Source: Pseudonocardia sp. SCN 73-27
Lineage (GTDB): Bacteria > Actinomycetota > Actinomycetes > Mycobacteriales > Pseudonocardiaceae
NCBI GenBank assembly: GCA_001725415.1
Contig: MEGH01000040.1
Coordinates: 1 to 64,000 of the forward strand
Reading direction: 5' to 3'
DNA: 64,000 nt
The notes below the pieces were generated by a model. It was not told the origin of the DNA. It saw nothing but the letters and a program-made list of their open reading frames with translations, and made no database searches. The position numbers and the translations under genes are program-made. Numbering within the stretch: the stretch's first letter is position 1; the number at the start of each line of letters is the position of its first letter. Positions 1-64,000 of this stretch are shown here, in pieces.

Positions 1-1
1 C

Positions 2-280
2 TCGCCGGGAATTGTACGGAGACTTTCAGCCGATTCTGAGGAAATTCGGGTCGGACGCCTTAAATCGATTCGCGAGCGTTTGCAGATGCCGAGTCCGGTT
101 CTTGCGATGACGGTCCACCAGGCCAAAGGGAGAGAGTGGCAACGAGTCGGCGTCTTGTTACAAGACTCGCACCTCGTGGCACTAGAACGAGGCCTCCGCC
201 TGACTAATGCAACCGACCGACTCCTATACGTTGCTCTCACCAGAGCACGATCAGAGACAACGCTACTCCGCGCCGGTTGA
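2..280 (+). CDS. UvrD/Rep-type helicase, C-terminal fragment (5' end outside window)
   Basis: The frame is open from the first bases of the window and ends in TGA. The visible 92 residues hold the end of a superfamily-1 helicase. The stretch VHQAKGREWQRVGV is the motif V region (usual form HxxKGxEW), and DRLLYVALTRAR is motif VI with its arginine finger. The protein stops about 10 residues after motif VI, so nothing follows the helicase fold. That short tail fits stand-alone UvrD-like helicases, including the GajB half of Gabija defence systems, but the partner gene would lie off the left edge. Base composition here is clearly less GC-rich than downstream, which fits recently acquired cargo on the integrative element. 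Helicase identity is solid; its role is unknown. Confidence 0.7.
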   Translation, partial: SPGIVRRLSADSEEIRVGRLKSIRERLQMPSPVLAMTVHQAKGREWQRVGVLLQDSHLVALERGLRLTNATDRLLYVALTRARSETTLLRAG

Positions 281-483
281 CGTTCTCGACTCCAACGCGA
301 CGTCTCAGCGAGCCCAGCATGCGGGCGGGGGACCGGCCGTAGGCCGCAGCCCGCGCCCGGCGCCGGAGGCGCCCCTTGATCAGGTAGAGAAATTGTGAAC
401 CCCGCACGCCGCATGTACAGCTCGGCCGACTGCCGATGAATCGTGATGCATAGGTGTGGGCTGGTTCGGATCCGGCTGGTCGC

Positions 484-918
484 CTAGTTGGACGCGTCTA
501 TGACATTGATGCCGTCGTGTGTGCGAACGCTGACGCCGTCGTGCAGAGCGTCTTCGATCCGGACAGCGAAGGCGGGCATCAGGCGCTTGCGGACCTCGGC
601 GGCAGTGAGCCACTCGACCTGCTGCGATTCCTCGGTCTCGCGAAGCGTGCCGCCGATCGGCCGGCACCGGAACACGAGGGCGACGACGCCGCGCTTCATG
701 TTCTTGTAGACGCCCGTTAGGCGCTGGACCTGGACGTCGACACCAGTCTCTTCCTCGACCTCTCGACGCACGCCTTGTTCGAATGTCTCGCCGAGTTCGA
801 GTACGCCGCCCGGAGCCTCCCAACGCCCGTTGTCGCGGCGCTGGACCACCAGCACCCGTCCGGCATCGTCGACAACGACTCCCCCGACTGCGACGGAGTG
901 CGTCGGGCCTTCACTCAT
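484..918 (-). CDS. Nudix hydrolase of the AICE (Pif-like position)
   Basis: This 144-residue protein has a complete Nudix box, GGVLELGETFEQGVRREVEEETGV (written here as its G-x5-E-x7-REVEEETGV pattern), on a beta strand reading VAVGGVVVDDAGRVLVVQRRD. Nudix enzymes hydrolyse nucleoside diphosphates linked to another moiety; the substrate cannot be read from the sequence. The ATG at 918 overlaps the stop of the PP2C gene as ATGA, so the two are probably translationally coupled; an in-frame start 18 bp further upstream is possible but would overlap more. In the related element pSAM2, the transfer-immunity protein Pif carries a Nudix motif, so a role in blocking redundant transfer is one reading. 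The alternative is that it acts with the neighbouring PP2C and HTH proteins in one signalling module. Confidence 0.85.
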   Translation of the reverse strand: MSEGPTHSVAVGGVVVDDAGRVLVVQRRDNGRWEAPGGVLELGETFEQGVRREVEEETGVDVQVQRLTGVYKNMKRGVVALVFRCRPIGGTLRETEESQQVEWLTAAEVRKRLMPAFAVRIEDALHDGVSVRTHDGINVIDASN

Positions 919-1721
919 GGATCGACCGACCTCCACACGACGACCGTCTTGTCATCATGGCGCTTGGATCGCGGCAGACGACGACCGTCAGGGTCGCTTT
1001 CCGTCTCCCAAGTTTGGGCGTCACGAAGGAGCGCACCGAGGTCCTCATCCCTGACCCTCGCAGCGGCGGACCAGGCGTCGAGCCTGTCCAGGTGTTTCTG
1101 CACGCCGTCGGTGGTCAGGACGGCCCATCGCACTGTCGGGCGGGGAAAAGTCCGGACCACAAGTTCGTCCGCCGCCGCTGGCTCGGCCTCTGCGATCCAA
1201 TAGCCGCCGCTTCGGTTTCGCAACGGGCGTTCGCTGCGCTGCAGCTCACGCAGTCGGGTGCGGTGAGCTTCGCCGTAGCCTTCGCCCTGCTCCAGCGCCC
1301 GCCGGTACGCCTCACGCTGTCCGATTGCGACGTCGTCGAGCCGGTCATCGCTCACGCGTGCCGTCGTGCCGTCCTGCAGGCCGATGACCGCCGTACTGTC
1401 CCCCAGCGCGGCCACCTCCACGAGTTTCTCCCCCACTCGCAGGATCAACACAGTGGAGGACGGCGCTGCGCCGGGCGTGAGGCCGAGTCGCTTGACCGTC
1501 TCCTCCAAGGCTGCGCGGAGTTGCTCGCGGAGGTCACCCTCGTCTATCCGACGAAGGAGGGCTCCGAGCAGGACGTCCACGTATTCGTCGGCTGGTGGCG
1601 CCTCTGGGCTGTACGAAGTGGCGCCGTCGAGGACCACCACGGATCGCGACGTCGTCCCCCATCGGTCCTGCCCCGGCGGCTCACCACCGGGCAGTGATGC
1701 GGCCGAGACGATCAGGCCCAT
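915..1721 (-). CDS. PP2C-family serine/threonine phosphatase-like protein
   Basis: This 268-residue cytosolic protein shows the spaced acidic motifs of PP2C phosphatases. They are GQDRWG near the N terminus, VVVLDGAT, ALGDSTAVIG in the middle, VLTTDGVQ, and a C-terminal DDKTVVVW. Metal-binding aspartates are therefore present, though RWG and DGAT replace the more usual RxxNED and DGMGG, so activity could be altered. There is no membrane segment or sensor domain. It starts inside the 3' end of the upstream HTH gene (10-bp overlap) and ends in an ATGA overlap with the Nudix gene, so the three form one operon. A PP2C next to a Nudix enzyme is unusual for an AICE and suggests a phosphorylation- or nucleotide-linked switch (inference). 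Confidence 0.8.
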   Translation of the reverse strand: MGLIVSAASLPGGEPPGQDRWGTTSRSVVVLDGATSYSPEAPPADEYVDVLLGALLRRIDEGDLREQLRAALEETVKRLGLTPGAAPSSTVLILRVGEKLVEVAALGDSTAVIGLQDGTTARVSDDRLDDVAIGQREAYRRALEQGEGYGEAHRTRLRELQRSERPLRNRSGGYWIAEAEPAAADELVVRTFPRPTVRWAVLTTDGVQKHLDRLDAWSAAARVRDEDLGALLRDAQTWETESDPDGRRLPRSKRHDDKTVVVWRSVDP

Positions 1722-2536
1722 GCGCGCGGCGGCACGAGGACGTCGATGCTCTTCGGCGCCAGACCATCGAACTCAGCAGCCACAGCCATGCTGAACGACT
1801 CCTCGGGGTGAGCGGCGTACAGCTCGGCGAGGTGCTCGGTGAGGTAGTGCGCCGCGCCGATCGAGCCGAGGGCATGGATACCGGCGATGTGGGTGACGAC
1901 CTGGCCGTCACGGACGTGCCTCGCGAGGTAGGCGACGCATGCCCGGCACGGCTCCGGGTCGTCCAGCGGGGAGCTGAACCGCTCCCCCGTCGTCTTGTCG
2001 ACGATGTACCAACGGCCTCCGTCGGCGATCGTCATCCCGAGGACCTCGTCCTCGGACATGAGAGCGTTGCCGATGTGCGCCGACGCGGGACCGCACACCA
2101 CCACCGCGTCACCGGACGGCTCCCACTCCTCGCGCGGGTCGATGACCAGTCGGTCGGCGGTGAACGCGAGCTGCTCGACCTCGTCGATCAGATGGCTGCC
2201 GACAGCATCGTCCTCGGCGGCGATGACCATGTCCTCGCGTTCGAGGATTCGCCGGCCCACGACTGCGACGTCGAGCGGACCCACACCGAAGAACGCGCGG
2301 TGGGCGGGCGGCGCGCTGTTGCGAATCTGGGTGATCCGGCCCTTCGTCAGCCCGAACGCCTTCGCGACCTCGGTATAGCTGCCGCCGAGCTTGTCCCGGG
2401 CCTCCTCGATCGCTGCCCGCCGCAGGCGTGCGAGTTCCACCGAGCGCTGCTGGTAGGTAGCCAGAAGCTCGGTCGCCCTACGCCCACGACGCACCGGGTC
2501 AGGCTCCCGGCGCAGGCGTTCGAACTCCTCGTCCAC
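1712..2536 (-). CDS. HTH DNA-binding protein with C-terminal ligand-sensor-like domain
   Basis: This 274-residue protein has a helix-turn-helix at about residues 50-75 (SYTEVAKAFGLTKGRITQI), resembling the sigma-region-4 or Xre type, after a charged helical N terminus. The C-terminal half begins with a beta strand and turn, AVVVCGPASAHIGNAL. It then has GRWYIVDKTTGE, RACVAYLARHV and IAGIHALGSIGAAHYL, which look like a Rossmann-like nucleotide-sensing fold; I cannot name the family. GTG is the best start. It is the first gene of the leftward operon with PP2C and Nudix genes and faces three GTTTAG repeats in its promoter region, so autoregulation is likely. DNA binding is well supported; the sensing role is inference. 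Confidence 0.7.
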   Translation of the reverse strand: MDEEFERLRREPDPVRRGRRATELLATYQQRSVELARLRRAAIEEARDKLGGSYTEVAKAFGLTKGRITQIRNSAPPAHRAFFGVGPLDVAVVGRRILEREDMVIAAEDDAVGSHLIDEVEQLAFTADRLVIDPREEWEPSGDAVVVCGPASAHIGNALMSEDEVLGMTIADGGRWYIVDKTTGERFSSPLDDPEPCRACVAYLARHVRDGQVVTHIAGIHALGSIGAAHYLTEHLAELYAAHPEESFSMAVAAEFDGLAPKSIDVLVPPRAWA

Positions 2537-2543
2537 ACTTCGA

Positions 2544-2620
2544 GTTTAGGCCCCTTGACAAGAGGATCATCGGCAGACACCATCTGTTTAGCCCCCTCAA
2601 CGAGCGCCATCTTTGTTTAG
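2544..2620. promoter_or_regulatory. Three GTTTAG repeats in the divergent promoter region
   Basis: GTTTAG occurs at 2544-2549, 2586-2591 and 2615-2620, each followed by a GC-rich block (GCCCC, CCCCC and GGGCC). A TTGACA hexamer at 2555-2560, a consensus -35, overlaps the first repeat unit. The repeats fill the only gap between the leftward HTH operon (start 2536) and the rightward AICE chain (start 2653). They are probably operator half-sites for the HTH protein, able to switch both operons. Confidence 0.5.
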
Positions 2621-2652
2621 GGGCCTACACATCACACGAAGGAGACAGACTG

Positions 2653-3036
2653 ATGCGAGACATCCCGGTGAACCTCGGTGGCTACAAGCTCACGGTCGTC
2701 GAGCCGCCGACCCCGAAGATGCGTGAGGACGCGAAGGGCCAGCAGGTTCTGGTCACCGATCGAGACGGCGCAACCCAGTTCACGGTGTCGCTTTTCGCGA
2801 AGCTGCGCGTCAAGGCGGGCGAGCGCGCCCCCAAGGGCGAGGAGATCAAGGTGACCCTGGGTACCGACCCGGGTCCCGACTTCGGCGAGGACGTCCGTGT
2901 CGAGTTGCTCGACGCACGGGTCTCGCCGTACCAGGTCGAGTCGGCCGGCCGTGTCACCTCCGGCCTGGCCTGGCGCGCGATGGGCATCAAGCACGCAGCG
3001 CCCGCTCCGGCTCCGCGCAACAACGGCGACAAGTAG
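2653..3036 (+). CDS. Conserved AICE accessory protein, unknown function
   Basis: This 127-residue soluble protein opens the rightward transfer and replication chain. It has an N-terminal strand-rich part (VNLGGYKLTVVEPPTPKM, then QFTVSLFAKLRV), a glycine/charge-rich middle and a disordered proline/alanine tail. The layout resembles small proteins found just upstream of the FtsK-like gene in many actinobacterial integrative elements. No catalytic motif is visible. A strong ribosome site (GAAGGAGA) lies 8 bases before the ATG. I do not recognise a function; a DNA- or partner-binding accessory role in transfer or replication is a guess from position. Confidence 0.7.
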   Translation: MRDIPVNLGGYKLTVVEPPTPKMREDAKGQQVLVTDRDGATQFTVSLFAKLRVKAGERAPKGEEIKVTLGTDPGPDFGEDVRVELLDARVSPYQVESAGRVTSGLAWRAMGIKHAAPAPAPRNNGDK

Positions 3037-3184
3037 CCGTTCGGGCCACGAGGCCCAAACGTCCGGCGACCTGATCGGCCGCAACCGGGCACGGGGCAGC
3101 CGATCCCCTCGATTCGGCAAATCACGCAATTCCGCAGTGGCTGCCCCCTGCCCGAAACAGGCCATGACCGACTCGGAGGTCCTG

Positions 3185-3403
3185 ATGCTCACCGCTCGAC
3201 CACCACGGACTCGCTGCGCCGACTGCTCGGGCTCCGGCTCGTGCGACGTCTGCGACGGCTACGGCACGACGCCTGACAGCTACCCCGGCGCCGACGACGG
3301 TCGTGGCTGTCCCGCCTGCCTCGGTGACGGCGTCTGTCCCCGCTGCCACAGAGCTCAAAACCCCTGCACCGCTTCGACTCCTGAGGAGGAGCCATGTCGC
3401 TGA
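3185..3403 (+). CDS. Small cysteine-rich zinc-finger-like protein
   Basis: This 72-residue protein carries four CxxC pairs: CADC, CDVC with a CDGYG continuation, CPAC and CPRC. The CxxCxGxG spacing resembles the DnaJ-type zinc finger, so it probably binds two zinc ions. The ATG at 3185 is preferred because GGAGGT lies four bases before it; an in-frame ATG at 3164 has no such site. Its last codons overlap the start of the next gene, so it belongs to the AICE chain. Similar small proteins occur in other AICEs; the function is unknown, but protein or nucleic-acid binding is likely. Confidence 0.65.
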   Translation: MLTARPPRTRCADCSGSGSCDVCDGYGTTPDSYPGADDGRGCPACLGDGVCPRCHRAQNPCTASTPEEEPCR

Positions 3404-3600
3404 CCATCCACTCCCCCGTCGCACACGGTCGGGTCCGCCGGCCCTCGAACGGCGTCGGCCGACTCGTCCGTCGCCTCGACCGCGAACGCCGCAAGTTCCT
3501 CACCGCCGCCACTCCGGAGGTCCCCACCGAGCAGGCCTGGCGAGCAGGCGTCGCCGAGGGGCTCCGCCTGGCTCAGCTCGCGATCCGCAAGGGAGTCTGA
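3394..3600 (+). CDS. Small hypothetical AICE protein
   Basis: This 68-residue basic protein begins at an ATG preceded by GAGGAGG and overlaps the 3' end of the cysteine-rich gene by 10 bp. The middle is arginine-rich (GRLVRRLDRERRKFL) and the end is helical (AWRAGVAEGLRLAQLAIRKG). There is no membrane segment or known motif. Its place two bases before the FtsK-like translocase gene suggests a small partner of conjugative transfer, but this is inference only. Confidence 0.6.
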   Translation: MSLTIHSPVAHGRVRRPSNGVGRLVRRLDRERRKFLTAATPEVPTEQAWRAGVAEGLRLAQLAIRKGV

Positions 3601-3602
3601 TC

Positions 3603-5033
3603 ATGGCCCGCCCGCACACCCGCCCGTCGATGCGTCACCTCGCCCACCGCGACGTCGTCCGGCACTCCTCGCGCCGTGTCGGCGGCGAGTTCCGCTGCCT
3701 TGCATGGCTCGCGCGTAACCCGCTGTTCCTCCTGGTGCCCAGCATCCTCATCTTGGCGGGGGTCTACGTCGGTCTCGTCCCGACGACCGTCGTCGTCCTC
3801 TCACTCGCCCTCGGTGTGACTCTCTGGGGCCGTCTGCACCCGCGCACCTTCGACCGCTGGGCCGCGCCGACCCTGCGTGCCGCGTGGCGACGCTGGACGT
3901 CCTATCGCGGACGACGTTGGGCTGCGGTCCTCGTCGACTGCGGGCTCGCTCGAGAGAACCACCACACGGGCCGCGTCGACGCACCTCGCGTCATCCGGGT
4001 CCGGTCGGCCACCCGCTCGATCGACACCCTCCATGTGCGCATCACACGCGGCCAGGACCTCACCCTGTGGACCGGCCGCACCGAAGCCCTCGCCGACGCG
4101 CTCGGCGCCCATCGCATCGCCGTCACGCGCCACCGCCCGGGCGTCCTTGCGGTCGTGGTCGAGCGTCGAATGCCCTTCGCCCTTCCGATCCCCGCTCCCG
4201 CGATCCCGACCGACTCCGAGACGGTCGATCTCACGGCCCTGGACGTGGGTGATGACGAGTACGGGCACCCGTTCACTCTCGCGCTGCCCGGTCGGCACGT
4301 GCTCGTCGCAGGCGCCACCGGCTCCGGCAAGGGGTCGCTGATCTGGGCGCCGTTGCGCGCCATGGGCCCGACTATCCGCGACGGCCTGGTCCGGCTGCAC
4401 GTCATCGACCTCAAAGGCGGCGCCGAGACCCGGCGCGGGGCGCCGCTGTTCCACCGCCACGCCACTACTCCCGCCGACGCCATCGCCCTGCTGACGGCCG
4501 TGCGCGACGAGATGAAGGCCCGGCAGGCGCACATGGCAGAACACGGGCTCCGCCGGCTGGCCGTCTCCACCGACATGCCGTTGCACCTGGTCCTGATCGA
4601 CGAGCTGGCCATGCTCACCGCCTACGGCGAGCGCGGCGACGTCCGCGACGCCCTGCGTCTGCTGGCGGAAATCCTCACCCAAGGACGCGCCTGCCTGACC
4701 TCGGTGATGGGCTACGTGCAAGAGCCTTCGAAGGACGTCGTCGACGTCCGTGAGCTGTTCCCGACCCGCATCTGCCTCGGCGTCACCGCCAGCTCGCACG
4801 TCGACATGGTTCTCGGGGACGGAGCCCGTGAGCGTGGGGCGCTCGCCGATGCCATCCCGGGCGACCTGGACCACGCCGGGATCGGCTACGTCATCGACCA
4901 GCGTTCTCGCCTCCCGATCCGCTTCCGCGCCGCGCTGGTCACCGACGACGAGATCGACGAGCTCGTCGCGGCCTGTGCCCCGCCTGCCGGTCAGGTGCTG
5001 CATGCGATCGCGACTCGTGGGGAGGGCTCGTGA
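3603..5033 (+). CDS. FtsK/SpoIIIE-family conjugative DNA translocase (TraB/TraSA-like)
   Basis: This 476-residue protein has two membrane segments near residues 35-75 (a leucine/valine-rich pair around LFLLVPSILILAG and VVVLSLALGVTLWG), followed by a cytosolic ATPase. Walker A is AGATGSGKGS at about residues 236-245. Walker B is LVLIDE with D333 and E334. The FtsK fold continues through TRICLGVTASSHVDMVLGDGA. In AICEs this single hexameric pump moves double-stranded DNA between mycelial cells, in place of a type IV secretion system. The ATG at 3603 follows directly on the preceding gene; a longer in-frame extension exists but would run through two other genes. It overlaps the next gene by GTGA. 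Confidence 0.92.
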   Translation: MARPHTRPSMRHLAHRDVVRHSSRRVGGEFRCLAWLARNPLFLLVPSILILAGVYVGLVPTTVVVLSLALGVTLWGRLHPRTFDRWAAPTLRAAWRRWTSYRGRRWAAVLVDCGLARENHHTGRVDAPRVIRVRSATRSIDTLHVRITRGQDLTLWTGRTEALADALGAHRIAVTRHRPGVLAVVVERRMPFALPIPAPAIPTDSETVDLTALDVGDDEYGHPFTLALPGRHVLVAGATGSGKGSLIWAPLRAMGPTIRDGLVRLHVIDLKGGAETRRGAPLFHRHATTPADAIALLTAVRDEMKARQAHMAEHGLRRLAVSTDMPLHLVLIDELAMLTAYGERGDVRDALRLLAEILTQGRACLTSVMGYVQEPSKDVVDVRELFPTRICLGVTASSHVDMVLGDGARERGALADAIPGDLDHAGIGYVIDQRSRLPIRFRAALVTDDEIDELVAACAPPAGQVLHAIATRGEGS

Positions 5034-5248
5034 TGTGGGCCGTCACCGGATGGGCTGCCGCAACCTGGCTGCGCGTCACGCTCGCCCTCGCCGCTGTCGT
5101 CGGAGTGCTCTGGCTCGTGCTCGGCTCGTCGTCCGGCTGGTTCTGGGCCACCGTCGTCGCTGCGGTGTTCATCGAGTGGCAGACGACCCGCGCCCTCGCC
5201 GCCGAGTGGGGCGCTGAGGCCCGCCACTCCTGGTGGTGGACCCGATGA
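5030..5248 (+). CDS. Small two-helix membrane protein (possible Spd-like spread protein)
   Basis: This 72-residue protein has two hydrophobic helices (around LRVTLALAAVVGVLWLVLG and WFWATVVAAVFIEWQT) and a short charged C terminus. Start GTG overlaps the translocase stop as GTGA and has GGAGGG upstream. In Streptomyces plasmids and AICEs, small Spd membrane proteins next to the DNA pump help spread DNA along the mycelium; size and position match, but no sequence motif proves it. Confidence 0.7.
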   Translation: MMWAVTGWAAATWLRVTLALAAVVGVLWLVLGSSSGWFWATVVAAVFIEWQTTRALAAEWGAEARHSWWWTR

Positions 5249-5820
5249 CCCGCACCTCTCGTCTCGGCCGCGAGGCACCCGGTCAGGACATGCTGTTCGA
5301 CGACGACCTCACCGATCGAGTGCTTCGCGATGCGCGAGACCCGGGCTACGCGCTGGTTGGAATCAACGAGTCGGTGCACACCCGCCACATCGGTACCCGC
5401 GCCGCCGAACACGCCCTTCCGGTCCGTTCGGACGTCGCCGCGACCGTGCATCAGCTGCTCACCGCCGGCCGACTCGTGCACGGTCCGCGCCTGACCGTCA
5501 CTGTCGACGGACGAACCGAACCAGAATCCGCGACCGCGGTCGACGTCCCCGCCGTCGCGACCACCGGACCTCAGCCCGGCGACCGGCTCCTCGTTCACGT
5601 CGACGTCGTCCGCCCCGGCCTCGGCCTGGTCACCTGCAGTGTCGGTGACTTCTCCGGCTCGATCATCCGCGACAGCGGCACCTACCTCGTCGAGACCGAG
5701 ACCGGCGACGTGATCGGGCGTGCCCGCTCCTACCGCGCCGGGGCCGAGCGCCTCGCCCGTCACCACGGATTCCGGGCCGACCCCGTCGAGATCGAGCACG
5801 AACACGAGGTCTTCGGATGA
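5245..5820 (+). CDS. Conserved AICE protein of unknown function
   Basis: This 191-residue soluble, acidic protein lies between the small membrane protein and the replication initiator. The ATG at 5245 forms an ATGA overlap with the upstream stop, so it is preferred over GTG codons 9-12 bp earlier. The C-terminal half is strand-rich (DRLLVHVDVVRPG, GLVTCSVGDFSG) and ends in an acidic, histidine-containing tail. No known catalytic motif is seen. Its own stop overlaps the rep start by ATGA, so it is co-translated with replication functions; a role in replication or its control is possible. Confidence 0.65.
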   Translation: MTRTSRLGREAPGQDMLFDDDLTDRVLRDARDPGYALVGINESVHTRHIGTRAAEHALPVRSDVAATVHQLLTAGRLVHGPRLTVTVDGRTEPESATAVDVPAVATTGPQPGDRLLVHVDVVRPGLGLVTCSVGDFSGSIIRDSGTYLVETETGDVIGRARSYRAGAERLARHHGFRADPVEIEHEHEVFG

Positions 5821-7145
5821 ACGACCATGCCCTGACCGATCGACTCCGCGCCTTCGACTACACCTCGTGGCGAGCCCGGATGGAAGCCACCGGCGGATGC
5901 GCCCACCCGGTTCGGCTCCGAGGCTCCTCGACGATCACGACCCACGACGGCCGCGTCATCGCCCACCGCACCGGCGAGGTGTGGGGTCCGTGCGGGAATC
6001 GTCGCGAGACCGTCTGCCCGGCCTGTTCCGACCGCTACGCCGCCGACGCGTTCCACCTGATCCGCGCTGGACTCTCCGGGAACGAACGCGGGGTCCCCGC
6101 CACGGTCACGGAGCGGCCCCGGGTGCTTCTCACCCTCACCGCACCCTCGTTCGGGGCGGTGCACACCCGCCGCATCACCGCGCGCGGGCGGGTCATCCCG
6201 TGCAGTTGCGGGCGCCATCACCGGGCCAACGATCCCGACCTCGGCGGGGCTGTCGACCACGACACCTACGACTATCAGGCCGCGGTGCTCTGGCAGGCCC
6301 ATGCCGGAAAGCTCTGGCACCGCTTCGCCATCGCGCTGCGTCGTGCTCTCGCCGCTCGACTGGGTGTCTCCGGACGCCGGTTCGGCCAGGTGGCGCGCCT
6401 GTCGTACGCAAAGGTCGCCGAGTACCAGCGCCGCGGGCTGGTCCACTTCCACGCGGCCATCCGCACCGACGGACCCGACGGTCCGTCCGACCCGCCACCG
6501 GCGGGGCTCACGACTGACGCCCTGCACGACGCGGTCCGCGAGGCGGCGGCCTCCACCAGCATCGACGTCGAGCGGCCGGACGGCACGGTCCTCACGCTGC
6601 GATGGGGCGCCCAGCTCGACCTGCGCGAGATCACGGCCTCCGCACACGACGCGGTCACCGACGAGACAGGCGAGATCACCGACGCCCGATTGGCCGGCTA
6701 CATCGCGAAGTACGCCACCAAGGGCACCGGCAAGACCGACGGGCATCCCGACCGACCGATCCGGTCGCTGGCTCACCTCGAGCGGATGAACCTCGCCACG
6801 CACCACCGGCGCCTGATCGAGACCGCATGGGACCTGGGCGGCCTTGCTCGCTACGCGAACCTCAACCTGCGGAAATGGGCGCACATGCTCGGCTTCCGCG
6901 GCCACTTCCTCACCAAGAGCCGCGCCTACTCCACCACGTTCCGCGTCATCCGCGGGGAACGTCGCGCCTGGCGCCTCGCCGAGCAGCTCGACCAGCTCGG
7001 CCACCCCGCCGACGAGCCCGTGATCGTCGTCAACGACTGGCACCTCGTCGGTATCGGCCACCACACCCAGACAGACCGCGAACTCGCCATCGCCCACGCC
7101 GAACGCATCCGAGAACAGCGCACAACCACGAGGGAGACGACATGA
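5817..7145 (+). CDS. RepSA-like replication initiator
   Basis: This 442-residue protein fits the actinobacterial RepSA family that starts rolling-circle replication of excised AICEs. The N terminus has a cysteine-rich zinc-binding pattern (CGNRRETVCPACSDR), and a second one, PCSCGRHHR, follows at about residue 123. The metal-binding HUH-type motif is VHFHAAI with H210 and H212. The tyrosine motif is GYIAKYATK, with Y295 and Y299 as candidates for the DNA-linking residue. The protein should nick a nearby double-strand origin, which I could not locate. It sits in an unbroken ATGA chain with the preceding gene and with xis, so replication and excision are expressed together. Confidence 0.9.
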   Translation: MNDHALTDRLRAFDYTSWRARMEATGGCAHPVRLRGSSTITTHDGRVIAHRTGEVWGPCGNRRETVCPACSDRYAADAFHLIRAGLSGNERGVPATVTERPRVLLTLTAPSFGAVHTRRITARGRVIPCSCGRHHRANDPDLGGAVDHDTYDYQAAVLWQAHAGKLWHRFAIALRRALAARLGVSGRRFGQVARLSYAKVAEYQRRGLVHFHAAIRTDGPDGPSDPPPAGLTTDALHDAVREAAASTSIDVERPDGTVLTLRWGAQLDLREITASAHDAVTDETGEITDARLAGYIAKYATKGTGKTDGHPDRPIRSLAHLERMNLATHHRRLIETAWDLGGLARYANLNLRKWAHMLGFRGHFLTKSRAYSTTFRVIRGERRAWRLAEQLDQLGHPADEPVIVVNDWHLVGIGHHTQTDRELAIAHAERIREQRTTTRETT

Positions 7146-7354
7146 CCCGCCCGGACAGTCCCGCCATCGAGCGCGTCTTCCTGACCGTCGAGGAGGTCGC
7201 GGACGCGCTCCAGATCGGCCGGACCCGGGTGTTCACGCTGATCGCCGCACGAGAGATCACGTCGGTGAAGATCGGCAACCTGCGCCGCATCCCGGTCGAC
7301 GCCGTCCGCGAGTACGCGACCCGGCTGGTCCAGCTCGAACGAGAGGCGAGCTGA
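7142..7354 (+). CDS. xis: Excisionase (MerR-like winged-helix Xis)
   Basis: This 70-residue protein has the typical excisionase fold. FLTVEEVADALQIGRTRVF is a helix-turn-helix, followed by the wing VKIGNLRRIPVDAVREY. Such proteins bend attachment-site DNA so that the integrase excises rather than integrates. It begins in an ATGA overlap with rep and ends in an overlap with the integrase start, the standard rep-xis-int order of AICEs. Confidence 0.92.
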   Translation: MTRPDSPAIERVFLTVEEVADALQIGRTRVFTLIAAREITSVKIGNLRRIPVDAVREYATRLVQLEREAS

Positions 7355-8577
7355 TGGCCGCCGGGCGGAAGCGCGCGAATGGCGAGGGATCGATCTACAA
7401 ACGCACCGATGGCCGCTACGTCGGCTCGGCGTTCGTCCCGGTCCTCGGAGGCGGTCGGCAGCGACGCTACGTCTACGGGCGAACGCGGCAGGACGCGCGC
7501 GACGCCCTCGATGACCTGCTCCGCAAGGCAGCTGCCGGCGTCCGTCGTCCGCTCAAGCGGGCCACCGTCGCCGAGTACCTCGACTACTGGCTCGACGAGG
7601 TCGTGAAGCCCGAACTCCGCCCCACGACCTACGCGGGCTACGAGACGATGGTCCGCGTCCACATCAAGCCCGTCCTCGGCCGCAAGAAGCTCGACGAGCT
7701 GGGACCCGCCGACGTCCGTCACCTCCTGGCCGTCCTGCGCGAGAAGGAGACGACGGGGCACGGCGGTGGCCGTCGGACGCTCTCCAAGCGAATGGTCCAG
7801 TTCGCGCATGCGGTGCTGCGCAACGCCTTGTCGAACGCGGTCCGCGAGGAGCTGATCAGCCGCAACGCCGCGAAGTTGGTCAAGATGTCGAACCCCGAGT
7901 ACGACGTCGGGACCGGCCTCGACCCCATCGCCGCGCGGGCTCTGCTCGCCAGCATCACCGAGGACCGCCTCTACGCCCTCTACGTCTGCGCGATCGTCCT
8001 CGGGATGCGACGCGGTGAGCTGCTCGGGCTCATGTGGGCCGCGGTCGACCTGGACGGGAACCGCCTCGTCGTCCGGCAGTCGTTGAGCTGGGTCAACGGG
8101 CGCGCCGTCCTGCAGCCACCCAAGACCAGGACCTCGCGGCGCGTGATCCCGCTCCCCGACGTCGTCGCGACCGCCCTGCGCGAGCACCGGAAGCGGCAGG
8201 ACGCCGAGCGAGTGGACGCGGGCGACGGCTGGGAGGACAGCGGCTTCGTCTTCACCACCCGCCGAGGCGCGCCGATGTCGCCCTACACGCTGAGCAAGTA
8301 CTGGCGCGATCTCCGCGAAAAGGCCGGCCTCGGGACGCTGCGCTTCCACGACCTCCGGCACACCGCCGTGTCGCTGCTGCTCGCCCTCGGCGTCCCGCCG
8401 CACGTCGTCCGTGAGATCGCCGGGCACAGCGACATCAAGGTCACGATGACCGTGTACGCGCACGGCAACCTCGCCGAGAAGGCTGCCGCGTTGTCCCAGC
8501 TCGGACAGGCACTTTCCGGCGGGTTGCTGTCACCGGTTGCTGTCAGCCCGCCCGAGCGGAAGGACCAAGACCAGTGA
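7354..8577 (+). CDS. int: Site-specific tyrosine recombinase (AICE integrase)
   Basis: This 407-residue integrase has an N-terminal Arm-binding domain (NGEGSIYKRTDGRYVG), a core-binding SAM-like domain (VAEYLDYWLDEVV) and a C-terminal catalytic domain. Catalytic residues are visible: R219 in GMRRGELLGL, H332 and R335 in HDLRHT, H358 in GHSDIKVTM, and nucleophile Y368 in TVYAH. It should recombine the element with the 3' end of the tRNA-Ser gene 14 bp downstream. It is intact and full length for the family, so the element may still excise. Its start overlaps the xis stop. Confidence 0.95.
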   Translation: MAAGRKRANGEGSIYKRTDGRYVGSAFVPVLGGGRQRRYVYGRTRQDARDALDDLLRKAAAGVRRPLKRATVAEYLDYWLDEVVKPELRPTTYAGYETMVRVHIKPVLGRKKLDELGPADVRHLLAVLREKETTGHGGGRRTLSKRMVQFAHAVLRNALSNAVREELISRNAAKLVKMSNPEYDVGTGLDPIAARALLASITEDRLYALYVCAIVLGMRRGELLGLMWAAVDLDGNRLVVRQSLSWVNGRAVLQPPKTRTSRRVIPLPDVVATALREHRKRQDAERVDAGDGWEDSGFVFTTRRGAPMSPYTLSKYWRDLREKAGLGTLRFHDLRHTAVSLLLALGVPPHVVREIAGHSDIKVTMTVYAHGNLAEKAAALSQLGQALSGGLLSPVAVSPPERKDQDQ

Positions 8578-8591
8578 ACGAGGCGCTGACC

Positions 8592-8640
8592 TGGCGGAAG
8601 CGGAGGGATTCGAACCCCCGGACCCTTTCGGGACTCTCGC
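8592..8640 (-). other. Candidate right attachment site of the AICE in the tRNA-Ser 3' half
   Basis: AICE integrases use identity segments of roughly 40-50 bp covering the T arm and acceptor of the target tRNA. The integrase ends 14 bp from this tRNA's CCA end, so the crossover core should lie here. The exact limits cannot be fixed because the second copy is outside the window. Confidence 0.45.
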
Positions 8641-8679
8641 TTTCAAGGCGAGTGCATTCGGCCTCTCTGCCACGCTTCC
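8592..8679 (-). tRNA. tRNA-Ser (anticodon UGA)
   Basis: The minus strand folds into a serine tRNA. The 7-bp acceptor stem pairs GGAAGCG (8679-8673) with CGCTTCC (8602-8596), followed by discriminator G and an encoded CCA (8594-8592). The anticodon loop is CTTGAAA, with TGA at 8645-8643. A long variable arm (AGTCCCGAAAGGGT type) and a T arm with GGTTCGAATCC are present. The gene is complete, so the element has restored the 3' end that it uses as attachment site. Confidence 0.95.
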
Positions 8680-8689
8680 GCGTAGCAGC

Positions 8690-9178
8690 CTAGCTGGCGG
8701 CCGCGACCTCGCCGCCGCCGCTCAGGGTGCGGTGTATCCGCTCGAGCGCGTCGGCGAAGGACTTCTGCTCCACTCTGGTGACCTGCGAGATCACGAGCTC
8801 GCGGACGGCGGTGACGTGGGTCGGGGCGGCCCGCTCCAGCAGCTCCATGCCCGCGGGGAGCAGGGCGGCGAGGATGCCGCGGCCGTCGGAGTCGCACTCC
8901 TGGCGGGCGACGAGGCCGGCCTTCTCCATCCGCGCGATCTGGTGGGACAGCCTGGACTTGGAGGAGGCGATGAGCTCGGCCAGCACGCTCATGCGCAGCC
9001 GCCGGCCCGGCGCCTCGGAGAGGAACACCAGGATCGTGTAGTCGCTGTGCGTGATGCCGTGCGACTCGCTGAGGTTCTGGTTCAGACGGGACTCGAGCAG
9101 CGTGGCCGTGATGATGAAGGACCGCCAGAACCGCATCTCGTCGTCGTCGAGCCACTGTGTGGTCCCGCCATCCGACAT
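8690..9178 (-). CDS. MarR-family transcriptional regulator
   Basis: This 162-residue protein has the MarR fold. An N-terminal dimerisation helix (FWRSFIITATLLESRLNQNL) is followed by the winged helix HSDYTILVFLSEAPGRRL, recognition region IASSKSRLSHQIARMEKAGLV, and the wing with DGRG. The ATG at 9178 is preferred; a GTG two codons upstream is also possible. It is the first chromosomal gene beside the tRNA and faces the metallopeptidase gene 99 bp away, which it might control, but nothing in the sequence proves the target. Confidence 0.85.
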   Translation of the reverse strand: MSDGGTTQWLDDDEMRFWRSFIITATLLESRLNQNLSESHGITHSDYTILVFLSEAPGRRLRMSVLAELIASSKSRLSHQIARMEKAGLVARQECDSDGRGILAALLPAGMELLERAAPTHVTAVRELVISQVTRVEQKSFADALERIHRTLSGGGEVAAAS

Positions 9179-9277
9179 GGACACAGCCTACGTGCCGACG
9201 TCCACGTCGACCGGACGTCCTACTTGTGGTGGGATCAGCGCGCTTGGCGGCACACGGTCGCGCGGGAGGCAGCAGGA

Positions 9278-10225
9278 ATGCGGTTCGACGAGAACGCCGA
9301 TCTCGACACGTCGACGATCGAGGACCGCCGCGGCGGTGGCGGTGGCGGCGGGGGTGTCGGCGGTCGGGTCGCTGTCGGCGGCGGTGGCCTCGGCATCGTC
9401 GGCCTCATCCTGTACTTCATCATCTCCGCGCTCGGCGGGGGCGGCGGCACGTCGGGCGGCGGGCTGCCGCTGCCGACGGGTCTGAACGGGTTGTCGAGCG
9501 GCCAGCAGGCCAGCGGGCAGGACATCGCGTCGAGCTGCCGCACCGGTGCCGACGCGAACACCAACCTCGACTGCGAGGTCGTCGCCGTCGTCAACTCGCT
9601 CAACGGGTACTGGTCGGACACGTTCGCCCGGTCGGGGCAGACGTACACGACGCCGAACCTCGTGTTCTTCAACGGCGGCGTGAACACGGGCGGGTGCGGG
9701 AGCGCGACGTCCGACGTCGGCCCCTTCTACTGTCCGGCGGACCAGAAGGTCTACATCGACCTGTCGTTCTTCAAGGAGCTGGAGACGCGGTTCGGCGCGC
9801 AGGGCGGCCCCTACGCGCGGGCGTACGTGATCGCCCACGAGTACGGCCACCACGTGCAGAACCTGCTGGGCACGAGCCGCCGCGTCCAGGCGGGCGACAG
9901 CGGCCCGACGTCGGGTTCGGTGCGCCTCGAGCTGCAGGCCGACTGCTACGCCGGTGCCTGGGGCAACCACGCCACGCAGGTGCCGACGTCGACGGGCAAG
10001 CCGTTGATCACCGACGTCACGCAGGCCGACGTGAACGCCGCGCTCGACACGGCGTCGCGGATCGGCGACGACTACATCCAGCAGAACCTGGGCGGCGGCC
10101 GGGTGAACGAGAGCCAGTTCACCCACGGCAGCTCGGCGCAGCGCGAGAAGTGGTACTCGACGGGCTACCAGTCGGGCAACCCGGCGCAGTGCGACACCTT
10201 TGCGCGCGGGGTGAACCTCGGCTGA
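9278..10225 (+). CDS. Membrane-anchored neutral zinc metallopeptidase (YpfJ family)
   Basis: This 315-residue protein starts MRFDENADLDTS, then has a glycine-rich stretch and one membrane helix near residues 40-58 (IVGLILYFIISALG). An extracellular domain follows. The zinc site is HEYGHH, with H187, E188 and H191. The protein keeps the family's NLVFFNGG, FYCPADQKVYIDL and ELQADCYAGAW motifs; the last supplies the third ligand. It is the usual length for this group of putative peptidases. A GGGAGG site precedes the ATG. Substrate and role are unknown. Confidence 0.9.
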   Translation: MRFDENADLDTSTIEDRRGGGGGGGGVGGRVAVGGGGLGIVGLILYFIISALGGGGGTSGGGLPLPTGLNGLSSGQQASGQDIASSCRTGADANTNLDCEVVAVVNSLNGYWSDTFARSGQTYTTPNLVFFNGGVNTGGCGSATSDVGPFYCPADQKVYIDLSFFKELETRFGAQGGPYARAYVIAHEYGHHVQNLLGTSRRVQAGDSGPTSGSVRLELQADCYAGAWGNHATQVPTSTGKPLITDVTQADVNAALDTASRIGDDYIQQNLGGGRVNESQFTHGSSAQREKWYSTGYQSGNPAQCDTFARGVNLG

Positions 10226-10315
10226 CGCGACGCCACCCGGCCGAGTGACGATGCGTCGTTCGGCGTAGCGCTCGTCATAACCTGACCTTCCGTTTCCGAT
10301 CCTCGGGAGGTCGCG

Positions 10316-10654
10316 GTGCCGTTCGTCCGACGTGTTCTCGTCCCGCTCGCCGCGGCGGGAGGGCTGATCGTGGCCGGTGCCGGAGCCGCGCTCGCCGACG
10401 AGGCCCACTCCTCCGACGGCACGTGCGACGTCACGGGCAAGGCGACCTACACGCTCAACGGCGAGCAGCACACCTACGTCGCGGAGCCGGGGCCGTCGGG
10501 CTGCGTGTGGGTGGAGCAGCCTCCGGGTGCGCCGCAGCCGCCGGTGGACCCGCAGCAGGAGGCGGCGGCGCGGGCGTTCGCCGCGCAGATGGCGCAGCAG
10601 GCGCTCGGCTACGCCGGCGGTCTCGCCGCGAGCAGCCCCGCGCAGGCGGGGTAG
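10316..10654 (+). CDS. Small secreted protein
   Basis: This 112-residue protein starts at GTG after GGGAGG. Residues 1-28 form a signal peptide: basic start (FVRR), alanine/leucine core and an ALA cleavage motif before DEAHS. The mature part has two cysteines about 30 residues apart, likely a disulfide, and a proline/glutamine/alanine-rich tail. No known domain is seen. Its 3' end overlaps the convergent GNAT gene by 46 bp. Confidence 0.65.
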   Translation: MPFVRRVLVPLAAAGGLIVAGAGAALADEAHSSDGTCDVTGKATYTLNGEQHTYVAEPGPSGCVWVEQPPGAPQPPVDPQQEAAARAFAAQMAQQALGYAGGLAASSPAQAG

Positions 10655-11256
10655 CCCTCGACGGTCAGGGTCCAGTCGGGCCGGAGGAACTCGTCGGGCG
10701 TGATCGCGACCTGCACCTCCTCGGTGGGTTCGCCGCGCCGGACGACGGTGGCGGTGCCGGTGCGTCGGTAGCCGAGCTTGTCCGACACCCGCAGTGAGCG
10801 GGCGTTGTCGGCGAAGGCGGCCGAGGTGGCGCGGGTGGCGCCGAGGTGGTCGAAAGCGAAGGCGAGGACGGCGGCGCGCATCTCGGTGCCGATGCCGCGG
10901 CCCTGGACCTCCATGCCGATCCAGGAGCCGGAGTCGATGGTGCGCCGGCCGGCGAAGTCCTTGGCGCGCATGGTCTGCACACCGACGACGCGGCCCTCGA
11001 AGCGCACGAGGAAGTGCACCGCCCAGTTCTCGGGGGTGAGTGCGGACCGTTGCTGCCAGAAATGTTGCAGCATGCCGCGGCCCAGGTAGCGGGGGTCGGC
11101 ATCGGTCCAGGGCACGTGGAAGGGCATCTGCTCGGGCGGGTGGACGCCGCGGTGGCCGACGGCGACGAGCTCGTCGAGGCCGGTGTCGTCGTCGGGCCGC
11201 AGTTCGAGGCGTGGGGTGCGCAGGACGAGGTGCCGCAGCGGCCACGGTTCGGGCAC
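10609..11256 (-). CDS. GNAT-family N-acetyltransferase (RimJ/RimL-like)
   Basis: This protein of about 215 residues begins LVLRTPRLELRPDDD, the usual opening of RimJ/RimL-like acetyltransferases. It carries the acetyl-CoA loop as GMEVQGRGIGTEMRAAVLAF and the C-terminal ARATSAAFADNARSLRVSDKLGYRRTG. It should acetylate a protein N terminus, an amino acid or a small amine. GTG at 11256 is the likely start; GTG at 11265 is an alternative. It is divergent from the oxidoreductase gene. Confidence 0.82.
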   Translation of the reverse strand: MPEPWPLRHLVLRTPRLELRPDDDTGLDELVAVGHRGVHPPEQMPFHVPWTDADPRYLGRGMLQHFWQQRSALTPENWAVHFLVRFEGRVVGVQTMRAKDFAGRRTIDSGSWIGMEVQGRGIGTEMRAAVLAFAFDHLGATRATSAAFADNARSLRVSDKLGYRRTGTATVVRRGEPTEEVQVAITPDEFLRPDWTLTVEGYPACAGLLAARPPA

Positions 11257-11310
11257 TGGATCCACCCCGACAGCGTGCCCCACGGGCGCAACCGCAATAC
11301 CGTCGACGTC

Positions 11311-12291
11311 ATGTACGCGATCACGTTGCGGGAGCCGGGCGCGCCGGACGTCATGGAGTGGACTGAGGTCCCGGATCCACAGGCCGGGCCGGGTGAGGTG
11401 CTGATCGACGTCGTCGCGGCAGGGGTCAACCGCGCGGACGTCATGCAGCGGCAGGGCAACTACCCGCCGCCGCCGGGGGCGTCGGACATCATCGGCCTGG
11501 AGTGTTCGGGACGGATCTCGGCGGTGGGCGAGGGCGTCGTCGGCCTGGGCGTCGGCGACGAGGTGTGCGCGCTGCTCGCGGGTGGCGGCTACGCCGAGAA
11601 GGTCGTCGTGCCGGCCGGGCAGGTGCTGCCGCTGCCCGACGGCGTCGACGTGGCGACGGCCGCCGCGCTGCCGGAGGTGGCGTGCACGGTGTGGTCGAAC
11701 GTCGTCGACACCGGCGGACTGGCCTCGGGTGAGACGTTCCTGGTGCAGGGCGGCACCAGCGGGATCGGGACGCACGCAATCCAGGTCGCGAAGGCGCTGG
11801 GCGCCCGGGTCGCGGCGACGGCGTCGCCGCAGCGGCTGGACCGCTGCCGCGAGCTGGGGGCCGACATCGTCATCGACTACGACGAGGACGTCGCGAAGGC
11901 GCTGCTGGAGGCCACCGACGGGCACGGTGCCGACGTCATCCTCGACAACATGGGCGCCAAGGGCCTGCCCAACAACGTGAAGGCGCTCGCCACCGACGGC
12001 AGGCTGATGGTCATCGGATTCCAGGGCGGGGTGAAGGGGGAGCTCAACCTGGCCGCGTTGCTGGCGAAGCGGGCGAGCGTGACGTCGCTGGGGCTGCGCG
12101 GCCGGCCGGTGGACGGACCGAAGGGCAAGGCACGCATCGTCGACGGGGTGCGCGAGCAGGTGTGGCCGATGATCGCCGACGGTCGCGTGAAACCGATCGT
12201 GCACGCCACACTGCCGATGCGTGACGCCGCCGAGGCGCACCGGGTGCTGGAGGCCGGAGGCGTCGTCGGCAAGCTCGTGTTGACCGTCTGA
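11311..12291 (+). CDS. NADPH:quinone oxidoreductase (zinc-free MDR family)
   Basis: This 326-residue cytosolic enzyme has the quinone-oxidoreductase type of medium-chain fold. The substrate domain has GVNRADVMQRQGNYPPPPG and GLECSG. The nucleotide domain has VQGGTSGIGTHAIQVAKALGA, a glycine-rich NADPH-binding loop. No structural zinc cysteines are present. It should reduce quinones or enones with NADPH. A related oxidoreductase (Rv3777) occupies the same position before the wall cluster in M. tuberculosis. Confidence 0.9.
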   Translation: MYAITLREPGAPDVMEWTEVPDPQAGPGEVLIDVVAAGVNRADVMQRQGNYPPPPGASDIIGLECSGRISAVGEGVVGLGVGDEVCALLAGGGYAEKVVVPAGQVLPLPDGVDVATAAALPEVACTVWSNVVDTGGLASGETFLVQGGTSGIGTHAIQVAKALGARVAATASPQRLDRCRELGADIVIDYDEDVAKALLEATDGHGADVILDNMGAKGLPNNVKALATDGRLMVIGFQGGVKGELNLAALLAKRASVTSLGLRGRPVDGPKGKARIVDGVREQVWPMIADGRVKPIVHATLPMRDAAEAHRVLEAGGVVGKLVLTV

Positions 12292-12347
12292 CGTGCAGGA
12301 GCCGGGCACCGACGACACTCAGGGCGTGGGCGCGCAATGATGGGCGC

Positions 12348-12905
12348 ATGAGTCAGCCGTCTGAGGCCAACGAGCAGGACAGCCCGGAGCAGCAGGTCGT
12401 GGTGGTGGGCCCCGATGGGCGCCCGGTCGGCATGGCGCGTGTGCCGCAGGGTGACGACGAGACCGAGGAGCAGGGTCTCGCGTCGATGGTCGAGCAGCCC
12501 GCCAAGGTCATGCGCATCGGGACGATGATCAAGCAGCTGCTGGAGGAGGTGCGGGCCGCGCCGCTCGACGAGGCGTCGCGGACCCGGCTGAAGGAGATCC
12601 ACGAGAACTCCATCAAGGAGCTCGAGGAGGGTCTCGCCCCGGAGCTGCGCGAGGAGCTGGAGCGTCTGACGCTGCCGTTCACCGACAACTCCGTCCCGTC
12701 CGAGGGTGAGCTGCGCATCGCGCAGGCACAGCTCGTCGGATGGCTGGAAGGCCTGTTCCACGGCATCCAGACGGCGCTGTTCGCCCAGCAGATGGCAGCC
12801 CGTGCGCAGCTGGAGCAGATGCGCCGCGGCCTGCCCCCCGGCGCGATGCCGCAGGGCCAGCAGATGCCGGAGGGCTTGGGTCGCGGGACCGGTCAGTACC
12901 TCTGA
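12348..12905 (+). CDS. bpa: Bacterial proteasome activator Bpa
   Basis: This 185-residue protein matches Bpa (Rv3780 type). A disordered acidic N terminus precedes a four-helix core from about residue 45 to 155 (VMRIGTMIKQLLEEVRAA; LKEIHENSIKELEEGLAPEL; AQLVGWLEGLFHGIQTALFAQQM), followed by a flexible tail. The last residues are GQYL, the C-terminal motif that docks in the proteasome alpha ring and opens its gate. Bpa forms a ring and lets the 20S core degrade unfolded proteins without ATP. The gene leads into wzm as in the mycobacterial cluster. The proteasome genes themselves are not in this window. Confidence 0.93.
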   Translation: MSQPSEANEQDSPEQQVVVVGPDGRPVGMARVPQGDDETEEQGLASMVEQPAKVMRIGTMIKQLLEEVRAAPLDEASRTRLKEIHENSIKELEEGLAPELREELERLTLPFTDNSVPSEGELRIAQAQLVGWLEGLFHGIQTALFAQQMAARAQLEQMRRGLPPGAMPQGQQMPEGLGRGTGQYL

Positions 12906-13028
12906 CGGACGGTGCGGTGAACGGCGTTCCGGTCTGCTCGTCCGCAGGTCGGAGCCGTTCGTCGCGCCCTCGTCGGGCCTCGGCCCACCGCGCGTTCGGC
13001 CCTGGTCACCCGCAGGTACCCTCGGCGC

Positions 13029-13904
13029 GTGGCTGTGACCGTGAGCGCTGAGGGAGGCCCTGCCGAGCAGGCTCGCCCGCTCGACGACGAGCCCGGTCCC
13101 CGCAGTTGGGCCCGTGCCTTCAACGACCTCGCCCAGGGGTGGCGGCAGCGGTCGCTGTGGGGCTACCTGGGTTGGCAGGACATCAAGCAGCGCTACCGGC
13201 GCTCGATCCTCGGCCCGCTGTGGATCAGCATCAGCATGGCCGTCATCGCCACGGCGATGGGCATCCTCTACGGCGCGTTGTTCAACGAGGACATCAAGAC
13301 GTTCCTCCCCTACGTCGCCACCGGGCTGCTGATCTGGAACTTCGTCCAGGGCTGCATCCTCGAGGGCAGCGAGGTCTTCATCGCCAACGAGGGCCTGATC
13401 CGGTTCCTCCCGGCGCCGTTGAGCCTGCACGTCTACCGGCTGGTGTGGCGGCAGACGTTGTTCTTCGCCCACAACGTGATCATCTGGGTCGTCCTGATGA
13501 TCATCTTCCCGCACCCCCTGGGCTGGGCGTCGTTCATGGCGATCCCCGCGTTCGCGCTGCTGGTCCTCAACGGCGGCTGGATCACGATCCTGTCGGGCAT
13601 CATCGCGACGCGGTTCCGCGACATCCCGCCGATCGTCGCCAGCCTCACCCAGCTCATCTTCTTCATGACGCCGATCGTCTGGTCGTACGACCGGCTGCGC
13701 GACAACCCCGCCGTCGCCGAGCGCGCCCAGATCGCCGAGCTCAACCCGGTGATGCACTTCGTCGAGATCCTGCGCCAGCCCATGCTGGGCGACACGATCG
13801 TCTGGCGGCACTGGCTCGTCGTCGGCGTGATCACGATCGTCGGCTGGGCCGCCGCGCTGGTCTGCATGCGAAACTACCGATCCCGCGTCGCGTACTGGGT
13901 GTGA
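13029..13904 (+). CDS. wzm: ABC-2 permease of galactan exporter (Wzm)
   Basis: This 291-residue membrane protein has six hydrophobic segments and the family signature DIKQRYRRSILGPLWISIS just before the first of them. It is the permease half of a polysaccharide exporter. Its mycobacterial counterpart Rv3783 works with Rv3781 to move the lipid-linked galactan out of the cytosol. GTG is the start. It is followed 4 bp later by wzt and then glfT1, so the exporter and the galactan-initiating transferase are one transcription unit. Confidence 0.92.
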   Translation: MAVTVSAEGGPAEQARPLDDEPGPRSWARAFNDLAQGWRQRSLWGYLGWQDIKQRYRRSILGPLWISISMAVIATAMGILYGALFNEDIKTFLPYVATGLLIWNFVQGCILEGSEVFIANEGLIRFLPAPLSLHVYRLVWRQTLFFAHNVIIWVVLMIIFPHPLGWASFMAIPAFALLVLNGGWITILSGIIATRFRDIPPIVASLTQLIFFMTPIVWSYDRLRDNPAVAERAQIAELNPVMHFVEILRQPMLGDTIVWRHWLVVGVITIVGWAAALVCMRNYRSRVAYWV

Positions 13905-13908
13905 CGAG

Positions 13909-14679
13909 ATGACCGAACCGAGCATCGACATCCGCGGCGCCGCGGTCGACTTCCCGATCTTCGACGCGAAGTCGCGGTCGCTGAAGAAGGCCGTGCTGGG
14001 CAAGGCCGGCGGCCGGATCGGCACCGACAGCAAGGTCCCGATCATCGAGGCGTTGCGCGACATCGACATCTCGCTGCGCAAGGGCGACCGCGTCGCGCTC
14101 GTCGGCCACAACGGCGCCGGCAAGTCGACGCTGCTGCGCCTCATGTCGGGCATCTACGAGCCCACCCGCGGCCGCGCCGCCGTCGTCGGCAAGGTTGCGC
14201 CGGTGTTCGACCTCGCCGTCGGCATGGACCCCGAGATCTCCGGGCTCGACAACATCCTCATCCGCGGCCTCTTCCTCGGGATGACGAAGAAGCAGATGGA
14301 GTCCCGCGTCGAGGACATCGCCGAGTTCACCGAGCTGGGCGAGTACCTCGAGATGCCGCTGCGCACCTACTCCACCGGTATGCGAGTGCGGCTCGCGCTC
14401 GGTGTCGTCACCAGCATCGACCCCGAGATCCTCCTGCTCGACGAAGGCATCGGCGCCGTCGACGCCGCCTTCCTCGCCAAGGCCCGCGACCGGCTCAACG
14501 AGCTGGTCGAACGCTCCGGCATCCTCGTGTTCGCCTCGCACTCCGACGAGTTCCTCGCCGACCTGTGCGACACCGCGATCTGGATGGAACACGGCCAGAT
14601 CCGTGAGCACGGCCCCCTGCGCGACGTGCTGCACCACTACAAGGGTCACGACGTGCTCGCCGAGCTCGGCCGCACATGA
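13909..14679 (+). CDS. wzt: ABC ATPase of galactan exporter (Wzt)
   Basis: This 256-residue ATPase has Walker A GHNGAGKSTLLRL at about residue 65, the signature YSTGMRVRLALGV and Walker B ILLLDEGIGAVD. This altered signature and the EGIGA after Walker B are typical of Wzt/TagH-type polysaccharide exporters. No C-terminal sugar-binding domain is present, so export is probably not end-capped. It pairs with the Wzm permease directly upstream, and glfT1 follows. Confidence 0.93.
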   Translation: MTEPSIDIRGAAVDFPIFDAKSRSLKKAVLGKAGGRIGTDSKVPIIEALRDIDISLRKGDRVALVGHNGAGKSTLLRLMSGIYEPTRGRAAVVGKVAPVFDLAVGMDPEISGLDNILIRGLFLGMTKKQMESRVEDIAEFTELGEYLEMPLRTYSTGMRVRLALGVVTSIDPEILLLDEGIGAVDAAFLAKARDRLNELVERSGILVFASHSDEFLADLCDTAIWMEHGQIREHGPLRDVLHHYKGHDVLAELGRT

Positions 14680-14752
14680 CCGAGCCCGCGAGGTCACCGT
14701 TCATCACAGCAGCGCCGGTCACGCAGTTGCCGAGCGGCAGTGAGGCTCCTGC

Positions 14753-15667
14753 GTGACGGCACTGCCCGCCGGGTCGGTCGTCGCGGTCGTCGTCACCCGG
14801 CACCGCGCCGGGATGCTCGTCGACTCCCTGACCGCCATGGCCACACAGACGCACCCCATCGCGCACCTCGTCGTCGTCGACAACGGGCCCGACCAGCCCG
14901 CACGTGACGTCGTCGAGGGCTGCGGCATCCCCGCCACCTACCTGCCGTCGCACCGCAACCTCGGCGGCGCAGGCGGGTTCGCGCTCGGCATCCTGCACGC
15001 CCTCGCGCTCGGCGCCGACTGGGTCTGGCTCGGCGACGACGACGGCGGCGCCGCCGACGACAAGGTCCTCGCCACCCTGATCGACCTCGCCACGCGCAGG
15101 GACCTCGCCGCCGTCTCCCCCACCGTCGCCGACCGCGACGACCCCGACCGCCTCGCCTTCCCCGTCCGCCGCGGCCTCACCTGGCACGCGACGCGGTCCG
15201 GCCTGCTGTCGGAGGACTCCGCCGACGCCGAGCTCCTGCCCGGCATCGCCGCCCTGTTCAACGGTGCCCTGTTCCGGGCCACCGCGCTCGAACGCGTCGG
15301 CGTGCCCGACCTGCGGCTGTTCGTCCGTGGCGACGAGGTCGACATGCACCGCCGCCTCGTCCGCTCCGGGCTGCCCTTCGGCACCGCCCTGCAGGCCGCC
15401 TACCTGCACCCCGCCGCCACCGGCGAGGACAAGCCCATGCTCGGCGGCCGGCTCCACGCCCGCGACCCCGACGACCCCGTCAAGCGCTTCTACACCTACC
15501 GCAACCGCGGCTACCTGATCGCGCAGCCCGGAATGCGCCGCGTGGGCATCCTCGACCTGCCGCGTTACGCCTGGTACTTCCTCGTCACCAAACGTGATCC
15601 GGCCGGCTTCCAGGAGTGGGTGCGGCTCGTGCGGGCCGGTGCGGCGGAGCGGTTCGACCGCCCCTGA
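14753..15667 (+). CDS. glfT1: Galactofuranosyltransferase GlfT1
   Basis: This 304-residue GT2-family enzyme has the opening VVAVVVTRHRAGML, the donor site HLVVVDNGP, the LGGAGGFA loop typical of galactofuranosyltransferases and the metal-binding WLGDDDGGA. RGDEVDMHRRLVRSG supplies the likely catalytic acid region. GlfT1 adds the first two galactofuranose units to the decaprenyl-diphosphate-GlcNAc-rhamnose acceptor on the inner membrane face. GTG is the start. Position after the exporter genes agrees with Rv3782. Confidence 0.9.
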   Translation: MTALPAGSVVAVVVTRHRAGMLVDSLTAMATQTHPIAHLVVVDNGPDQPARDVVEGCGIPATYLPSHRNLGGAGGFALGILHALALGADWVWLGDDDGGAADDKVLATLIDLATRRDLAAVSPTVADRDDPDRLAFPVRRGLTWHATRSGLLSEDSADAELLPGIAALFNGALFRATALERVGVPDLRLFVRGDEVDMHRRLVRSGLPFGTALQAAYLHPAATGEDKPMLGGRLHARDPDDPVKRFYTYRNRGYLIAQPGMRRVGILDLPRYAWYFLVTKRDPAGFQEWVRLVRAGAAERFDRP

Positions 15668-15676
15668 TATTCGGGC

Positions 15677-16111
15677 TCAGGCCTCGGGCGCGGTTTTCGG
15701 AGCGCGGAACACGACGGTCCGCAGCATCACGAAGTTGATCGCCGTCGCGCAGCCCTGCGCGATCACCCACGCCACCGACGTGCGCAGCGGCATCTGCGGC
15801 AGGAACGCCAGGGCCAGGGCGTTGACTCCGACGTTGATCGCGAACGTCGTCGCGTACAGGACGACGAAGCCCGCGAACCGGCCCTTGCCGCCGCCTGCCT
15901 CGGTGAACGTGAACCGCTTGTTCAGCAGGTACGCCGTCGTGGTGCCGAGGATGAACGAGATCCCCTTGGCGACGTGCGGGTCCATGCCGACGGCGAGCAG
16001 CAACAGCTGGTAGACGCCGTAATCGACAGCGGCCGAGGCGACGCCGACGGCGACGAAACGGGTGAGCTGTCCGACCAGGCTCATCCCGGCACGCTCCTGC
16101 GTCGCGGTCAC
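15677..16111 (-). CDS. GtrA-family membrane protein (Rv3789-like)
   Basis: This 144-residue protein has four membrane helices in the GtrA pattern. They include LTRFVAVGVASAAVDYGVYQ, FILGTTTAYLLNKRFTF and FVVLYATTFAINVGVNALAL. GtrA proteins assist movement or placement of polyprenyl-phosphate sugars. The mycobacterial Rv3789, also next to the DPA genes, has been proposed as a DPA-related flippase or an anchor for AftA. It is convergent with glfT1, 9 bp apart. Confidence 0.88.
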   Translation of the reverse strand: MTATQERAGMSLVGQLTRFVAVGVASAAVDYGVYQLLLLAVGMDPHVAKGISFILGTTTAYLLNKRFTFTEAGGGKGRFAGFVVLYATTFAINVGVNALALAFLPQMPLRTSVAWVIAQGCATAINFVMLRTVVFRAPKTAPEA

Positions 16112-16627
16112 GGGCCCAGGCTAGCGACCCACCCCGGCGGCTCCTCTTCCGGTGCCGGGCGCGCCGGGGCGATCCGCAGGAACGGCCCTTTCCTGCAAAC
16201 TGGCAGCGGGCCCGAACTCGTCGAGCGATCCGCGAGGGCGGGACCGGGCGTCCGCTGCCCAGGTGCGGGTGCGACGCGACTCCGAACGTGTCGTGAGCGC
16301 CGGCCGGGCGCTCCGACGACACCCCCGCCGGCAGCCCCTTCCCGATCCGGCGCCGGAAGCGACGGATGCTCGCCCTAGGTCGGCGGGTTCTCCGGCTCGT
16401 TCGGCGCCATGTCGGAGCGGGCTCGTCGGACGCGCCCGCGACGGCGCCCGGTCCGAGGCCTGCGCGGGCCTCGGCTGTTCGCGACGAACCCGGTCGGCAG
16501 CCCGGTGCGGGCGGATCAACCCCGCCGGTCTTGGCGCCCGGCCGGTCGCCCTGGTGCGGAGCCTCCTCACCGGGCCGCAGTGGTGGCCCCGGCGGCCCGG
16601 AGCACATCCCTCTTGTGTCCGCCGCCA
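16112..16627. other. Gene-free stretch, GC-rich, with one hairpin
   Basis: I see no supported gene here. Open frames on both strands are proline/arginine-rich and lack domain-like patterns or ribosome sites. A perfect inverted repeat GCAGGAA (16176-16182) and TTCCTGC (16190-16196) with a 7-nt loop lies downstream of no gene end and may be a repeat-type hairpin. Confidence 0.4.
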
Positions 16628-16667
16628 ACTTTGCGCTACAAACTAGCCACCGCTTCAAACTGGTTTG
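16628..16667. promoter_or_regulatory. Two inverted-repeat operator candidates before the ABC export operon
   Basis: ACTTTG-5-CAAACT (16628-16644, one mismatch) and CAAACTGGTTTG (16656-16667, mismatched only at the centre) lie just before the first gene. They share the half-site CAAACT, 17 bp apart. The winged-helix regulator encoded as second gene of the operon is the obvious candidate ligand. Confidence 0.5.
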
Positions 16668-16676
16668 GGGGTCATG

Positions 16677-17324
16677 ATGTCGGAACGGCGGACGGACGAG
16701 CCACAGGTGCAGGAGGGCGGCGACGCCGCCCCCTCGGCGGCCGACGCGCTGGCGATCATCCAGCAGGCGCAGTCGCACGCCTCGTCACGGCTCTCGCCGA
16801 GCATCGGCGTGTTCTACCTGGTCTGGGGCGTCTCCTGGGTGCTCATCGGGCTGGGCTGGTTCCTCGCGGGAATCGACGTCGTCGACCCCGCCGTCGCGGG
16901 CTGGGCGACCGGTATCGCGGTGGTGGGGGCAGCGGTCGTGAGCGCGGTGGTCGGCATCCGGACGGGGCGCGGGGTGCGCGGGCCGTCGTCGCGGCAGGGG
17001 CTCTGGTACGGGCTGAGCTGGCCGATCTCGATGACATTGCTGGGCGTGCTGATCGGCATCCTGGGCTCGCGAAACCTGCCGGGCGACACGATGTCGGTGA
17101 TCGCGCCCGCACTGTACGTCTTCCTGGCCGGCGCGCTGTACATGCTGTCGGGCGCGGTGTGGTCGAGCCGGGTCGACTACGTGCTGGGCATCTGGATCAT
17201 GGTGGTCGCGGTGGTGTCGGCGGCGGTCGGGTTGCCGGCCAGCCCGTTGATCATCGGTCTCGGCGGCGGTGGCGGCCTGCTGTTCGCCGGTGTGCGGGCG
17301 CTGATCCGGCGGAGCGCGCGGTGA
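16677..17324 (+). CDS. Membrane protein of the ABC export operon
   Basis: This 215-residue protein has a soluble N terminus of about 45 residues and then around six hydrophobic helices, ending in a basic tail (RALIRRSAR). No known catalytic motif is visible. The ATG at 16677 lies 5 bases after GGGGG; the ATG one codon earlier is possible. It overlaps the regulator gene by GTGA and so is the first gene of a four-gene operon with regulator, ATPase and permease. It might sense membrane stress or be a transporter accessory; this is inference. Confidence 0.75.
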   Translation: MSERRTDEPQVQEGGDAAPSAADALAIIQQAQSHASSRLSPSIGVFYLVWGVSWVLIGLGWFLAGIDVVDPAVAGWATGIAVVGAAVVSAVVGIRTGRGVRGPSSRQGLWYGLSWPISMTLLGVLIGILGSRNLPGDTMSVIAPALYVFLAGALYMLSGAVWSSRVDYVLGIWIMVVAVVSAAVGLPASPLIIGLGGGGGLLFAGVRALIRRSAR

Positions 17325-17674
17325 CCGCGATGCCCGAGCTCGACCCGGTGATCCACGCGCAGGCCCGGCTGCGGGTGACGGCGAGCCTGGCGTCGCTCTG
17401 CGAGGGCGACAAGATCACGTTCCCGCGGCTGCAGGAACTGCTCGACATGACCGCCGGCAACCTCTCGACACACCTGCGCAAGCTGGAGGACGCGGGCTAC
17501 GTCGAGATCACGAAGACCCACCAGCGGCGCACACCCGTCACGTACGTGGAGCTGACCCGGCAGGGGCGGCGCGCCTTCGAGGACTACACCGCGGCGTTGC
17601 AGGCGCTGCTGAACCCTGCGAACGGGGCCGCGGCACCCACCGACGACGACTCGGACAGGAGCCCGACACCATGA
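17321..17674 (+). CDS. Winged-helix transcriptional regulator
   Basis: This 117-residue protein has one winged helix of the MarR/PadR-like type. RLRVTASLASLCEGDKITF precedes the recognition part LLDMTAGNLSTHLRKLEDAGYV, and TYVELTRQGRRAFEDY closes the wing and dimer helix. The tail is acidic. The GTG start overlaps the upstream stop as GTGA. Such regulators commonly sit in operons with ABC-2 exporters and repress them; the repeats at 16628-16667 are likely its operator. Confidence 0.88.
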   Translation: MTAMPELDPVIHAQARLRVTASLASLCEGDKITFPRLQELLDMTAGNLSTHLRKLEDAGYVEITKTHQRRTPVTYVELTRQGRRAFEDYTAALQALLNPANGAAAPTDDDSDRSPTP

Positions 17675-18576
17675 GCGGCGCCGACATCCATGTTCTTCCC
17701 GACCGCCACGTCGCCCGAACCCGCGGTGTGACCCGCCGGTTCGGCTCGACCATCGCCCTCGACGGGGTCGACCTCGACGTCGCCGCGGGCACGATCACGG
17801 GCCTGCTGGGCCCGAACGGCGCCGGCAAGTCGACGCTGCTGAGCCTGCTGACGGGCCTGCGCCGGCCGGACTCGGGGATCGTCGAGCTGTTCGGCGGCGA
17901 CCCCACCGACCCGGCCCGGCGCCGCCGCCTCGGCGTCACCCCGCAGGAGACCGGTCTGCCCGACACCCTGCGCGTCGGCGAGGTCCTCGACTTCGTGTCC
18001 CGTCACTACCCGCAGCCGCGGCCGGCCGGCGAGGTGCTGGAGCGGTTCGGGCTGTCGGGGCTGCAGCGCCGGCAGTGCGGCGGGCTGTCGGGCGGGCAGA
18101 AGCGTCGGTTGGCGGTGGCCTTGGCGTTCGTCGGCGACCCGGCCGTGGTGGTGCTCGACGAGCCGACGACGGGCCTGGACGTCGAGGCGCGCCGGGCCCT
18201 GTGGGACGGGGTACGCGAGTTCCACCACCGCGGCGGAACCGTGTTGCTGACCAGCCACTACCTCGACGAGATCGAGGAGCTTGCGCAGCGGGTCGTCGTC
18301 ATCGGTGGCGGGAAGGTCCTGACCGAGGGCGACACCGCGTCGATCCGCCGGGTCGTCGGGCTGTCGCTGGTCGAGCTGCGCGCGGCCGTGCTGCCGGAGC
18401 TGGCCGGCGTGGTGCGCGACGAGGTCGATGGCGACCGTCACCGGCTGCACACCCCGGACGCCGACCGGCTGGTCCGCGACCTCGTCCGCAGCGGCGTCCC
18501 GTTCCACGACCTGCAGGTACGCACCGCATCCCTGGAAGAAGCATTCCTCACCCTCACGGAAGGTAGGGCGGCATGA
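17671..18576 (+). CDS. ABC transporter ATP-binding protein
   Basis: This 301-residue ATPase has Walker A GPNGAGKSTLLSLL, Q-loop TPQETGL, the signature LSGGQKRRLAVALAF and Walker B VVVLDEPTTGLD, then an H-loop in LTSHYLDE. It has a C-terminal extension typical of drug or antibiotic exporters of the DrrA type. It starts and ends in ATGA overlaps with the regulator and the permease, so they are co-translated. The exported substrate is unknown. Confidence 0.93.
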   Translation: MSGADIHVLPDRHVARTRGVTRRFGSTIALDGVDLDVAAGTITGLLGPNGAGKSTLLSLLTGLRRPDSGIVELFGGDPTDPARRRRLGVTPQETGLPDTLRVGEVLDFVSRHYPQPRPAGEVLERFGLSGLQRRQCGGLSGGQKRRLAVALAFVGDPAVVVLDEPTTGLDVEARRALWDGVREFHHRGGTVLLTSHYLDEIEELAQRVVVIGGGKVLTEGDTASIRRVVGLSLVELRAAVLPELAGVVRDEVDGDRHRLHTPDADRLVRDLVRSGVPFHDLQVRTASLEEAFLTLTEGRAA

Positions 18577-19322
18577 GCGCGCTCGCCCTGACCCGGACCC
18601 ATTTCCGGTTCCTGCTGCTGGAGAACCTGCGGGTGCCGATCGCGGTCGGATCGGCCGCGATCTTCCCGGCACTGTCGCTGCTGTTCTTCGTGGTCCCGTT
18701 CGGCTTCGGCGACGACGTGGTCGCGGCGACGTCGGCAGTGATCCAGCTCGCGGTGTTCGGTGTGCTGTCGAGCTTCCTGTTCACGTTCGGCGTCGGGGTG
18801 GCCGACGATCGCGAGAAGGCCTGGGACCCCTACGTACGGACGTTGCCCGCAGCGGCGACACCACGGATCGTCGGCAGGTTGCTGACCGGTTTCGTGTTCG
18901 CGCTCATCGCGATCGTGCCGGTGACGATCGTCGGGGCCGCGCTGACGGCGGCGAGCGTGACGCCGCTGCGGTTCCTCGCCGGGCTGGTCGCGATGCTCGT
19001 CGCGGGGCTGCCGTTCCTGCTCGGCGGGCTGGCCGTCGGCTACTCGATGCCGGTCAAGGCTGCGCTGCCCGTCACGCAGCTGATCTTCTTCCCGCTGGCG
19101 TTCGGCGGCGGTCTGTTCCTGCCGCCGCAGCTGTTCCCCGGCTGGCTGCAGACCATCTCCGAGGTGCTGCCCTCGCGTGGCGCGCGTGACGTCGTCATCT
19201 GGGCGGTGCAGGGCATCGCGCCGAGCCTGCTGACGATCGTCTCGTTCGTGCTGTGGGTCGTCGCCACCGCGGCGCTGGCCGGCTGGGCGTACCGCCGCGA
19301 CGAGGGCCGCCGCTTCCGCTGA
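18573..19322 (+). CDS. ABC-2 type transporter permease
   Basis: This 249-residue protein has six hydrophobic helices and the ABC-2 layout. The N-terminal helix has ALTRTHFRFLLLENLR, and the penultimate region has FFPLAFGGGLFLPPQLFPGWLQTI, which is typical of DrrB-like permeases. It pairs with the ATPase directly upstream (ATGA overlap) as an exporter. It is the last gene of the operon. Confidence 0.9.
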   Translation: MSALALTRTHFRFLLLENLRVPIAVGSAAIFPALSLLFFVVPFGFGDDVVAATSAVIQLAVFGVLSSFLFTFGVGVADDREKAWDPYVRTLPAAATPRIVGRLLTGFVFALIAIVPVTIVGAALTAASVTPLRFLAGLVAMLVAGLPFLLGGLAVGYSMPVKAALPVTQLIFFPLAFGGGLFLPPQLFPGWLQTISEVLPSRGARDVVIWAVQGIAPSLLTIVSFVLWVVATAALAGWAYRRDEGRRFR

Positions 19323-19347
19323 ACCGGTCGAGGTCGTGAGCGCCGGC

Positions 19348-19956
19348 TCAGAACCAGTGGCCCGCGAGGCGGTAGCGGCGGCGGACGGTGACCGAGCCCA
19401 TCGTCGCCCGCCCGTAGATGCGGAAGTGGGTCGCACCGCGCGACGGGGCCGACGGGACCTTCGACTTCACGGTGCCCATGCCCGCGACGAGCCCGTCGAT
19501 GTCGGCGGAGGCGTTGTCGGGCAGCAGAACCCGGGCCGACCCGGCGCCCAGCTCGAACTCGATCTCGACGACCGGGTGCACGATCTGGGCGTCGCAGAAG
19601 TCGAGCACCACCGAGCCCATGCCGGACTGCACCCGCAGCCGGGCCGGGACCTGCCAGTTCCCGCTGCGCCGCAACGACCCCATCCCCGTGCGCAGCACCA
19701 CCGGCGGCCCGGCGGGCGTCGACGGCGGGGGCGCGGGCATGGTCACGTCGAGCGGGTTGCCGGGCAGGTCGGCCAGCGGCGGCATCAGCTCCGAGGCGTA
19801 GCGCGCCGCGTAGACGACCGCGATCCGCTCCTCCAGCTCCGCCACCGTGATCCGGCCCTCGGACAGCGCCTGGTGCAGACGTTGCGCGGCACGCTCGCGG
19901 TCGGCGTCGGAGATACGGATCCCCGGGGACTCGCCTGGCGACGGCTGCACGCTCAC
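19348..19956 (-). CDS. DUF1707 and LiaF-like C-terminal domain protein
   Basis: This 202-residue protein starts with a DUF1707 domain (RISDADRERAAQRLHQALSEGRITVAELEERI), an actinobacterial helix-turn-helix-like module of about 55 residues. The C-terminal half is a strand-rich LiaF-like domain (VLDFCDAQIVHPVVEIEFELGAG; TIYGRATMGSVTVRRR type ending). No membrane helix is seen. Related proteins take part in cell-envelope stress responses. It is convergent with the ABC operon. Confidence 0.82.
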   Translation of the reverse strand: MSVQPSPGESPGIRISDADRERAAQRLHQALSEGRITVAELEERIAVVYAARYASELMPPLADLPGNPLDVTMPAPPPSTPAGPPVVLRTGMGSLRRSGNWQVPARLRVQSGMGSVVLDFCDAQIVHPVVEIEFELGAGSARVLLPDNASADIDGLVAGMGTVKSKVPSAPSRGATHFRIYGRATMGSVTVRRRYRLAGHWF

Positions 19957-19988
19957 CGTCGCGAGCCTAGTCGTCGCAGGCCTGCACG

Positions 19989-21749
19989 TCAGAGGCGGAA
20001 CGTCCAGACGTCCTCGACCCGTGACCCGGCGTCACCGGTGACCGTGGCCGTCCACGACAGGACCGCGTCGGTGTCGACGCCCGGCTCCGGCACCACCACG
20101 ACCACCGTCACGCCGGACGCCCGCAGCGAGGCCGCGGCGTCGGCGGGGGCGACCGTCAACGGGTTGCCGGCGCCCACCTCGACGACGCCCTGCTGGTACG
20201 CCGACAACGGTGCCTCGATGAGCACGGGGTGCTGCGGGTCGGAGCCGATGAAGTAGCCACCGGGCATCTTGTAGCGCATGTCGGCCTGCGCCTGCCAGCG
20301 CATCGGCCGGGCGCCGCCGTCCCACACGCTCGTCACCGCCGGGACCGTCTCGACGACGTCGCCCTCCCGGAGATGCTGTGCCGCATCGGCGAAGAACGCG
20401 GGTGTCGACGCCTCCCGCGCCCCGTAGGCGTCGGCCGGGAGCCAGGTCAGCACGGCGAACGCGGTCGCCAGCGTCGCGAGGCCGACACCGGGCAGCCAGC
20501 GGACCGCCGGGATGCGGTCGATCCACACCGCCAGCACGAACGCCACGCACAGCGCCGTGACGACCTGCAGCCGCACCGGCTCCGCCTCACCCAGCAGGTG
20601 CACCTCGGTGAACAGCGCCCACGGCATCGGGACGCCGGTCTCGCGGTCGGCCACCACGATCTCCGGGCCCAGCGACAGCACCAGCGAGATCAGCCCGACC
20701 GCGGCCGCGAGCCGCAGCGGCGTCGACCGCACCGTCACCACGAGGATCAGGACCAGCAGCAGGATCGCCGGCCCCAGATAGCCGCCCTGCTCGCCGACGT
20801 TGGCGCGCATCGTGTCCGCGAACCCCGTCGGCACCAGGCGGGCCGCGGTGAGCGGCGTCGGCACCACGACGTTGGCCAGGTCGGTGACACCGTAGAGCGG
20901 ATCGCGGATCGTCGACTTCGGGCGCTGCGGACCCGCCAGGATCAGCCACAACGGGTACCCGCACACCACCGCGAACACGCCGACGCACGCCGCCCCCGCC
21001 CGCACCAGGCCCGGCAGCCGCTCCCGCACCCGCGACGGGAACCGCACCGCCAGAACCGCCGCCGTCACGACGAGCATCAGCACGCCCAGCGCCAGCGTCT
21101 GCGTGTAGACGAACAGCTGCGCCGCGAACAGCAACCCCACCAGCGCACCCGTCCGGTAAGGCTTGTCGGTACCGCGCACGAACAACACGTGCACCAGGTA
21201 CAGCAGCACCGGCGGCAGCACCGCCCACACAATGTTCAGATGCCCCGCCGACGCGTGCGCCACCTGGAACGGGCCGAACGCGTAGACCACCGCCGCGACC
21301 GTCCGCGCCGACCACCGCCGTACCCACGGCCCCAGCGCCGCCGCCATCGCCACCCCGGACGCGACCGGTCCGAGGATCATGCCGACGTTGTAGGCCGCCA
21401 CCGGGCCCGCCGTCAGTGTGATCGGCGACAGTACGACCCCCAGCAGCGGGACGGTCGTGTTCCACATGGCGTTGACGCCCAGCGGATGATGCATCCAGTC
21501 CGTGACCAGCGGGTTCTGGCCGTGCAGGATCGCCCAGGGGGTCCAGGTGAGCCACCAGCCGAAGAGGTCCGGATCGCCGGTGACGTCCCCGATCGTCGAG
21601 GTCGTGAACGCGCCCAGGACGCGGTGCTGCAGCCCCAGTGAGATCGCCAGCAGGAGCAGCCCGACCAGCACGATCGACGGCGGCCTGCGCAGCCCCACCC
21701 GCCGCGCCCGGCCCTGGACCGGCGCGACGACCGCCGGCACGTCGAGCAC
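19989..21749 (-). CDS. Polytopic membrane glycosyltransferase-like protein (GT-C type)
   Basis: This protein of about 586 residues has eleven or more membrane helices and a periplasmic C-terminal domain of about 150 residues. The first loop contains TSTIGDVTGDPDLFGWWLTW and HHPLGVNAMW, with acidic residues where GT-C enzymes place their catalytic aspartate. Such enzymes use polyprenyl-phosphate sugars outside the membrane. GTG at 21749 is chosen because the sequence before it does not look like protein. It is divergent from dprE1 across a 60-bp palindrome. An arabinosyl- or mannosyltransferase role is plausible but unproven. Confidence 0.7.
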   Translation of the reverse strand: MLDVPAVVAPVQGRARRVGLRRPPSIVLVGLLLLAISLGLQHRVLGAFTTSTIGDVTGDPDLFGWWLTWTPWAILHGQNPLVTDWMHHPLGVNAMWNTTVPLLGVVLSPITLTAGPVAAYNVGMILGPVASGVAMAAALGPWVRRWSARTVAAVVYAFGPFQVAHASAGHLNIVWAVLPPVLLYLVHVLFVRGTDKPYRTGALVGLLFAAQLFVYTQTLALGVLMLVVTAAVLAVRFPSRVRERLPGLVRAGAACVGVFAVVCGYPLWLILAGPQRPKSTIRDPLYGVTDLANVVVPTPLTAARLVPTGFADTMRANVGEQGGYLGPAILLLVLILVVTVRSTPLRLAAAVGLISLVLSLGPEIVVADRETGVPMPWALFTEVHLLGEAEPVRLQVVTALCVAFVLAVWIDRIPAVRWLPGVGLATLATAFAVLTWLPADAYGAREASTPAFFADAAQHLREGDVVETVPAVTSVWDGGARPMRWQAQADMRYKMPGGYFIGSDPQHPVLIEAPLSAYQQGVVEVGAGNPLTVAPADAAASLRASGVTVVVVVPEPGVDTDAVLSWTATVTGDAGSRVEDVWTFRL

Positions 21750-21831
21750 GCGCCCACCCTGGCACACGGCGCCCCCGCACCCGCCCCGGTGCCCGCTGGG
21801 TTGCAGGAACGCGGGCGTCGACGCACACACC

Positions 21832-21891
21832 TCCGCCGCCTGTGAGTGGCGTTATTGGCTATAGCCAATAACGCCACTCACAGGCGGCGGA
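21832..21891. repeat. 60-bp perfect palindrome between divergent wall genes
   Basis: Two 30-nt arms meet with no spacer. The left arm begins TCCGCCGCCTGTGAGTGG and the centre is GGCTATAGCC. The right arm is its exact reverse complement. The last 16 bases (ACTCACAGGCGGCGGA) are repeated once more immediately downstream, ending at about 21905. The core, GTGAGTGGCGTTATTGGC, is AT-richer than its surroundings. It sits between the glycosyltransferase start (21749) and the dprE1 start (21942). It may be a dispersed REP-like element or a regulatory cruciform. Confidence 0.85.
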
Positions 21892-21941
21892 CTCACAGGC
21901 GGCGGAAGCGGCCAGTCTCGACCCGCGTAGCCTGGCCCGCG

Positions 21942-23315
21942 ATGTCGAGCCAGCCCAGCCCCGCCGACCAGCAGCGCCGCCTGCACGGATGGGGCCGCAC
22001 CGCGCCCTCGGTCGCGGAGGTCGTCACCCCGCGCGACCCCGACGAGGTCGCCGCGGCGGTCCTGGGCGCCGGCCCGCGCGGCGTGATCGCCCGCGGTCTC
22101 GGCCGCTCCTACGGCGACCCGGCCCAGAACGGCGGGGGGCGCGTCGTCGACATGACGGGGTTGTCGCGCATCCACTCGATCGACGCCCCCTCCGGTCTCG
22201 TGGACGTCGACGCCGGGGTCAGCCTCGACACCCTGATGCGGGCGGCGCTGCCGTTCGGGTTGTGGCTGCCCGTCCTCCCGGGCACCCGGCAGGTGACGAT
22301 CGGTGGCGCGATCGGCGCGGACATCCACGGCAAGGCGCACCACGTCGTCGGGAGCTTCGGCAACCACGTCGAGTCGATGGTGCTGGTCACGGCCGACGGC
22401 ACTGTCCGCGAGCTCACGCCGGACGGCCCGGAGTCGGAGCTGTTCTGGGCGACCGTCGGCGGCATGGGGCTGACCGGGATCGTGGTGCGGGCGCGGCTGA
22501 AGCTGCACCACGTGGAGACGGCGTACTTCCTCGTCGACACCGACCAGATCGACAACCTCGACGACCTGATGGACCGCCAGACCCGCGACGACGACAAGTA
22601 CGCGGAGTCGGTGTCCTGGTTCGACGCGGTGACGACGGGCCCGCACTTCGGCCGCGGCATCCTCACCCGCGCGAACCACGCGACGTTGGCCGATCTGCCG
22701 GAGAAACTGCGCGACAAGCCGCTGAAGTTCGACGCGCCGCAGCTGCTCACGGTCCCCGACGTCTTCCCGCCGGGGATGCTCAACAAGCTGACGGGCAAGA
22801 TCTTCTCGGAGCTCTGGTACCGGAAGGCGCCGACGAAGCACGGCGTCGTCCAGAACATCACGCAGTTCCTGCACCCGCTCGACATCATCGGCGAGTGGAA
22901 CCGCGGGTACGGGCCGAACGGGTTCCTGCAGTACCAGTTCGTGGTCCCGCCGGGCCGTGGCGACGTCGTTCGGACGGTGCTGGAGCGCGTCACGGCGGCG
23001 GGCAAGGTGTCGGCGCTCAACGTCCTCAAGCGGTTCGGCGAGGGCAACCGGGCGCCGCTGTCGTTCCCCAAGCCGGGCTGGACGCTGTGCCTCGACTTCC
23101 CCGTCGGCCCCGGCCTCGGCGAACTGTGCGACGAGCTCGACACGATCGTCCTCGACGCCGGCGGGCGGCACTACCTGGCCAAGGAGTCGCGCACGTCCGC
23201 CGAGGCGATCCGCCGCGGCTACCCACGTCTCGACGAGTGGCGCAAGGTCCGCGCCTCCGTCGACCCCGAGGGCGTCTTCGCGTCCGACATGTCACGACGA
23301 CTGGAGCTCGTGTAA
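21942..23315 (+). CDS. dprE1: Decaprenylphosphoryl-ribose 2'-oxidase DprE1
   Basis: This 457-residue flavoenzyme has the FAD-binding PCMH domain ([33 protein letters not shown]) and the C-terminal cap. It oxidises decaprenylphosphoryl-beta-D-ribose at C2', the first half of the epimerisation to decaprenylphosphoryl-arabinose. The cysteine covalently attacked by benzothiazinones in mycobacteria is kept: C383 in [12 protein letters not shown] at 21942 (MSSQPSP) gives the family length; the longer frame upstream runs into the palindrome. dprE2 follows 3 bp later. Confidence 0.95.
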
Positions 23316-23318
23316 CCG

Positions 23319-24074
23319 ATGATCGACGCCGTGGGCAACCCGCAGAGCATCCTGCTGCTCGGTGGCACCTCCGAGATCGGCCTCGCCGTCGTCGAGGCGT
23401 TCGCCTCCGACCGCCCGATGCGGGTGGTGCTCGCCGCGCGCCCCTCCCCCCGTCTCGACGAGGCCCGCGCGCGGCTCGAGGGCCGGGGCTGCACCGTCGA
23501 GACGGTGGAGTTCGACGCGACCGAGCTGGCCTCGCACGCCGACGTGGTGCAGAAGTCGTTCGCGGGCGGTGACATCGACGTCGCCGTGGTCGCGTTCGGG
23601 CTGCTGGGCGACAACGAGCAGGCCTGGACCGACGTCGCGCACGCCGTCGAGCTCGCCCAGGTCAACTACACCGCGGCCGTGTCGGTCGGGGTGCTGGTCG
23701 CGGACCGGATGAAGGAGCAGGGCCACGGGTCCCTGGTGGCCCTGTCGTCCGTCGCCGGTGAGCGGGCCCGTCGGTCGAACTTCGTCTACGGCTCGACGAA
23801 GGCGGGTCTCGACGCCTTCTACTCCGGCCTGACCGAGGCCCTGCGCCCGCACGGCGTGGTGGTCACCGTCGTCCGTCCCGGGTTCGTGCACACGAAGATG
23901 ACCGAGGGCATGAAGGCGGCCCCGCTGTCGACGACGCCCGAGGCCGTCGCGGAGGTCGTCGCCGACGCGGTGCGCACCCACAAGGAGCTGGTGTGGGCGC
24001 CGGCGCCGCTGCGGTTCGTGATGAGCGCGCTGCGCCACGTCCCGCGCCCGATCTTCCGCCGCCTGCCGATCTGA
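23319..24074 (+). CDS. dprE2: Decaprenylphosphoryl-2-keto-ribose reductase DprE2
   Basis: This 251-residue short-chain dehydrogenase has the nucleotide loop LLLGGTSEIGLAV and the catalytic pair in FVYGSTKAG (YxxxK), with the serine in VALSSVAGE. It reduces the keto intermediate of DprE1 to decaprenylphosphoryl-D-arabinose, the arabinose donor for Emb. It is co-transcribed with dprE1 as in mycobacteria. It ends 3 bp from the convergent membrane protein gene. Confidence 0.95.
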   Translation: MIDAVGNPQSILLLGGTSEIGLAVVEAFASDRPMRVVLAARPSPRLDEARARLEGRGCTVETVEFDATELASHADVVQKSFAGGDIDVAVVAFGLLGDNEQAWTDVAHAVELAQVNYTAAVSVGVLVADRMKEQGHGSLVALSSVAGERARRSNFVYGSTKAGLDAFYSGLTEALRPHGVVVTVVRPGFVHTKMTEGMKAAPLSTTPEAVAEVVADAVRTHKELVWAPAPLRFVMSALRHVPRPIFRRLPI

Positions 24075-24077
24075 CGG

Positions 24078-26083
24078 TCAGAGGTTCACGACCCGGCTAC
24101 CCAGCCGGGTCGGCAGCAGCGCACGCAGTTGCGCCGCCTCCGCCGGCCGGACCGCGACGTGGACGTCGTCGCGGGTGCGCAGCAGCCGTTCGGCGACGCC
24201 GGCCCACGCCTCGGGCGAGCGACCGCGCAGCCGGACGTCGCCGGCCAGCGCATTGCCCTCGAGCGTCCAGCTGTCGGTGAGCGCGAAGAACCACTGGGCG
24301 GCCATCGTCGGGTCGACGGGGTAGCCGTCGGTGACGTCGAGGAACACCAGTACGCCGGGGACGTCGGGCACCCCTGCCGCCACGTACGTCGTGAGGTCCG
24401 CGGTGCTGGGCGGGCTCGCGATGAGCCGGTACTCGAGCTCGCGGCTCACGAGGCCGGCCGGTGCCGCCGTGGTGAGGCCCGCGGTCGGCCCCTGCGGGAT
24501 CGTCGCGAAGGTCCAGCCGAACATCTGTGTGGCCGAGGCGGCGACGGCGAGTGAGAGGACGGCGGCGGGTGCGAGCAGCCAGCGACGGCGGGTGACGCGT
24601 CGCCCGAAGTGGGCCAGCGGCACCGCGACGACGCACAGCGCGACGATCTCGACGGCCGTCATGAACTTGTATCCGTAGTAGGTGACGGCGCCGCTGGTGG
24701 CGAGCTGCATGGCGATCAGGACGACGCTGCACACGACGCCCGCGATCGGCACCGCGACGAGCGCGACCAGCCGTGGTCGTTCGGGCCGCCGCGTCGCCCA
24801 GCGCGCAACGATCGGAACGATGATCGACGCGGCGGCGGCCCCGATCGTGAGCCCGTAGTCGGGTTCGCTCGCCCCGCCCGCGAGGACGAGGGGATTCTCC
24901 GCGGCGACCGCGGAGAGGACGACGACGGTCCGCACCAGGCAGGCGGCGGCCGCAGCGAGGACGAGCAGGGAGAGCAGCAGCGGGACCGGCCGGCTGCGGA
25001 ACCGGCCGCGCCGCAGCGGGAGCAGCACCGCCAGTGCGGCGGGTGCGGCGAGCACCCCGAGCAGGGCCCAGCCCTGGGCGACGCCGACGACCGCGCCGGC
25101 GAGTGCCAGGAGGTGAAGGGGTGTGAAGACGCGGGCCATCGGGACGGCGACGAGCAGGACGGCGACGACCATCGCGCAGGCGAGCACGAAGTTGCCGAAA
25201 CCGTCGTAGAAGGCGAGCGCGCCGGGCCCGAGCAGGAACACGGCGGCGACGAGGGTGGCGAGCGGGAGCGCGACCAGCGGCCTGCGCCGCAGCACCGGGA
25301 GCGCGCCGAGGCCTGCGACCAGCAGCGCGGTGGCGGCGATGATCAGCAGCGCGACACCGCGGGTGTAGCTGAGCAGCTCTCCGCCGACCGAGGCGACATG
25401 CGGCCCGTCGACGATCTCGACGATCGCGGCGACCAGCGTGTGGAAACCCTGTGGATAGCTGGCGAACTGCCACGTCCGCCGCCCGTGGGCGGGGGCAGGG
25501 CGTCGACCGTGACGCCGGTCGAGCGGATCATGTGGAACATGCTGAAGTGCGCGGAGTTGTCCCAGCTCAGCATCAGCATGCCGAGGGACTGCGTCGGCGT
25601 CTTGACCTGCAGCCAGGGCGCCAGGACGACGCAGCCGAGACCTGCGGCGAGGGCCGGGTAGGCATCGACGATCCGGAACCGCGGCAGCAGCGCGCGGACC
25701 CGTCGGCCGCTGTCCTGACCCGCGGCCACCCAGGCGGCGAGGACCGCGGCGGTCGCGGCGAGGGCGACGGTCATCCGGCCGAGGCCGTCGAACCTCAGGT
25801 CGATCCACCAGAGGGCGGGCAGCCAGCCGACGAGCACGCAGCCGACCAGCAGTATGCGCCGGGAGAACTCGCGCGACGTCGGGATCAGCAGGACCAGGAC
25901 CATCGTGACGAGGAGGCCCGGCCCGCCGTTCAGCACCCCGGTGACTCGTCCGAGCAGCACGAGCCCACCTGCGGCCAGGCCGACGAGCGCGCCACGGACC
26001 CAGCGACGCCGGCGCGGCCGATTCCTCTCCGGCACCAGGACGCCAGGCCCGACGTCCACGCCCGCCCCGGTTACCGTCGCCAC
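24078..26083 (-). pseudogene. Frameshifted polytopic membrane glycosyltransferase-like gene
   Basis: Two frames together encode one protein of about 668 residues. The first, from GTG 26083, runs through eight or more helices and SWDNSAHFSMFHMIRSTG to VTVDALPPP. The sense then moves to another frame that continues WQFASYPQGFHTLVAAIVEI and further helices to the stop at 24078. The switch lies at 25470-25495 in a C-rich run on the coding strand. One added base there restores DALPPPHGRRTWQF and a continuous gene. It may be a sequencing error or a true mutation. Helix pattern and the WD...YP...H layout resemble the DUF6541/Rv3779-like GT-C group. It occupies the position of aftA after dprE2, but it is in reverse orientation and does not look like AftA. 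Confidence 0.7.
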
Positions 26084-26184
26084 GGCGGGAGCTCCATCCG
26101 ATCAGGACCCACGAGGTCCCCACCCGGACCCCGACTCCATGCTATTGGTGCCGGGGGTTGCCGGTGTGAGATTGCAGGAGCGTG

Positions 26185-26838
26185 TCACCAGCCGTCGACG
26201 TGGAGGACCGACTCGAGCGGTTCGCGGCGGGCGGGCTTGAAATCGGTTCCTTTCGTCCAGGCGACGGGCAGCAGGACGCCCTGGCGGACGTTCGGCGGGA
26301 TGCCCAGGACCTCGGCGACCTCCTTCTCGTAGGTGAGGTGCAGCGTCGTCCAGGCGCTGCCGAGGCCGCGGGCGCGCAGGGCCAGCTGCAGGTTCCAGGC
26401 TGCGGGCAGCAGTGATCCCCAGAGACCGGCCTGGTTGCTCGCGGGGAGGTCCGCCCCGGCTCGGATCGCGCCGATGACCAGCACAGGGACCTCGGCCATG
26501 TGGTCGGCGAGGTAGTCGGCGCTGGTACCGACGCGGGCCTGCTGGGCCTGGCGCTGCGCGCTGTGCGAGGGGTCGTCGGAGCCGGCGTAGGTGGGGCTGT
26601 CGCGGTAGGCCCGGTAGGAGCGCGCGTACAGGTCCGCGACGGACTTCCGCAGTCCCGGGTCGGTGACGACGATCCAGTGCCAGCCCTGCTTGTTGCTGCC
26701 GGTAGGCGCCTGCAGCGCCACCTCCAGGCATTCCTTGACGACGTCCAGCGGCACGGGCCGTTCGAGGTCGAGCCGCTTGCGCACCGAGCGGGTCGTGGTG
26801 AGGAGCTGGTCGGGGTCGAGCGGGAGCAGTTCCGTCAT
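26185..26838 (-). CDS. Nitroreductase-family FMN oxidoreductase
   Basis: This 217-residue protein has the nitroreductase pattern. TTTRSVRKRLDL supplies the FMN-phosphate arginines; ALQAPTGSNKQGWHWIVV, GLWGSLLPAAWNLQLALRARGLGSAWTT and VLLPVAWTKGTDF follow. It is a dimeric flavin enzyme that uses NAD(P)H to reduce nitro or quinone compounds; the physiological substrate is unknown. The ATG at 26838 follows ATCGGGGGC and is preferred to one four codons earlier. Confidence 0.9.
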   Translation of the reverse strand: MTELLPLDPDQLLTTTRSVRKRLDLERPVPLDVVKECLEVALQAPTGSNKQGWHWIVVTDPGLRKSVADLYARSYRAYRDSPTYAGSDDPSHSAQRQAQQARVGTSADYLADHMAEVPVLVIGAIRAGADLPASNQAGLWGSLLPAAWNLQLALRARGLGSAWTTLHLTYEKEVAEVLGIPPNVRQGVLLPVAWTKGTDFKPARREPLESVLHVDGW

Positions 26839-26846
26839 GCCCCCGA

Positions 26847-27503
26847 TCATCGCCCCGCGAACTCCAGGACGAACACCGAGGACTCGCCGTTCCCGGCAGG
26901 CAGGTACAGCCGCCCGGAGGCGTACTGAATCGCCGACGACACCGCGCGGAACTCCAGACCTGCGGGAACGCGGCCGTACGGCGGGCGGCTGAGGCCGTCG
27001 GTCCCCTCGTGCTCGACGCGCAGCCCGCCCTTGGTGAGGAGCTCGGTCCAGGCGGCGTGGTCACGATCACCGGGGGCGCGGCGCTGCTCGCGCAGGGCGG
27101 CGCCTCGGCCGCCGGCGTCGGGCACCTGAAGCAGGACGCGTCCGTCGGAGCGCAGCACCCGCCGCCACACGCCGACCGCGGCGAGGACGGCGGAGTCGTC
27201 GAGGGTGCCCATGTCGTCGACGGCGACGATGCCGTGGAAGGCATCGTCGGCGAGGTCGGCGGGATCGGTGACGACGGGGCAGCCGGGGGCCTCCTCGCGG
27301 GCGAGGCCGGCCACGGAGTCGTCGGGGGTGAACCCGGTGGCGGGCCCGTGCTGTGCGAGCCGCCGGAGCCTGCGCCCGCCGGCGCAGCGGAAGTCGAGGT
27401 ACGGCCCGGCGCCGAGGTAGCGGCGCACGAGCTTGAGATGCCAGGCCAGTTCGGGGTCCTCGGACTGGACGGGCAGGTCGGGGGCGGGGGCGTCGTCGGT
27501 CAT
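26847..27503 (-). CDS. SAM-dependent methyltransferase-like protein
   Basis: This 218-residue protein looks like a class I methyltransferase. YLDFRCAGGRRLRRLAQHGPA stands where the glycine-rich SAM loop would be. VDDMGTLDDSAVLAAVGVWRRVLRSDGRVLLQVPD matches the motif II-III region, where a leader reduces the product to a strand. The SAM loop is poorly conserved, so activity is uncertain. Start ATG 27503; another in-frame ATG lies 12 bp upstream. It is in a leftward series with the nitroreductase and the frameshifted gene. Confidence 0.68.
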   Translation of the reverse strand: MTDDAPAPDLPVQSEDPELAWHLKLVRRYLGAGPYLDFRCAGGRRLRRLAQHGPATGFTPDDSVAGLAREEAPGCPVVTDPADLADDAFHGIVAVDDMGTLDDSAVLAAVGVWRRVLRSDGRVLLQVPDAGGRGAALREQRRAPGDRDHAAWTELLTKGGLRVEHEGTDGLSRPPYGRVPAGLEFRAVSSAIQYASGRLYLPAGNGESSVFVLEFAGR

Positions 27504-27549
27504 GGTTGCGCCCATCATCCCCGCGGGTGGGCGCCTCACGGAACCTGCC

Positions 27550-28941
27550 TCAGGACAGGGCGGCGCGCGGGTCGCGGCGGGCGTGCCGCGCCGTCCCGGA
27601 CGGGACGAGGGCGGTTCGGCCGACGGTGCCCGCGGCGTGCCGGGGGGTGCGCTGCTGCGGCGGGCCGTAGGACACGGTCCGGGCCACGGGGACGGCGCCG
27701 AGCAGCGGCCCGCGGCCGCGCGACGGACCGCTGCTCGCCGGCCGTACCTGTGGTGTCTTCTGCCGCGGTTCGACCGCGGGACGCTCGTGCAGGAACGACG
27801 GCATGTGCGTGCGCATGACGCGGCTGCCCGGTGCCTCGACGAAGCGGTGGAGCAGGACGGCGGCGGGGAACGTCGCCAGCAGGACGAGCCCGCCGATGAC
27901 GTGCGCGGTGACGGTCGGCCCGACGAGCACCGGGAAATGAGCCATGGCCAGCCAGTACACCTCGAAGATCGGGATGTGGACGAGGTAGAGGCTGTAGGAG
28001 GCGCGGCCGCCGTAGCAGAACGCGCGCGTCGACAGCAGGCGTGCGAGCCCGCCGTCGGCGATCGAGAGGGCTCCGACCAGGACCGGGAACAGCAGGATGA
28101 CGGCGCCGCCGCGGCCCTCACCGGCGAGCTCGCCGGCGCACAGCCCGACGACGATGAGCACGGCCGTCGCGTCGGCGATCCGGGACGCGACCCGGCCGCC
28201 ACGGGCGGTGACGCGGATGCGCCGGACCACGAGGAACACGAGGACCCCGGCGCCGAACCCGCACAGGATGCGGACGAGCCAGCTCCACGGGAAGTACGGG
28301 CTCCCGGTCACCAGGTAGGACACGGCGATGGGCGCCATGAGCAGCAGCGCGCCGATCGCGAGCAACGGGCGCGGCAGCCGCCGCACCCGGTACAGCACGA
28401 CCGCGGCGACGGGGAACAGCAGGTAGGCGAGCCATTCGGCGCTGATCGACCAGGTGGGGCCGACCCAGGACGCGCCGTCGAAGTACGGCTTGTCCCACAG
28501 CTGGACGAGCAGCAGCTGACGGACGAACGCGCCGACGGTGACGTCGGGCTGCTCGGCCTGGAACACGACGGGCCCGCCGCCGCCGACGGCATGCCGGGCG
28601 ACGACCCACGCGCCGAACAGGACCAGCACGACGACGTAGGCCGGCCACAGCCGCGCGGTGCGGGCCCAGACGAAGCGGCCGGCGGCGCGGGCGCGCAGCC
28701 GCGGGCCGAGGACGTCGAGGTAGGTGTAGGCGATCACGAAGCCGCTGAGTACGAAGAACATGTCGACGCCCAGGGCGCCCGCGGTGAGGACCGGGCCGGT
28801 CGCGGCGACGACGTCGGCGACGCCACCGAGCGCGGTGAAGTGGAAGTGGAACACGACGACCCAGACCGCTGCGACGATCCGCAGTCCGGTGAGCGCCCGC
28901 ACCTCGGGCTGTCGGGTCTCGCGCGGCGCGGTGGTCGTCAC
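27550..28941 (-). CDS. Acyltransferase-3 family membrane protein
   Basis: This 463-residue protein has about ten membrane helices. RALTGLRIVAAVWVVVFHFHF opens the family and contains its conserved histidine; FFVLSGFVIAYTY and SWVGPTWSISAEWLAYLLFP are the other signatures. Members transfer acetyl, succinyl or other acyl groups from the cytosol to extracytoplasmic sugars. The C terminus is a basic, disordered tail of about 95 residues. Being next to emb, it may acylate arabinan, a modification known in mycobacterial walls (succinyl), but this is inference. GTG 28941 is the likely start. Confidence 0.85.
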   Translation of the reverse strand: MTTTAPRETRQPEVRALTGLRIVAAVWVVVFHFHFTALGGVADVVAATGPVLTAGALGVDMFFVLSGFVIAYTYLDVLGPRLRARAAGRFVWARTARLWPAYVVVLVLFGAWVVARHAVGGGGPVVFQAEQPDVTVGAFVRQLLLVQLWDKPYFDGASWVGPTWSISAEWLAYLLFPVAAVVLYRVRRLPRPLLAIGALLLMAPIAVSYLVTGSPYFPWSWLVRILCGFGAGVLVFLVVRRIRVTARGGRVASRIADATAVLIVVGLCAGELAGEGRGGAVILLFPVLVGALSIADGGLARLLSTRAFCYGGRASYSLYLVHIPIFEVYWLAMAHFPVLVGPTVTAHVIGGLVLLATFPAAVLLHRFVEAPGSRVMRTHMPSFLHERPAVEPRQKTPQVRPASSGPSRGRGPLLGAVPVARTVSYGPPQQRTPRHAAGTVGRTALVPSGTARHARRDPRAALS

Positions 28942-29158
28942 ACCCGACTGAACGAGCAACCGGATTACCCGTAACGGGCGTCCCCCGAGAGCGCCCGAAC
29001 AGCCCAACCGACTACTCACTGTCGGTGAGCATCACCGATGTAACCCGGGTGATCGTCACGGTCCGTCACTCATCTCAGGGCACGTGTACGGAAAGTGATC
29101 GGCCGCGCCACCGGCCGCGTCGGCCTGACCCGGCACCCGTCGGCGCTAGCCTGAGGCT

Positions 29159-32152
29159 GTGCTCTCACCGGCCCACGCCCCCGAGGCCGACGGGACCACA
29201 TCGGACCCGGGAACACCGGGCGGGCCCCGCCGCATCGGCCCTGCGCACTGGGCCCTCCTCCTCGGCCTCCTCACGGTCCTGTGCGCCGTCGCGTTCCCCC
29301 TCGCGCCGGTCACGCAGCTGCAGGCCACGTACGCATGGGACGCCGCCGACGGTCCCGCCGCCATCCCCCTCATGCCCTACCAGCCGACGTCTGCGCAGGT
29401 CACGGTCGGCTGCGAGGCGGTCCGCAGCGCCGCGCCGGGCACCACGCTGCTGCGGACGGTCCCGGCCCGCACCGACCCGGGCGCCGAACCACTCGCCGGC
29501 CTCGAGCTGACCGCCGGCCCCGGTCTGACCGTGCGGTCGGCGGGGGCGGACGTCGGCACCGTCGACGTGCCCGCGGGCGACTGCACCGTCACCGTCACCT
29601 CCGATGTCTCCACGACCCGGGTGCTCGTCGACGGCCGGCCGGTCCTGACCGCCGCGGGCGACCTCCGGCCCGCTGTGGCGGGAGCGTTCGCCGACGTCGA
29701 CGTCGGACAGTCGTTCGGCCTGGTGGCCGACACCCGGTGGGAGACGACGATCTCCCCGCTCAAGGCCGCGATCGGCGTCGTCTGCCTGGCGGCGCTGCTC
29801 GGCACGCTCGTCGCGCTGGGCCGCTGCGACCGCGCCGCCCGGCCCCGGGTACGGCTGGTCGCCGAACCCGGGCGGCCGAGGGTCGTCGACGCGGCCGTGA
29901 CCGTCGTGCTGCTCGGCTGGTGGTGGATCGGGCCCGTCACCGTCGACGACGGCTACATCGCCGGGATCGTCCGTGCCCGGGGAGCCGACGGGTTCATCGG
30001 CAACGGCTACCGCTGGCTCAACGCCCCCGAGGCGCCGTTCAGCTGGTTCTACGAGCTGTACGCGCCGTGGTCGGACGTGTCGGCGTCCACGCTGTGGATG
30101 CGGCTGCCGTCGACGCTGCTGGGCCTGGGCTGCTGGCTGCTGCTGTCACGGGCCGTGCTGCCCCGGCTGGGCGTCGCGTTCCGGCTGCGCGGCGTGCCGT
30201 GGATCGCGGCCGCGGCCTTCGCGTCGTGGTGGCTGCCGTTCGACCTGGGGATGCGGCCGGAGCCGTGGGTCGCCGTAGGCACCCTGGCGGTGCTCGTCGC
30301 GGTCGAGCGGGCGGTCGCCCGGCGGGCCGTGCTGCCGCTCGCCGTCGCGCTGCTGCTCGCGGGCGTGACGACGGCCGTCACCCCCGGCGGGCTCATCGCG
30401 TTCGCGCCGATCGTGGCCGCGGTGCTGCCGCTGGTGCGGCTGCTGCGCGCGCGTCGTGACCTGCACGTGCTGCCGCTGGTCGCCGGGCTGCTCGGGGCCG
30501 CCGCCGCGCCGGTGCTGCTGATGTTCTCCGACCAGAGCCTCGCCGCCGTGCTCGAGTCGGTGCGGGTGCGGCGCGAGATCGGCGGCGGCGTCCCGTGGTC
30601 GCAGGAGTACGAGCGCTACGCGCTGCTGCTGAACGCCGACGACTTCCAGGGCGCCCTCGGCAAGCGCGCCCCCGTCCTGCTGACGCTGGTCGCCGTGGCC
30701 GGCGCGGTGTGGTCGGTGGCCGGCCGCGACCGGGCCGGGCTCGCCGCGGGCCCGGTGCGCAGGCTCGTCGTGGCGTTCGTGCTCAGCGTCGTGTGCCTGA
30801 CAGCGACTCCGACGAAGTGGACCCAGCAGTTCGGGGTGCTCGCCGGGCTCGGCGCCGCGGTGCTGACGGTGGCCGTCGTCGGCTGGACGACGTCGGCGCT
30901 ACGGGTGCGCACCCGGGGCCGGTCGCTGCTCCCGGTGCTCGCCGGGACCGCCGCGCTCACCGCGGCGGGCTCGCTCGTGCTGGCCGGTCGTGACCTGTGG
31001 CCCTACGTCTCCGGCTGGTACCCGACCGAATGGGGCCTGCACCCGCCCGGCCTGGCGGGCCGGGCGCTGTCGTCGTTGTGGCTGGTCCTCGGGGTGCTGG
31101 CGATCGTCGTCGTCGGCGGGATCGCCGTGTGGCGGGCCGCTTCCCCGTCGGGGACGGCGGTGACGCGCGCCGCCGCGCCCCGCCGCTTCCCCGCGCCCGG
31201 CTGGGTCGCGCTCGGGCTGGCCGTCGCGGTGCTGCTCGTGCAGGTCGCGGGCTTCGCCCGGTCCGCCGCCGAACACCCCGGCGCCTACACCCTGGCGGGC
31301 GACGCCGCCGCCACGCTCGCCGGCGACCCGTGCGGGCTGCAGTCGCACCTGCTCGTCGAGACCGACCCCGGCGCCGGCCAGCTGCCCTCGGTCGGGCCGC
31401 TCACCACGACCGCCCCCACCGCCGCCGCCGACGTCGGTGGGCGGCTCGTGCCCGGCATCGCCGTCGCCGGCGGCGGCGTCACCCCCTGGTTCGCCCTCGA
31501 CCCGGCCCAGCGCTCCGGCGACCTCCCCGTCGTCACCACCCTCAGCGGCATCCCCGGCGACACGACGCTCGTCGCCGAGTTCGCCGCAGGCCCCGGCCAG
31601 CCCCCGCTCGCCCGCCAGGACGTCACCACCGACGCCGCCCGCCCCGCCGACGTCCGCCTCGTCGCCCCGGCGGGCTCCGCGGTCGTGCGGCTCGTCGTCG
31701 AGTCCGGCGACGGGTCCGGGGGCACCGAGGTCGCCTCGCTCCCCCGCGTCCCCCGCCTGACCCCGATGACGACGCTGCTGCCCCGCGGCACGTCGGCGAT
31801 CCTCGACTGGCCCGTCGCCTTCACCTTCGGCTGCCTGCAGCCCGCGCCGTTGCGTGACGGCTCCGCCGGCCTGCCCGAGTGGCGTGTCGCACCCCCCGGC
31901 ACCGACCCGTCGGCCGGGATCACCTACTCGCCCACCTTCGGCGGGCCGTTCGCCGCGCCCCGCCTGCTGGTCGCCGAGGAACGCCTCCCCGTCTACCTCG
32001 CCGGCGATCCCGTCTCCGAACCCGTCCGGCTCTACCGATGGGTTGCGGCACAGGACTTCACGACACTCGCACCGGTGGTCACCGACCGTGATGCCTGGGG
32101 ATGGGAATCCGACGGCAGGGTCCGGGCGAGCTCGGCGCGAACGACAGGCTGA
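29159..32152 (+). CDS. emb: Arabinosyltransferase EmbC/A/B-type (single Emb)
   Basis: This 997-residue protein has the Emb layout. An N-terminal helix and a periplasmic jelly-roll domain (about residues 50-220) are followed by about a dozen helices and a C-terminal carbohydrate-binding domain ending near PVVTDRDAWGWESDG. The catalytic loop reads TVDDGYIAGIVRA with D263-D264; APFSWFYELYAPWS, LWMRLPSTLLG and GMRPEPWVAV follow as in EmbB. It uses decaprenylphosphoryl-arabinose outside the cell to extend arabinan. Aligned with M. tuberculosis EmbB, I270 stands at the Met306 position, where isoleucine gives ethambutol resistance. Only this intact emb is seen. Confidence 0.93.
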   Translation: MLSPAHAPEADGTTSDPGTPGGPRRIGPAHWALLLGLLTVLCAVAFPLAPVTQLQATYAWDAADGPAAIPLMPYQPTSAQVTVGCEAVRSAAPGTTLLRTVPARTDPGAEPLAGLELTAGPGLTVRSAGADVGTVDVPAGDCTVTVTSDVSTTRVLVDGRPVLTAAGDLRPAVAGAFADVDVGQSFGLVADTRWETTISPLKAAIGVVCLAALLGTLVALGRCDRAARPRVRLVAEPGRPRVVDAAVTVVLLGWWWIGPVTVDDGYIAGIVRARGADGFIGNGYRWLNAPEAPFSWFYELYAPWSDVSASTLWMRLPSTLLGLGCWLLLSRAVLPRLGVAFRLRGVPWIAAAAFASWWLPFDLGMRPEPWVAVGTLAVLVAVERAVARRAVLPLAVALLLAGVTTAVTPGGLIAFAPIVAAVLPLVRLLRARRDLHVLPLVAGLLGAAAAPVLLMFSDQSLAAVLESVRVRREIGGGVPWSQEYERYALLLNADDFQGALGKRAPVLLTLVAVAGAVWSVAGRDRAGLAAGPVRRLVVAFVLSVVCLTATPTKWTQQFGVLAGLGAAVLTVAVVGWTTSALRVRTRGRSLLPVLAGTAALTAAGSLVLAGRDLWPYVSGWYPTEWGLHPPGLAGRALSSLWLVLGVLAIVVVGGIAVWRAASPSGTAVTRAAAPRRFPAPGWVALGLAVAVLLVQVAGFARSAAEHPGAYTLAGDAAATLAGDPCGLQSHLLVETDPGAGQLPSVGPLTTTAPTAAADVGGRLVPGIAVAGGGVTPWFALDPAQRSGDLPVVTTLSGIPGDTTLVAEFAAGPGQPPLARQDVTTDAARPADVRLVAPAGSAVVRLVVESGDGSGGTEVASLPRVPRLTPMTTLLPRGTSAILDWPVAFTFGCLQPAPLRDGSAGLPEWRVAPPGTDPSAGITYSPTFGGPFAAPRLLVAEERLPVYLAGDPVSEPVRLYRWVAAQDFTTLAPVVTDRDAWGWESDGRVRASSARTTG

Positions 32153-32157
32153 TCCTC

Positions 32158-33759
32158 CTACCGGTCGAGCCAGGTGGTGGCGTAGAACATGTCGCGTGTG
32201 AGGTAGCGGTCCATGCCGCGCACGTCGTTGCGCGTGATCGTCGACAGGTAGCTGCGGCTGAACCACATGTGCGAGACGTCCTTCGCCGCGAGCAGCTCGA
32301 CCTCCTGATAGGCGCGGTTGCGGGAGGCCTCGTCGGTGGTGCTCTCGGCGAGGTCGAGCAGCTCGTCGACCTTCGGGTTGGCGTAGTTGCCGTAGTTGGT
32401 GGTGCCGTCGCTGCGCAGCAACGTCTGCACCGAGGGGTACGGGTTCTCGAAGGTCGTGAGCCACTGGGCCAGCTGGAAGTCACGGCTCTGCCCGACGGCC
32501 GAGGAGAACTGGGCCAGGTCGTAGAACTGCAGCTTCATGTCGACCCCGACCGCGGCCAGCTGGGCCTGCAGGAACTCGGCGAACTGCACCCGGTTCTGGG
32601 TGGTGACGAACAGGAAGCCGGGATCGCCGCCGCCCGCCCGGTAGTCGTCGACCAGCGCCCGCGCACGGGCCTGGTCGAAGGTGGGCCAGGCGGCCTCGGC
32701 ACCGGGGTCGGAGTACGCCGCGCCAGGGGTGAACATCGTGACCGCCTTGGCGAGGCTCCCCCGGTACTCCGCGAGCGCCAGCGCGTTCATGTCTATCGCG
32801 CGGACGAACGCCTCACGCATGCGCGGGTCGTCGAACGGGGCGCGGGTGTGGTTGAAGTAGAGGAACTCGCCGCCGTTGGCGGCGCCGTAGTAGACGCGCA
32901 GGTTCGGGTTCTCCGCGCCGCGCACGAGCTCCTGGTTGTAGGCACCGAAGGAGACGTCGACGTCGCCGTTCTCGACGGACGCGAAGCGCGACTCGGTGTC
33001 GGTCAGCGGGCGGAACTCCATGCGGTCGAGGTGGGGCAGGCCCGGCTGCCAGTAGTCGGCGTTGCGCTCCACCACCACGCGGCTGCCGGGCTGCCATTCC
33101 ACGAACCGGAACGGCCCGGCGCCGACCGGGCGGCGCGCGACGTCGGCTCCGGGACGGGCCAGCTCCGTCGGGGAGATGATCATGCCGAGGCTGCCGGTGT
33201 TGAGCGGCTGGGCGAAGGCGACCGGGAAGTCGCCGAGCGGCCTGGAGAGGGTGAACTCGACGGTGCGCGGGTCGACCGCGCGCATCGCCGCGATCAGGCG
33301 GGCGAACCGGTTCGCCGGTGACGACCTGGTGTCGATGTGGCGCTGGACGTTGGCCACGACCGCTGACGCGTCGAGCGGTGTGCCGTCGTGGAACCGGACA
33401 CCGTCGCGGAGCCGGAGGGTCCAGGTCACGCCGCCGTCCGTACTGGTCAGACCCTCGGCGAGGTAGGGCACGACCTCGCCGCGGTCGTTGAAGCGCATCA
33501 GCGAGTCGTAGATCGCGGTGGCGACGGCGTTCGAGTTCTGGACGGTCGGGTCGAAGCTGACCACGTCGCGGTCCATCGCCAGCACCAGCGAGCCGCCGTC
33601 CTTCGGCGTTCCCTCCGAGCCCGCTGCCGCGCCGTAGGGGTCGCGCGGCGCCACCGGCGACGACGAGCCCGACCCCACGGTCTGGCCGCAGGCCGCGAGC
33701 GCGGCGACGAGGAGCAACGCGATCGCTGCTCTCCTGAACGGAACGCGCACGGGCCGCAT
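32158..33759 (-). CDS. Peptide/nickel-type ABC transporter substrate-binding lipoprotein
   Basis: This 533-residue protein begins with a lipoprotein signal whose lipobox is LAAC, with C24 as the lipidated residue. The mature part is an SBP family 5 protein. It has SLVLAMDRDVVSFDPTVQNS, TWTLRLRDGVRFHDGTPLDA, GAGPFRFVEWQPG and FLYFNHTRAPFDDPRMREAF. Such proteins bind oligopeptides or other large ligands outside the membrane. No permease or ATPase gene is next to it, so it must use a transporter coded elsewhere or act alone. It is convergent with emb and divergent from the CoA-transferase gene. Confidence 0.92.
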   Translation of the reverse strand: MRPVRVPFRRAAIALLLVAALAACGQTVGSGSSSPVAPRDPYGAAAGSEGTPKDGGSLVLAMDRDVVSFDPTVQNSNAVATAIYDSLMRFNDRGEVVPYLAEGLTSTDGGVTWTLRLRDGVRFHDGTPLDASAVVANVQRHIDTRSSPANRFARLIAAMRAVDPRTVEFTLSRPLGDFPVAFAQPLNTGSLGMIISPTELARPGADVARRPVGAGPFRFVEWQPGSRVVVERNADYWQPGLPHLDRMEFRPLTDTESRFASVENGDVDVSFGAYNQELVRGAENPNLRVYYGAANGGEFLYFNHTRAPFDDPRMREAFVRAIDMNALALAEYRGSLAKAVTMFTPGAAYSDPGAEAAWPTFDQARARALVDDYRAGGGDPGFLFVTTQNRVQFAEFLQAQLAAVGVDMKLQFYDLAQFSSAVGQSRDFQLAQWLTTFENPYPSVQTLLRSDGTTNYGNYANPKVDELLDLAESTTDEASRNRAYQEVELLAAKDVSHMWFSRSYLSTITRNDVRGMDRYLTRDMFYATTWLDR

Positions 33760-33814
33760 GGATCACCTCGATGTGGTCGACGGCTGTTGACCGGAACCTT
33801 AGGTTTGATTGACC

Positions 33815-33840
33815 ATCTGGGCAACCAGATTGTTAACAAT
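33815..33840. promoter_or_regulatory. Two adjoining palindromes between SBP and CoA-transferase genes
   Basis: ATCTGG-GCAA-CCAGAT (33815-33830) and ATTGTTAACAAT (33829-33840), both perfect, overlap by two bases in an AT-rich patch of an otherwise GC-rich gap. They lie 31 bp before the CoA-transferase ATG. They look like operators of a GntR/FadR- or TetR-type regulator; no such regulator gene is in the neighbourhood. Confidence 0.55.
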
Positions 33841-33870
33841 GTTGCGGACACCGGATCGACAGGAGAGCCC

Positions 33871-36402
33871 ATGGCGCTGCTCGACGGGTACCGAGTGCTG
33901 GACCTGACCGACGAACGCGGCCTGGTCACCGGACGGATGCTCGCCGACCTCGGCGCGGACGTGGTCCTCCTCGAACCACCGGACGGCTCACCGGCCCGGC
34001 GGACACCCCCCCTGGTCGCGGGCTCGGGGTCGGCGCACTGGGAAGCGTTCGCCGCTGGACGCCGGGGCGTCGCCCTCGACCTGGAGTCCGCCGAGGGGCG
34101 CGCCACCGCCCGCGACCTCGCCGCCCGCAGCGACTTCGTGCTGACGTCGTCGCCGAACGACACACTGCGTCGATGGGGCCTCGACGCCGACACCCTCCTG
34201 GCTCGTGACCCCGGCCTGGTCCACGTGCACGTCAGCGCGTTCGGCGCGGACGGCCCCAAGGCGCACTACCGCGACAGCGACCTCATCGTCTGTGCGGCGA
34301 GCGGCCCGCTCGACCCGCACCGCGACGAGGACCGCCCACCCGTGCGAATCAGCTCCGCCCAGGCATTCCTGCACGCGGGCGCGGACGCCGCGGGCGGCGC
34401 CCTGCTCGCGCACCTGCACCGGGTGCGCACCGGTCGGGGCCAGGCGGTGCAGGTCTCGGCGCAGGTCTCGCTGGGCCTGGCCACCATCGGCGTCGCGATC
34501 GCGCACGCCGCCGGCGACGACTCCGTGTCCATGTGGCAGTCCGCGTCGAAACGCCGGATCGACCTCAGCGGCAGCGGCTCGGCCACGTCCCCCCGCCGCA
34601 AGAAGTGGATCTGCCGCGACGGGCTCGTCGAGATGCACCTCGGCGTGGGGCCCGGACCCGGCCGGGCCGCCAACGCGCTGGTGAGATGGCTGCACGGCGA
34701 AGGGGTGGTCGACGACGACCTGCTGCAGCTCGACTGGCGGGAGGTCCCGCGGCTGCTGGCCGACGGAACGCTCGACGACGCCGATGTCGAGGCGGCCCGC
34801 GCCGCCGTCGCCGCCGGCCTCGCCACCCGCACCAAGGCCCAGATCGCCGAGGCCGCCGTCACCCACCGGGTGCTCGCCGCCGCGATCCACGACGTCACCG
34901 ACATCGTCGCGTCGCCGCAGCTGGCGGCCCGTGGGCTGTGGGTCGAGCTCGGGGAAGGAGACCGTGCGGTTCGATTGCCCGGCCCGTTCGCGGCGATGGG
35001 CGAGGACGCGTTCCGGCACGACCGGCCCGCACCGCTTCCCGGTGAGCACACGGCAGAGGTGCTGGCCGAGTGGCTGGCCGAGGAGCCGCGCTCACACCGC
35101 ACACCCACGGCGCCGGGGTGGGGTCCGATGGATGCGAACGGCCCGGACCCGTGGCAGGCGATCGCGCCGCCGGGCGCCCCCGCCGTCGACGGTGCGCTCG
35201 CCGGCCTGCGGGTACTGGACCTGTCCTGGGTCGTCGCCGGGCCGATGATCGGGCGCGCGCTCGCCGACTGCGGAGCCACCGTCGTGCGAGTCGAGTCCGG
35301 GGGACGGATCGAGACCGCACGCGCGATGGGGCCCTACTACGGCGGGGTGGAGGGCGTGGAGCGCGGGGTCGTCTACGCCAACGCCAACGCCGGCAAACTC
35401 GGCGTGTCCCTCGACCTCGGCCACCCCGACGCCCGGGACGTGGTGCGCGACCTCGCCGCCCAGGCCGACGTGGTCGTCGAGTCCTTCTCGCCCGGGACGA
35501 TGACGAAGTGGGGACTCGGCTACGAGTCCCTGCGGACCGCCAACCCGAGGCTGATCATGCTGAGCACGTCGATCGCGGGCCAGACCGGGCCGTTGTCGCG
35601 GACTGTCGGCTACGGCAACATCGGCGCGTCGCTGGCCGGGTACATGCACCTCACAGGCTGGCCGGAACTGCCCCCGCTGGGCCCCTTCGGCCCCTATACC
35701 GACTTCGTCGGTCCCCGGATGTCGCTCGTCGCCCTGCTCGCCGCACTCGACGACCGGCGCAGGACCGGTCGGGGCCGCTACGTCGACGTCAGCCAGGTCG
35801 AGTGCGGGGTCTGGTTCCTCTCCGCCGAACTCGTCGCCCACCACCGCAACGGGCTCGTGCCCGGCCGCCGCGGTAACCGCGACCCCGGCATGGCCCCGCA
35901 CGGGGTGTACCCGTGCGTACCCGAGCACGGCGAGGACCGCTACGTCGCCGTCGCCGTCCGCGACGACGACGAGTGGGCGGCGCTCGTCCGGCTGCTCGAT
36001 CGTCCCGACCTGGCCGTCCCGCACCTGGCCGACCTCGACGGCCGGCTCGCCCACCAGGACGAGCTGGACGCCGCCGTCGAGGCCTGGACGGCGGAACGTA
36101 CCGCGGCCGAGGCCGAACAGGCGCTGCAGGAGGCCGGGGTGGCGGCGCACACGTCCGCGTCGAGCCGGGACCTCGCCCACGACCCCCAGCTGGCCCACCT
36201 CGGACACCACGTCCGGCTGCCCCACCCCGAACTGGGCGAGGTCGTCGTGGAGGGCCCTCGCTGGCGGTTCTCCGACAGCGCCGCGGGCGTGCGGCGTGCA
36301 GCACCCCTCCTGGGGCGGGACACCGACACCGTGCTCGAGACACTGCTCGGCTACGCCCCCGACAGGATCGCCGCGCTCCGCGACGCCGGGTCGCTGCGAT
36401 GA
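33871..36402 (+). CDS. Tandem-fused family III CoA transferase (CaiB/BaiF type)
   Basis: This 843-residue protein holds two family III CoA-transferase domains in one chain. The first starts GYRVLDLTDERGLVTGRMLADLGADVVLLEPP at residue 6. The second starts about residue 440 with GLRVLDLSWVVAGPMIGRALADCGATVVRVES. Domain 1 lacks a clear catalytic aspartate context, whereas domain 2 keeps more of the family core (GNIGASLAGYMHLTG; RGRYVDVSQVE). These enzymes move CoA between carboxylic acids; fused pairs replace the usual interlocked dimer. ATG follows AGGAGAG. It overlaps the next gene by ATGA. Acid substrate unknown. Confidence 0.9.
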   Translation: MALLDGYRVLDLTDERGLVTGRMLADLGADVVLLEPPDGSPARRTPPLVAGSGSAHWEAFAAGRRGVALDLESAEGRATARDLAARSDFVLTSSPNDTLRRWGLDADTLLARDPGLVHVHVSAFGADGPKAHYRDSDLIVCAASGPLDPHRDEDRPPVRISSAQAFLHAGADAAGGALLAHLHRVRTGRGQAVQVSAQVSLGLATIGVAIAHAAGDDSVSMWQSASKRRIDLSGSGSATSPRRKKWICRDGLVEMHLGVGPGPGRAANALVRWLHGEGVVDDDLLQLDWREVPRLLADGTLDDADVEAARAAVAAGLATRTKAQIAEAAVTHRVLAAAIHDVTDIVASPQLAARGLWVELGEGDRAVRLPGPFAAMGEDAFRHDRPAPLPGEHTAEVLAEWLAEEPRSHRTPTAPGWGPMDANGPDPWQAIAPPGAPAVDGALAGLRVLDLSWVVAGPMIGRALADCGATVVRVESGGRIETARAMGPYYGGVEGVERGVVYANANAGKLGVSLDLGHPDARDVVRDLAAQADVVVESFSPGTMTKWGLGYESLRTANPRLIMLSTSIAGQTGPLSRTVGYGNIGASLAGYMHLTGWPELPPLGPFGPYTDFVGPRMSLVALLAALDDRRRTGRGRYVDVSQVECGVWFLSAELVAHHRNGLVPGRRGNRDPGMAPHGVYPCVPEHGEDRYVAVAVRDDDEWAALVRLLDRPDLAVPHLADLDGRLAHQDELDAAVEAWTAERTAAEAEQALQEAGVAAHTSASSRDLAHDPQLAHLGHHVRLPHPELGEVVVEGPRWRFSDSAAGVRRAAPLLGRDTDTVLETLLGYAPDRIAALRDAGSLR

Positions 36403-37190
36403 CCCCCCGACCGCCCGTGTCGATGGCGGCCCTGTGCGCCGACCTCGCCGCCGAGACCGCTGAGCTGCGGGCCCTCGTCGCCCCCCTCACCGAGACGGAG
36501 TGGCGCCTGCCCACCCCCGCACCGGGGTGGACGATCGCCGACCAGCTCGTGCATCTCGCCGACGTCGACGCCGCCGCCGTGCAGGCCGCCACCCGACCCG
36601 ACGACTTCCGTGCCGCGCTGGAAGAACCGCGCCGCACCGTCGACGACCGGGTCGCCCGGCACCGCGACCTGACCGGCGAACAGGTGCTGACCTGGTTCGA
36701 CGCCTCCCGCTCCCGCTTGCTGGAGACGTTCGCCGCGCTCGACCCCCGCGCCCGTGCACCGTGGTACGGCCCGCCGATGAGCACCGCCTCCTCGCTCACC
36801 GCCCGGATCATGGAGACCTGGGCGCACGGCCGCGACGTCGCCGACACCCTCGGCGTCGCGCCCGAGGCGACGCCCCGTCTGCGACACGTCGCGCACCTGG
36901 GCGTCCTCGCCCGCCCGTTCAGCCTCCGGGACGCCCCGGACGCCGCCGTCGACATCCGCGTCGAGCTCGCCGCGCCCGGTGGCGAGACCTGGACGTGGGG
37001 CGAACCCGACGCCCCCGACCGCGTACGTGCCCCGGCCCTGGACTTCTGTCTGCTCGTCACCCGGCGCCGCCACCCCGCCGACCTCGCCCTCGACGTCGAC
37101 GGGCCCGTCGCGCACCGGTGGATCGGGGTGGCACAGGCGTACGCGGGTCCGCCCGGACCCGGTCGGGAGCCGACGACCACGAGACCCTGA
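36399..37190 (+). CDS. DinB/maleylpyruvate isomerase-like protein (TIGR03084 type)
   Basis: This 263-residue protein has the DinB/MDMPI four-helix fold. LAAETAELRALVAPLTETEWRLPTPAPGWTIADQLVHLADVD contains the first metal histidine, and ARIMETWAHGRDVADTLG supplies the others. These proteins bind a divalent metal and often use mycothiol, fitting an actinobacterium. It is translationally coupled (ATGA) to the CoA transferase, so both probably act in one degradation pathway for a carboxylic acid. The exact reaction is unknown. Confidence 0.82.
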   Translation: MTPRPPVSMAALCADLAAETAELRALVAPLTETEWRLPTPAPGWTIADQLVHLADVDAAAVQAATRPDDFRAALEEPRRTVDDRVARHRDLTGEQVLTWFDASRSRLLETFAALDPRARAPWYGPPMSTASSLTARIMETWAHGRDVADTLGVAPEATPRLRHVAHLGVLARPFSLRDAPDAAVDIRVELAAPGGETWTWGEPDAPDRVRAPALDFCLLVTRRRHPADLALDVDGPVAHRWIGVAQAYAGPPGPGREPTTTRP

Positions 37191-37209
37191 TCGGCCGGCG
37201 CGCCCGTCG

Positions 37210-37480
37210 TGTGCAGCGCCGGCTTCCTGCAACCCGCGCCGCTGCGTGACGGCTCGGCCTGCCCCCGAGTGGCGCATCGCGCCCCGCCGCCGACCTCGGC
37301 GGGCCGTTCGCCGCGCCCCGGCTGCTGGTCACCGAGGAATGCCTCCCCTTTCACCTGGTGGCGACGCCGCTCGGCAAACCCGTTCGGCTCTTCCATTGGG
37401 TTGTGCCGCAGTCACTCACGACACTCGCACCCACGGTCACCCACCGTGACGTGCCGGGATGGCATTCTGAGGGTAGGACG
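37210..37480 (+). pseudogene. Decayed copy of the emb 3' end
   Basis: The bases follow the last part of the intact emb gene (about 31840-32115). Shared stretches include CCCGCGCCG then TGCGTGACGGCTC, GCGGGCCGTTCGCCGCGCCCC, CTCACGACACTCGCACC and GGGATGG. About 60 bp are missing in the middle, and indels break the frame. The translated traces LQPAPLRDGSA and, after shifts, SAPRLLVTEE and PFRLFHWVVP-like pieces match the Emb C-terminal domain. It is therefore a pseudogene remnant, lying just before the GlfT2-like gene. Confidence 0.85.
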
Positions 37481-37617
37481 CAGGTGCCGAACATCGCATC
37501 GGTCGGTTGACCGGACACCGGAGAGGCCCTTCGACCCCGCGACGACGCGACCCCCACAATGGGCCGCGCGACAGTTGACCGGAGCAGATCCCGCGAGCCG
37601 AAGGACGACCGCCCGTA

Positions 37618-39552
37618 ATGCCAGCCTCAGCCGGCACCGCCGAGACGGCAGCCCCCGTCGACGCGCCGCAGTCCGACGCCGACCAGTCCCACGCCGAGCT
37701 CGGACCGGAGACTCCCGGCCGGCTCGTGATCCAGCGGGTCCTCTTCCACGGACCGACCCCGCTCGTCCCCGCCGACCTGTACGCCCAGGTCACCCGCGGC
37801 TCCGCTCGGCGTGATCGTCTCCGCGTCGCCGTCGCGCCCGGTTCGCACGTCACCACGAACACCTACTTCGGGCGCATTCACGCCACGTATTGGCAGCGCT
37901 GGACCGACGTCACCGAGATGGAGGTCTCGCTGCTGGTGAGCGGGTCCGGCTCGATCCGTCTCCACGCGTCCGACACGAACAAGATCGACCGCGTCGTCGA
38001 TGCGCAGGCGGTCCGGGGGGTCGACGGGGCCGTCGTCGTCCTTCGCGCCGCGGTGGACAGGTTCGTCGACGGCGGTGGCCTCTGGCTCGAGTTCGCCACC
38101 GACGACTCCGCGCTCGAGGTCTCCGACGTCCGGTGGACCGTCGACTCCGCGCGTCCGACGCGCAGCGCCTCGATGGTGATCTGCACCTACAACCGCGTCG
38201 ACGACTGCCTCAACACGCTCGAGGCACTGGCGAACGACACCGAGCCGCTGGAATGCCTGCGCCGGGTGCACGTCGTCGACCAGGGCAGCGATCCGCTCGA
38301 GTCGCGGGAGCGCTTCGCCGAGATCGCAGGCCGCTTCGGCGACAAGCTGGACTACATCCGGCAGCCCAACCTCGGCGGCGCGGGCGGGTTCACCCGTGGG
38401 ATCTACGAGGTCGTCGGCGAGCAGGCCACGGACGCCGACGTGCTCCTCATGGACGACGACGTACAGCTCGAGCCGGAGATCGTGATCCGTCTGACGGCGT
38501 TCGCCAACCGGACGACGACGCCGACCATCGTCGGCGGACAGATGCTCAACCTGCTGCACCCGACGCACCTGCACATCGGCGCCGAGTGGGCCGACATCGA
38601 GGACCTCACCGTCGGCAAGCCGATGCCGGGGACCTACCGCGACAAGGACCTCCTCGCGCTCGACGAGGAGGGCCTGCCGACGGTGCAGGACCGCCGCGTC
38701 GACACCGAGTACAACGGCTGGTGGTCGTGCCTGATCCCGGCCGAGATCGTCGGGGCGATCGGCTACCCGCTGCCGCTGTTCTTCCAGTGGGACGACATCG
38801 AGTTCGGGTACCGGGCCCGTCAGCAGGGCTTCCCCACGGTCGCGCTCCCCGGCGCCGGTGTCTGGCACGCCGACTTCGGCTGGAAGGACTGGGACGAGTG
38901 GCACCGGTTCTTCAACATCCGCAACGGCCTCATCACCGCGGCCCTGCGCACCGACTTCAGCGTCAAGCGGATCGGCTCCCGGCTGGCGACGTCGTTGGCG
39001 CACTACACGATCGCGATGCAGTACGGGCTCGCCACGACGCTGCTCGAGGCGGTCGAGGAGTTCCTCAACGGCCCGGAGATCCTGCAGGACGGATCGGCAG
39101 CCGCCGCCGCCCGCATCCGTGAGATCCGCTCGGCGTTCCCCGAGACCAAGATGCACCAGGTCAAGGACATCGACGTCGACTTCCGGGACATGACTGTCGT
39201 CCGCTCGCCGGGCGAGCCGGGCATGCCGCGGATGACGTGGCTGAAGCGCGCGGTGTACCAGGCCCTCGACCGCCCCATGCATCGCACGGGCCTCGTCCCG
39301 GCCGGCGACGCCCACTGGTGGCACGTCTCACTCTTCGAGCGTGCGGTCGTCACCGACATGTCCGAGTTGGGTGTGCGCATCCGTACCCGCGACCGCGCGC
39401 TCGCGCTGGAGATCGCGAAGCGGGGCGCCCGCGCGCTGCGTCGGCTCCAGAAGGAGGCGCCCGAGCTCGTCGAGCGCTACCGTGCCGCCCAGCCCGAGCT
39501 CACGAGCCGCGAGAACTGGGCCCGGCTCTACGGACTCGACGACAAGGCCTGA
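37618..39552 (+). CDS. GlfT2-like galactofuranosyltransferase paralogue
   Basis: This 644-residue GT2 protein has the GlfT2 build: an N-terminal beta-sandwich (NTYFGRIHATYWQRWTDV), GT-A domain (SMVICTYNRVDDCLNTL; QPNLGGAGGFTRGIYEV; LLMDDDVQLEPE), acceptor region (NGWWSCLIPAEIV; FFQWDDIEFGYRAR) and helical C terminus. The metal DDD, the catalytic WDD and a histidine (GVWHADFGW) are all kept, so it should be active. It differs from the convergent GlfT2 at the acceptor side (HADF instead of HMSF) and is not the closest match to mycobacterial GlfT2. It may make a different galactofuranose linkage or another furanosyl chain. Confidence 0.88.
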   Translation: MPASAGTAETAAPVDAPQSDADQSHAELGPETPGRLVIQRVLFHGPTPLVPADLYAQVTRGSARRDRLRVAVAPGSHVTTNTYFGRIHATYWQRWTDVTEMEVSLLVSGSGSIRLHASDTNKIDRVVDAQAVRGVDGAVVVLRAAVDRFVDGGGLWLEFATDDSALEVSDVRWTVDSARPTRSASMVICTYNRVDDCLNTLEALANDTEPLECLRRVHVVDQGSDPLESRERFAEIAGRFGDKLDYIRQPNLGGAGGFTRGIYEVVGEQATDADVLLMDDDVQLEPEIVIRLTAFANRTTTPTIVGGQMLNLLHPTHLHIGAEWADIEDLTVGKPMPGTYRDKDLLALDEEGLPTVQDRRVDTEYNGWWSCLIPAEIVGAIGYPLPLFFQWDDIEFGYRARQQGFPTVALPGAGVWHADFGWKDWDEWHRFFNIRNGLITAALRTDFSVKRIGSRLATSLAHYTIAMQYGLATTLLEAVEEFLNGPEILQDGSAAAAARIREIRSAFPETKMHQVKDIDVDFRDMTVVRSPGEPGMPRMTWLKRAVYQALDRPMHRTGLVPAGDAHWWHVSLFERAVVTDMSELGVRIRTRDRALALEIAKRGARALRRLQKEAPELVERYRAAQPELTSRENWARLYGLDDKA

Positions 39553-39560
39553 CGCTTCTC

Positions 39561-39605
39561 ACGACGAACGCCCCGGGACCCATCCGGTCGCGGGGCGTTC
39601 GTCGT
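39561..39605. terminator. Bidirectional hairpin terminator
   Basis: ACGACGAACGCCCCG (39561-39575) and its exact complement CGGGGCGTTCGTCGT (39591-39605) form a 15-bp perfect stem with a 15-nt loop. It lies between the stops of two convergent genes (39552 and 39613), so it can end transcription from both sides. There is no U-tract, as is common in high-GC actinobacteria. Confidence 0.8.
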
Positions 39606-39612
39606 CTCGAGC

Positions 39613-41601
39613 TCAGTCTTCGAAGATCTGCTTCCAGCCCTCGCGGCTGGTCAGCGTCGGCTGCGCCTCCCGGTAGCGACGCTGCAGCTCCGGCCACCGC
39701 TTGCCGATCTCACGCAGCTGCAGGCCCGACTTCTTCAGCTGGGCGGAGAACAGGGCGCGGTCGCGGCGGCGGAACGTGACGCCGCGGCCGTCGGGCGTCG
39801 ACACCGTCGCCGAGTCGAGCTGCGCGAGCACGTACCAGTGCGCCTTGCGCGACGGCACGTTGCGCTGCGGCACGTCGTGGTGCGCCGGGTTGGTCGGGCG
39901 CAGGTTGGCCACGACGGCCCGGCCCAGCATCTTCACGGCGCCCTTCGCGCTGCGCGGCGGGTCCGGGAACACCTGTGCGGCCAGCTCGTCGAGATCCGAG
40001 AGCGGGACCTGGGACGCCGAGTCGAGCGGGCGGCCGTCGTCGAACTCCGCGCGCTTGGCCCGGATCTCCGGCAGCACCGTCGGCAGCGTGGGGAACAGCG
40101 CCTCCGGGCCGGCGAGGAAGTCGCGCAACGCCATGTCCTGCAGCGCCATCGCCGAGTACTCCATGAGCAGCAGGTGGCGCAGGCTGCGCTTGAAGGTGTC
40201 GATGAGCAGGGCCCGCGGGTTGGCCGGGCCGTGCAACGCCGCCGCGACGAAGCGGTTGCGGTAGTGGAAGTAGGCCTGCCAGTCGCTGGTGTCGTCCTTC
40301 TCCAGGAACGACATGTGCCAGATCGCGATGCCCGGGACCGTCGCCGTGCGGTAGCCGCGGGAGCGGGCGCGCAGGCCGTACTCCGCGTCGTCCCACTTGA
40401 TGAACAGCGGCAGCGGCAGGCCCAGCTCCTCGGCGACCGAGCGCGGGATCAGGCACATCCACCACGCGTTGTAGTCGACGTCGGTGCGCGAGTGCAGCCA
40501 CGGCGTGCTGCGCAGCGGCTGGTCGGCGAGGTCGTGGTGCGGCTGGGTACCGGGGGCGTTGCGCCACAGGAAGGCGTTGCGGTCGACGACCTCGCCCATC
40601 GTCGACAGCTGCGACCGCGCCTGCAGCGACAGCATCTGCCCGCCGACGAGCATCGGGGTCCGCGCGAACCGCGAGAACGCGACGGCCCGCAGCACCGAGT
40701 CGGGCTCGAGCAGGATGTCGTCGTCCATGAACAGGATCTGCTCGCAGTCGGTCGACCCGAGCGCCTCGTACATGACGCGCGCGTAGCCGCCCGAGCCGCC
40801 GAGGTTGGGCTGGTCGATGATCCGCAGCCGGTCGCCCAGACGCGCCGCGGCGGTCTCGAAGCCGTCGGCGTCGCGGACCTTCTGCGTGCCCTGGTCGGGC
40901 AGGATCACGGCCGTGACCTCGGCGAGCACCGCCGGGTCCTCACCGATCGCGGTCAGCGTGGCGACGCAGTCGGCGGGCCTGTTGAACGTCGGCATCCCGA
41001 CGGTGACGGCCGCGCGACCAGGTACAGGCCGGTCGGCGAACCAGCCGCCCTCCAGCAGCGTCAGCTCGGCGTCGTCGGTGACCAGGTCGAACCAGTACCA
41101 GCCGCCGTCCTCGAACGGCTTGAGGTCGAGCGCGATGTCGACCTGGCGCCGTCCGTCGACGACCTCCCCGCCGACGTAGATGTGTGTGCCGTCGGCCTTC
41201 GTCCGGTAGATCTCGACGCGGCCGGCGCCCTCCAGCGTCAGCCGCAGGTGCACCTCGGTGAGGATCGACCAGCGCCGCCAGTAGCCGGCCGCGAACGCGT
41301 TGAAGTACGCGCCGAAGGACACCTCTGAACGCGCCGGCACCGCCGCCGACGTCCGCGACAGCACCCGCAGCCGCCGACGGCCCCGCTGACCCAGTGTGAG
41401 CGACACCGGCAGCACGGTCTCACCCGGATTGGGCTCCTCCGTCGCGAGCTTCGCGCCGGAGCCCTCGTCGACGTACAGCGCGCGCACGCGCGTCGGGTCG
41501 GCCGCCCGCGGCAGGATCACCCTCTGGAGCAGGCCGGGCGCGCTGTCGGCGGGCTCGTCGGAGACGGGGCGCGTGGTCGGGTCGGTGGCGAGCTCGGTCA
41601 T
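39613..41601 (-). CDS. glfT2: Galactofuranosyltransferase GlfT2
   Basis: This 662-residue enzyme matches mycobacterial GlfT2 along its length. GLLQRVILPR opens it; the beta-sandwich has SEVSFGAYFNAFAAGYWRRWS; the GT-A domain has VGMPTFNRPADCVATL, QPNLGGSGGYARVMYEAL and ILFMDDDILLEPDS. MGEVVDRNAFLWR, NAWWMCLIPR, FIKWDDAEYGLRAR and IWHMSF follow. It polymerises the galactan with alternating beta-1,5 and beta-1,6 links on the inner membrane face. It follows glf (124-bp gap) in the same direction as in M. tuberculosis, where glf is immediately upstream. Confidence 0.95.
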   Translation of the reverse strand: MTELATDPTTRPVSDEPADSAPGLLQRVILPRAADPTRVRALYVDEGSGAKLATEEPNPGETVLPVSLTLGQRGRRRLRVLSRTSAAVPARSEVSFGAYFNAFAAGYWRRWSILTEVHLRLTLEGAGRVEIYRTKADGTHIYVGGEVVDGRRQVDIALDLKPFEDGGWYWFDLVTDDAELTLLEGGWFADRPVPGRAAVTVGMPTFNRPADCVATLTAIGEDPAVLAEVTAVILPDQGTQKVRDADGFETAAARLGDRLRIIDQPNLGGSGGYARVMYEALGSTDCEQILFMDDDILLEPDSVLRAVAFSRFARTPMLVGGQMLSLQARSQLSTMGEVVDRNAFLWRNAPGTQPHHDLADQPLRSTPWLHSRTDVDYNAWWMCLIPRSVAEELGLPLPLFIKWDDAEYGLRARSRGYRTATVPGIAIWHMSFLEKDDTSDWQAYFHYRNRFVAAALHGPANPRALLIDTFKRSLRHLLLMEYSAMALQDMALRDFLAGPEALFPTLPTVLPEIRAKRAEFDDGRPLDSASQVPLSDLDELAAQVFPDPPRSAKGAVKMLGRAVVANLRPTNPAHHDVPQRNVPSRKAHWYVLAQLDSATVSTPDGRGVTFRRRDRALFSAQLKKSGLQLREIGKRWPELQRRYREAQPTLTSREGWKQIFED

Positions 41602-41725
41602 CAGGGGTGAGCCTCGGGTCCTTCGCTGGTCGGCGGCACACCCGCCCGGAGTGGCAGGCGCGCCACCGAGGGTAGCGACGCGACCGGCATCACGGCGGCA
41701 CGCCCCCGGCGCGTCGCAGGTCGGC

Positions 41726-44444
<2,719 letters not shown>

Positions 44445-44606
44445 GACGGCAGCCCGCCCGACCCGGCCGCCGCAACACAGGATTCACACGGCGCATCTCG
44501 TCCGCATCCGGTCACCGACCGTCGATGCCGCGCGTCGCGCGAACGGGCCGGAGCGTGCGTTGATACCGTCGGTCGCGGCCCGTCCGAGGGGGCCTGGAGG
44601 TGTGTT

Positions 44607-46556
44607 GTGCCGCCGCCGGAGGTCGGGTTCGCCGACGTCGCGCTGATCGGCTTCTACCTGGCGACGCTCGCGATCCCCGGAGGGCTCGCCGGGTTCGCCG
44701 CCGGGCTGCGCGGGTGGACGCTCGCAGCGGCCGCCCCGCTGCTCACGTACGCGATCGCCGGTCTCGCCGGCCCGTGGACGACCGCACTCGGAATCGGGTG
44801 GTCGCCGCTGGTCTTCGGCATCGCCACCCTGGTGTTCGCCGCCGTGCTGTTCGCGGTGCGCGGCGTCCGGCGTGCCGAGCCGCGCGACCCGGTCGCGCCC
44901 TGGTCCGCCGGAGCACACGCCGGGGTGGCGGTCGTGGTCGCCTTCGCCGCAGCTGTCGGCGCGTACGCGATCCTCCGCGGCTTCCACCGGATCACGACGA
45001 TCCCGCAGGACTGGGATGCCGTCTTCCATGCCGACGGCATCAGATGGATCGCCCAGACCGGCGACGCCGGCCTCTTCGGCATGAGTCAGATCAACTGGTA
45101 CGAGGGCGGGGCGATCTTCTACCCGAACGCCTACCACCTGGTCGGTTCCGTCGTCTTCTCGATCACGCGGTACGACACCCCCGCCATCCTCAATGCGCAG
45201 ACCGTGCTGCTACCGGGTCTGGCGGCGCTCACCCTCGCGGCCCTCGTCCGGCGGATGGGGGGTGCTTCGATCCACGCCGCAGCGACGGCGGCCGTCGCCG
45301 TCGCGGGCAGTGCGCTGTACGACATGCTGTGGCGGGGCCCCCTGCTCCCCTACGCCACCGGCGTCGTTCTCACCCCGGCGTTCGTCCTCCTGCTGGCCCA
45401 CTTCCTCGACGCCAAGAAGATTCGAGCCCGGCTCGGCGGTCTGTTCGCGCTCGCGCTCGGCGCAGCGGGCCTGCTGTGCATCCATCCGGCCATGTTGTTC
45501 GGGGCGGTCGTGTTCGGCCTGCCCTACGTCGTCTGGCGATGGGTCCGCAGACCTCGGCGGCTGCGCAGCGAGCCGGCGCTCCTGATCGGAGCCGGCATCC
45601 TCGGGCTCGCCTTCTCGTTCCTGCAGATCCGGGGGTCCCTGTACAGCGCGGCGAGTTTCCCCGAGGTCGACTGGCCCGCCGTGTCGGGGTGGCGCCGTGC
45701 GGTGTTCGAGCTGGCGACCTTCGGGCACGCCGCCTCGACCGTTCAGGTCTGGCTGACGATCCTCGCGGTCGTCGGCGTCGTGATGTACTGGCGGCTCGGC
45801 GACCTGCGCTGGATCGCCGCCCCCATCGTCGTCTTCGGATTCCTCTTCGTCGTCACGGCGAGTTCGGATGCGGCCTGGGTCCAAGCCGTGACACGGCCCT
45901 GGTGGAACGACCGGTTCCGGCTCGCCGGACTGTTCGTCGTAGCGGCGGCCCCGGTCGTCGGACACGGTCTGGCGCAGCTCGCCGAGGCCGCAGGCTGGCT
46001 GCAGCGCCGGCTGGTTCGCAGGCTCGGGGACCGTCCCCGGTCGCGGGTCCTGCAGGTCGTACCTGCTGTCGTCGCCCTGGTCGTGTTCGTCGCCGTCACC
46101 CACGTTCTCTACGTGGGGCGCAACGCGGAGAAGATGGCCCTCAACACCGGAGACGGGCCCGCGGTGTCAGGGGGCGAGGTCGCCGCCATGGCCGAACTCG
46201 GCAGGATCGTCCCACCGGGCTCGAAGGTGATGAACGACCGCTACGACGGATCCGTCTGGATGTACGCCCTGGACGGGGTACGGCCCGTGGCCGGTCACTA
46301 CGACGCGACCAACCTCGGAGACACCGACATCGGGCTGCTCGAGCGCTCGTTCAACCGCTACGCCGTGGACCCCGCGGTCAGGGACGCGGTTCGCCGGCTC
46401 GACGTCCAGTACGCCGTCGTCGGCCAGGGCTTCCTTCGCGGGGACAGCACGCGCGCCGCCGGGCTCGTCGGGCTCGACGACCAGCCGTGGCTGGAAGTCG
46501 TCTATCGCAGCCCGCAGGCCGTCATTTATCGGGTGTTGCCGCTTCCGCCGGGCTGA
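44607..46556 (+). CDS. Rv3779-like (DUF6541) membrane glycosyltransferase
   Basis: This 649-residue protein has about twelve helices and a periplasmic tail. The first large loop reads PQDWDAVFHADGIRWIAQTG, then GGAIFYPNAYHLVGSVVF; the conserved WD, YP and H are those of the DUF6541 group. GTG 44607 follows GGAGG. In M. tuberculosis, Rv3779 of similar length and family is needed to add galactosamine to arabinan from a polyprenyl-phosphate donor. Here the gene is convergent with, and overlaps by 35 bp, a GT2 gene of the kind that makes such donors, which supports a transfer role for an amino sugar. Confidence 0.8.
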   Translation: MPPPEVGFADVALIGFYLATLAIPGGLAGFAAGLRGWTLAAAAPLLTYAIAGLAGPWTTALGIGWSPLVFGIATLVFAAVLFAVRGVRRAEPRDPVAPWSAGAHAGVAVVVAFAAAVGAYAILRGFHRITTIPQDWDAVFHADGIRWIAQTGDAGLFGMSQINWYEGGAIFYPNAYHLVGSVVFSITRYDTPAILNAQTVLLPGLAALTLAALVRRMGGASIHAAATAAVAVAGSALYDMLWRGPLLPYATGVVLTPAFVLLLAHFLDAKKIRARLGGLFALALGAAGLLCIHPAMLFGAVVFGLPYVVWRWVRRPRRLRSEPALLIGAGILGLAFSFLQIRGSLYSAASFPEVDWPAVSGWRRAVFELATFGHAASTVQVWLTILAVVGVVMYWRLGDLRWIAAPIVVFGFLFVVTASSDAAWVQAVTRPWWNDRFRLAGLFVVAAAPVVGHGLAQLAEAAGWLQRRLVRRLGDRPRSRVLQVVPAVVALVVFVAVTHVLYVGRNAEKMALNTGDGPAVSGGEVAAMAELGRIVPPGSKVMNDRYDGSVWMYALDGVRPVAGHYDATNLGDTDIGLLERSFNRYAVDPAVRDAVRRLDVQYAVVGQGFLRGDSTRAAGLVGLDDQPWLEVVYRSPQAVIYRVLPLPPG

Positions 46557-47595
46557 CTGCGCCGTGGCCTGCGGCCTTCTCCTGGTCGACCTCTGCCAGC
46601 GGCGGCAGGAGCGGGATCTCGCGCTTACCGCTCCGCGTCTGACGTGAGGGAGGTGCGGTCGGGCGGTCCGGACTCTCCTGGATGTCGAGCATCAGGGCGT
46701 ACATCAGCATCTGCATGCCCAACAGCCACGGTGCGACCGCCAGGACGACCGACCCCGCGGTCGCAGCCGGGGGGCCGAGTGTCTCGATGATCGTCCAGAT
46801 GCCGACGGCTGTGCCGAAGAGCGTCAGGAACAAGCCACCGAGGACGAACAACGCCACCGGCGAGAACGAGTGCACGACGTACTTCCACAGGAAGCGCCGC
46901 CACAGTCCGCGGACCAGCAGGTTGCTGATCTCCGGACCGACCCTGCTCAGCTTGATCGACGAGACCTCGTTGCCGTAGACGGCCGGGATCGGCACATCCG
47001 TGGCGGGCACACGCAGGATGTTGAGATTGATCAAGACGTCGTTCTCGTAGGAGTACCGCTGCGCCAGCTGCTCCAGCGGCATTCGCTGCAACACGTCCCG
47101 ACGGGTGGCCGTGTAGCCATTCTGCGGGTCGAAGATGTGCCAGTAGCCGGAGGCGAACTTCGTCAGGAACGACAGGACGATGTTGCCGAAGATCCGGTAC
47201 TTCGGCATGCCGTGATAGGAACCCGTCGAGAAGAACCTATTGGCCTTCGCGAAGCCGTACCCGTCGTGGACGATCGGATCGAGCAGCGCCGGAAGGTACG
47301 TCGGGTCCATCTGCGCATCGCCGGCCATGACGACGTTGATGTCGGAGCCGAGGTCGAGCGCGGCCCGGTGGCCGGTCACGATCGCACCGCCGACGCCCGT
47401 GTTCTTCTCGTGACGGATCACCGTCACCCGAGGGTCTCCGACAGCCTTCGCCACCTCGGACGTCCGGTCCGGGCTGTGGTCGTCCACGATGACGATGAGG
47501 TCGACAAAGTCGGGCATGGTCGTGATGACCTGCCCGATCAGCTTCTCCTCCTTGAACGCCGGCACCACCGCGGCGATCCGGTGACCCTCGTACAC
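46522..47595 (-). CDS. Polyprenyl-phosphate-sugar synthase (GT2, PpgS/GtrB-like)
   Basis: This 357-residue protein has a GT2 catalytic domain. RIAAVVPAFKEEKLIGQVI and LIVIVDDHSPDRTSEVA begin it; VVMAGDAQMDP is the metal site, and PQNGYTATRRDVL is the acceptor-side signature. Two membrane helices follow at about residues 245-315, and then a charged tail. That is the build of enzymes that join a nucleotide-activated sugar to polyprenyl phosphate. GTG start has AGGAGG upstream. It is the last gene of a leftward operon with a sugar oxidoreductase, a GtrA protein and an aminotransferase, so its sugar is probably the amino sugar made by them. Confidence 0.88.
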   Translation of the reverse strand: MYEGHRIAAVVPAFKEEKLIGQVITTMPDFVDLIVIVDDHSPDRTSEVAKAVGDPRVTVIRHEKNTGVGGAIVTGHRAALDLGSDINVVMAGDAQMDPTYLPALLDPIVHDGYGFAKANRFFSTGSYHGMPKYRIFGNIVLSFLTKFASGYWHIFDPQNGYTATRRDVLQRMPLEQLAQRYSYENDVLINLNILRVPATDVPIPAVYGNEVSSIKLSRVGPEISNLLVRGLWRRFLWKYVVHSFSPVALFVLGGLFLTLFGTAVGIWTIIETLGPPAATAGSVVLAVAPWLLGMQMLMYALMLDIQESPDRPTAPPSRQTRSGKREIPLLPPLAEVDQEKAAGHGAVSPAEAATPDK

Positions 47596-47609
47596 GAGCG
47601 AGTCCCTCC

Positions 47610-48554
47610 TCAGAGTCCGGCGGCGACGCGGACCTGCATGGCCAGCTCGAGCGCCCGCAGCCCGTCGATTCCGCTGACCCGCGGGGTCGTTCCATTCTGG
47701 ACCGACTGTACGAAGTGGGACAGCTCGAGGTAGAGCGGCTCGCCGCGGTGCTCGAGGAACGGCACCTCGACCACACCCGTCTGGCGGTAACGAGTTCCCT
47801 CGTCGGAAAGGTACTCGGAGTGGTCGACGCGGTTGATCGTCACGTCCTGGCGCAGCAGGTCTACGCTGACGAAGTCGGTCTCCCTGGTGAGCGAGAGCGT
47901 CCGGATCTTGTTCTGGCCGATCCGGCTCGCCGTCAACGCCGCGCTGACGCCGTTGTCGAACTCGATCAGCGCGCTGACCAGGTCCTCGGTCGCGGACCGG
48001 GTCCGTCGCGCGGTGGCGTGGACGCCGGTCGGCTTCCCTCCGGCCAACGACGCGACGATGTCGAGGTCGTGGATCATCAGGTCGAGAACCACCCCGACCT
48101 CGACCCGGCTGCTGTAGGGGCTGATCCGTGCAGCTTCGAGGTGCACGATGCCCTCGGAGAGCCGGTCGAGTTCGAGGATCGCCGGGTTGAAGCGCTCGAC
48201 GTGCCCCACCTGCAGCAGCACTCCGGCCGCGTCCGCCGCGTCGACCAGCCGGATCGCGTCGTCGACAGATGTGGCGATCGGCTTCTCGACGAGCAGGTGG
48301 ATCCCGCGAGCGACGAGCTCCAGCGCATGTTCGACGTGCTGCGAGCTCGGGGAGGCGATGACCGCACAGTCCGCGACGACGTCACCGAGCTCGGTCGTCG
48401 CCTTCGCACCGCACGTCGCCGCGAGCCGCTCGGCCCGCTCGATGTCGGTGTCCACGACGAAGGTGACGTCCACGTCGGGGAGGGACCGCGCGATACGGGC
48501 ATGGTTCGTGCCCATGATCCCGGCGCCGACGATCGCGAACTTCAGCTGGCTCAT
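47610..48554 (-). CDS. Gfo/Idh/MocA-family sugar oxidoreductase (GnnA/WbpB-like)
   Basis: This 314-residue enzyme has an N-terminal Rossmann domain (LKFAIVGAGIMGTNHARI) and the EKP motif in LLVEKPIAT, where lysine is catalytic, plus a C-terminal sheet domain. It should oxidise a nucleotide sugar hydroxyl with NAD(P). Its partner genes point to GnnA or WbpB chemistry, oxidation at C3 of a UDP-sugar before transamination. Start ATG overlaps the GtrA stop as ATGA. The exact sugar is not shown by the sequence. Confidence 0.88.
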   Translation of the reverse strand: MSQLKFAIVGAGIMGTNHARIARSLPDVDVTFVVDTDIERAERLAATCGAKATTELGDVVADCAVIASPSSQHVEHALELVARGIHLLVEKPIATSVDDAIRLVDAADAAGVLLQVGHVERFNPAILELDRLSEGIVHLEAARISPYSSRVEVGVVLDLMIHDLDIVASLAGGKPTGVHATARRTRSATEDLVSALIEFDNGVSAALTASRIGQNKIRTLSLTRETDFVSVDLLRQDVTINRVDHSEYLSDEGTRYRQTGVVEVPFLEHRGEPLYLELSHFVQSVQNGTTPRVSGIDGLRALELAMQVRVAAGL

Positions 48555-49018
48555 TCTTTCCCTACGGTCGGGCTACCGGGTGTCGGCTTGTCGGCCTCAC
48601 GGAACACCCAGAGCTGATACACGAAGTAGTTCCACACCGTCGTCATCCCGACGGCCACGATCTTGCCGATCTGGTAGCCGAGGCCAAGATGGTCGGCCAG
48701 CGCGATGACCCCGAGCGTCGCGAGGTAGTTGACGCCGAGCAGCACGAAGTACCGGACGATCTGGCGGTGCGCCATTCCACGCGCACCGAAGGTCACGTAC
48801 TTGTTGGTCAGGAAGACGACGGCGAGGCTGGCCCAGAACGCGATCGTCGTCGCGACCCAGACCGGCGTGCCGACGACCTCTCGGAAGAAGACCAGCATTC
48901 CGAAGTCGACAGCGAAGCCGACGAGGCCGACGGCGACGTAGATCGCGAAGCGACGGAGGCTCACCGATGCGATGAGCTTCCTCAGCTTCGACGGCGCCGC
49001 CGCGGCCGAGTCCGTCAC
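48551..49018 (-). CDS. GtrA-family membrane protein of sugar-modification locus
   Basis: This 155-residue protein has four helices in the GtrA pattern (LRRFAIYVAVGLVGFAVDFGM; FWASLAVVFLTNKYVTFG; YFVLLGVNYLATLGVIALAD). It is the second GtrA gene of the window. GtrA proteins move or help use polyprenyl-phosphate sugars; in mycobacteria Rv3632 of this family partners PpgS. Start GTG overlaps the aminotransferase stop and its stop overlaps the Gfo/Idh start, so it is co-translated with sugar enzymes. Confidence 0.87.
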   Translation of the reverse strand: MTDSAAAAPSKLRKLIASVSLRRFAIYVAVGLVGFAVDFGMLVFFREVVGTPVWVATTIAFWASLAVVFLTNKYVTFGARGMAHRQIVRYFVLLGVNYLATLGVIALADHLGLGYQIGKIVAVGMTTVWNYFVYQLWVFREADKPTPGSPTVGKE

Positions 49019-50133
49019 GACACGACGTCCCGAACGGCGTCGGCGATGCGCTCCAGGTCGTCCTCGCTGAGGTGTGCGTGCACAGGAAGCGACACGCAGC
49101 GGGCCGCGACCTGAGCCGCGACCGGGGTGTCCTCGACGACGACGCGAGGGTGGCCGCTGTAGCAGGCGTAGTCGCCTGCGAGCTTCGGGTAGTAGATGCC
49201 GCTTCCGACGCCCCGCTCCGCAAGTCCTGCCACGAACGCGTCCCGGTCCCGGCCTTCGTCGAGCAGGACGGTGTACTGGTGCCACACGTGCTCGCGTCCG
49301 GGCAGCACAGCCGGCAGCGACAGACCGTCCACGTCCGCGAGGCGTTCGGACAGCGTCGCGGCGTTGTGCCTGCGACGGGCCACCTGCTCCTCGTAGCGCG
49401 CGATCTGCGGCAGTCCGACGGCGGCGGCGAGATCGGTCATCCGGTAGTTGTGACCGACCATCTCGTACTCGTAGCGGGCCCGCATGCCCTGGTTGCGCAT
49501 GATGCGGAGCCGGTCGGCGACATCGTCGTCCGACGTCGTGATCATGCCGCCCTCGCCGGTCGTGAGGTTCTTGGTGGCATAGAACGAGAAGCAGCCGACA
49601 CCGAAGGACCCGGCGGCGCGGCCCTTGTAGCGCGCGCCGTGCGCCTGGGCCGCGTCCTCGACGATGCGGAGGTCGTTCGCGGCGGCGATCTCGGAGAGCG
49701 GGTCCATGTCCGCGGTCTGCCCGAACAGGTGCACGGGCATCAGCACGCTCGTCGAACCGGTCACGGCCTTCTGCACCGAGACGGGGTCGAGGGCGAAGTC
49801 GTCGGTCGCGATGTCGGCGAAGCGGACGGTGGCGCCCGTCGCGAGCACGGCGTTCACGGTGGCGATGAAGGTGAACGGCGAGGTGAGCACCTCGTCGCCC
49901 TCGCCGACGCCGATCCCGAGAAGCGCGGCGGTCAGCGCGGTGCTGCCGTTGTTGACCGCGACGGCGTGCGGTACGCCGGTCAACTCCGCGAAGGCCTGCT
50001 CGAACTCGGCCACCTTGCGACCCTGCGCAATCTGGCCGGAGCGGAGGACTTCGACGACCGAGCGTTCGACCTCGTCGTCCAGGACGACGGTCGAGACATG
50101 GATCGGACGACTCTCGGTACCGCTGCTGGTCAC
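49015..50133 (-). CDS. DegT/DnrJ/EryC1/StrS sugar aminotransferase (GnnB/WbpE-like)
   Basis: This 372-residue PLP enzyme has the family core. AFAELTGVPHAVAVNNGSTAL comes first, VEDAAQAHGARYKG holds the PLP-contacting aspartate, and FYATKNLTTGEGGMIT contains the Schiff-base lysine. GHNYRMTDLAAAVGL follows. It should transaminate a keto-sugar nucleotide, most likely the product of the Gfo/Idh enzyme two genes downstream. GTG start. It is divergent from the LpxA-like gene across 63 bp. Confidence 0.92.
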   Translation of the reverse strand: MTSSGTESRPIHVSTVVLDDEVERSVVEVLRSGQIAQGRKVAEFEQAFAELTGVPHAVAVNNGSTALTAALLGIGVGEGDEVLTSPFTFIATVNAVLATGATVRFADIATDDFALDPVSVQKAVTGSTSVLMPVHLFGQTADMDPLSEIAAANDLRIVEDAAQAHGARYKGRAAGSFGVGCFSFYATKNLTTGEGGMITTSDDDVADRLRIMRNQGMRARYEYEMVGHNYRMTDLAAAVGLPQIARYEEQVARRRHNAATLSERLADVDGLSLPAVLPGREHVWHQYTVLLDEGRDRDAFVAGLAERGVGSGIYYPKLAGDYACYSGHPRVVVEDTPVAAQVAARCVSLPVHAHLSEDDLERIADAVRDVVS

Positions 50134-50196
50134 GAAACGTCAGGGTAACGGGACCGCTTCCGGATGCATCGACCGGCGCCTCTACCGTGTGTCGCC

Positions 50197-50889
50197 GTGA
50201 CGGTCCATTCCAGCGTCGTCCTGTCGAAGGGCGTCGAGCTCGGCGAACGTGTCGTGATCGGCCCGAACACGGTCCTCCTGGGCCCGTGCACGATCGGCGA
50301 CGACGTGTGGATCGGCCCCGGCTGTGTCATCGGCACCCCGCCCGAGCTCACGAGCGCCCGGCAGAACGCGGCGTGGGACGACGACCTCGACCATCACGGC
50401 GTCGAGATCGGTGCGGGAAGTGTCATACGTGAGATGTCCTCCATCCAGCAGGGCAGCCGACGGCCGACTCATCTCGGTGCGGGCTGCTGGCTGCTCAGCC
50501 GCAGCTACGTGGCGCACGACTGCATCCTCGAGGACGGCGTCACGACCTCGGCCGGCGTGACGCTCGGTGGTCATTCCCAGGTCGGTGCCGGCGCCACGAT
50601 CGGGATGAACGCCACAGTGCACCAGCGCAGGATCGTCGGCCCGGGCTCGATGGTCGGGATGTCTGCGGCGGTGACCCGCGACCTGCCCCCTTTCGCCAAG
50701 GCGTACGGGACTCCTGCGAGGACCCGCGGGGCGAACACCATCGGGATGTCACGCCAGGGCATCGACGCCGCCGAGACCGACGCGCTCGACGCCGCGTACC
50801 GGGAGGGGCGGGCGCCGGACGCGACGTTCGACGATCCGCGTCTCCGCGCTGCCTTCGAGTGGGTGGCGGACGCGGTCGCCCGCGTCTGA
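50197..50889 (+). CDS. LpxA-like left-handed beta-helix sugar N-acyltransferase
   Basis: This 230-residue protein has hexapeptide repeats from residue 1 to about 165 (IGPNTVLLGPCTIGDDVWIG; AGVTLGGHSQVGAGATIG) and a helical C terminus. SYVAHDCILEDG places H107 where LpxA has its catalytic histidine, and NTIGMSRQGI matches the NxIGxxRxG that binds the nucleotide sugar in LpxA. The organism has no lipid A genes in view, so it should acylate the amino group made by the divergent aminotransferase, as in GnnA-GnnB-LpxA sets. Chain length of the acyl group is unknown. GTG 50197 is preferred. Confidence 0.85.
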   Translation: MTVHSSVVLSKGVELGERVVIGPNTVLLGPCTIGDDVWIGPGCVIGTPPELTSARQNAAWDDDLDHHGVEIGAGSVIREMSSIQQGSRRPTHLGAGCWLLSRSYVAHDCILEDGVTTSAGVTLGGHSQVGAGATIGMNATVHQRRIVGPGSMVGMSAAVTRDLPPFAKAYGTPARTRGANTIGMSRQGIDAAETDALDAAYREGRAPDATFDDPRLRAAFEWVADAVARV

Positions 50890-50895
50890 CGCAGG

Positions 50896-51816
50896 TCAGC
50901 TGTAGACGGCGAGGACGAGCGTGGCGATCCACGCCAGCCCGAGCACCTGCAGGACGTGGTCCTTGATCGCGATCTCGTCGGGCGCCCCGCCGTTGCCGCT
51001 GTCGACGTCGACCGAGTAGCGCAGCACGGCGACGACGAAGGGCACGATCGAGATGATCGACCACACCGAGTTGTGGTGCGCCTCGCGGATCTCGAAGGCC
51101 CACAGGCAGTAGGTCATGATCAGCACTGTGGCCGACAACGCCCACACGAACCGCAGGTACGACGACGAGTAGCTCTCCAGCGACTTGCGGATCTTCGCGC
51201 CGGTGCGCTCGGCCAGCATCATCTCGGCGTAGCGCTTGCCCGCCACCATGAACAGCGAGCCGAACCCGGCGGCCAGCAGGAACCACTGCGACAGCGGAAT
51301 GCTCGCCGCGGCACCACCGGCGATGGCGCGGAGCAGGAAGCCGGAGGCGACGATGCAGATGTCGAGCACCGGCTGGTGCTTGAACCAGAAGCAGTAGCCC
51401 AGCTGCACCGCGATGTAGACGCCCAGCACGATGAGCAGCTGCAGCGACGCCAGGATGCTCAGCGCGAGCGAGCCGAGGATGAGGACGACGGCGAGGGCGT
51501 AGGCCAGCCGGACCGGGACGATGCCGGCGGCGATGGGCCGGCTGCGCTTCTTGGGGTGGGCGCGGTCGGCCTCGACGTCGTTGGCGTCGTTGACCAGGTA
51601 GATCGCGGAGGCGGCGAGCGAGAAGGCCACGAACGCGATGGCGAGGTGGTAGGCCGAGCGACCGTCGAACAGCTCGCCGGCCGCGAAGGGCGCGGCCAGC
51701 ACGAGGATGTTCTTGATCCACTGCTTGGGCCGCATGGTGCGCAGCAGGCCCAGGCCGATCCCGACCGGGGTGCGCACCACGGGCGCGGCGGTGGGCGGGG
51801 TGTCGGTGCTGGTCAT
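50896..51816 (-). CDS. ubiA: Decaprenyl-phosphate phosphoribosyltransferase (UbiA, DPPR synthase)
   Basis: This 306-residue membrane protein has eight to nine helices and the UbiA-type signature YLVNDANDVEADRAHPKKRSR, where NDxxDxxxD binds magnesium diphosphate. It transfers phosphoribose from PRPP to decaprenyl phosphate, the first step to the arabinose donor. ATG 51816 overlaps the PAP2 phosphatase stop as ATGA. Its mycobacterial counterpart is Rv3806c. Confidence 0.95.
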   Translation of the reverse strand: MTSTDTPPTAAPVVRTPVGIGLGLLRTMRPKQWIKNILVLAAPFAAGELFDGRSAYHLAIAFVAFSLAASAIYLVNDANDVEADRAHPKKRSRPIAAGIVPVRLAYALAVVLILGSLALSILASLQLLIVLGVYIAVQLGYCFWFKHQPVLDICIVASGFLLRAIAGGAAASIPLSQWFLLAAGFGSLFMVAGKRYAEMMLAERTGAKIRKSLESYSSSYLRFVWALSATVLIMTYCLWAFEIREAHHNSVWSIISIVPFVVAVLRYSVDVDSGNGGAPDEIAIKDHVLQVLGLAWIATLVLAVYS

Positions 51817-52415
51817 CGCTCGCCCGCCCGTCGCGCCGCCGATCGACGCAGCCACGCCCGGACGCCGCCGGCGACGCCCGCGCCGAGCGCGGAGCCGACG
51901 AGCACGTCGGACGGGTAGTGCACGCCCAGGACCAGCCGCGACAGCGCCATCGGCGGCACGATCACCGGCACCAGCGGCTTCTTCAGCATGCCCCCGTAGA
52001 GGACGGCGGCGGCCGTGGTCGAGGTGGCGTGGGCCGACGGGAAGCTCAGCCGGCTCGGCGTCGTGACCAGCACGCGGACCGAGGGGTCGTCGGGGCGGCG
52101 GCGGCGCACGACGCGCTTCACCGCGATCGAGGCGCCGTGCGCGGCGGCGACACCGGCGACGGCGCCGAGCCAGTCCCGGCGGCGCTCGCGGTCGACGGCG
52201 GCACCGACGAGCCCGAGGGCCAGCCAGCCGGCGGCGTGCTCACCGAACAGCGACATCCGGCGGGCGACCGTCACGACCGGCGGCTTCGCGGCGACGGCCT
52301 GGACCGCGTTGAGCATCCGGACCTCCGGGGCCCGGTCGGCTGCGTCGGGGACGACCGTGAGAACGGGCGGCGGGGCGGGTTCGGTCTCGCCCGGACGGAC
52401 GACGGGCTCGGCCAC
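51813..52415 (-). CDS. PAP2-family phosphatase of the DPA pathway (Rv3807c-like)
   Basis: This 200-residue protein has the three PAP2 motifs: KRVVRRRRPDD, SFPSAHATS and SRLVLGVHYPSD. A soluble N terminus of about 65 residues precedes three or four membrane helices. It should remove the 5-phosphate from decaprenyl-phosphoribose-5-phosphate made by UbiA, with which it is translationally coupled. Its order and partner agree with Rv3807c. GTG start. Confidence 0.9.
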   Translation of the reverse strand: MAEPVVRPGETEPAPPPVLTVVPDAADRAPEVRMLNAVQAVAAKPPVVTVARRMSLFGEHAAGWLALGLVGAAVDRERRRDWLGAVAGVAAAHGASIAVKRVVRRRRPDDPSVRVLVTTPSRLSFPSAHATSTTAAAVLYGGMLKKPLVPVIVPPMALSRLVLGVHYPSDVLVGSALGAGVAGGVRAWLRRSAARRAGER

Positions 52416-52484
52416 GGTGGTGGGCCTCCTGTGCGCCGGACCTGGGGTGGTGGCGCTGCTCGGCGGTTGTTCCGGCGCACGATG

Positions 52485-53339
52485 CTACGCGCGGCGGGTT
52501 TCCGCGGCGGTGTCGGGGAGGCCGGACGACGCCCACCGCTCCAGGACGCGGGCCACCCCGTCGTCGGTGTTGGGGGCGGTCACCTCGTCGGCGACGGCGA
52601 TCAGCGCCGGGTGCGCGTTGCCCATCGCGACACCGTGCCCGGCCCAGCGCAGCATCTCGATGTCGTTGGGCATGTCACCGAAGGCGATGACGTCGGTCGC
52701 GTCGATCCCGGCGGCACCTGCGACCTCGGCGAGCCCGGTGGCCTTCGTGATCCCCGGCGACGAGGCCTCGACGAGCCCGCCGGAGTGGGAGAACGTGAGG
52801 TCCACGGCGTCGCCGACCGCGGGGCCGAGCGCGGCCACCATCTCCTCCGACGTCATGCCGGGCATCCGGACCAGCAGCTTCACCGCCGGGCTGGACAGCA
52901 GGTCGGCGCGGTCCGTGCGGCCGCTGTCGTCGTCCTCCCAGGCGTGGCTGTAGCCCGGTTCGGCGAGGAACTGGCCGTCGACGTCGTCGAACGCGCCGGT
53001 GGCGACCCGTTCGACGGCGATGCCGCAGCCGGGCAGGGCGCGGTGGGCGGCGTCGGCGAGGAAGGCGAGGGTGTCGCGGTCGATCTCGCGGGCCCACAGC
53101 ACCCGGTCGGCGACGGCGTCGTAGAGGACGGCGCCGGTGGCGCACAACGCGAGCCGCACCGAGCCGAGCTGGGCGGCGACCGGCGGGATCCAGCGCGGGG
53201 GCCTCCCGGTGACCAGCACGAACCGGCCGCCGTCCGCGACGTAGTCGTCGACGGCGCGGGCGGTCCGCTCGGTCACCTGCAGCTGGGGGTCGAGCAGCGT
53301 CCCGTCGACGTCGGTCGCGACCAGCCGGGGTGCCTGCAC
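52485..53339 (-). CDS. HAD-superfamily Cof-type hydrolase
   Basis: This 284-residue protein has the HAD motifs: nucleophile ATDVDGTLLD at residue 7, threonine in LVTGRPP, lysine in GITKATGL, and AFGDMPNDIEML with the metal aspartates. The large insert is the Cof-type cap domain. It likely dephosphorylates sugar or nucleotide phosphates. A related gene (Rv3813c) lies near glf in M. tuberculosis. Confidence 0.92.
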   Translation of the reverse strand: MQAPRLVATDVDGTLLDPQLQVTERTARAVDDYVADGGRFVLVTGRPPRWIPPVAAQLGSVRLALCATGAVLYDAVADRVLWAREIDRDTLAFLADAAHRALPGCGIAVERVATGAFDDVDGQFLAEPGYSHAWEDDDSGRTDRADLLSSPAVKLLVRMPGMTSEEMVAALGPAVGDAVDLTFSHSGGLVEASSPGITKATGLAEVAGAAGIDATDVIAFGDMPNDIEMLRWAGHGVAMGNAHPALIAVADEVTAPNTDDGVARVLERWASSGLPDTAAETRRA

Positions 53340-53366
53340 GCGCCCCAGCCTACGAGGCGCCGGTCG

Positions 53367-53819
53367 TCAGAGGATCGCGACCGCGACGACCAGGCCCAGC
53401 GCGACGTGCGCGGCGGCGACGACCCAGGCCTGCGGCTTCAGGTCGGGCGCGGCGAGGACGTGGCCGATGTCGATGCCCGTCACCCACTCCAGCAGTCGCA
53501 CGGCCAGCACCTGCGCGACGATCCCGACGAGGCCGAAGATCAGCGACGCCAGCAGGCCCTCGGCGAGCGCCCCGGACACGCTGTAGATCGCGGTGACGAC
53601 GATGAGCGCCATGCTCACCATGCCCGCGGACGTGACGACGACGGCGTTGGGCAGCCCCTCGCGGACCATCCGGTTGAGCTTGCCGGGCGTCGTCAGGTCG
53701 ATGGCCCAGAATCCGAGCAGCATCAGCAGCAGGCCGATCAGCGCGTACAGCAGGATCGCGCCGATGCCGCGGCCGACGGTCCCGAAGAATCCAGGCTCGA
53801 GGGCCAGCAGGGCGGTCAT
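53367..53819 (-). CDS. DUF350 membrane protein
   Basis: This 150-residue protein has four membrane helices in two similar halves (GAILLYALIGLLLMLLGFWAIDL; LASLIFGLVGIVAQVLAVRLLEW), the DUF350 pattern. ATG follows GGAAGG. It is the third gene after a hypothetical membrane protein and a glutathionylspermidine-synthase-like gene in the same direction. This trio recurs in bacteria, and its function is not settled; membrane protection and conflict roles have been suggested. Confidence 0.88.
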   Translation of the reverse strand: MTALLALEPGFFGTVGRGIGAILLYALIGLLLMLLGFWAIDLTTPGKLNRMVREGLPNAVVVTSAGMVSMALIVVTAIYSVSGALAEGLLASLIFGLVGIVAQVLAVRLLEWVTGIDIGHVLAAPDLKPQAWVVAAAHVALGLVVAVAIL

Positions 53820-53847
53820 GGGGGTGTTCCTTCCGGGGAGCGGGATC

Positions 53848-53914
53848 GGACTCGGGGATCGGGGACCGGACTCGAACTCAGGACTCGGGGATCTCGGACT
53901 CAGGACTCGGGGAT
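53848..53914. repeat. Tandem repeat with 11-bp period at the end of the GspS-like gene
   Basis: GGACTCGGGGA occurs at 53848, 53881 and 53903, and units such as TCTCGGACTCA fill the gaps with an 11-bp period. The array starts in the spacer and enters the last codons of the synthase gene, whose stop (53902-53900) lies inside it. This may be a slippage-prone spot. Confidence 0.7.
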
Positions 53915-55066
53915 GCGGTGCGGGACGAACGCGGCACCGTCGTCGGTGACCAGCCCGACGGTCTCGCGGATGCCGAGCCCGGCGGCGGAGTCGCCGACCA
54001 CCCACGCGCCCAGTGCCGGACGGAACCCGTCGAACTCCGGCAGCGGGTCGAACAGCTGGTAGACGTATCCTTCCTCGCCGTACACGCCGCCGGTGGACAC
54101 CTCGCTGCCCGGTGACACGATCGAGACGTTCGCCCCTTCTCGTCCGAGAAGCGGCTTCTTCACGTAGTCGGTGAGCAGCCCGGGGTGCTGCAGGTAGGCG
54201 GGCAGCAGGTTGGGGTGCCCGGGGTACATCTCCCAGAGCACGGCCAGCAGTGCCTTGTTGGACAGCAGCGACTTCCACAACGGCTCGAGCCACAGCGTGT
54301 CGGGCAGGCTGCGGGCGACGTGCTTGCCGAAGTCGTCGGAGAGCACCCACTCCCACGGGTAGAGCTTGAACACGGCGGCCATCGGCGCCTCGGCGAGGTC
54401 GACGAAGCGGTCGAGCGCCGCCTCCCAGCCGATGTCCTCGATGGCCAGGCCGACGGTGTCGATCCCCGCCTCGGCCGCCGTCTCCTGCAGGTAGCCGACG
54501 GTGACGTGGTCCTCGCCGGTGGTCTCCGAGCCCGACCAGGTGAAGTGCACCTCGGAGCCGGGCAGCCCCGCCTTGATCTCCGTCCAGCGCTCGACGAGCT
54601 TCTCGTGCAGGGAGTTCCACTGGTCGTCGGCGGGGTGGACGTCCTTGAGCCAGTACCACTGCAGCAGCGACGCCTCGAGCAGCGTCGTCGGGGTGTCGGC
54701 GTTGTACTCCAGCAGCTTCGCCGGGCCGGAGCCGTCGTAGCGCAGGTCGAAGCGGCCGTAGACGTGCGGGTCGTGGCGCCGCCACGACGCCGCGACCGAC
54801 TCCCACGACCATTCGGGCAGCGCGAAGTCACGGAACCGCTCCGTGGTGACGACGTGGTCGACCGCGTCGAGGCACATCGAGTGCAGGAGCTCGACGTCGG
54901 CCTCGAGGGAGAGGATCTCGTCCATCTCGAAGACGTAGTGGACCGACTCGTCCCAGTACGGGCGCGCGGCGCCGCCCGCGCCGCGGCCCGGAGTGCCGTA
55001 CACCATCCCCTGCTCGCTGACGATCTTCTCCCAGCCGGGCCGAGGAGTGCCCTTCTCCCTGCGCAT
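53900..55066 (-). CDS. Glutathionylspermidine synthase-like ATP-grasp protein
   Basis: This 388-residue protein matches the synthase part of glutathionylspermidine synthase, as in E. coli YgiC and YjfC. Motifs are YGRFDLRYDGSGPAKLLEYNADTPT, VFKLYPWEWVLSDDFG, LWEMYPGHPNLLPAYL and KKPLLGREGANVSIV; the last two contribute ATP and metal ligands. It should be an ATP-dependent amide ligase; glutathione is not expected in an actinobacterium, so the true substrate is likely different. It starts at the stop of the upstream gene. Confidence 0.9.
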   Translation of the reverse strand: MRREKGTPRPGWEKIVSEQGMVYGTPGRGAGGAARPYWDESVHYVFEMDEILSLEADVELLHSMCLDAVDHVVTTERFRDFALPEWSWESVAASWRRHDPHVYGRFDLRYDGSGPAKLLEYNADTPTTLLEASLLQWYWLKDVHPADDQWNSLHEKLVERWTEIKAGLPGSEVHFTWSGSETTGEDHVTVGYLQETAAEAGIDTVGLAIEDIGWEAALDRFVDLAEAPMAAVFKLYPWEWVLSDDFGKHVARSLPDTLWLEPLWKSLLSNKALLAVLWEMYPGHPNLLPAYLQHPGLLTDYVKKPLLGREGANVSIVSPGSEVSTGGVYGEEGYVYQLFDPLPEFDGFRPALGAWVVGDSAAGLGIRETVGLVTDDGAAFVPHRIPES

Positions 55067-55711
55067 CTACGACCCGCTGCTGCTGGAACCGCCGCCGCTG
55101 CTCGACCCCTTGCTGGAGACGCCGAGCCCGCCGCGGGAGATCGTCTTGCCGGACGTACCGCTCTTGACGGTGGCCGAGTCCTTGGGCGTGACGGTCGAGC
55201 CGCCGGACGCGACCTGCCCGATGCTGCCCGAGCCGCCGTAGTTGTAGTGGTACTGCCGGCCGCCGCCGCCGATGAAGATCGGGTAGAAGCCGGCGCCGCC
55301 GTAGTAGGTGCCGCCGGAGGAGTTGCTCGCAGGGGTGACGCAGTTGCTGTCGTCGACGACGACGTTGTTCTCGTCGACGCAGCGCGCCTCGACCTCGTCG
55401 TTCGCGTTGGCGATGGCGTAGCCGATGGCGATGACCGCGACGACGCCGACCGTGACCCCGGTGCCGATCAGGATCCGCTTGCGCTTCTTGCTCTTCGCCT
55501 GCTCCTCGAGCACGCGGGCCGACGCCTCCTCGCGCGCACGGCGCTCGGCCTGCTGGCGGGCGCGACGCTCGGCGAGGGTGGGCTCCCGGGGCGTGGTGTT
55601 CTCGTCCTGGAAGCTCATCCGGCCCCGCTGAACCGGCTGCCCCTGGGTGGGCTGCTCGGGCTGGTCGTCGCTCGCGTCCGGCCGCTCACCGCCGGGTGTT
55701 CCCTCCGACAT
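55067..55711 (-). CDS. Membrane-anchored protein with Gly/Ser-rich tail (YgiB-like position)
   Basis: This 214-residue protein has a charged N terminus with an alanine/arginine-rich helix (LAERRARQQAERRAREEASA), one membrane helix near residues 78-98, two cysteines and a glycine/tyrosine- and serine-rich tail. It resembles DUF1190/YgiB partners of the GspS-like enzyme only in position and in the low-complexity C terminus; I do not recognise the family. It is the first of the leftward three-gene unit. Confidence 0.65.
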   Translation of the reverse strand: MSEGTPGGERPDASDDQPEQPTQGQPVQRGRMSFQDENTTPREPTLAERRARQQAERRAREEASARVLEEQAKSKKRKRILIGTGVTVGVVAVIAIGYAIANANDEVEARCVDENNVVVDDSNCVTPASNSSGGTYYGGAGFYPIFIGGGGRQYHYNYGGSGSIGQVASGGSTVTPKDSATVKSGTSGKTISRGGLGVSSKGSSSGGGSSSSGS

Positions 55712-55837
55712 CACTCACCCCCGCGCGCACCCTATAGGCCTGCCGATCACAGCGTAACGCCGCACGTCCGCCGCACCCCGGCGACCGATGACCGCCCGAT
55801 CGTGACACCCGCTCACTCACCCGATCCGGGTAACGGC

Positions 55838-57073
55838 ATGATTGCGACCGACATGGCCACGCCCCTCACGGCGCCGGAGCGGCGGTCCCCCACCGCAGCC
55901 CGTCGTCGCCCCCCAGGTGCTCCCCGGCCGTCGGCGTCCCGCCCCCCGCGGGAACCCGACCGGGCACCCAAGCGCGCGCTGCACCCGGTGCGGCGCATCG
56001 TGATCGGAGTCCTCATCGGCGCGGTGACCATGCTGGCCGTGACCCTGCTCGACCGGTTCGCCGACACGTCGGTACCCGTGTTGAGCACGCTCGCGACACT
56101 GCCCGACCCGGCCGCGGCCGAGGCCCGCAGGCTGGCCGACCTGCCGCCGCCGCCCGCCGAGGCCGGCACCTGCCTGAACTGGACCCGTGCCGACGCGGCC
56201 GACACCGTCGCCGTCCCGTGCGGGCAGCCGCACCGGTTCGAGCAGGCCGGCTCGGTGCAGGTCACCGACCAGGCCGCGCTGCCCGACGACCGCATGTGGC
56301 GCCAGCTCGTCGGCGACCGCTGCACCCCGATGGTGGCCGCCTACCTGGGCGACAAGTTCGACCAGGACGGCAGGTTCCGGGTCGGCGCGCTGAAGCCGTC
56401 GCAGGCCAAGTGGGCCGAGGGCGAGCGGTCGATGCGCTGCGGCCTGCAGACCAACACCAAGAGCGGCAGCTTCCTGCCCATCACCGGCAAGGTCGCCGAC
56501 CAGGACCAGTCCAAGGTCGAGGCCGCCGGCACCTGCCTCGCGATCGACGGCCGCACCGTCGGCGACCCCGTGTCCTGCGCCGGGCCGCACGCCGTCGAGA
56601 CCGTCGGCGTCGTCGATCTCACCGAGCAGTTCAAGGACGGCAAATACCCCTCGGTCGACGACCAGGACAAGTACCTGCAGACGAAGTGCGGCGAGATCGC
56701 CGCCCAGTACGCGGGCAGCGCCGACGCCATCGCGCAGAAGAAGCTCACCGTCTACTGGGACAACGTGGCCGAGCAGTCGTGGCAGGTCGGGTCGCACAAG
56801 GTCAACTGCAACCTGGCCGCGCTGCTGCCCGACCGCAGCGGCTTCGCGCCCGTCACCGGCTCGGCCAAGGGCCCGGTCACCGTTGCCGGTACCCCGGCGC
56901 CGCCCACCCAGCCGGGCACCCCGTCGTCGCCCGGCGCCCCGGCCGACGGCTCCAGCGCACCCACCAGCCCGGTCGACGCGCCGCCCGGCGGCACCACCGC
57001 CGAGCCCCCGGTGCCGATCCCCACGCAGGTGCTTCCGCTGCCCGGTAGCGGCGGCGGGGGCGGCAACACCTGA
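55838..57073 (+). CDS. Septum formation-family membrane protein
   Basis: This 411-residue protein has a basic, proline-rich cytosolic part, one membrane helix near residues 50-65 (IVIGVLIGAVTMLAVTLL) and an outside part with two copies of a cysteine-containing septum-formation domain. They begin GTCLNWTRADAADTVAVPC and GTCLAIDGRTVGDPVSC. A proline/glycine-rich tail ends the protein. A similar protein (Rv3835) precedes the metallopeptidase gene in M. tuberculosis. The start ATG 55838 is uncertain, as no clear ribosome site is seen. Confidence 0.82.
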   Translation: MIATDMATPLTAPERRSPTAARRRPPGAPRPSASRPPREPDRAPKRALHPVRRIVIGVLIGAVTMLAVTLLDRFADTSVPVLSTLATLPDPAAAEARRLADLPPPPAEAGTCLNWTRADAADTVAVPCGQPHRFEQAGSVQVTDQAALPDDRMWRQLVGDRCTPMVAAYLGDKFDQDGRFRVGALKPSQAKWAEGERSMRCGLQTNTKSGSFLPITGKVADQDQSKVEAAGTCLAIDGRTVGDPVSCAGPHAVETVGVVDLTEQFKDGKYPSVDDQDKYLQTKCGEIAAQYAGSADAIAQKKLTVYWDNVAEQSWQVGSHKVNCNLAALLPDRSGFAPVTGSAKGPVTVAGTPAPPTQPGTPSSPGAPADGSSAPTSPVDAPPGGTTAEPPVPIPTQVLPLPGSGGGGGNT

Positions 57074-57083
57074 TCGACGCCTC

Positions 57084-57434
57084 ATGACCGTCGGGATGAG
57101 CCGCCGTCGCTTCGAGGAGCTGGTCGGCGACGCGCTCGACGCCGTTCCCCGGGAGCTGGCGTCGGCGATGGACAACGTGGTCGTGCTCGTCGAGGACCGA
57201 CACCCCGACGACGAGACGCTGCTCGGGCTGTACGAGGGCGTCGCGCTCACCGAACGCACCACCGAGTACGCGGGCGTCCTGCCCGACCGGATCACCCTGT
57301 TCCAGGACGCGATCCTCGACATCTGCGACGACGAGGACGACGTCGTCCACGAGGTCGCCGTGACCGTGGTGCACGAGATCGCACACCACTTCGGCATCGA
57401 CGAGGACACCCTGCACCGCCTCGGCTGGGGCTGA
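57084..57434 (+). CDS. Small zincin-like metallopeptidase
   Basis: This 116-residue protein carries the zinc motif HEIAHHFGI in a C-terminal helix, after a strand with DRITLFQDAILD, as in the PF06262 group. It is cytosolic and of usual length. It follows the septum-formation gene by 10 bp, as Rv3836 follows Rv3835. The peptidase activity is inferred from the motif. The ATG at 57096 is another possible start. Confidence 0.88.
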   Translation: MTVGMSRRRFEELVGDALDAVPRELASAMDNVVVLVEDRHPDDETLLGLYEGVALTERTTEYAGVLPDRITLFQDAILDICDDEDDVVHEVAVTVVHEIAHHFGIDEDTLHRLGWG

Positions 57435-57465
57435 GCTCCCTGTTCCGAGAGGGGCCGGCCGTGGG

Positions 57466-58200
57466 TCAGCCGGTGGCGCCCGCCGTCACGTCGCCCGCGA
57501 GGGTCGGTCCGCTGTCCCACAGCTGCAGCGTCCAGCCCGTGTCGGACCCCGGGTCGCGCACCAGCACGACCCGGCCCGTGTTGGGCACGTAGGCGGTCTC
57601 GACGGTGTCGCCCAGCAGCGCGCCCGCCAGGATCCGGATCGTCGCACCGTGGCTGACCAGCACGATCGCCGACCCGGGCGGCAGGTCGTCGGCCGCCGCG
57701 GCCAGCTCGTCGACCACCGGGAGCGTCCGCTCCCGGACGTCCGACGCCGACTCGCCACCCGGCATGGCCCGTCCCAGGTCACCGCCCCACCAGGCGTCGT
57801 AGACGTCCTCGAAGATGCGGCGCGAATGGGCGTCGGCGGCACCCTCGAGGTCGCCCACGGAGATCTCGTGCACGCCCTCCAGGACCGTCACCGGCAGACC
57901 GTGGGCCGCGGCGACGGGCGCCGCCGTCTCCTGCGCGCGGGTCGCCTTCGACGCGAACACCGCACGGACGGGCCACTCGGACAGCACCCCGGCCACGGAA
58001 CGGGCCTGCGCGTGCCCCAGGTCGTTCAAGGGGAAGCCGGGCAGCGCCGTGTCGAGGATGTGGCCCGCGTTGGCGTCGGTCTGGCCGTGGCGCACCAGGA
58101 CGAGCCGCAGCCCGTCGACGGGAACCTCCGGCGGGTCCTCGTCGACAACAGTGTCGACGTCGACGCCGGCCTCGGCGTCCGTCCCGATCGTGCCCGTCAT
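57466..58200 (-). CDS. Histidine phosphatase (phosphoglycerate mutase-like)
   Basis: This 244-residue protein has LVLVRHGQTDANAGH with the phospho-accepting histidine, and the second histidine in IVLVSHGATIRIL. The glutamate is in EGVHEISVGDLEGA. It is a phosphatase or mutase of unknown substrate. ATG 58200 overlaps the pheA stop as ATGA, so it is made with the prephenate dehydratase, the same pair as Rv3837c-Rv3838c. Confidence 0.9.
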   Translation of the reverse strand: MTGTIGTDAEAGVDVDTVVDEDPPEVPVDGLRLVLVRHGQTDANAGHILDTALPGFPLNDLGHAQARSVAGVLSEWPVRAVFASKATRAQETAAPVAAAHGLPVTVLEGVHEISVGDLEGAADAHSRRIFEDVYDAWWGGDLGRAMPGGESASDVRERTLPVVDELAAAADDLPPGSAIVLVSHGATIRILAGALLGDTVETAYVPNTGRVVLVRDPGSDTGWTLQLWDSGPTLAGDVTAGATG

Positions 58201-59150
58201 CCGTGTCCTCCAGACCGCAACGCTGCCAGCCAATCCTGGGCCGCGGCGAACTCCGCATCACCCGCCGTGCTCATCGGCACGGCCGGGGCACCCGGGCCAC
58301 GGTGCGACCCGTTGCCCTCGACCCCCGCAGCCCGAGGGTACGAGCCCAGGTAGCGGACCTCGTCGCATCGGCGGTGGAGTGCGGCCAACGCCTCACCCAT
58401 CGCGGACTCGGCGACGTGGCCGGTGCAGTCGAGGTGGAACCAGTACTCGGCGTGACGGTGCTTGATCGGGCGCGACTCGATGCGCGTCAGGTCGATCCCG
58501 CGGACGGCCAGCTCCGTGAGCAGCCCCAGCAGCGACCCGGGGCGGTTCTCCGTGGTCGCGGCCAGGGTCGTGCGGTCGTTGCCCGACGGCGCGGGCGGCG
58601 CCGACGGCGGCGCCACCAGCACGAACCGGGTCACCGCTCCGGGGTTGTCGGCGATGTCGCTCACCAGTGCCTCGAGGCCGTGCCCGGTCGCCGCGATCGG
58701 GGCGCACGCCGCCGCGTCGATCTCACCGCGGGCCACCTGGGCCGCGGCCTCCGCCGTCGACGTCGAGGTGCGGACGTCGGCGCCGGGGAGGTTCGCCGCG
58801 ATCCAGCCCCGCGTCTGCGCGATGCCGTGCGAGTGCGACGAGACCGTGCGGATGTCGGCGGCCCGGGTGCCCGGCCTCACCGCCAGCACGAAACCCACCG
58901 GGATCACGACCTCCCGCACGATCACCAACGGCGGGTCCTCCACCAGCCCGTCGAGCACCGGCGGCACCGCGCCCTCGACGGAGTTCTCGATCGGGACGCA
59001 ACCGGCGTCGGCACGGCCCTCACGGACGGCGGCCAGCACCGCCGGGTTGCCGGGGCAGGGCAGCAGCTCCGCCCCGACGGACTCGGGGAGGGTACGCAGC
59101 GCCTGCTCGGTGAAGGTTCCGGCCGGGCCCAGGAACGCGAGTCGGGGCAC
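58197..59150 (-). CDS. pheA: Prephenate dehydratase PheA
   Basis: This 317-residue enzyme has the dehydratase domain (LAFLGPAGTFTEQAL; GCVPIENSVEGAVPPVLDGL; DNPGAVTRFVLV with the catalytic TRF) and a C-terminal ACT domain (ATTENRPGSLLGLLTELA; IESRPIKHRHAEYWFHLD) that binds phenylalanine. It turns prephenate into phenylpyruvate in phenylalanine synthesis and is feedback-regulated. GTG is the start. Confidence 0.96.
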   Translation of the reverse strand: MPRLAFLGPAGTFTEQALRTLPESVGAELLPCPGNPAVLAAVREGRADAGCVPIENSVEGAVPPVLDGLVEDPPLVIVREVVIPVGFVLAVRPGTRAADIRTVSSHSHGIAQTRGWIAANLPGADVRTSTSTAEAAAQVARGEIDAAACAPIAATGHGLEALVSDIADNPGAVTRFVLVAPPSAPPAPSGNDRTTLAATTENRPGSLLGLLTELAVRGIDLTRIESRPIKHRHAEYWFHLDCTGHVAESAMGEALAALHRRCDEVRYLGSYPRAAGVEGNGSHRGPGAPAVPMSTAGDAEFAAAQDWLAALRSGGHG

Positions 59151-59348
59151 GTCCCGACCCTATCCACGGGCCACCGACCGTCCGCAGGCGGTCTCGGCCA
59201 CCGTTCGGCGACACCGGCTGGTCCGTTCGACGCAACTTGCGAACCGCAGGCCGCGCCCGCTCGTAATTCTGAACGAGGCGGCGTCGCCGCGACGGAGGAA
59301 GGGGGTCCGTCGAGGCGGGGCCGCCTCACCTCGTTTCCGTCTGTCGGC

Positions 59349-60224
59349 TCAGGCAGCCAGCGCGCCCAGGGCGGCGACCTCGTCGCGGCCCGCGCCACAG
59401 CGCGCCAGCACCCGGCGCACCGTCTCGTTCTCCGCGCCACCCAGCTCGCGGGTCGCGGCCACGAGCTCGTCGGCGTCGGTCGACGTCAACGCCGCGGCGA
59501 CGTCGCCGCCGTCGACCGCCCGGGCCGCCGCCACCAGCAGGTTCAGAATGCCGTGCTGCATGGTGCCCGACTCGTCGGCGGAACGGACCAGCCGGCTCAG
59601 CCCGACGACCGCGACCGCCCGCCCCGTCTCGGCGGCGATGGCGAGGAACCGCTGCACCTCGTCGACCGCGGGTACGTCGGACGCACGGGGGCCGCCGCAG
59701 CGCAGCTTGGGCTCGCAGCGGTTCTCCGCGACCCGGCGCACGGCGTCGAGCCAGGCCGCGACGTCGTCGGCGTCCCCGGTGATGGGACGGCGGGGCTCCA
59801 CGACGGCCGTCACGTCGTCGGGCACGAACTCCGCGACGCGCTCCAGCCAGACCGGGTCGAGGTCGACCGGCGCCGACGTCTCCACCGTGCGCGGGGTGAG
59901 CAGCGTGGCGCGCGAGAACACCGTCGACAACGCCTTCGGGACCGACCCCAGACCGCTGTCGACGACCAGGGCCAGCTCGACCGGCGCGGCCGGCGCCGAC
60001 CGCGCGAGCTCGGTCACCAGCGGCGAGAGCCGGGACACGGGACATACGAGGCGGCCCAGCAGACCGCCGTGGTCACCGTCGCGGGTGTCGAGGTAGCCCT
60101 CGACCACGGTGTCGACCCCGAGTCCGCCGTCCGGCCGGAGCAGGCTCGCGTCGTCGACGAACGAGGCGAACAGCGGTGGGACCGACCCCGGAGCGGCAGA
60201 GCTGCCCGATGGCACGGTCGTCAC
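59349..60224 (-). CDS. Conserved hypothetical protein
   Basis: This 291-residue soluble protein is rich in alanine and valine. It has repeated strand-helix units (VELALVVDSGLGSVPKAL; VTAVVEPRRPITGDAD; CEPKLRCGGPRASDVPAVDEV; VAVVGLSRLV), a pattern fitting an alpha/beta barrel. No catalytic motif is recognised. Similar proteins exist in actinobacteria. It is divergent from the DUF2470 gene, and the iron-type box in the gap may control both. Confidence 0.6.
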   Translation of the reverse strand: MTTVPSGSSAAPGSVPPLFASFVDDASLLRPDGGLGVDTVVEGYLDTRDGDHGGLLGRLVCPVSRLSPLVTELARSAPAAPVELALVVDSGLGSVPKALSTVFSRATLLTPRTVETSAPVDLDPVWLERVAEFVPDDVTAVVEPRRPITGDADDVAAWLDAVRRVAENRCEPKLRCGGPRASDVPAVDEVQRFLAIAAETGRAVAVVGLSRLVRSADESGTMQHGILNLLVAAARAVDGGDVAAALTSTDADELVAATRELGGAENETVRRVLARCGAGRDEVAALGALAA

Positions 60225-60309
60225 GGGTCCACACGCTAACCGGCGCCCCGCACGCGCCGGACAAGGGGGCAGGCGCTACCGGAGGCCTGGACACCCGCCG
60301 ATCGTCAAG

Positions 60310-60328
60310 ATAACTTAGCCTCACCTAA
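60310..60328 (+). promoter_or_regulatory. IdeR/DtxR-type iron box
   Basis: The 19 bases ATAACTTAGCCTCACCTAA match the actinobacterial iron-box consensus (TWAGGTWAGSCTWACCTWA) at 15 of 19 positions. The site lies 17 bp before the GTG of the DUF2470 gene, upstream of its ribosome site, and 86 bp from the divergent gene's start. Iron-loaded IdeR should repress here. Confidence 0.7.
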
Positions 60329-60344
60329 CACAGAGGAGATCGAC

Positions 60345-61172
60345 GTGGGGACGACCAGGCTCCGGCGACCGCCGACGCCCACGGACGCCGAGCGCGCCCG
60401 CAGCCTCACCACGCGTGGTGGACGCGCGGCACTCGTCGGCACCGGCGGGCCCGAACCCGTCGTCCCCGTCTACCACCACGTGCACGCCGACGGCTCGGCG
60501 ATCCTGCTCCTCGACGAGGACTCCGCCATCGTCGAACAGGCCCGCCTCGACCCCCGCGGCGAAATCCCCGTGATGCTCGAACTGGCCGACTACGCCGCCG
60601 TCGACCTGCGCGAACCCGTCCGCGCCCTGCTGTGGATCACCGGCTGGCTGCGTGTCCCCGCCGACGAGGAGGCCCGACACGCGGCACTCCACGCCGCCGA
60701 CGCCCGCCCGAATCACCGGCTCCTCGACCTCGGCCACGGCGCCACCCTCGTCCGCATCGAGCCCGGCTCCGCCGTCCTCGCCGACGCCGAAGGCACCGCC
60801 TCACTCGCCCCCGTCGAGCTCGCCGCCGCCCACCCGGACCCGTACTGCATGCTCGAGGAACGCTGGCTCGGCCACCTCGAAGAGGTACACCCGGAGGTCT
60901 TCGTCTCGCTCGCCCGGCACCTGCCCGCGCCGCTGCGCGCGACCCCCGGCGCCCGCATCCGCCCCCTCGGCGTCGACCGCTGCGGCATCCGCCTGCGCAT
61001 CGAGACACCCACCGGCGACCACGACGTCCGCCTCGCCTGGCCCCAGGAGGCCACCACCGTCCAGGAGCTGCGCACCCAGCTCACCGCGCTCGTCGGCTGC
61101 GGCTACGGCAGACAAGCCGCCCCCGCCGAGGAGCTCGACGCCAGCTACGCAGGCGAAGAACAGCAGGGCTGA
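60345..61172 (+). CDS. DUF2470 protein (heme/iron-related), iron-box regulated
   Basis: This 275-residue protein has an N-terminal split-barrel-like flavin-fold part (RGGRAALVGTGGPEPVVPVYHHV; AILLLDEDSAIVEQARLD) and a C-terminal DUF2470 domain. That domain starts HPEVFVSLARHLPA and includes GVDRCGIRLRIETPTGDHDVRLAWP. DUF2470 is found in proteins that bind or process heme. Start GTG follows AGAGGAGA. Together with the iron box this suggests a role in heme or iron use; Rv3839 is a related gene near pheA. Confidence 0.82.
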   Translation: MGTTRLRRPPTPTDAERARSLTTRGGRAALVGTGGPEPVVPVYHHVHADGSAILLLDEDSAIVEQARLDPRGEIPVMLELADYAAVDLREPVRALLWITGWLRVPADEEARHAALHAADARPNHRLLDLGHGATLVRIEPGSAVLADAEGTASLAPVELAAAHPDPYCMLEERWLGHLEEVHPEVFVSLARHLPAPLRATPGARIRPLGVDRCGIRLRIETPTGDHDVRLAWPQEATTVQELRTQLTALVGCGYGRQAAPAEELDASYAGEEQQG

Positions 61173-61235
61173 ACCCGCCTCACGGCACCAACCACCGGCC
61201 AGGGGGTCGGACGCGGCAGGCCGCCGCCGGGAACG

Positions 61236-61592
61236 TCAGCCGGCGGCGGCCTGACGTCCTTCGATCTCCTTCGTGACCTTGCGCTCGGCCACGAACGACG
61301 CGATCGGGATCGTCCCCGCCAGCAGGATCAGCAACGCCGTCACCGGCCGCCACCGCACCCGCTCCGCCAGCACCAGCGTGCACACGATGTAGATCATGTA
61401 CAGCCACCCGTGGACGATGCCGATGACCGTCGTCGGGCCCGGGATGTCCCAGATGTACTTGAGCGGCAACGCCACGAACGTCAGCAACAACAGGCCGACA
61501 CCCGTCACCCACGCAGCGATCCGGTAGATCAGCAGCCGCGGGCCGACCGGCCGCATCGGCGCCTGCTTGCTGGTGTCGGCGGGCACGCTCAC
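61236..61592 (-). CDS. DUF3817 small membrane protein
   Basis: This 118-residue protein has three membrane helices (YRIAAWVTGVGLLLLTFVAL; VIGIVHGWLYMIYIVCTLVL; LLILLAGTIPIASFVAERK), the pattern of DUF3817. The GIVHGWLYM motif and the charged FVAERKVTKE end are typical. Function unknown. It runs leftward ahead of nothing else in the same unit. Confidence 0.88.
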   Translation of the reverse strand: MSVPADTSKQAPMRPVGPRLLIYRIAAWVTGVGLLLLTFVALPLKYIWDIPGPTTVIGIVHGWLYMIYIVCTLVLAERVRWRPVTALLILLAGTIPIASFVAERKVTKEIEGRQAAAG

Positions 61593-61634
61593 ACCACCGA
61601 GTGTACGGACGGGGCCGTCACGGCTCCGGCCCGG

Positions 61635-62150
61635 TCAGCGGCCCCGGTCGTGCTCGGCGAGCTTCGCCAACATCCGGTTGTACGCAGCCAGCTGCGGGTC
61701 CTCGTCGTCCTCCACCGGCTGCGCGGCCTTCCGACGCACCCCGAACGGGCCCTCGCCGTCCTCCGGCTCCTCGTCTACCGCCACCGGGGTTGTGGCGGCC
61801 GGCGCCGGCTCGTGGACCTCCTGCACCGGCTCCGCCTCCACCGGTGGCGGCACCGGCGCCGGCTCGTGGACCTCCTGCACCGGCTCCGCCTCCACCGGCG
61901 GCGGCACCTGCTCGTCGGCATCCTTGCCGGCGATCCGCCGCGCCTCCAACCGCAGGAAACGCCACCACATCACGCCGAAGAAGATTGCGAACAACGGCCA
62001 CTGCAGCCCGTAACCGACGTTCAGGGCCGAGCCCATCGCCGACCCCGCACGACCCCACTGCCACGCGGCGAGGAACGCACACGTGGCCATCGCGCCGAGG
62101 GTCAGGATGTGCCAGACCCACCAGCGGGGGGACAAGGCGAGGCGGAGCAC
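61635..62150 (-). CDS. Hypothetical membrane protein with repeated tail
   Basis: This 171-residue protein has two membrane helices (WWVWHILTLGAMATCAFLAA; LNVGYGLQWPLFAIFFGVMWW) and a cytosolic tail. The tail contains an 18-residue unit repeated nearly twice (PPPVEAEPVQEVHEPAP), then an acidic stretch with PQLAAYNRMLAKLAEHDR. The last part is common to small actinobacterial membrane proteins of unknown function. GTG 62150 is the start. It is divergent from the CPBP gene. Confidence 0.75.
   Translation of the reverse strand: MLRLALSPRWWVWHILTLGAMATCAFLAAWQWGRAGSAMGSALNVGYGLQWPLFAIFFGVMWWRFLRLEARRIAGKDADEQVPPPVEAEPVQEVHEPAPVPPPVEAEPVQEVHEPAPAATTPVAVDEEPEDGEGPFGVRRKAAQPVEDDEDPQLAAYNRMLAKLAEHDRGR
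61807..61908 (-). repeat. 54-bp in-frame tandem repeat
   Basis: A 54-bp unit (61807-61860) is followed by 48 bp of a second copy (61861-61908) differing by one base in the overlap. It codes for the 18-residue proline/glutamate unit in the tail of the membrane protein, so copy-number change would not break the frame. Confidence 0.9.
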
Positions 62151-62186
62151 GAGGCCAGGATACGTGTCCCGGTAGCGTCGGCTCCC

Positions 62187-63005
62187 GTGCCCGACGGCCT
62201 CCGCAGCTGGCTCGCCCCGCCCACCCCCACCGGCCCCGACTCCGGGGTGATCGAGGACCCCGCCCGCCGCAGACTCGTCGTCACCGAGATCCTCGTCGTC
62301 CTCACCGTGACGCTCGGCCTCTCCGCCCTGCGCTCCGCGCTGTCGCTCATCGACTCCCTGCTCGCCACCACCCCCCTCTCCGAGCAACAGGTCGCCCTCA
62401 ACGCCCCCGCCGCCGCGGCCACCCTCGTCGACCTCGCCCTGCAGCTCACCCGCGTCCTCCAGCTCGTCGGCTGGGGCGCCCTCGGCGCCTACCTCCTCCT
62501 GCGTGCCGGTTTCGCCATGCGCGACGTCGGCCTCGACGCCCGCCGCCCCGGCCGCGACGCCGCCGCCACCGCCGGCCTCGCCGCGATCATCGGCATCCCC
62601 GGCCTGGGCCTCTACCTCGTCGCCCACGCCATCGGCATCAGCCTCACCATCGCCCCGACGACGCTCACCGACACCTGGTGGCGCATCCCCGCCCTCGTCG
62701 CCTCGGCTCTCGCGAACTCCTGGGCCGAGGAGATCGTCATGATCGGTTACCTGCTGACGCGGCTGCGACAGCTGGGCTGGTCACCCAACCGCTCCCTGCT
62801 CGCCGCCGCGGTCCTGCGCGGGGCCTACCACCTCTACCAGGGCTTCGGCGGGTTCATCGGCAACCTGATCATGGGGCTGATCTTCGGCCGCTACTGGCAA
62901 CGCACCGGCCGCCTCTTGCCCCTCGTCGCCGCCCACGCCCTCATCGACATCGTCGCCTTCGTCGGGTACGGGTTACTGAAGGGCCACGTGTCCTGGTTGC
63001 CGTGA
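62187..63005 (+). CDS. CPBP-family intramembrane metalloprotease
   Basis: This 272-residue protein has about seven helices and the CPBP (Abi/Rce1) motifs. They are ANSWAEEIVMIGYLLTRL with the paired glutamates, VLRGAYHLYQGFGGF with the histidine, and VAAHALIDIVAF with the second histidine. Such proteases cut within the membrane and often serve in maturation or immunity to peptides. GTG 62187 is the likely start; sequence upstream is shared with the divergent gene. Confidence 0.9.
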   Translation: MPDGLRSWLAPPTPTGPDSGVIEDPARRRLVVTEILVVLTVTLGLSALRSALSLIDSLLATTPLSEQQVALNAPAAAATLVDLALQLTRVLQLVGWGALGAYLLLRAGFAMRDVGLDARRPGRDAAATAGLAAIIGIPGLGLYLVAHAIGISLTIAPTTLTDTWWRIPALVASALANSWAEEIVMIGYLLTRLRQLGWSPNRSLLAAAVLRGAYHLYQGFGGFIGNLIMGLIFGRYWQRTGRLLPLVAAHALIDIVAFVGYGLLKGHVSWLP

Positions 63006-63026
63006 GCCGTTGCGCAGCAACGGCTC
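63004..63026 (+). terminator. Hairpin at the CPBP gene end
   Basis: GAGCCGTTGC (63004-63013) and GCAACGGCTC (63017-63026) form a perfect 10-bp stem with a 3-nt loop that begins inside the stop codon. There is no U-tract. It likely helps end transcription of the protease gene. Confidence 0.6.
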
Positions 63027-63315
63027 CGCGACTGCCCTTCCGTGAGCCGCTCACCCGGCGGAGCGGGGACCACCGAAGGGGGTGCGGTGCGCTCGGCCGG
63101 GCGCGCGCGTCAGACAGCCCCCGCGTGCCTTCTTCGGCCGACGCGCACCCCGCAGCCGGGGCGGCGACCGGGAAGCCCACACGTCGACGACAGGAACCGC
63201 GTCCTCGACAGGTCACTCCACCCCGTGCAACGGGTGCGACGCAGCTGCAAGGAGTGCGGCAGCCGAGCCCGGGCGGGCCCAGCCGCCCGCGCTGAGCGGC
63301 GTCAGCTGGGCGGCG
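63027..63315. other. Gene-free stretch
   Basis: I see no supported gene, repeat or regulatory site here. Open frames are arginine/proline-rich and do not look like protein. The stretch separates convergent genes. Confidence 0.4.
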
Positions 63316-64000
63316 TCAGAGGTCCAGGATCTGGTAGCGCATGCGCGCCATCATGTTCTCCGCGCCGGCCTGGACACCGGTGCCGGTGAAGAGCTCGTCG
63401 ATGCGGCCGGGGAGGTCCTCGGGGTCCCAGCGCTTGCCGTCGTTCTTGATCTCCGCGACCGATGTGTAGGGCTGGAAGATCTCGACGCTGTCGCCCTGCA
63501 CCCCGAAGACCTTGCCGCTGATGTGGTTGGAGGCGTCCGAGCACAGGAACGCGACGAGGGGGGCGATGTTCTCGGGGGCGAAGAAGTCGAACTCGCCGCG
63601 GGCGAGGGCTTCGTCGCGCTGGTCGCGGAACTCCTGCGGCATGAGGTCGAGGGTCATGCGGGTGAGCGCGGTGGGGGCGATGGCGTTGCTGGTGATGCCG
63701 GCGCGGGCACCTTCCTGGGCGACGATCGTCGAGAAGGCGGCGATGCCCGCCTTCGCGGCACCGTAGTTGCCCTGGCCGAAGTTGCCGAGCAGCCCGGAGG
63801 TGGAGGCGGTGTGGACGAGGTGGCCGCCGCGCTTGTTCTCGCGCCAGTACTGCATCGCGGCGCGGGTCGGGAGGAAGTGGCCGCGCAGGTGGACGCGGAT
63901 GACGGCGTCCCAGTCGTCGTCGGAGAGCTTGGCGGTGGTGCGGTCGCGCAGGATGCCCGCGTTGTTGACGACGGCGTCGAGCTGGCCGAACTCCTCGACG
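63316..64000 (-). CDS. Short-chain dehydrogenase (5' end outside window)
   Basis: The visible 228 residues are the C-terminal two thirds of an SDR, close to 3-oxoacyl-ACP reductase or peroxisomal-type 3-hydroxyacyl-CoA dehydrogenase. QLDAVVNNAGILRDRTTAKLSDDDWD is the NNAG region (shown in part), and the serine lies in HTASTSGLLG. NYGAAKAGIAAF has the catalytic YxxxK. It should act on acyl thioesters with NAD(P). The nucleotide-binding N terminus lies beyond position 64000. Confidence 0.92.
   Translation of the reverse strand, partial: VEEFGQLDAVVNNAGILRDRTTAKLSDDDWDAVIRVHLRGHFLPTRAAMQYWRENKRGGHLVHTASTSGLLGNFGQGNYGAAKAGIAAFSTIVAQEGARAGITSNAIAPTALTRMTLDLMPQEFRDQRDEALARGEFDFFAPENIAPLVAFLCSDASNHISGKVFGVQGDSVEIFQPYTSVAEIKNDGKRWDPEDLPGRIDELFTGTGVQAGAENMMARMRYQILDL

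Follow-up and report, generated by a model that had tools for sequence, protein, structure and literature searches.

The six genes that lie between glf and ubiA in the arabinogalactan (AG) cluster of Pseudonocardia sp. SCN 73-27 represent one allele at a site where cassettes are exchanged, and the same six genes in the same arrangement are found in Pseudonocardia humida (L052) and in one further congener (L176). With a probability of about 0.6 we read this allele as an AG-decoration cassette, whose products would make, load, flip and transfer a 3-N-acyl amino sugar onto AG. In the window (the whole stretch of 64,000 nucleotides analysed) the gene order is glfT2, glf, an AftB-like gene together with the six genes, and ubiA.

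39613..41601, minus strand: glfT2, galactofuranosyltransferase 2, AG core, left flank (PF19320 248 bits, PF17994 162 bits)
41726..42922 (start approximate), minus strand: glf, UDP-galactopyranose mutase, bounds the variable interval on the left (PF03275 277 bits)
42945..44444, minus strand: AftB-like multi-span membrane protein of 499 aa, in the variable interval, unclassified (frame by codon-position GC)
44607..46556, plus strand: DUF6541 membrane protein (PF20176 418 bits, cut-off 29)
46522..47595, minus strand: GT2 polyprenyl-phosphate-sugar synthase, membrane spans at the C terminus (PF00535 76.5 bits)
47610..48554, minus strand: Gfo/Idh/MocA dehydrogenase, predicted UDP-GlcNAc 3-dehydrogenase, GnnA-like (NF040723 203 bits, cut-off 450)
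48551..49018, minus strand: small membrane protein of GtrA type, predicted to be a flippase or a partner of GT2 (PF04138 68.5 bits)
49015..50133, minus strand: DegT/DnrJ/EryC1 PLP aminotransferase, predicted GnnB-like (PF01041 401 bits)
50164..50889 (later GTG start possible), plus strand: LpxA-like left-handed beta-helix acyltransferase (Hexapep; NF003657 152 bits)
50896..51855, minus strand: ubiA, decaprenyl-phosphate phosphoribosyltransferase, bounds the variable interval on the right (NF008978 468 bits, cut-off 207)

All six open reading frames described in the earlier note are present in the order it gave. Its overlaps and orientations agree with the coordinates (4 bp for Gfo/GtrA, 4 bp for GtrA/DegT, and a convergent 35-bp overlap of GT2 and DUF6541), as does the divergence of the LpxA-like gene from DegT. 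The note had also placed the six genes between an AftB-like gene and ubiA; the position in the AG cluster stands, but the AftB assignment does not, and that gene itself belongs to the glf-ubiA gap. Its product matched no Pfam family and its only PDB sequence match had an E value of 0.53, so identity with AftB is not established and the label was dropped for 42945-44444. The protein has 9 hydrophobic spans in a simple scan, and relatives of 40-46% identity occur in 6 loci of the genus (L172, L173, L183, L200, L205 and L209). Two other frames were discarded: 41601-42704 is no gene, the true gene there being glf, and the ORF 51918-54062 (+) lies antisense to a HAD gene.

The glf-ubiA gap across the genus

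The survey of the genus comprised 63 loci from 61 genomes (60 loci from 58 genomes, plus L138, L139 and the window); L052 and L140 were left out before gaps were counted, and L052 and L195 were taken as one genome. Gaps were scored in the 32 loci with both borders visible, and the 31 loci without glf in the stretch, 7 of which extend 3.6 kb or less from ubiA, were counted neither as filled nor as empty. The gap was filled in 24 of the 32 and empty, with 33-189 bp, in the other 8. DUF6541 and a GT2 sugar synthase were present in every one of the 24 filled gaps, a number which includes the near-duplicates L169/L170 and L189/L191 and five weak GT2 matches (L138, L214, L219 and L220 at 88-98 bits, L167 at 101 bits), while the sugar-making genes vary. 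The "ppgs" profile of this gap scan is not independent for these intervals, since the GT2 proteins used to make it came from them. The loci without visible glf carried DUF6541 in 15 cases and GT2 in 21.

Three of the 61 congeneric genomes had the six-gene version, with 31 loci not visible to the far border, and its order is kept across three species at 59-87% protein identity, the GT2 protein being at 85 and 87% in the two congeners. The three nearest relatives by UbiA (96, 92 and 88% identity) carry a different cassette between flanks that are 84-95% identical; for one locus, L162, DNA identity with the window is 95% up to 42939 on the glf side and 94% again from 50896, in ubiA. By analogy, the slot would be much like a serotype locus, in which related strains carry different sugar kits.

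Such a swap site across the genus would tie DUF6541 to the decoration of AG or galactan and predict a sugar type for each strain, and it makes testable a variation of AG between strains as for O-antigen, with phage receptor function or recognition in mind. Pseudonocardia AG may even be a serotype-like antigen with a fixed pair of DUF6541 and synthase and recombining sugar modules, acyl chains here being bound covalently to AG by way of a 3-N-acyl amino sugar in the style of lipid A and serving as another kind of hydrophobic wall coat or as a receptor for phages; this wider idea is speculative and we consider it doubtful. Pseudonocardia is an actinomycete that is not known to have mycolic acids, and the AG substituents described so far are few. 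Genera are not alike in the side groups of their AG, as Nocardia nova shows with a beta-glucose substituted galactan (passage of PMC12794489); this substituent is glucose and not an acyl amino sugar, and the genes are unnamed in that passage.

The donor genes and the acyl group

What the analysis shows is the gene content, the joint travel of the genes, the exchange of cassettes, the families to which the parts belong and conserved residues of catalytic type. For substrate, regiochemistry, acyl group, flipping and acceptor we infer the following route. The Gfo protein would oxidise UDP-GlcNAc at C3 and DegT would aminate the oxidised sugar to UDP-GlcNAc3N, of which the LpxA-like enzyme would N-acylate the 3-amino group with a chain, probably of short or medium length, taken from acyl-ACP. 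GT2 would load the sugar on polyprenyl phosphate, GtrA may flip the lipid-linked sugar or assist GT2, and DUF6541 would pass the sugar to AG outside the membrane. The trio of Gfo/Idh, DegT and LpxA is that of the GnnA/GnnB/LpxA 2,3-diamino lipid A pathway, for which the roles of gnnA and gnnB are given in a passage of PMC5644692. The product there is a Gram-negative lipid A precursor, whereas here we propose polyprenyl phosphate and a wall glycan as its destination, and the window proteins score below the cut-offs of the models.

Of the best 80 GT2 loci from elsewhere, 61 have both DegT and Gfo, and 58 have GtrA. The kind of acyltransferase (LpxA or NeuD-like) differs from locus to locus, as does the large membrane partner (DUF6541 or DUF2142). 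NeuD-like hexapeptide proteins were counted in 41 of these loci (46 matches, less 5 in which an LpxA-type gene had cross-matched at 27-29%), NeuD being the best model, below cut-off, for the two tested; DUF6541 matches number 20, several of them weak (24-28% identity). The grouping of the donor genes is more than chance, since it is met again in several families of actinobacteria. The suggestion that all six genes travel together is thus borne out in L052 and L176 and, for DegT with Gfo, at large, but LpxA and DUF6541 are separable from the rest and have a NeuD-like protein or DUF2142 in their place elsewhere.

This replacement of LpxA would suit a chemistry in which the acyltransferase merely acetylates and yields the known 2,3-diacetamido sugar type without a longer acyl chain, a possibility that we place on the unlikely side. 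The window protein does not reach the LpxA equivalog models (NF003657, 152 against 226 bits; TIGR01852, 140 against 231 bits), but it fits LpxA, at 152 bits, above NeuD, at 108 bits. Residues H118, D119, H153 and Q154, which we take to be the LpxA catalytic His-Asp and the HQ motif, do not vary in any of the 34 aligned rows and align to the LpxA chain 3r0s. At what is presumably the acyl-ruler position of LpxA there is a methionine, which implies a shorter chain and would be in keeping with acetylation.

An argument against mere acetylation comes from 53 loci with an LpxA-like gene above 110 bits, most of them chosen for LpxA and with L052 and L195 again as one genome. DegT is present in 49 and Gfo in 48; the full set of ACP, FabG-like reductase, AMP-ligase and LuxE-like protein occurs in 22, and in 21 of these 22 the ACP adjoins LpxA. 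The window cassette contains no ACP module, and no LuxE relative was found in the window genome, in a search without positive control. In the LpxA tree the window clade stands apart from the main ACP-module clade (midpoint root only, with a long-branch warning); with such a root and such branches, the "at least two changes" read from it could include losses.

In favour of acetylation, a diacetamido sugar, ManNAc3NAcA, is known from the teichuronic-acid-like wall polymer of the Streptomyces griseus utr cluster (passage of PMC13274773), likewise a 2,3-diamino sugar of an actinomycete wall. That product is a polymer of uronic acid carried by wall teichoic acid, and not a single-sugar decoration made through polyprenyl phosphate and an LpxA-like enzyme. 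With the 3-N-acyl route proposed for Pseudonocardia it becomes testable whether Gram-positive bacteria use chemistry of the LpxA type to acylate sugars of the wall.

DUF6541 and the acceptor polymer

The DUF6541 protein is predicted from its sequence to be a GT-C type transferase attaching a lipid-linked sugar. It exceeds the PF20176 cut-off of 29 bits with 418 bits; Pfam still labels the family "unknown function". The likeness to Rv3779 which the earlier note had drawn is upheld by gene neighbourhood: in five of five mycobacteria-like loci fetched (f2/g47) DUF6541 adjoins wzt-glfT1-wzm, which from Rv gene order we take to be the position of Rv3779. The residues D137, H141, Y172, P173, D435 and R438 are common to all five members at an overall identity of 23-26%. 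The f2 genome L134, which belongs to another genus, has a DUF6541 without wzt-glfT1-wzm neighbours.

Rv3779 acts after PpgS and moves the lipid-linked sugar onto AG (passage of PMC9671496). The galactosamine decoration of mycobacterial and corynebacterial AG described there (PpgS, Rv3632 or Cgp_0393, Rv3779 or Cgp_0658) has the same build of GT2 synthase, partner protein and large membrane transferase. Its sugar is GalNAc from a UDP-sugar epimerase, later deacetylated; in the window the place of that epimerase is taken by Gfo, DegT and LpxA. Moreover, the window GT2 scores higher with AglJ (66.5 bits) than with PpgS (45 bits; NF058614, cut-off 370), both below the cut-offs, and the genes are here clustered at glf-ubiA.

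The locus and DUF6541 together point to AG as the acceptor. An unlikely alternative is that the cassette decorates another envelope polymer or a glycoprotein and uses the AG cluster only as a convenient insertion site. Donor-gene loci of Microbacteriaceae, Micromonosporaceae and Streptomyces in which neither glf nor glfT2 is in view, many of them having DUF2142, speak for it, and the DUF6541 family is wider than the AG makers, one member over the cut-off being found in the archaeon Methanosarcina acetivorans, our control genome. Nine Microbacteriaceae loci contain LpxA-DegT-Gfo-GtrA-GT2, five of the six genes, with DUF2142 in 7 of 9 and glf or glfT2 in view in 0 of 9; the donor module is therefore not AG-specific and AG not the sole possible acceptor. 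The proposal of one pathway for an AG amino-sugar decoration is supported in part, the genes behaving as a unit.

Against another polymer stand the occurrence of DUF6541 in all filled glf-ubiA gaps and its mycobacteria-like members at the presumed Rv3779 position. Loci of Arthrobacter, Paenarthrobacter and Sinomonas in addition pair GT2-GtrA with DUF6541 near glf and glfT2 relatives. In the 59 GT2 loci longer than 18 kb, glf or glfT2 was associated with DUF6541 (9/15 vs 8/44, Fisher p 0.006), a result given little weight because all 9 rows come from the Arthrobacter group.

Substrate of the oxidoreductase and integrity of the cassette

The best NCBIfam model for the Gfo protein is NF040723, an archaeal equivalog whose cut-off is not reached. 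The protein has its best PDB match in 7bvj (residues 3-312, 113 bits), which we take to be a GnnA structure, and the next is 3q2k (61 bits), presumably WlbA. Since all three Gfo classes (A, B and C) match 7bvj best, this does not settle the substrate. DegT finds its best PDB matches in perosamine synthetases (257 bits), which are C4 enzymes; the protein is of the DegT family and its gene is paired with a Gfo gene, as for the GnnB type, and it would presumably aminate C3 of UDP-3-keto-GlcNAc.

The Gfo protein might instead use UDP-GlcNAcA, as the WlbA/WbpB type does, the product then being an acylated diamino uronic acid. The WbpB/WbpE/WbpD set also consists of Gfo, DegT and a hexapeptide acyltransferase (reference in PMC13274773), but the order of the two PDB scores runs the other way, and a check of UDP-sugar 6-dehydrogenases near Gfo genes did not favour this pathway. 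The cassette has none, and the counts are 0 of 20 for class A and 0 of 43 for class B stretches, compared with 5 of 40 around genes of class C, which we suspect of acting on uronic acids (L195, L131, L044 and L050 left out as duplicates); the window genome has only relatives of this enzyme at 28-31%. This absence is weak evidence, since class C loci are mostly without such a gene too; taken together we hold the uronic acid product to be quite improbable.

Decayed or silent hitch-hiking DNA, to which the patchy distribution and the GC content of GT2 (65.1%) and GtrA (64.5%), below the 71.7% of the whole window, might point, is hardly credible for six genes whose reading frames are all intact and whose order has been kept in three species.

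The glf-ubiA interval of the arabinogalactan cluster

The arabinogalactan cluster of the window contains the following genes, and all six genes of the predicted amino-sugar cassette are found between glf and ubiA, arranged as the earlier note had described:

13029-15667, ABC transporter pair and a GT2 gene taken for GlfT1
15677-16111, GtrA
21846-23315, FAD oxidase
29159-32152, Emb-type arabinosyltransferase (PF04602, 421 bits)
39613-41601, glfT2
41726-42922, glf, left of the six genes
44607-46556 (+), DUF6541 membrane protein
46522-47595 (-), GT2
47610-48554 (-), Gfo/Idh oxidoreductase
48551-49018 (-), GtrA
49015-50133 (-), DegT aminotransferase
50164-50889 (+), LpxA-like acyltransferase
50896-51855, ubiA, right of the six genes

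The gene previously named AftB-like is also present in this interval (frame 42945-44444, minus strand), but no family match sustains the name. Its product is a membrane protein with 9 hydrophobic spans in a simple scan, and relatives of it directly adjoin ubiA in three congeneric loci (L173, L183 and L200).

A UbiA search of 62 congeneric genomes was positive in 61, and the surroundings of ubiA were read in all 61, the window included, as far as the stretches reach. Many of the genomes analysed here and below are drafts. Both glf and ubiA were visible in 32 loci, of which 8 have an empty interval (33-189 bp) and 24 a filled one (5.8-13.3 kb). DUF6541 and a GT2 are present in all 24 filled intervals, the GT2 being detected with a polyprenyl-phosphate-synthase profile built from the GT2s of the same intervals and matching weakly in 5 of the 24. 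The DUF2304 small membrane protein is also found in 11 and GtrA in 4 of the 24, while the sugar genes vary. When 54 intervals were clustered, open ones included, the cluster representatives comprised RmlA (434 bits) and RmlB (436 bits), each above its cut-off, RmlC- and RmlD-like proteins that stayed under theirs, a methyltransferase and NeuB; the window carries Gfo-DegT-LpxA instead. The dTDP-rhamnose-type, NeuB-type and methyltransferase genes of the congeners (L162-L221) suggest that arabinogalactan decorations differ amongst them.

The Gfo-DegT-LpxA set was seen in three of the 61 genomes, the window, L176 and P. humida (L195/L052, taken as one genome), with the far border out of view in 31 loci. 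It is absent from the three genomes nearest by UbiA (96, 92 and 88%; L162-L164), whose intervals are fully visible and carry a DUF6541 at 49% and another GT2. The DNA of L162, the nearest, is 95% identical to the window up to 42939 and 94% from 50896, and between these borders is alignable over the DUF6541 stretch only (65%). Given these identity breaks and the differing contents of the relatives, the cassette looks as if exchanged between fixed borders. The GC content is 65.1% for the GT2 gene and 64.5% for GtrA, versus 71.7% for the window. One genome (G705; L179, L187, L188) has three UbiA copies, one at an empty glf-ubiA site, reflecting either duplication or a mixed assembly.

Predicted transfer and acyl steps

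Among 200 genomes of the order, a single genus (g47, family f2) accounts for 12 with PF20176. In the five of these 12 that were fetched, DUF6541 adjoins wzt-glfT1-wzm, with GtrA beyond, a position which we take to be that of Rv3779. The arrangement is similar in L137, of another family (f89), and missing around the DUF6541 of L134, from another genus of f2. The family as a whole is not arabinogalactan-specific, since it has a member in Methanosarcina acetivorans. Residues D137, H141, Y172, P173, D435 and R438 of the window protein are common to all five g47 proteins, at an identity of 23-26%. According to PMC9671496, Rv3779 moves the flipped sugar onto arabinogalactan, Cgp_0658 is its orthologue, and plaques of phage Cog are absent on ppgS, cgp_0658 or cgp_0396 mutants.

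An open-access text search found literature on Rv3779 and galactosamine, none on DUF6541 and, by its listings, no paper on arabinogalactan decoration in Pseudonocardia; the GnnA, GnnB and LpxA literature listed concerns Gram-negative bacteria throughout. The component parts are already known; the literature searched yielded neither their combination nor the swap site. The sugar, acyl group and acceptor of the cassette are those which we infer.

In the LpxA-like protein, four residues that align with LpxA of chain 3r0s (H118, D119, H153, Q154) do not vary in any of the 34 aligned rows. M166, at least 90% conserved, is aligned to a glycine of 3r0s at what we take to be the residue that sets acyl length in LpxA. 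There Gly goes with a long chain and Met with a shorter one, and a short or medium acyl chain would therefore be expected.

A four-gene set of ACP, FabG-like reductase, AMP-ligase and LuxE-like protein accompanies LpxA in 22 of 53 loci of its relatives, the ACP adjoining LpxA in 21 of these; the one ACP member scored was at the PF00550 cut-off (20.8 bits). In these Pseudonocardiaceae loci (L014-L018, L023, L024, L142, L145 and others of the 22) the set, with its dedicated ACP, stands with genes for DegT, Gfo and the LpxA-like enzyme, and it may serve to supply acyl groups for amino sugars of the wall. The window cassette is without it, and a LuxE search of the window genome found nothing.

Recurrence of the donor genes beyond the genus

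In 150 sampled genomes of the family, GT2 relatives at E 1e-30 were confined to the window genome, DUF6541 was present in 83 and DegT relatives at E 1e-70 in 56. LpxA relatives (E 2e-45 or better) occupy 41 places in 40 genomes, the window's own included. All 40 other places were fetched; DegT lies on the same stretch in 36 of them and DUF6541 in 21.

The GT2 was found at E 1e-25 in 15 of 396 genomes of the phylum, its own included, and a scan of species genomes gave at least 466 relatives, the best 80 of which were retained. Among these best 80 loci, some of them on short contigs, DegT and Gfo occur together in 61 and GtrA in 58. An LpxA-type enzyme above 110 bits is encoded in 11 of the 80, and 41 have a NeuD-like enzyme (46 matches minus 5 cross-matches). 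LpxA-DegT-Gfo-GtrA-GT2 forms a single block in nine of the 80, all Microbacteriaceae, with DUF2142 in seven of the nine. DUF6541 is found in 20 of the 80, DUF2142 in 26 and both in two. Our reading of the recurrence of DegT, Gfo and GtrA and the alternation of DUF6541 with DUF2142 in these best 80 is that the donor module stays constant while the transferase can be exchanged. DUF2142 proteins at L099:13803-15368 and L081:11024-12601 stand in for DUF6541 beside the same donor genes (Microbacteriaceae, Micromonosporaceae).

The Gfo proteins fall into three classes. Class A, at 42-76% to the window Gfo, has 20 loci once duplicates are removed; class B has 43, with Gfo at 33-39% and DegT at 56-64%; class C has 40, with Gfo at 30-34% and, in those where a DegT was found, DegT at 44-49%. 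A UDP-sugar 6-dehydrogenase is near Gfo in 5 of the 40 class C loci and in none of the 63 of classes A and B. In the window the Gfo is of class A and the LpxA belongs to a Pseudonocardiaceae clade; in nine Microbacteriaceae loci a class B Gfo is paired with a different LpxA clade. As the label "with GT2 and GtrA" requires at least two changes in the LpxA tree, these pairings indicate that acyltransferase and lipid-loading module were probably joined more than once, or lost between, which argues for their functional coupling.

In ten loci of Arthrobacter, Paenarthrobacter and Sinomonas (L056, L057, L059-L062, L064, L066, L067, L069), DUF6541-GtrA-GT2 occurs together with glf and glfT2-like genes, a hint that the wall galactan of these bacteria may be decorated.
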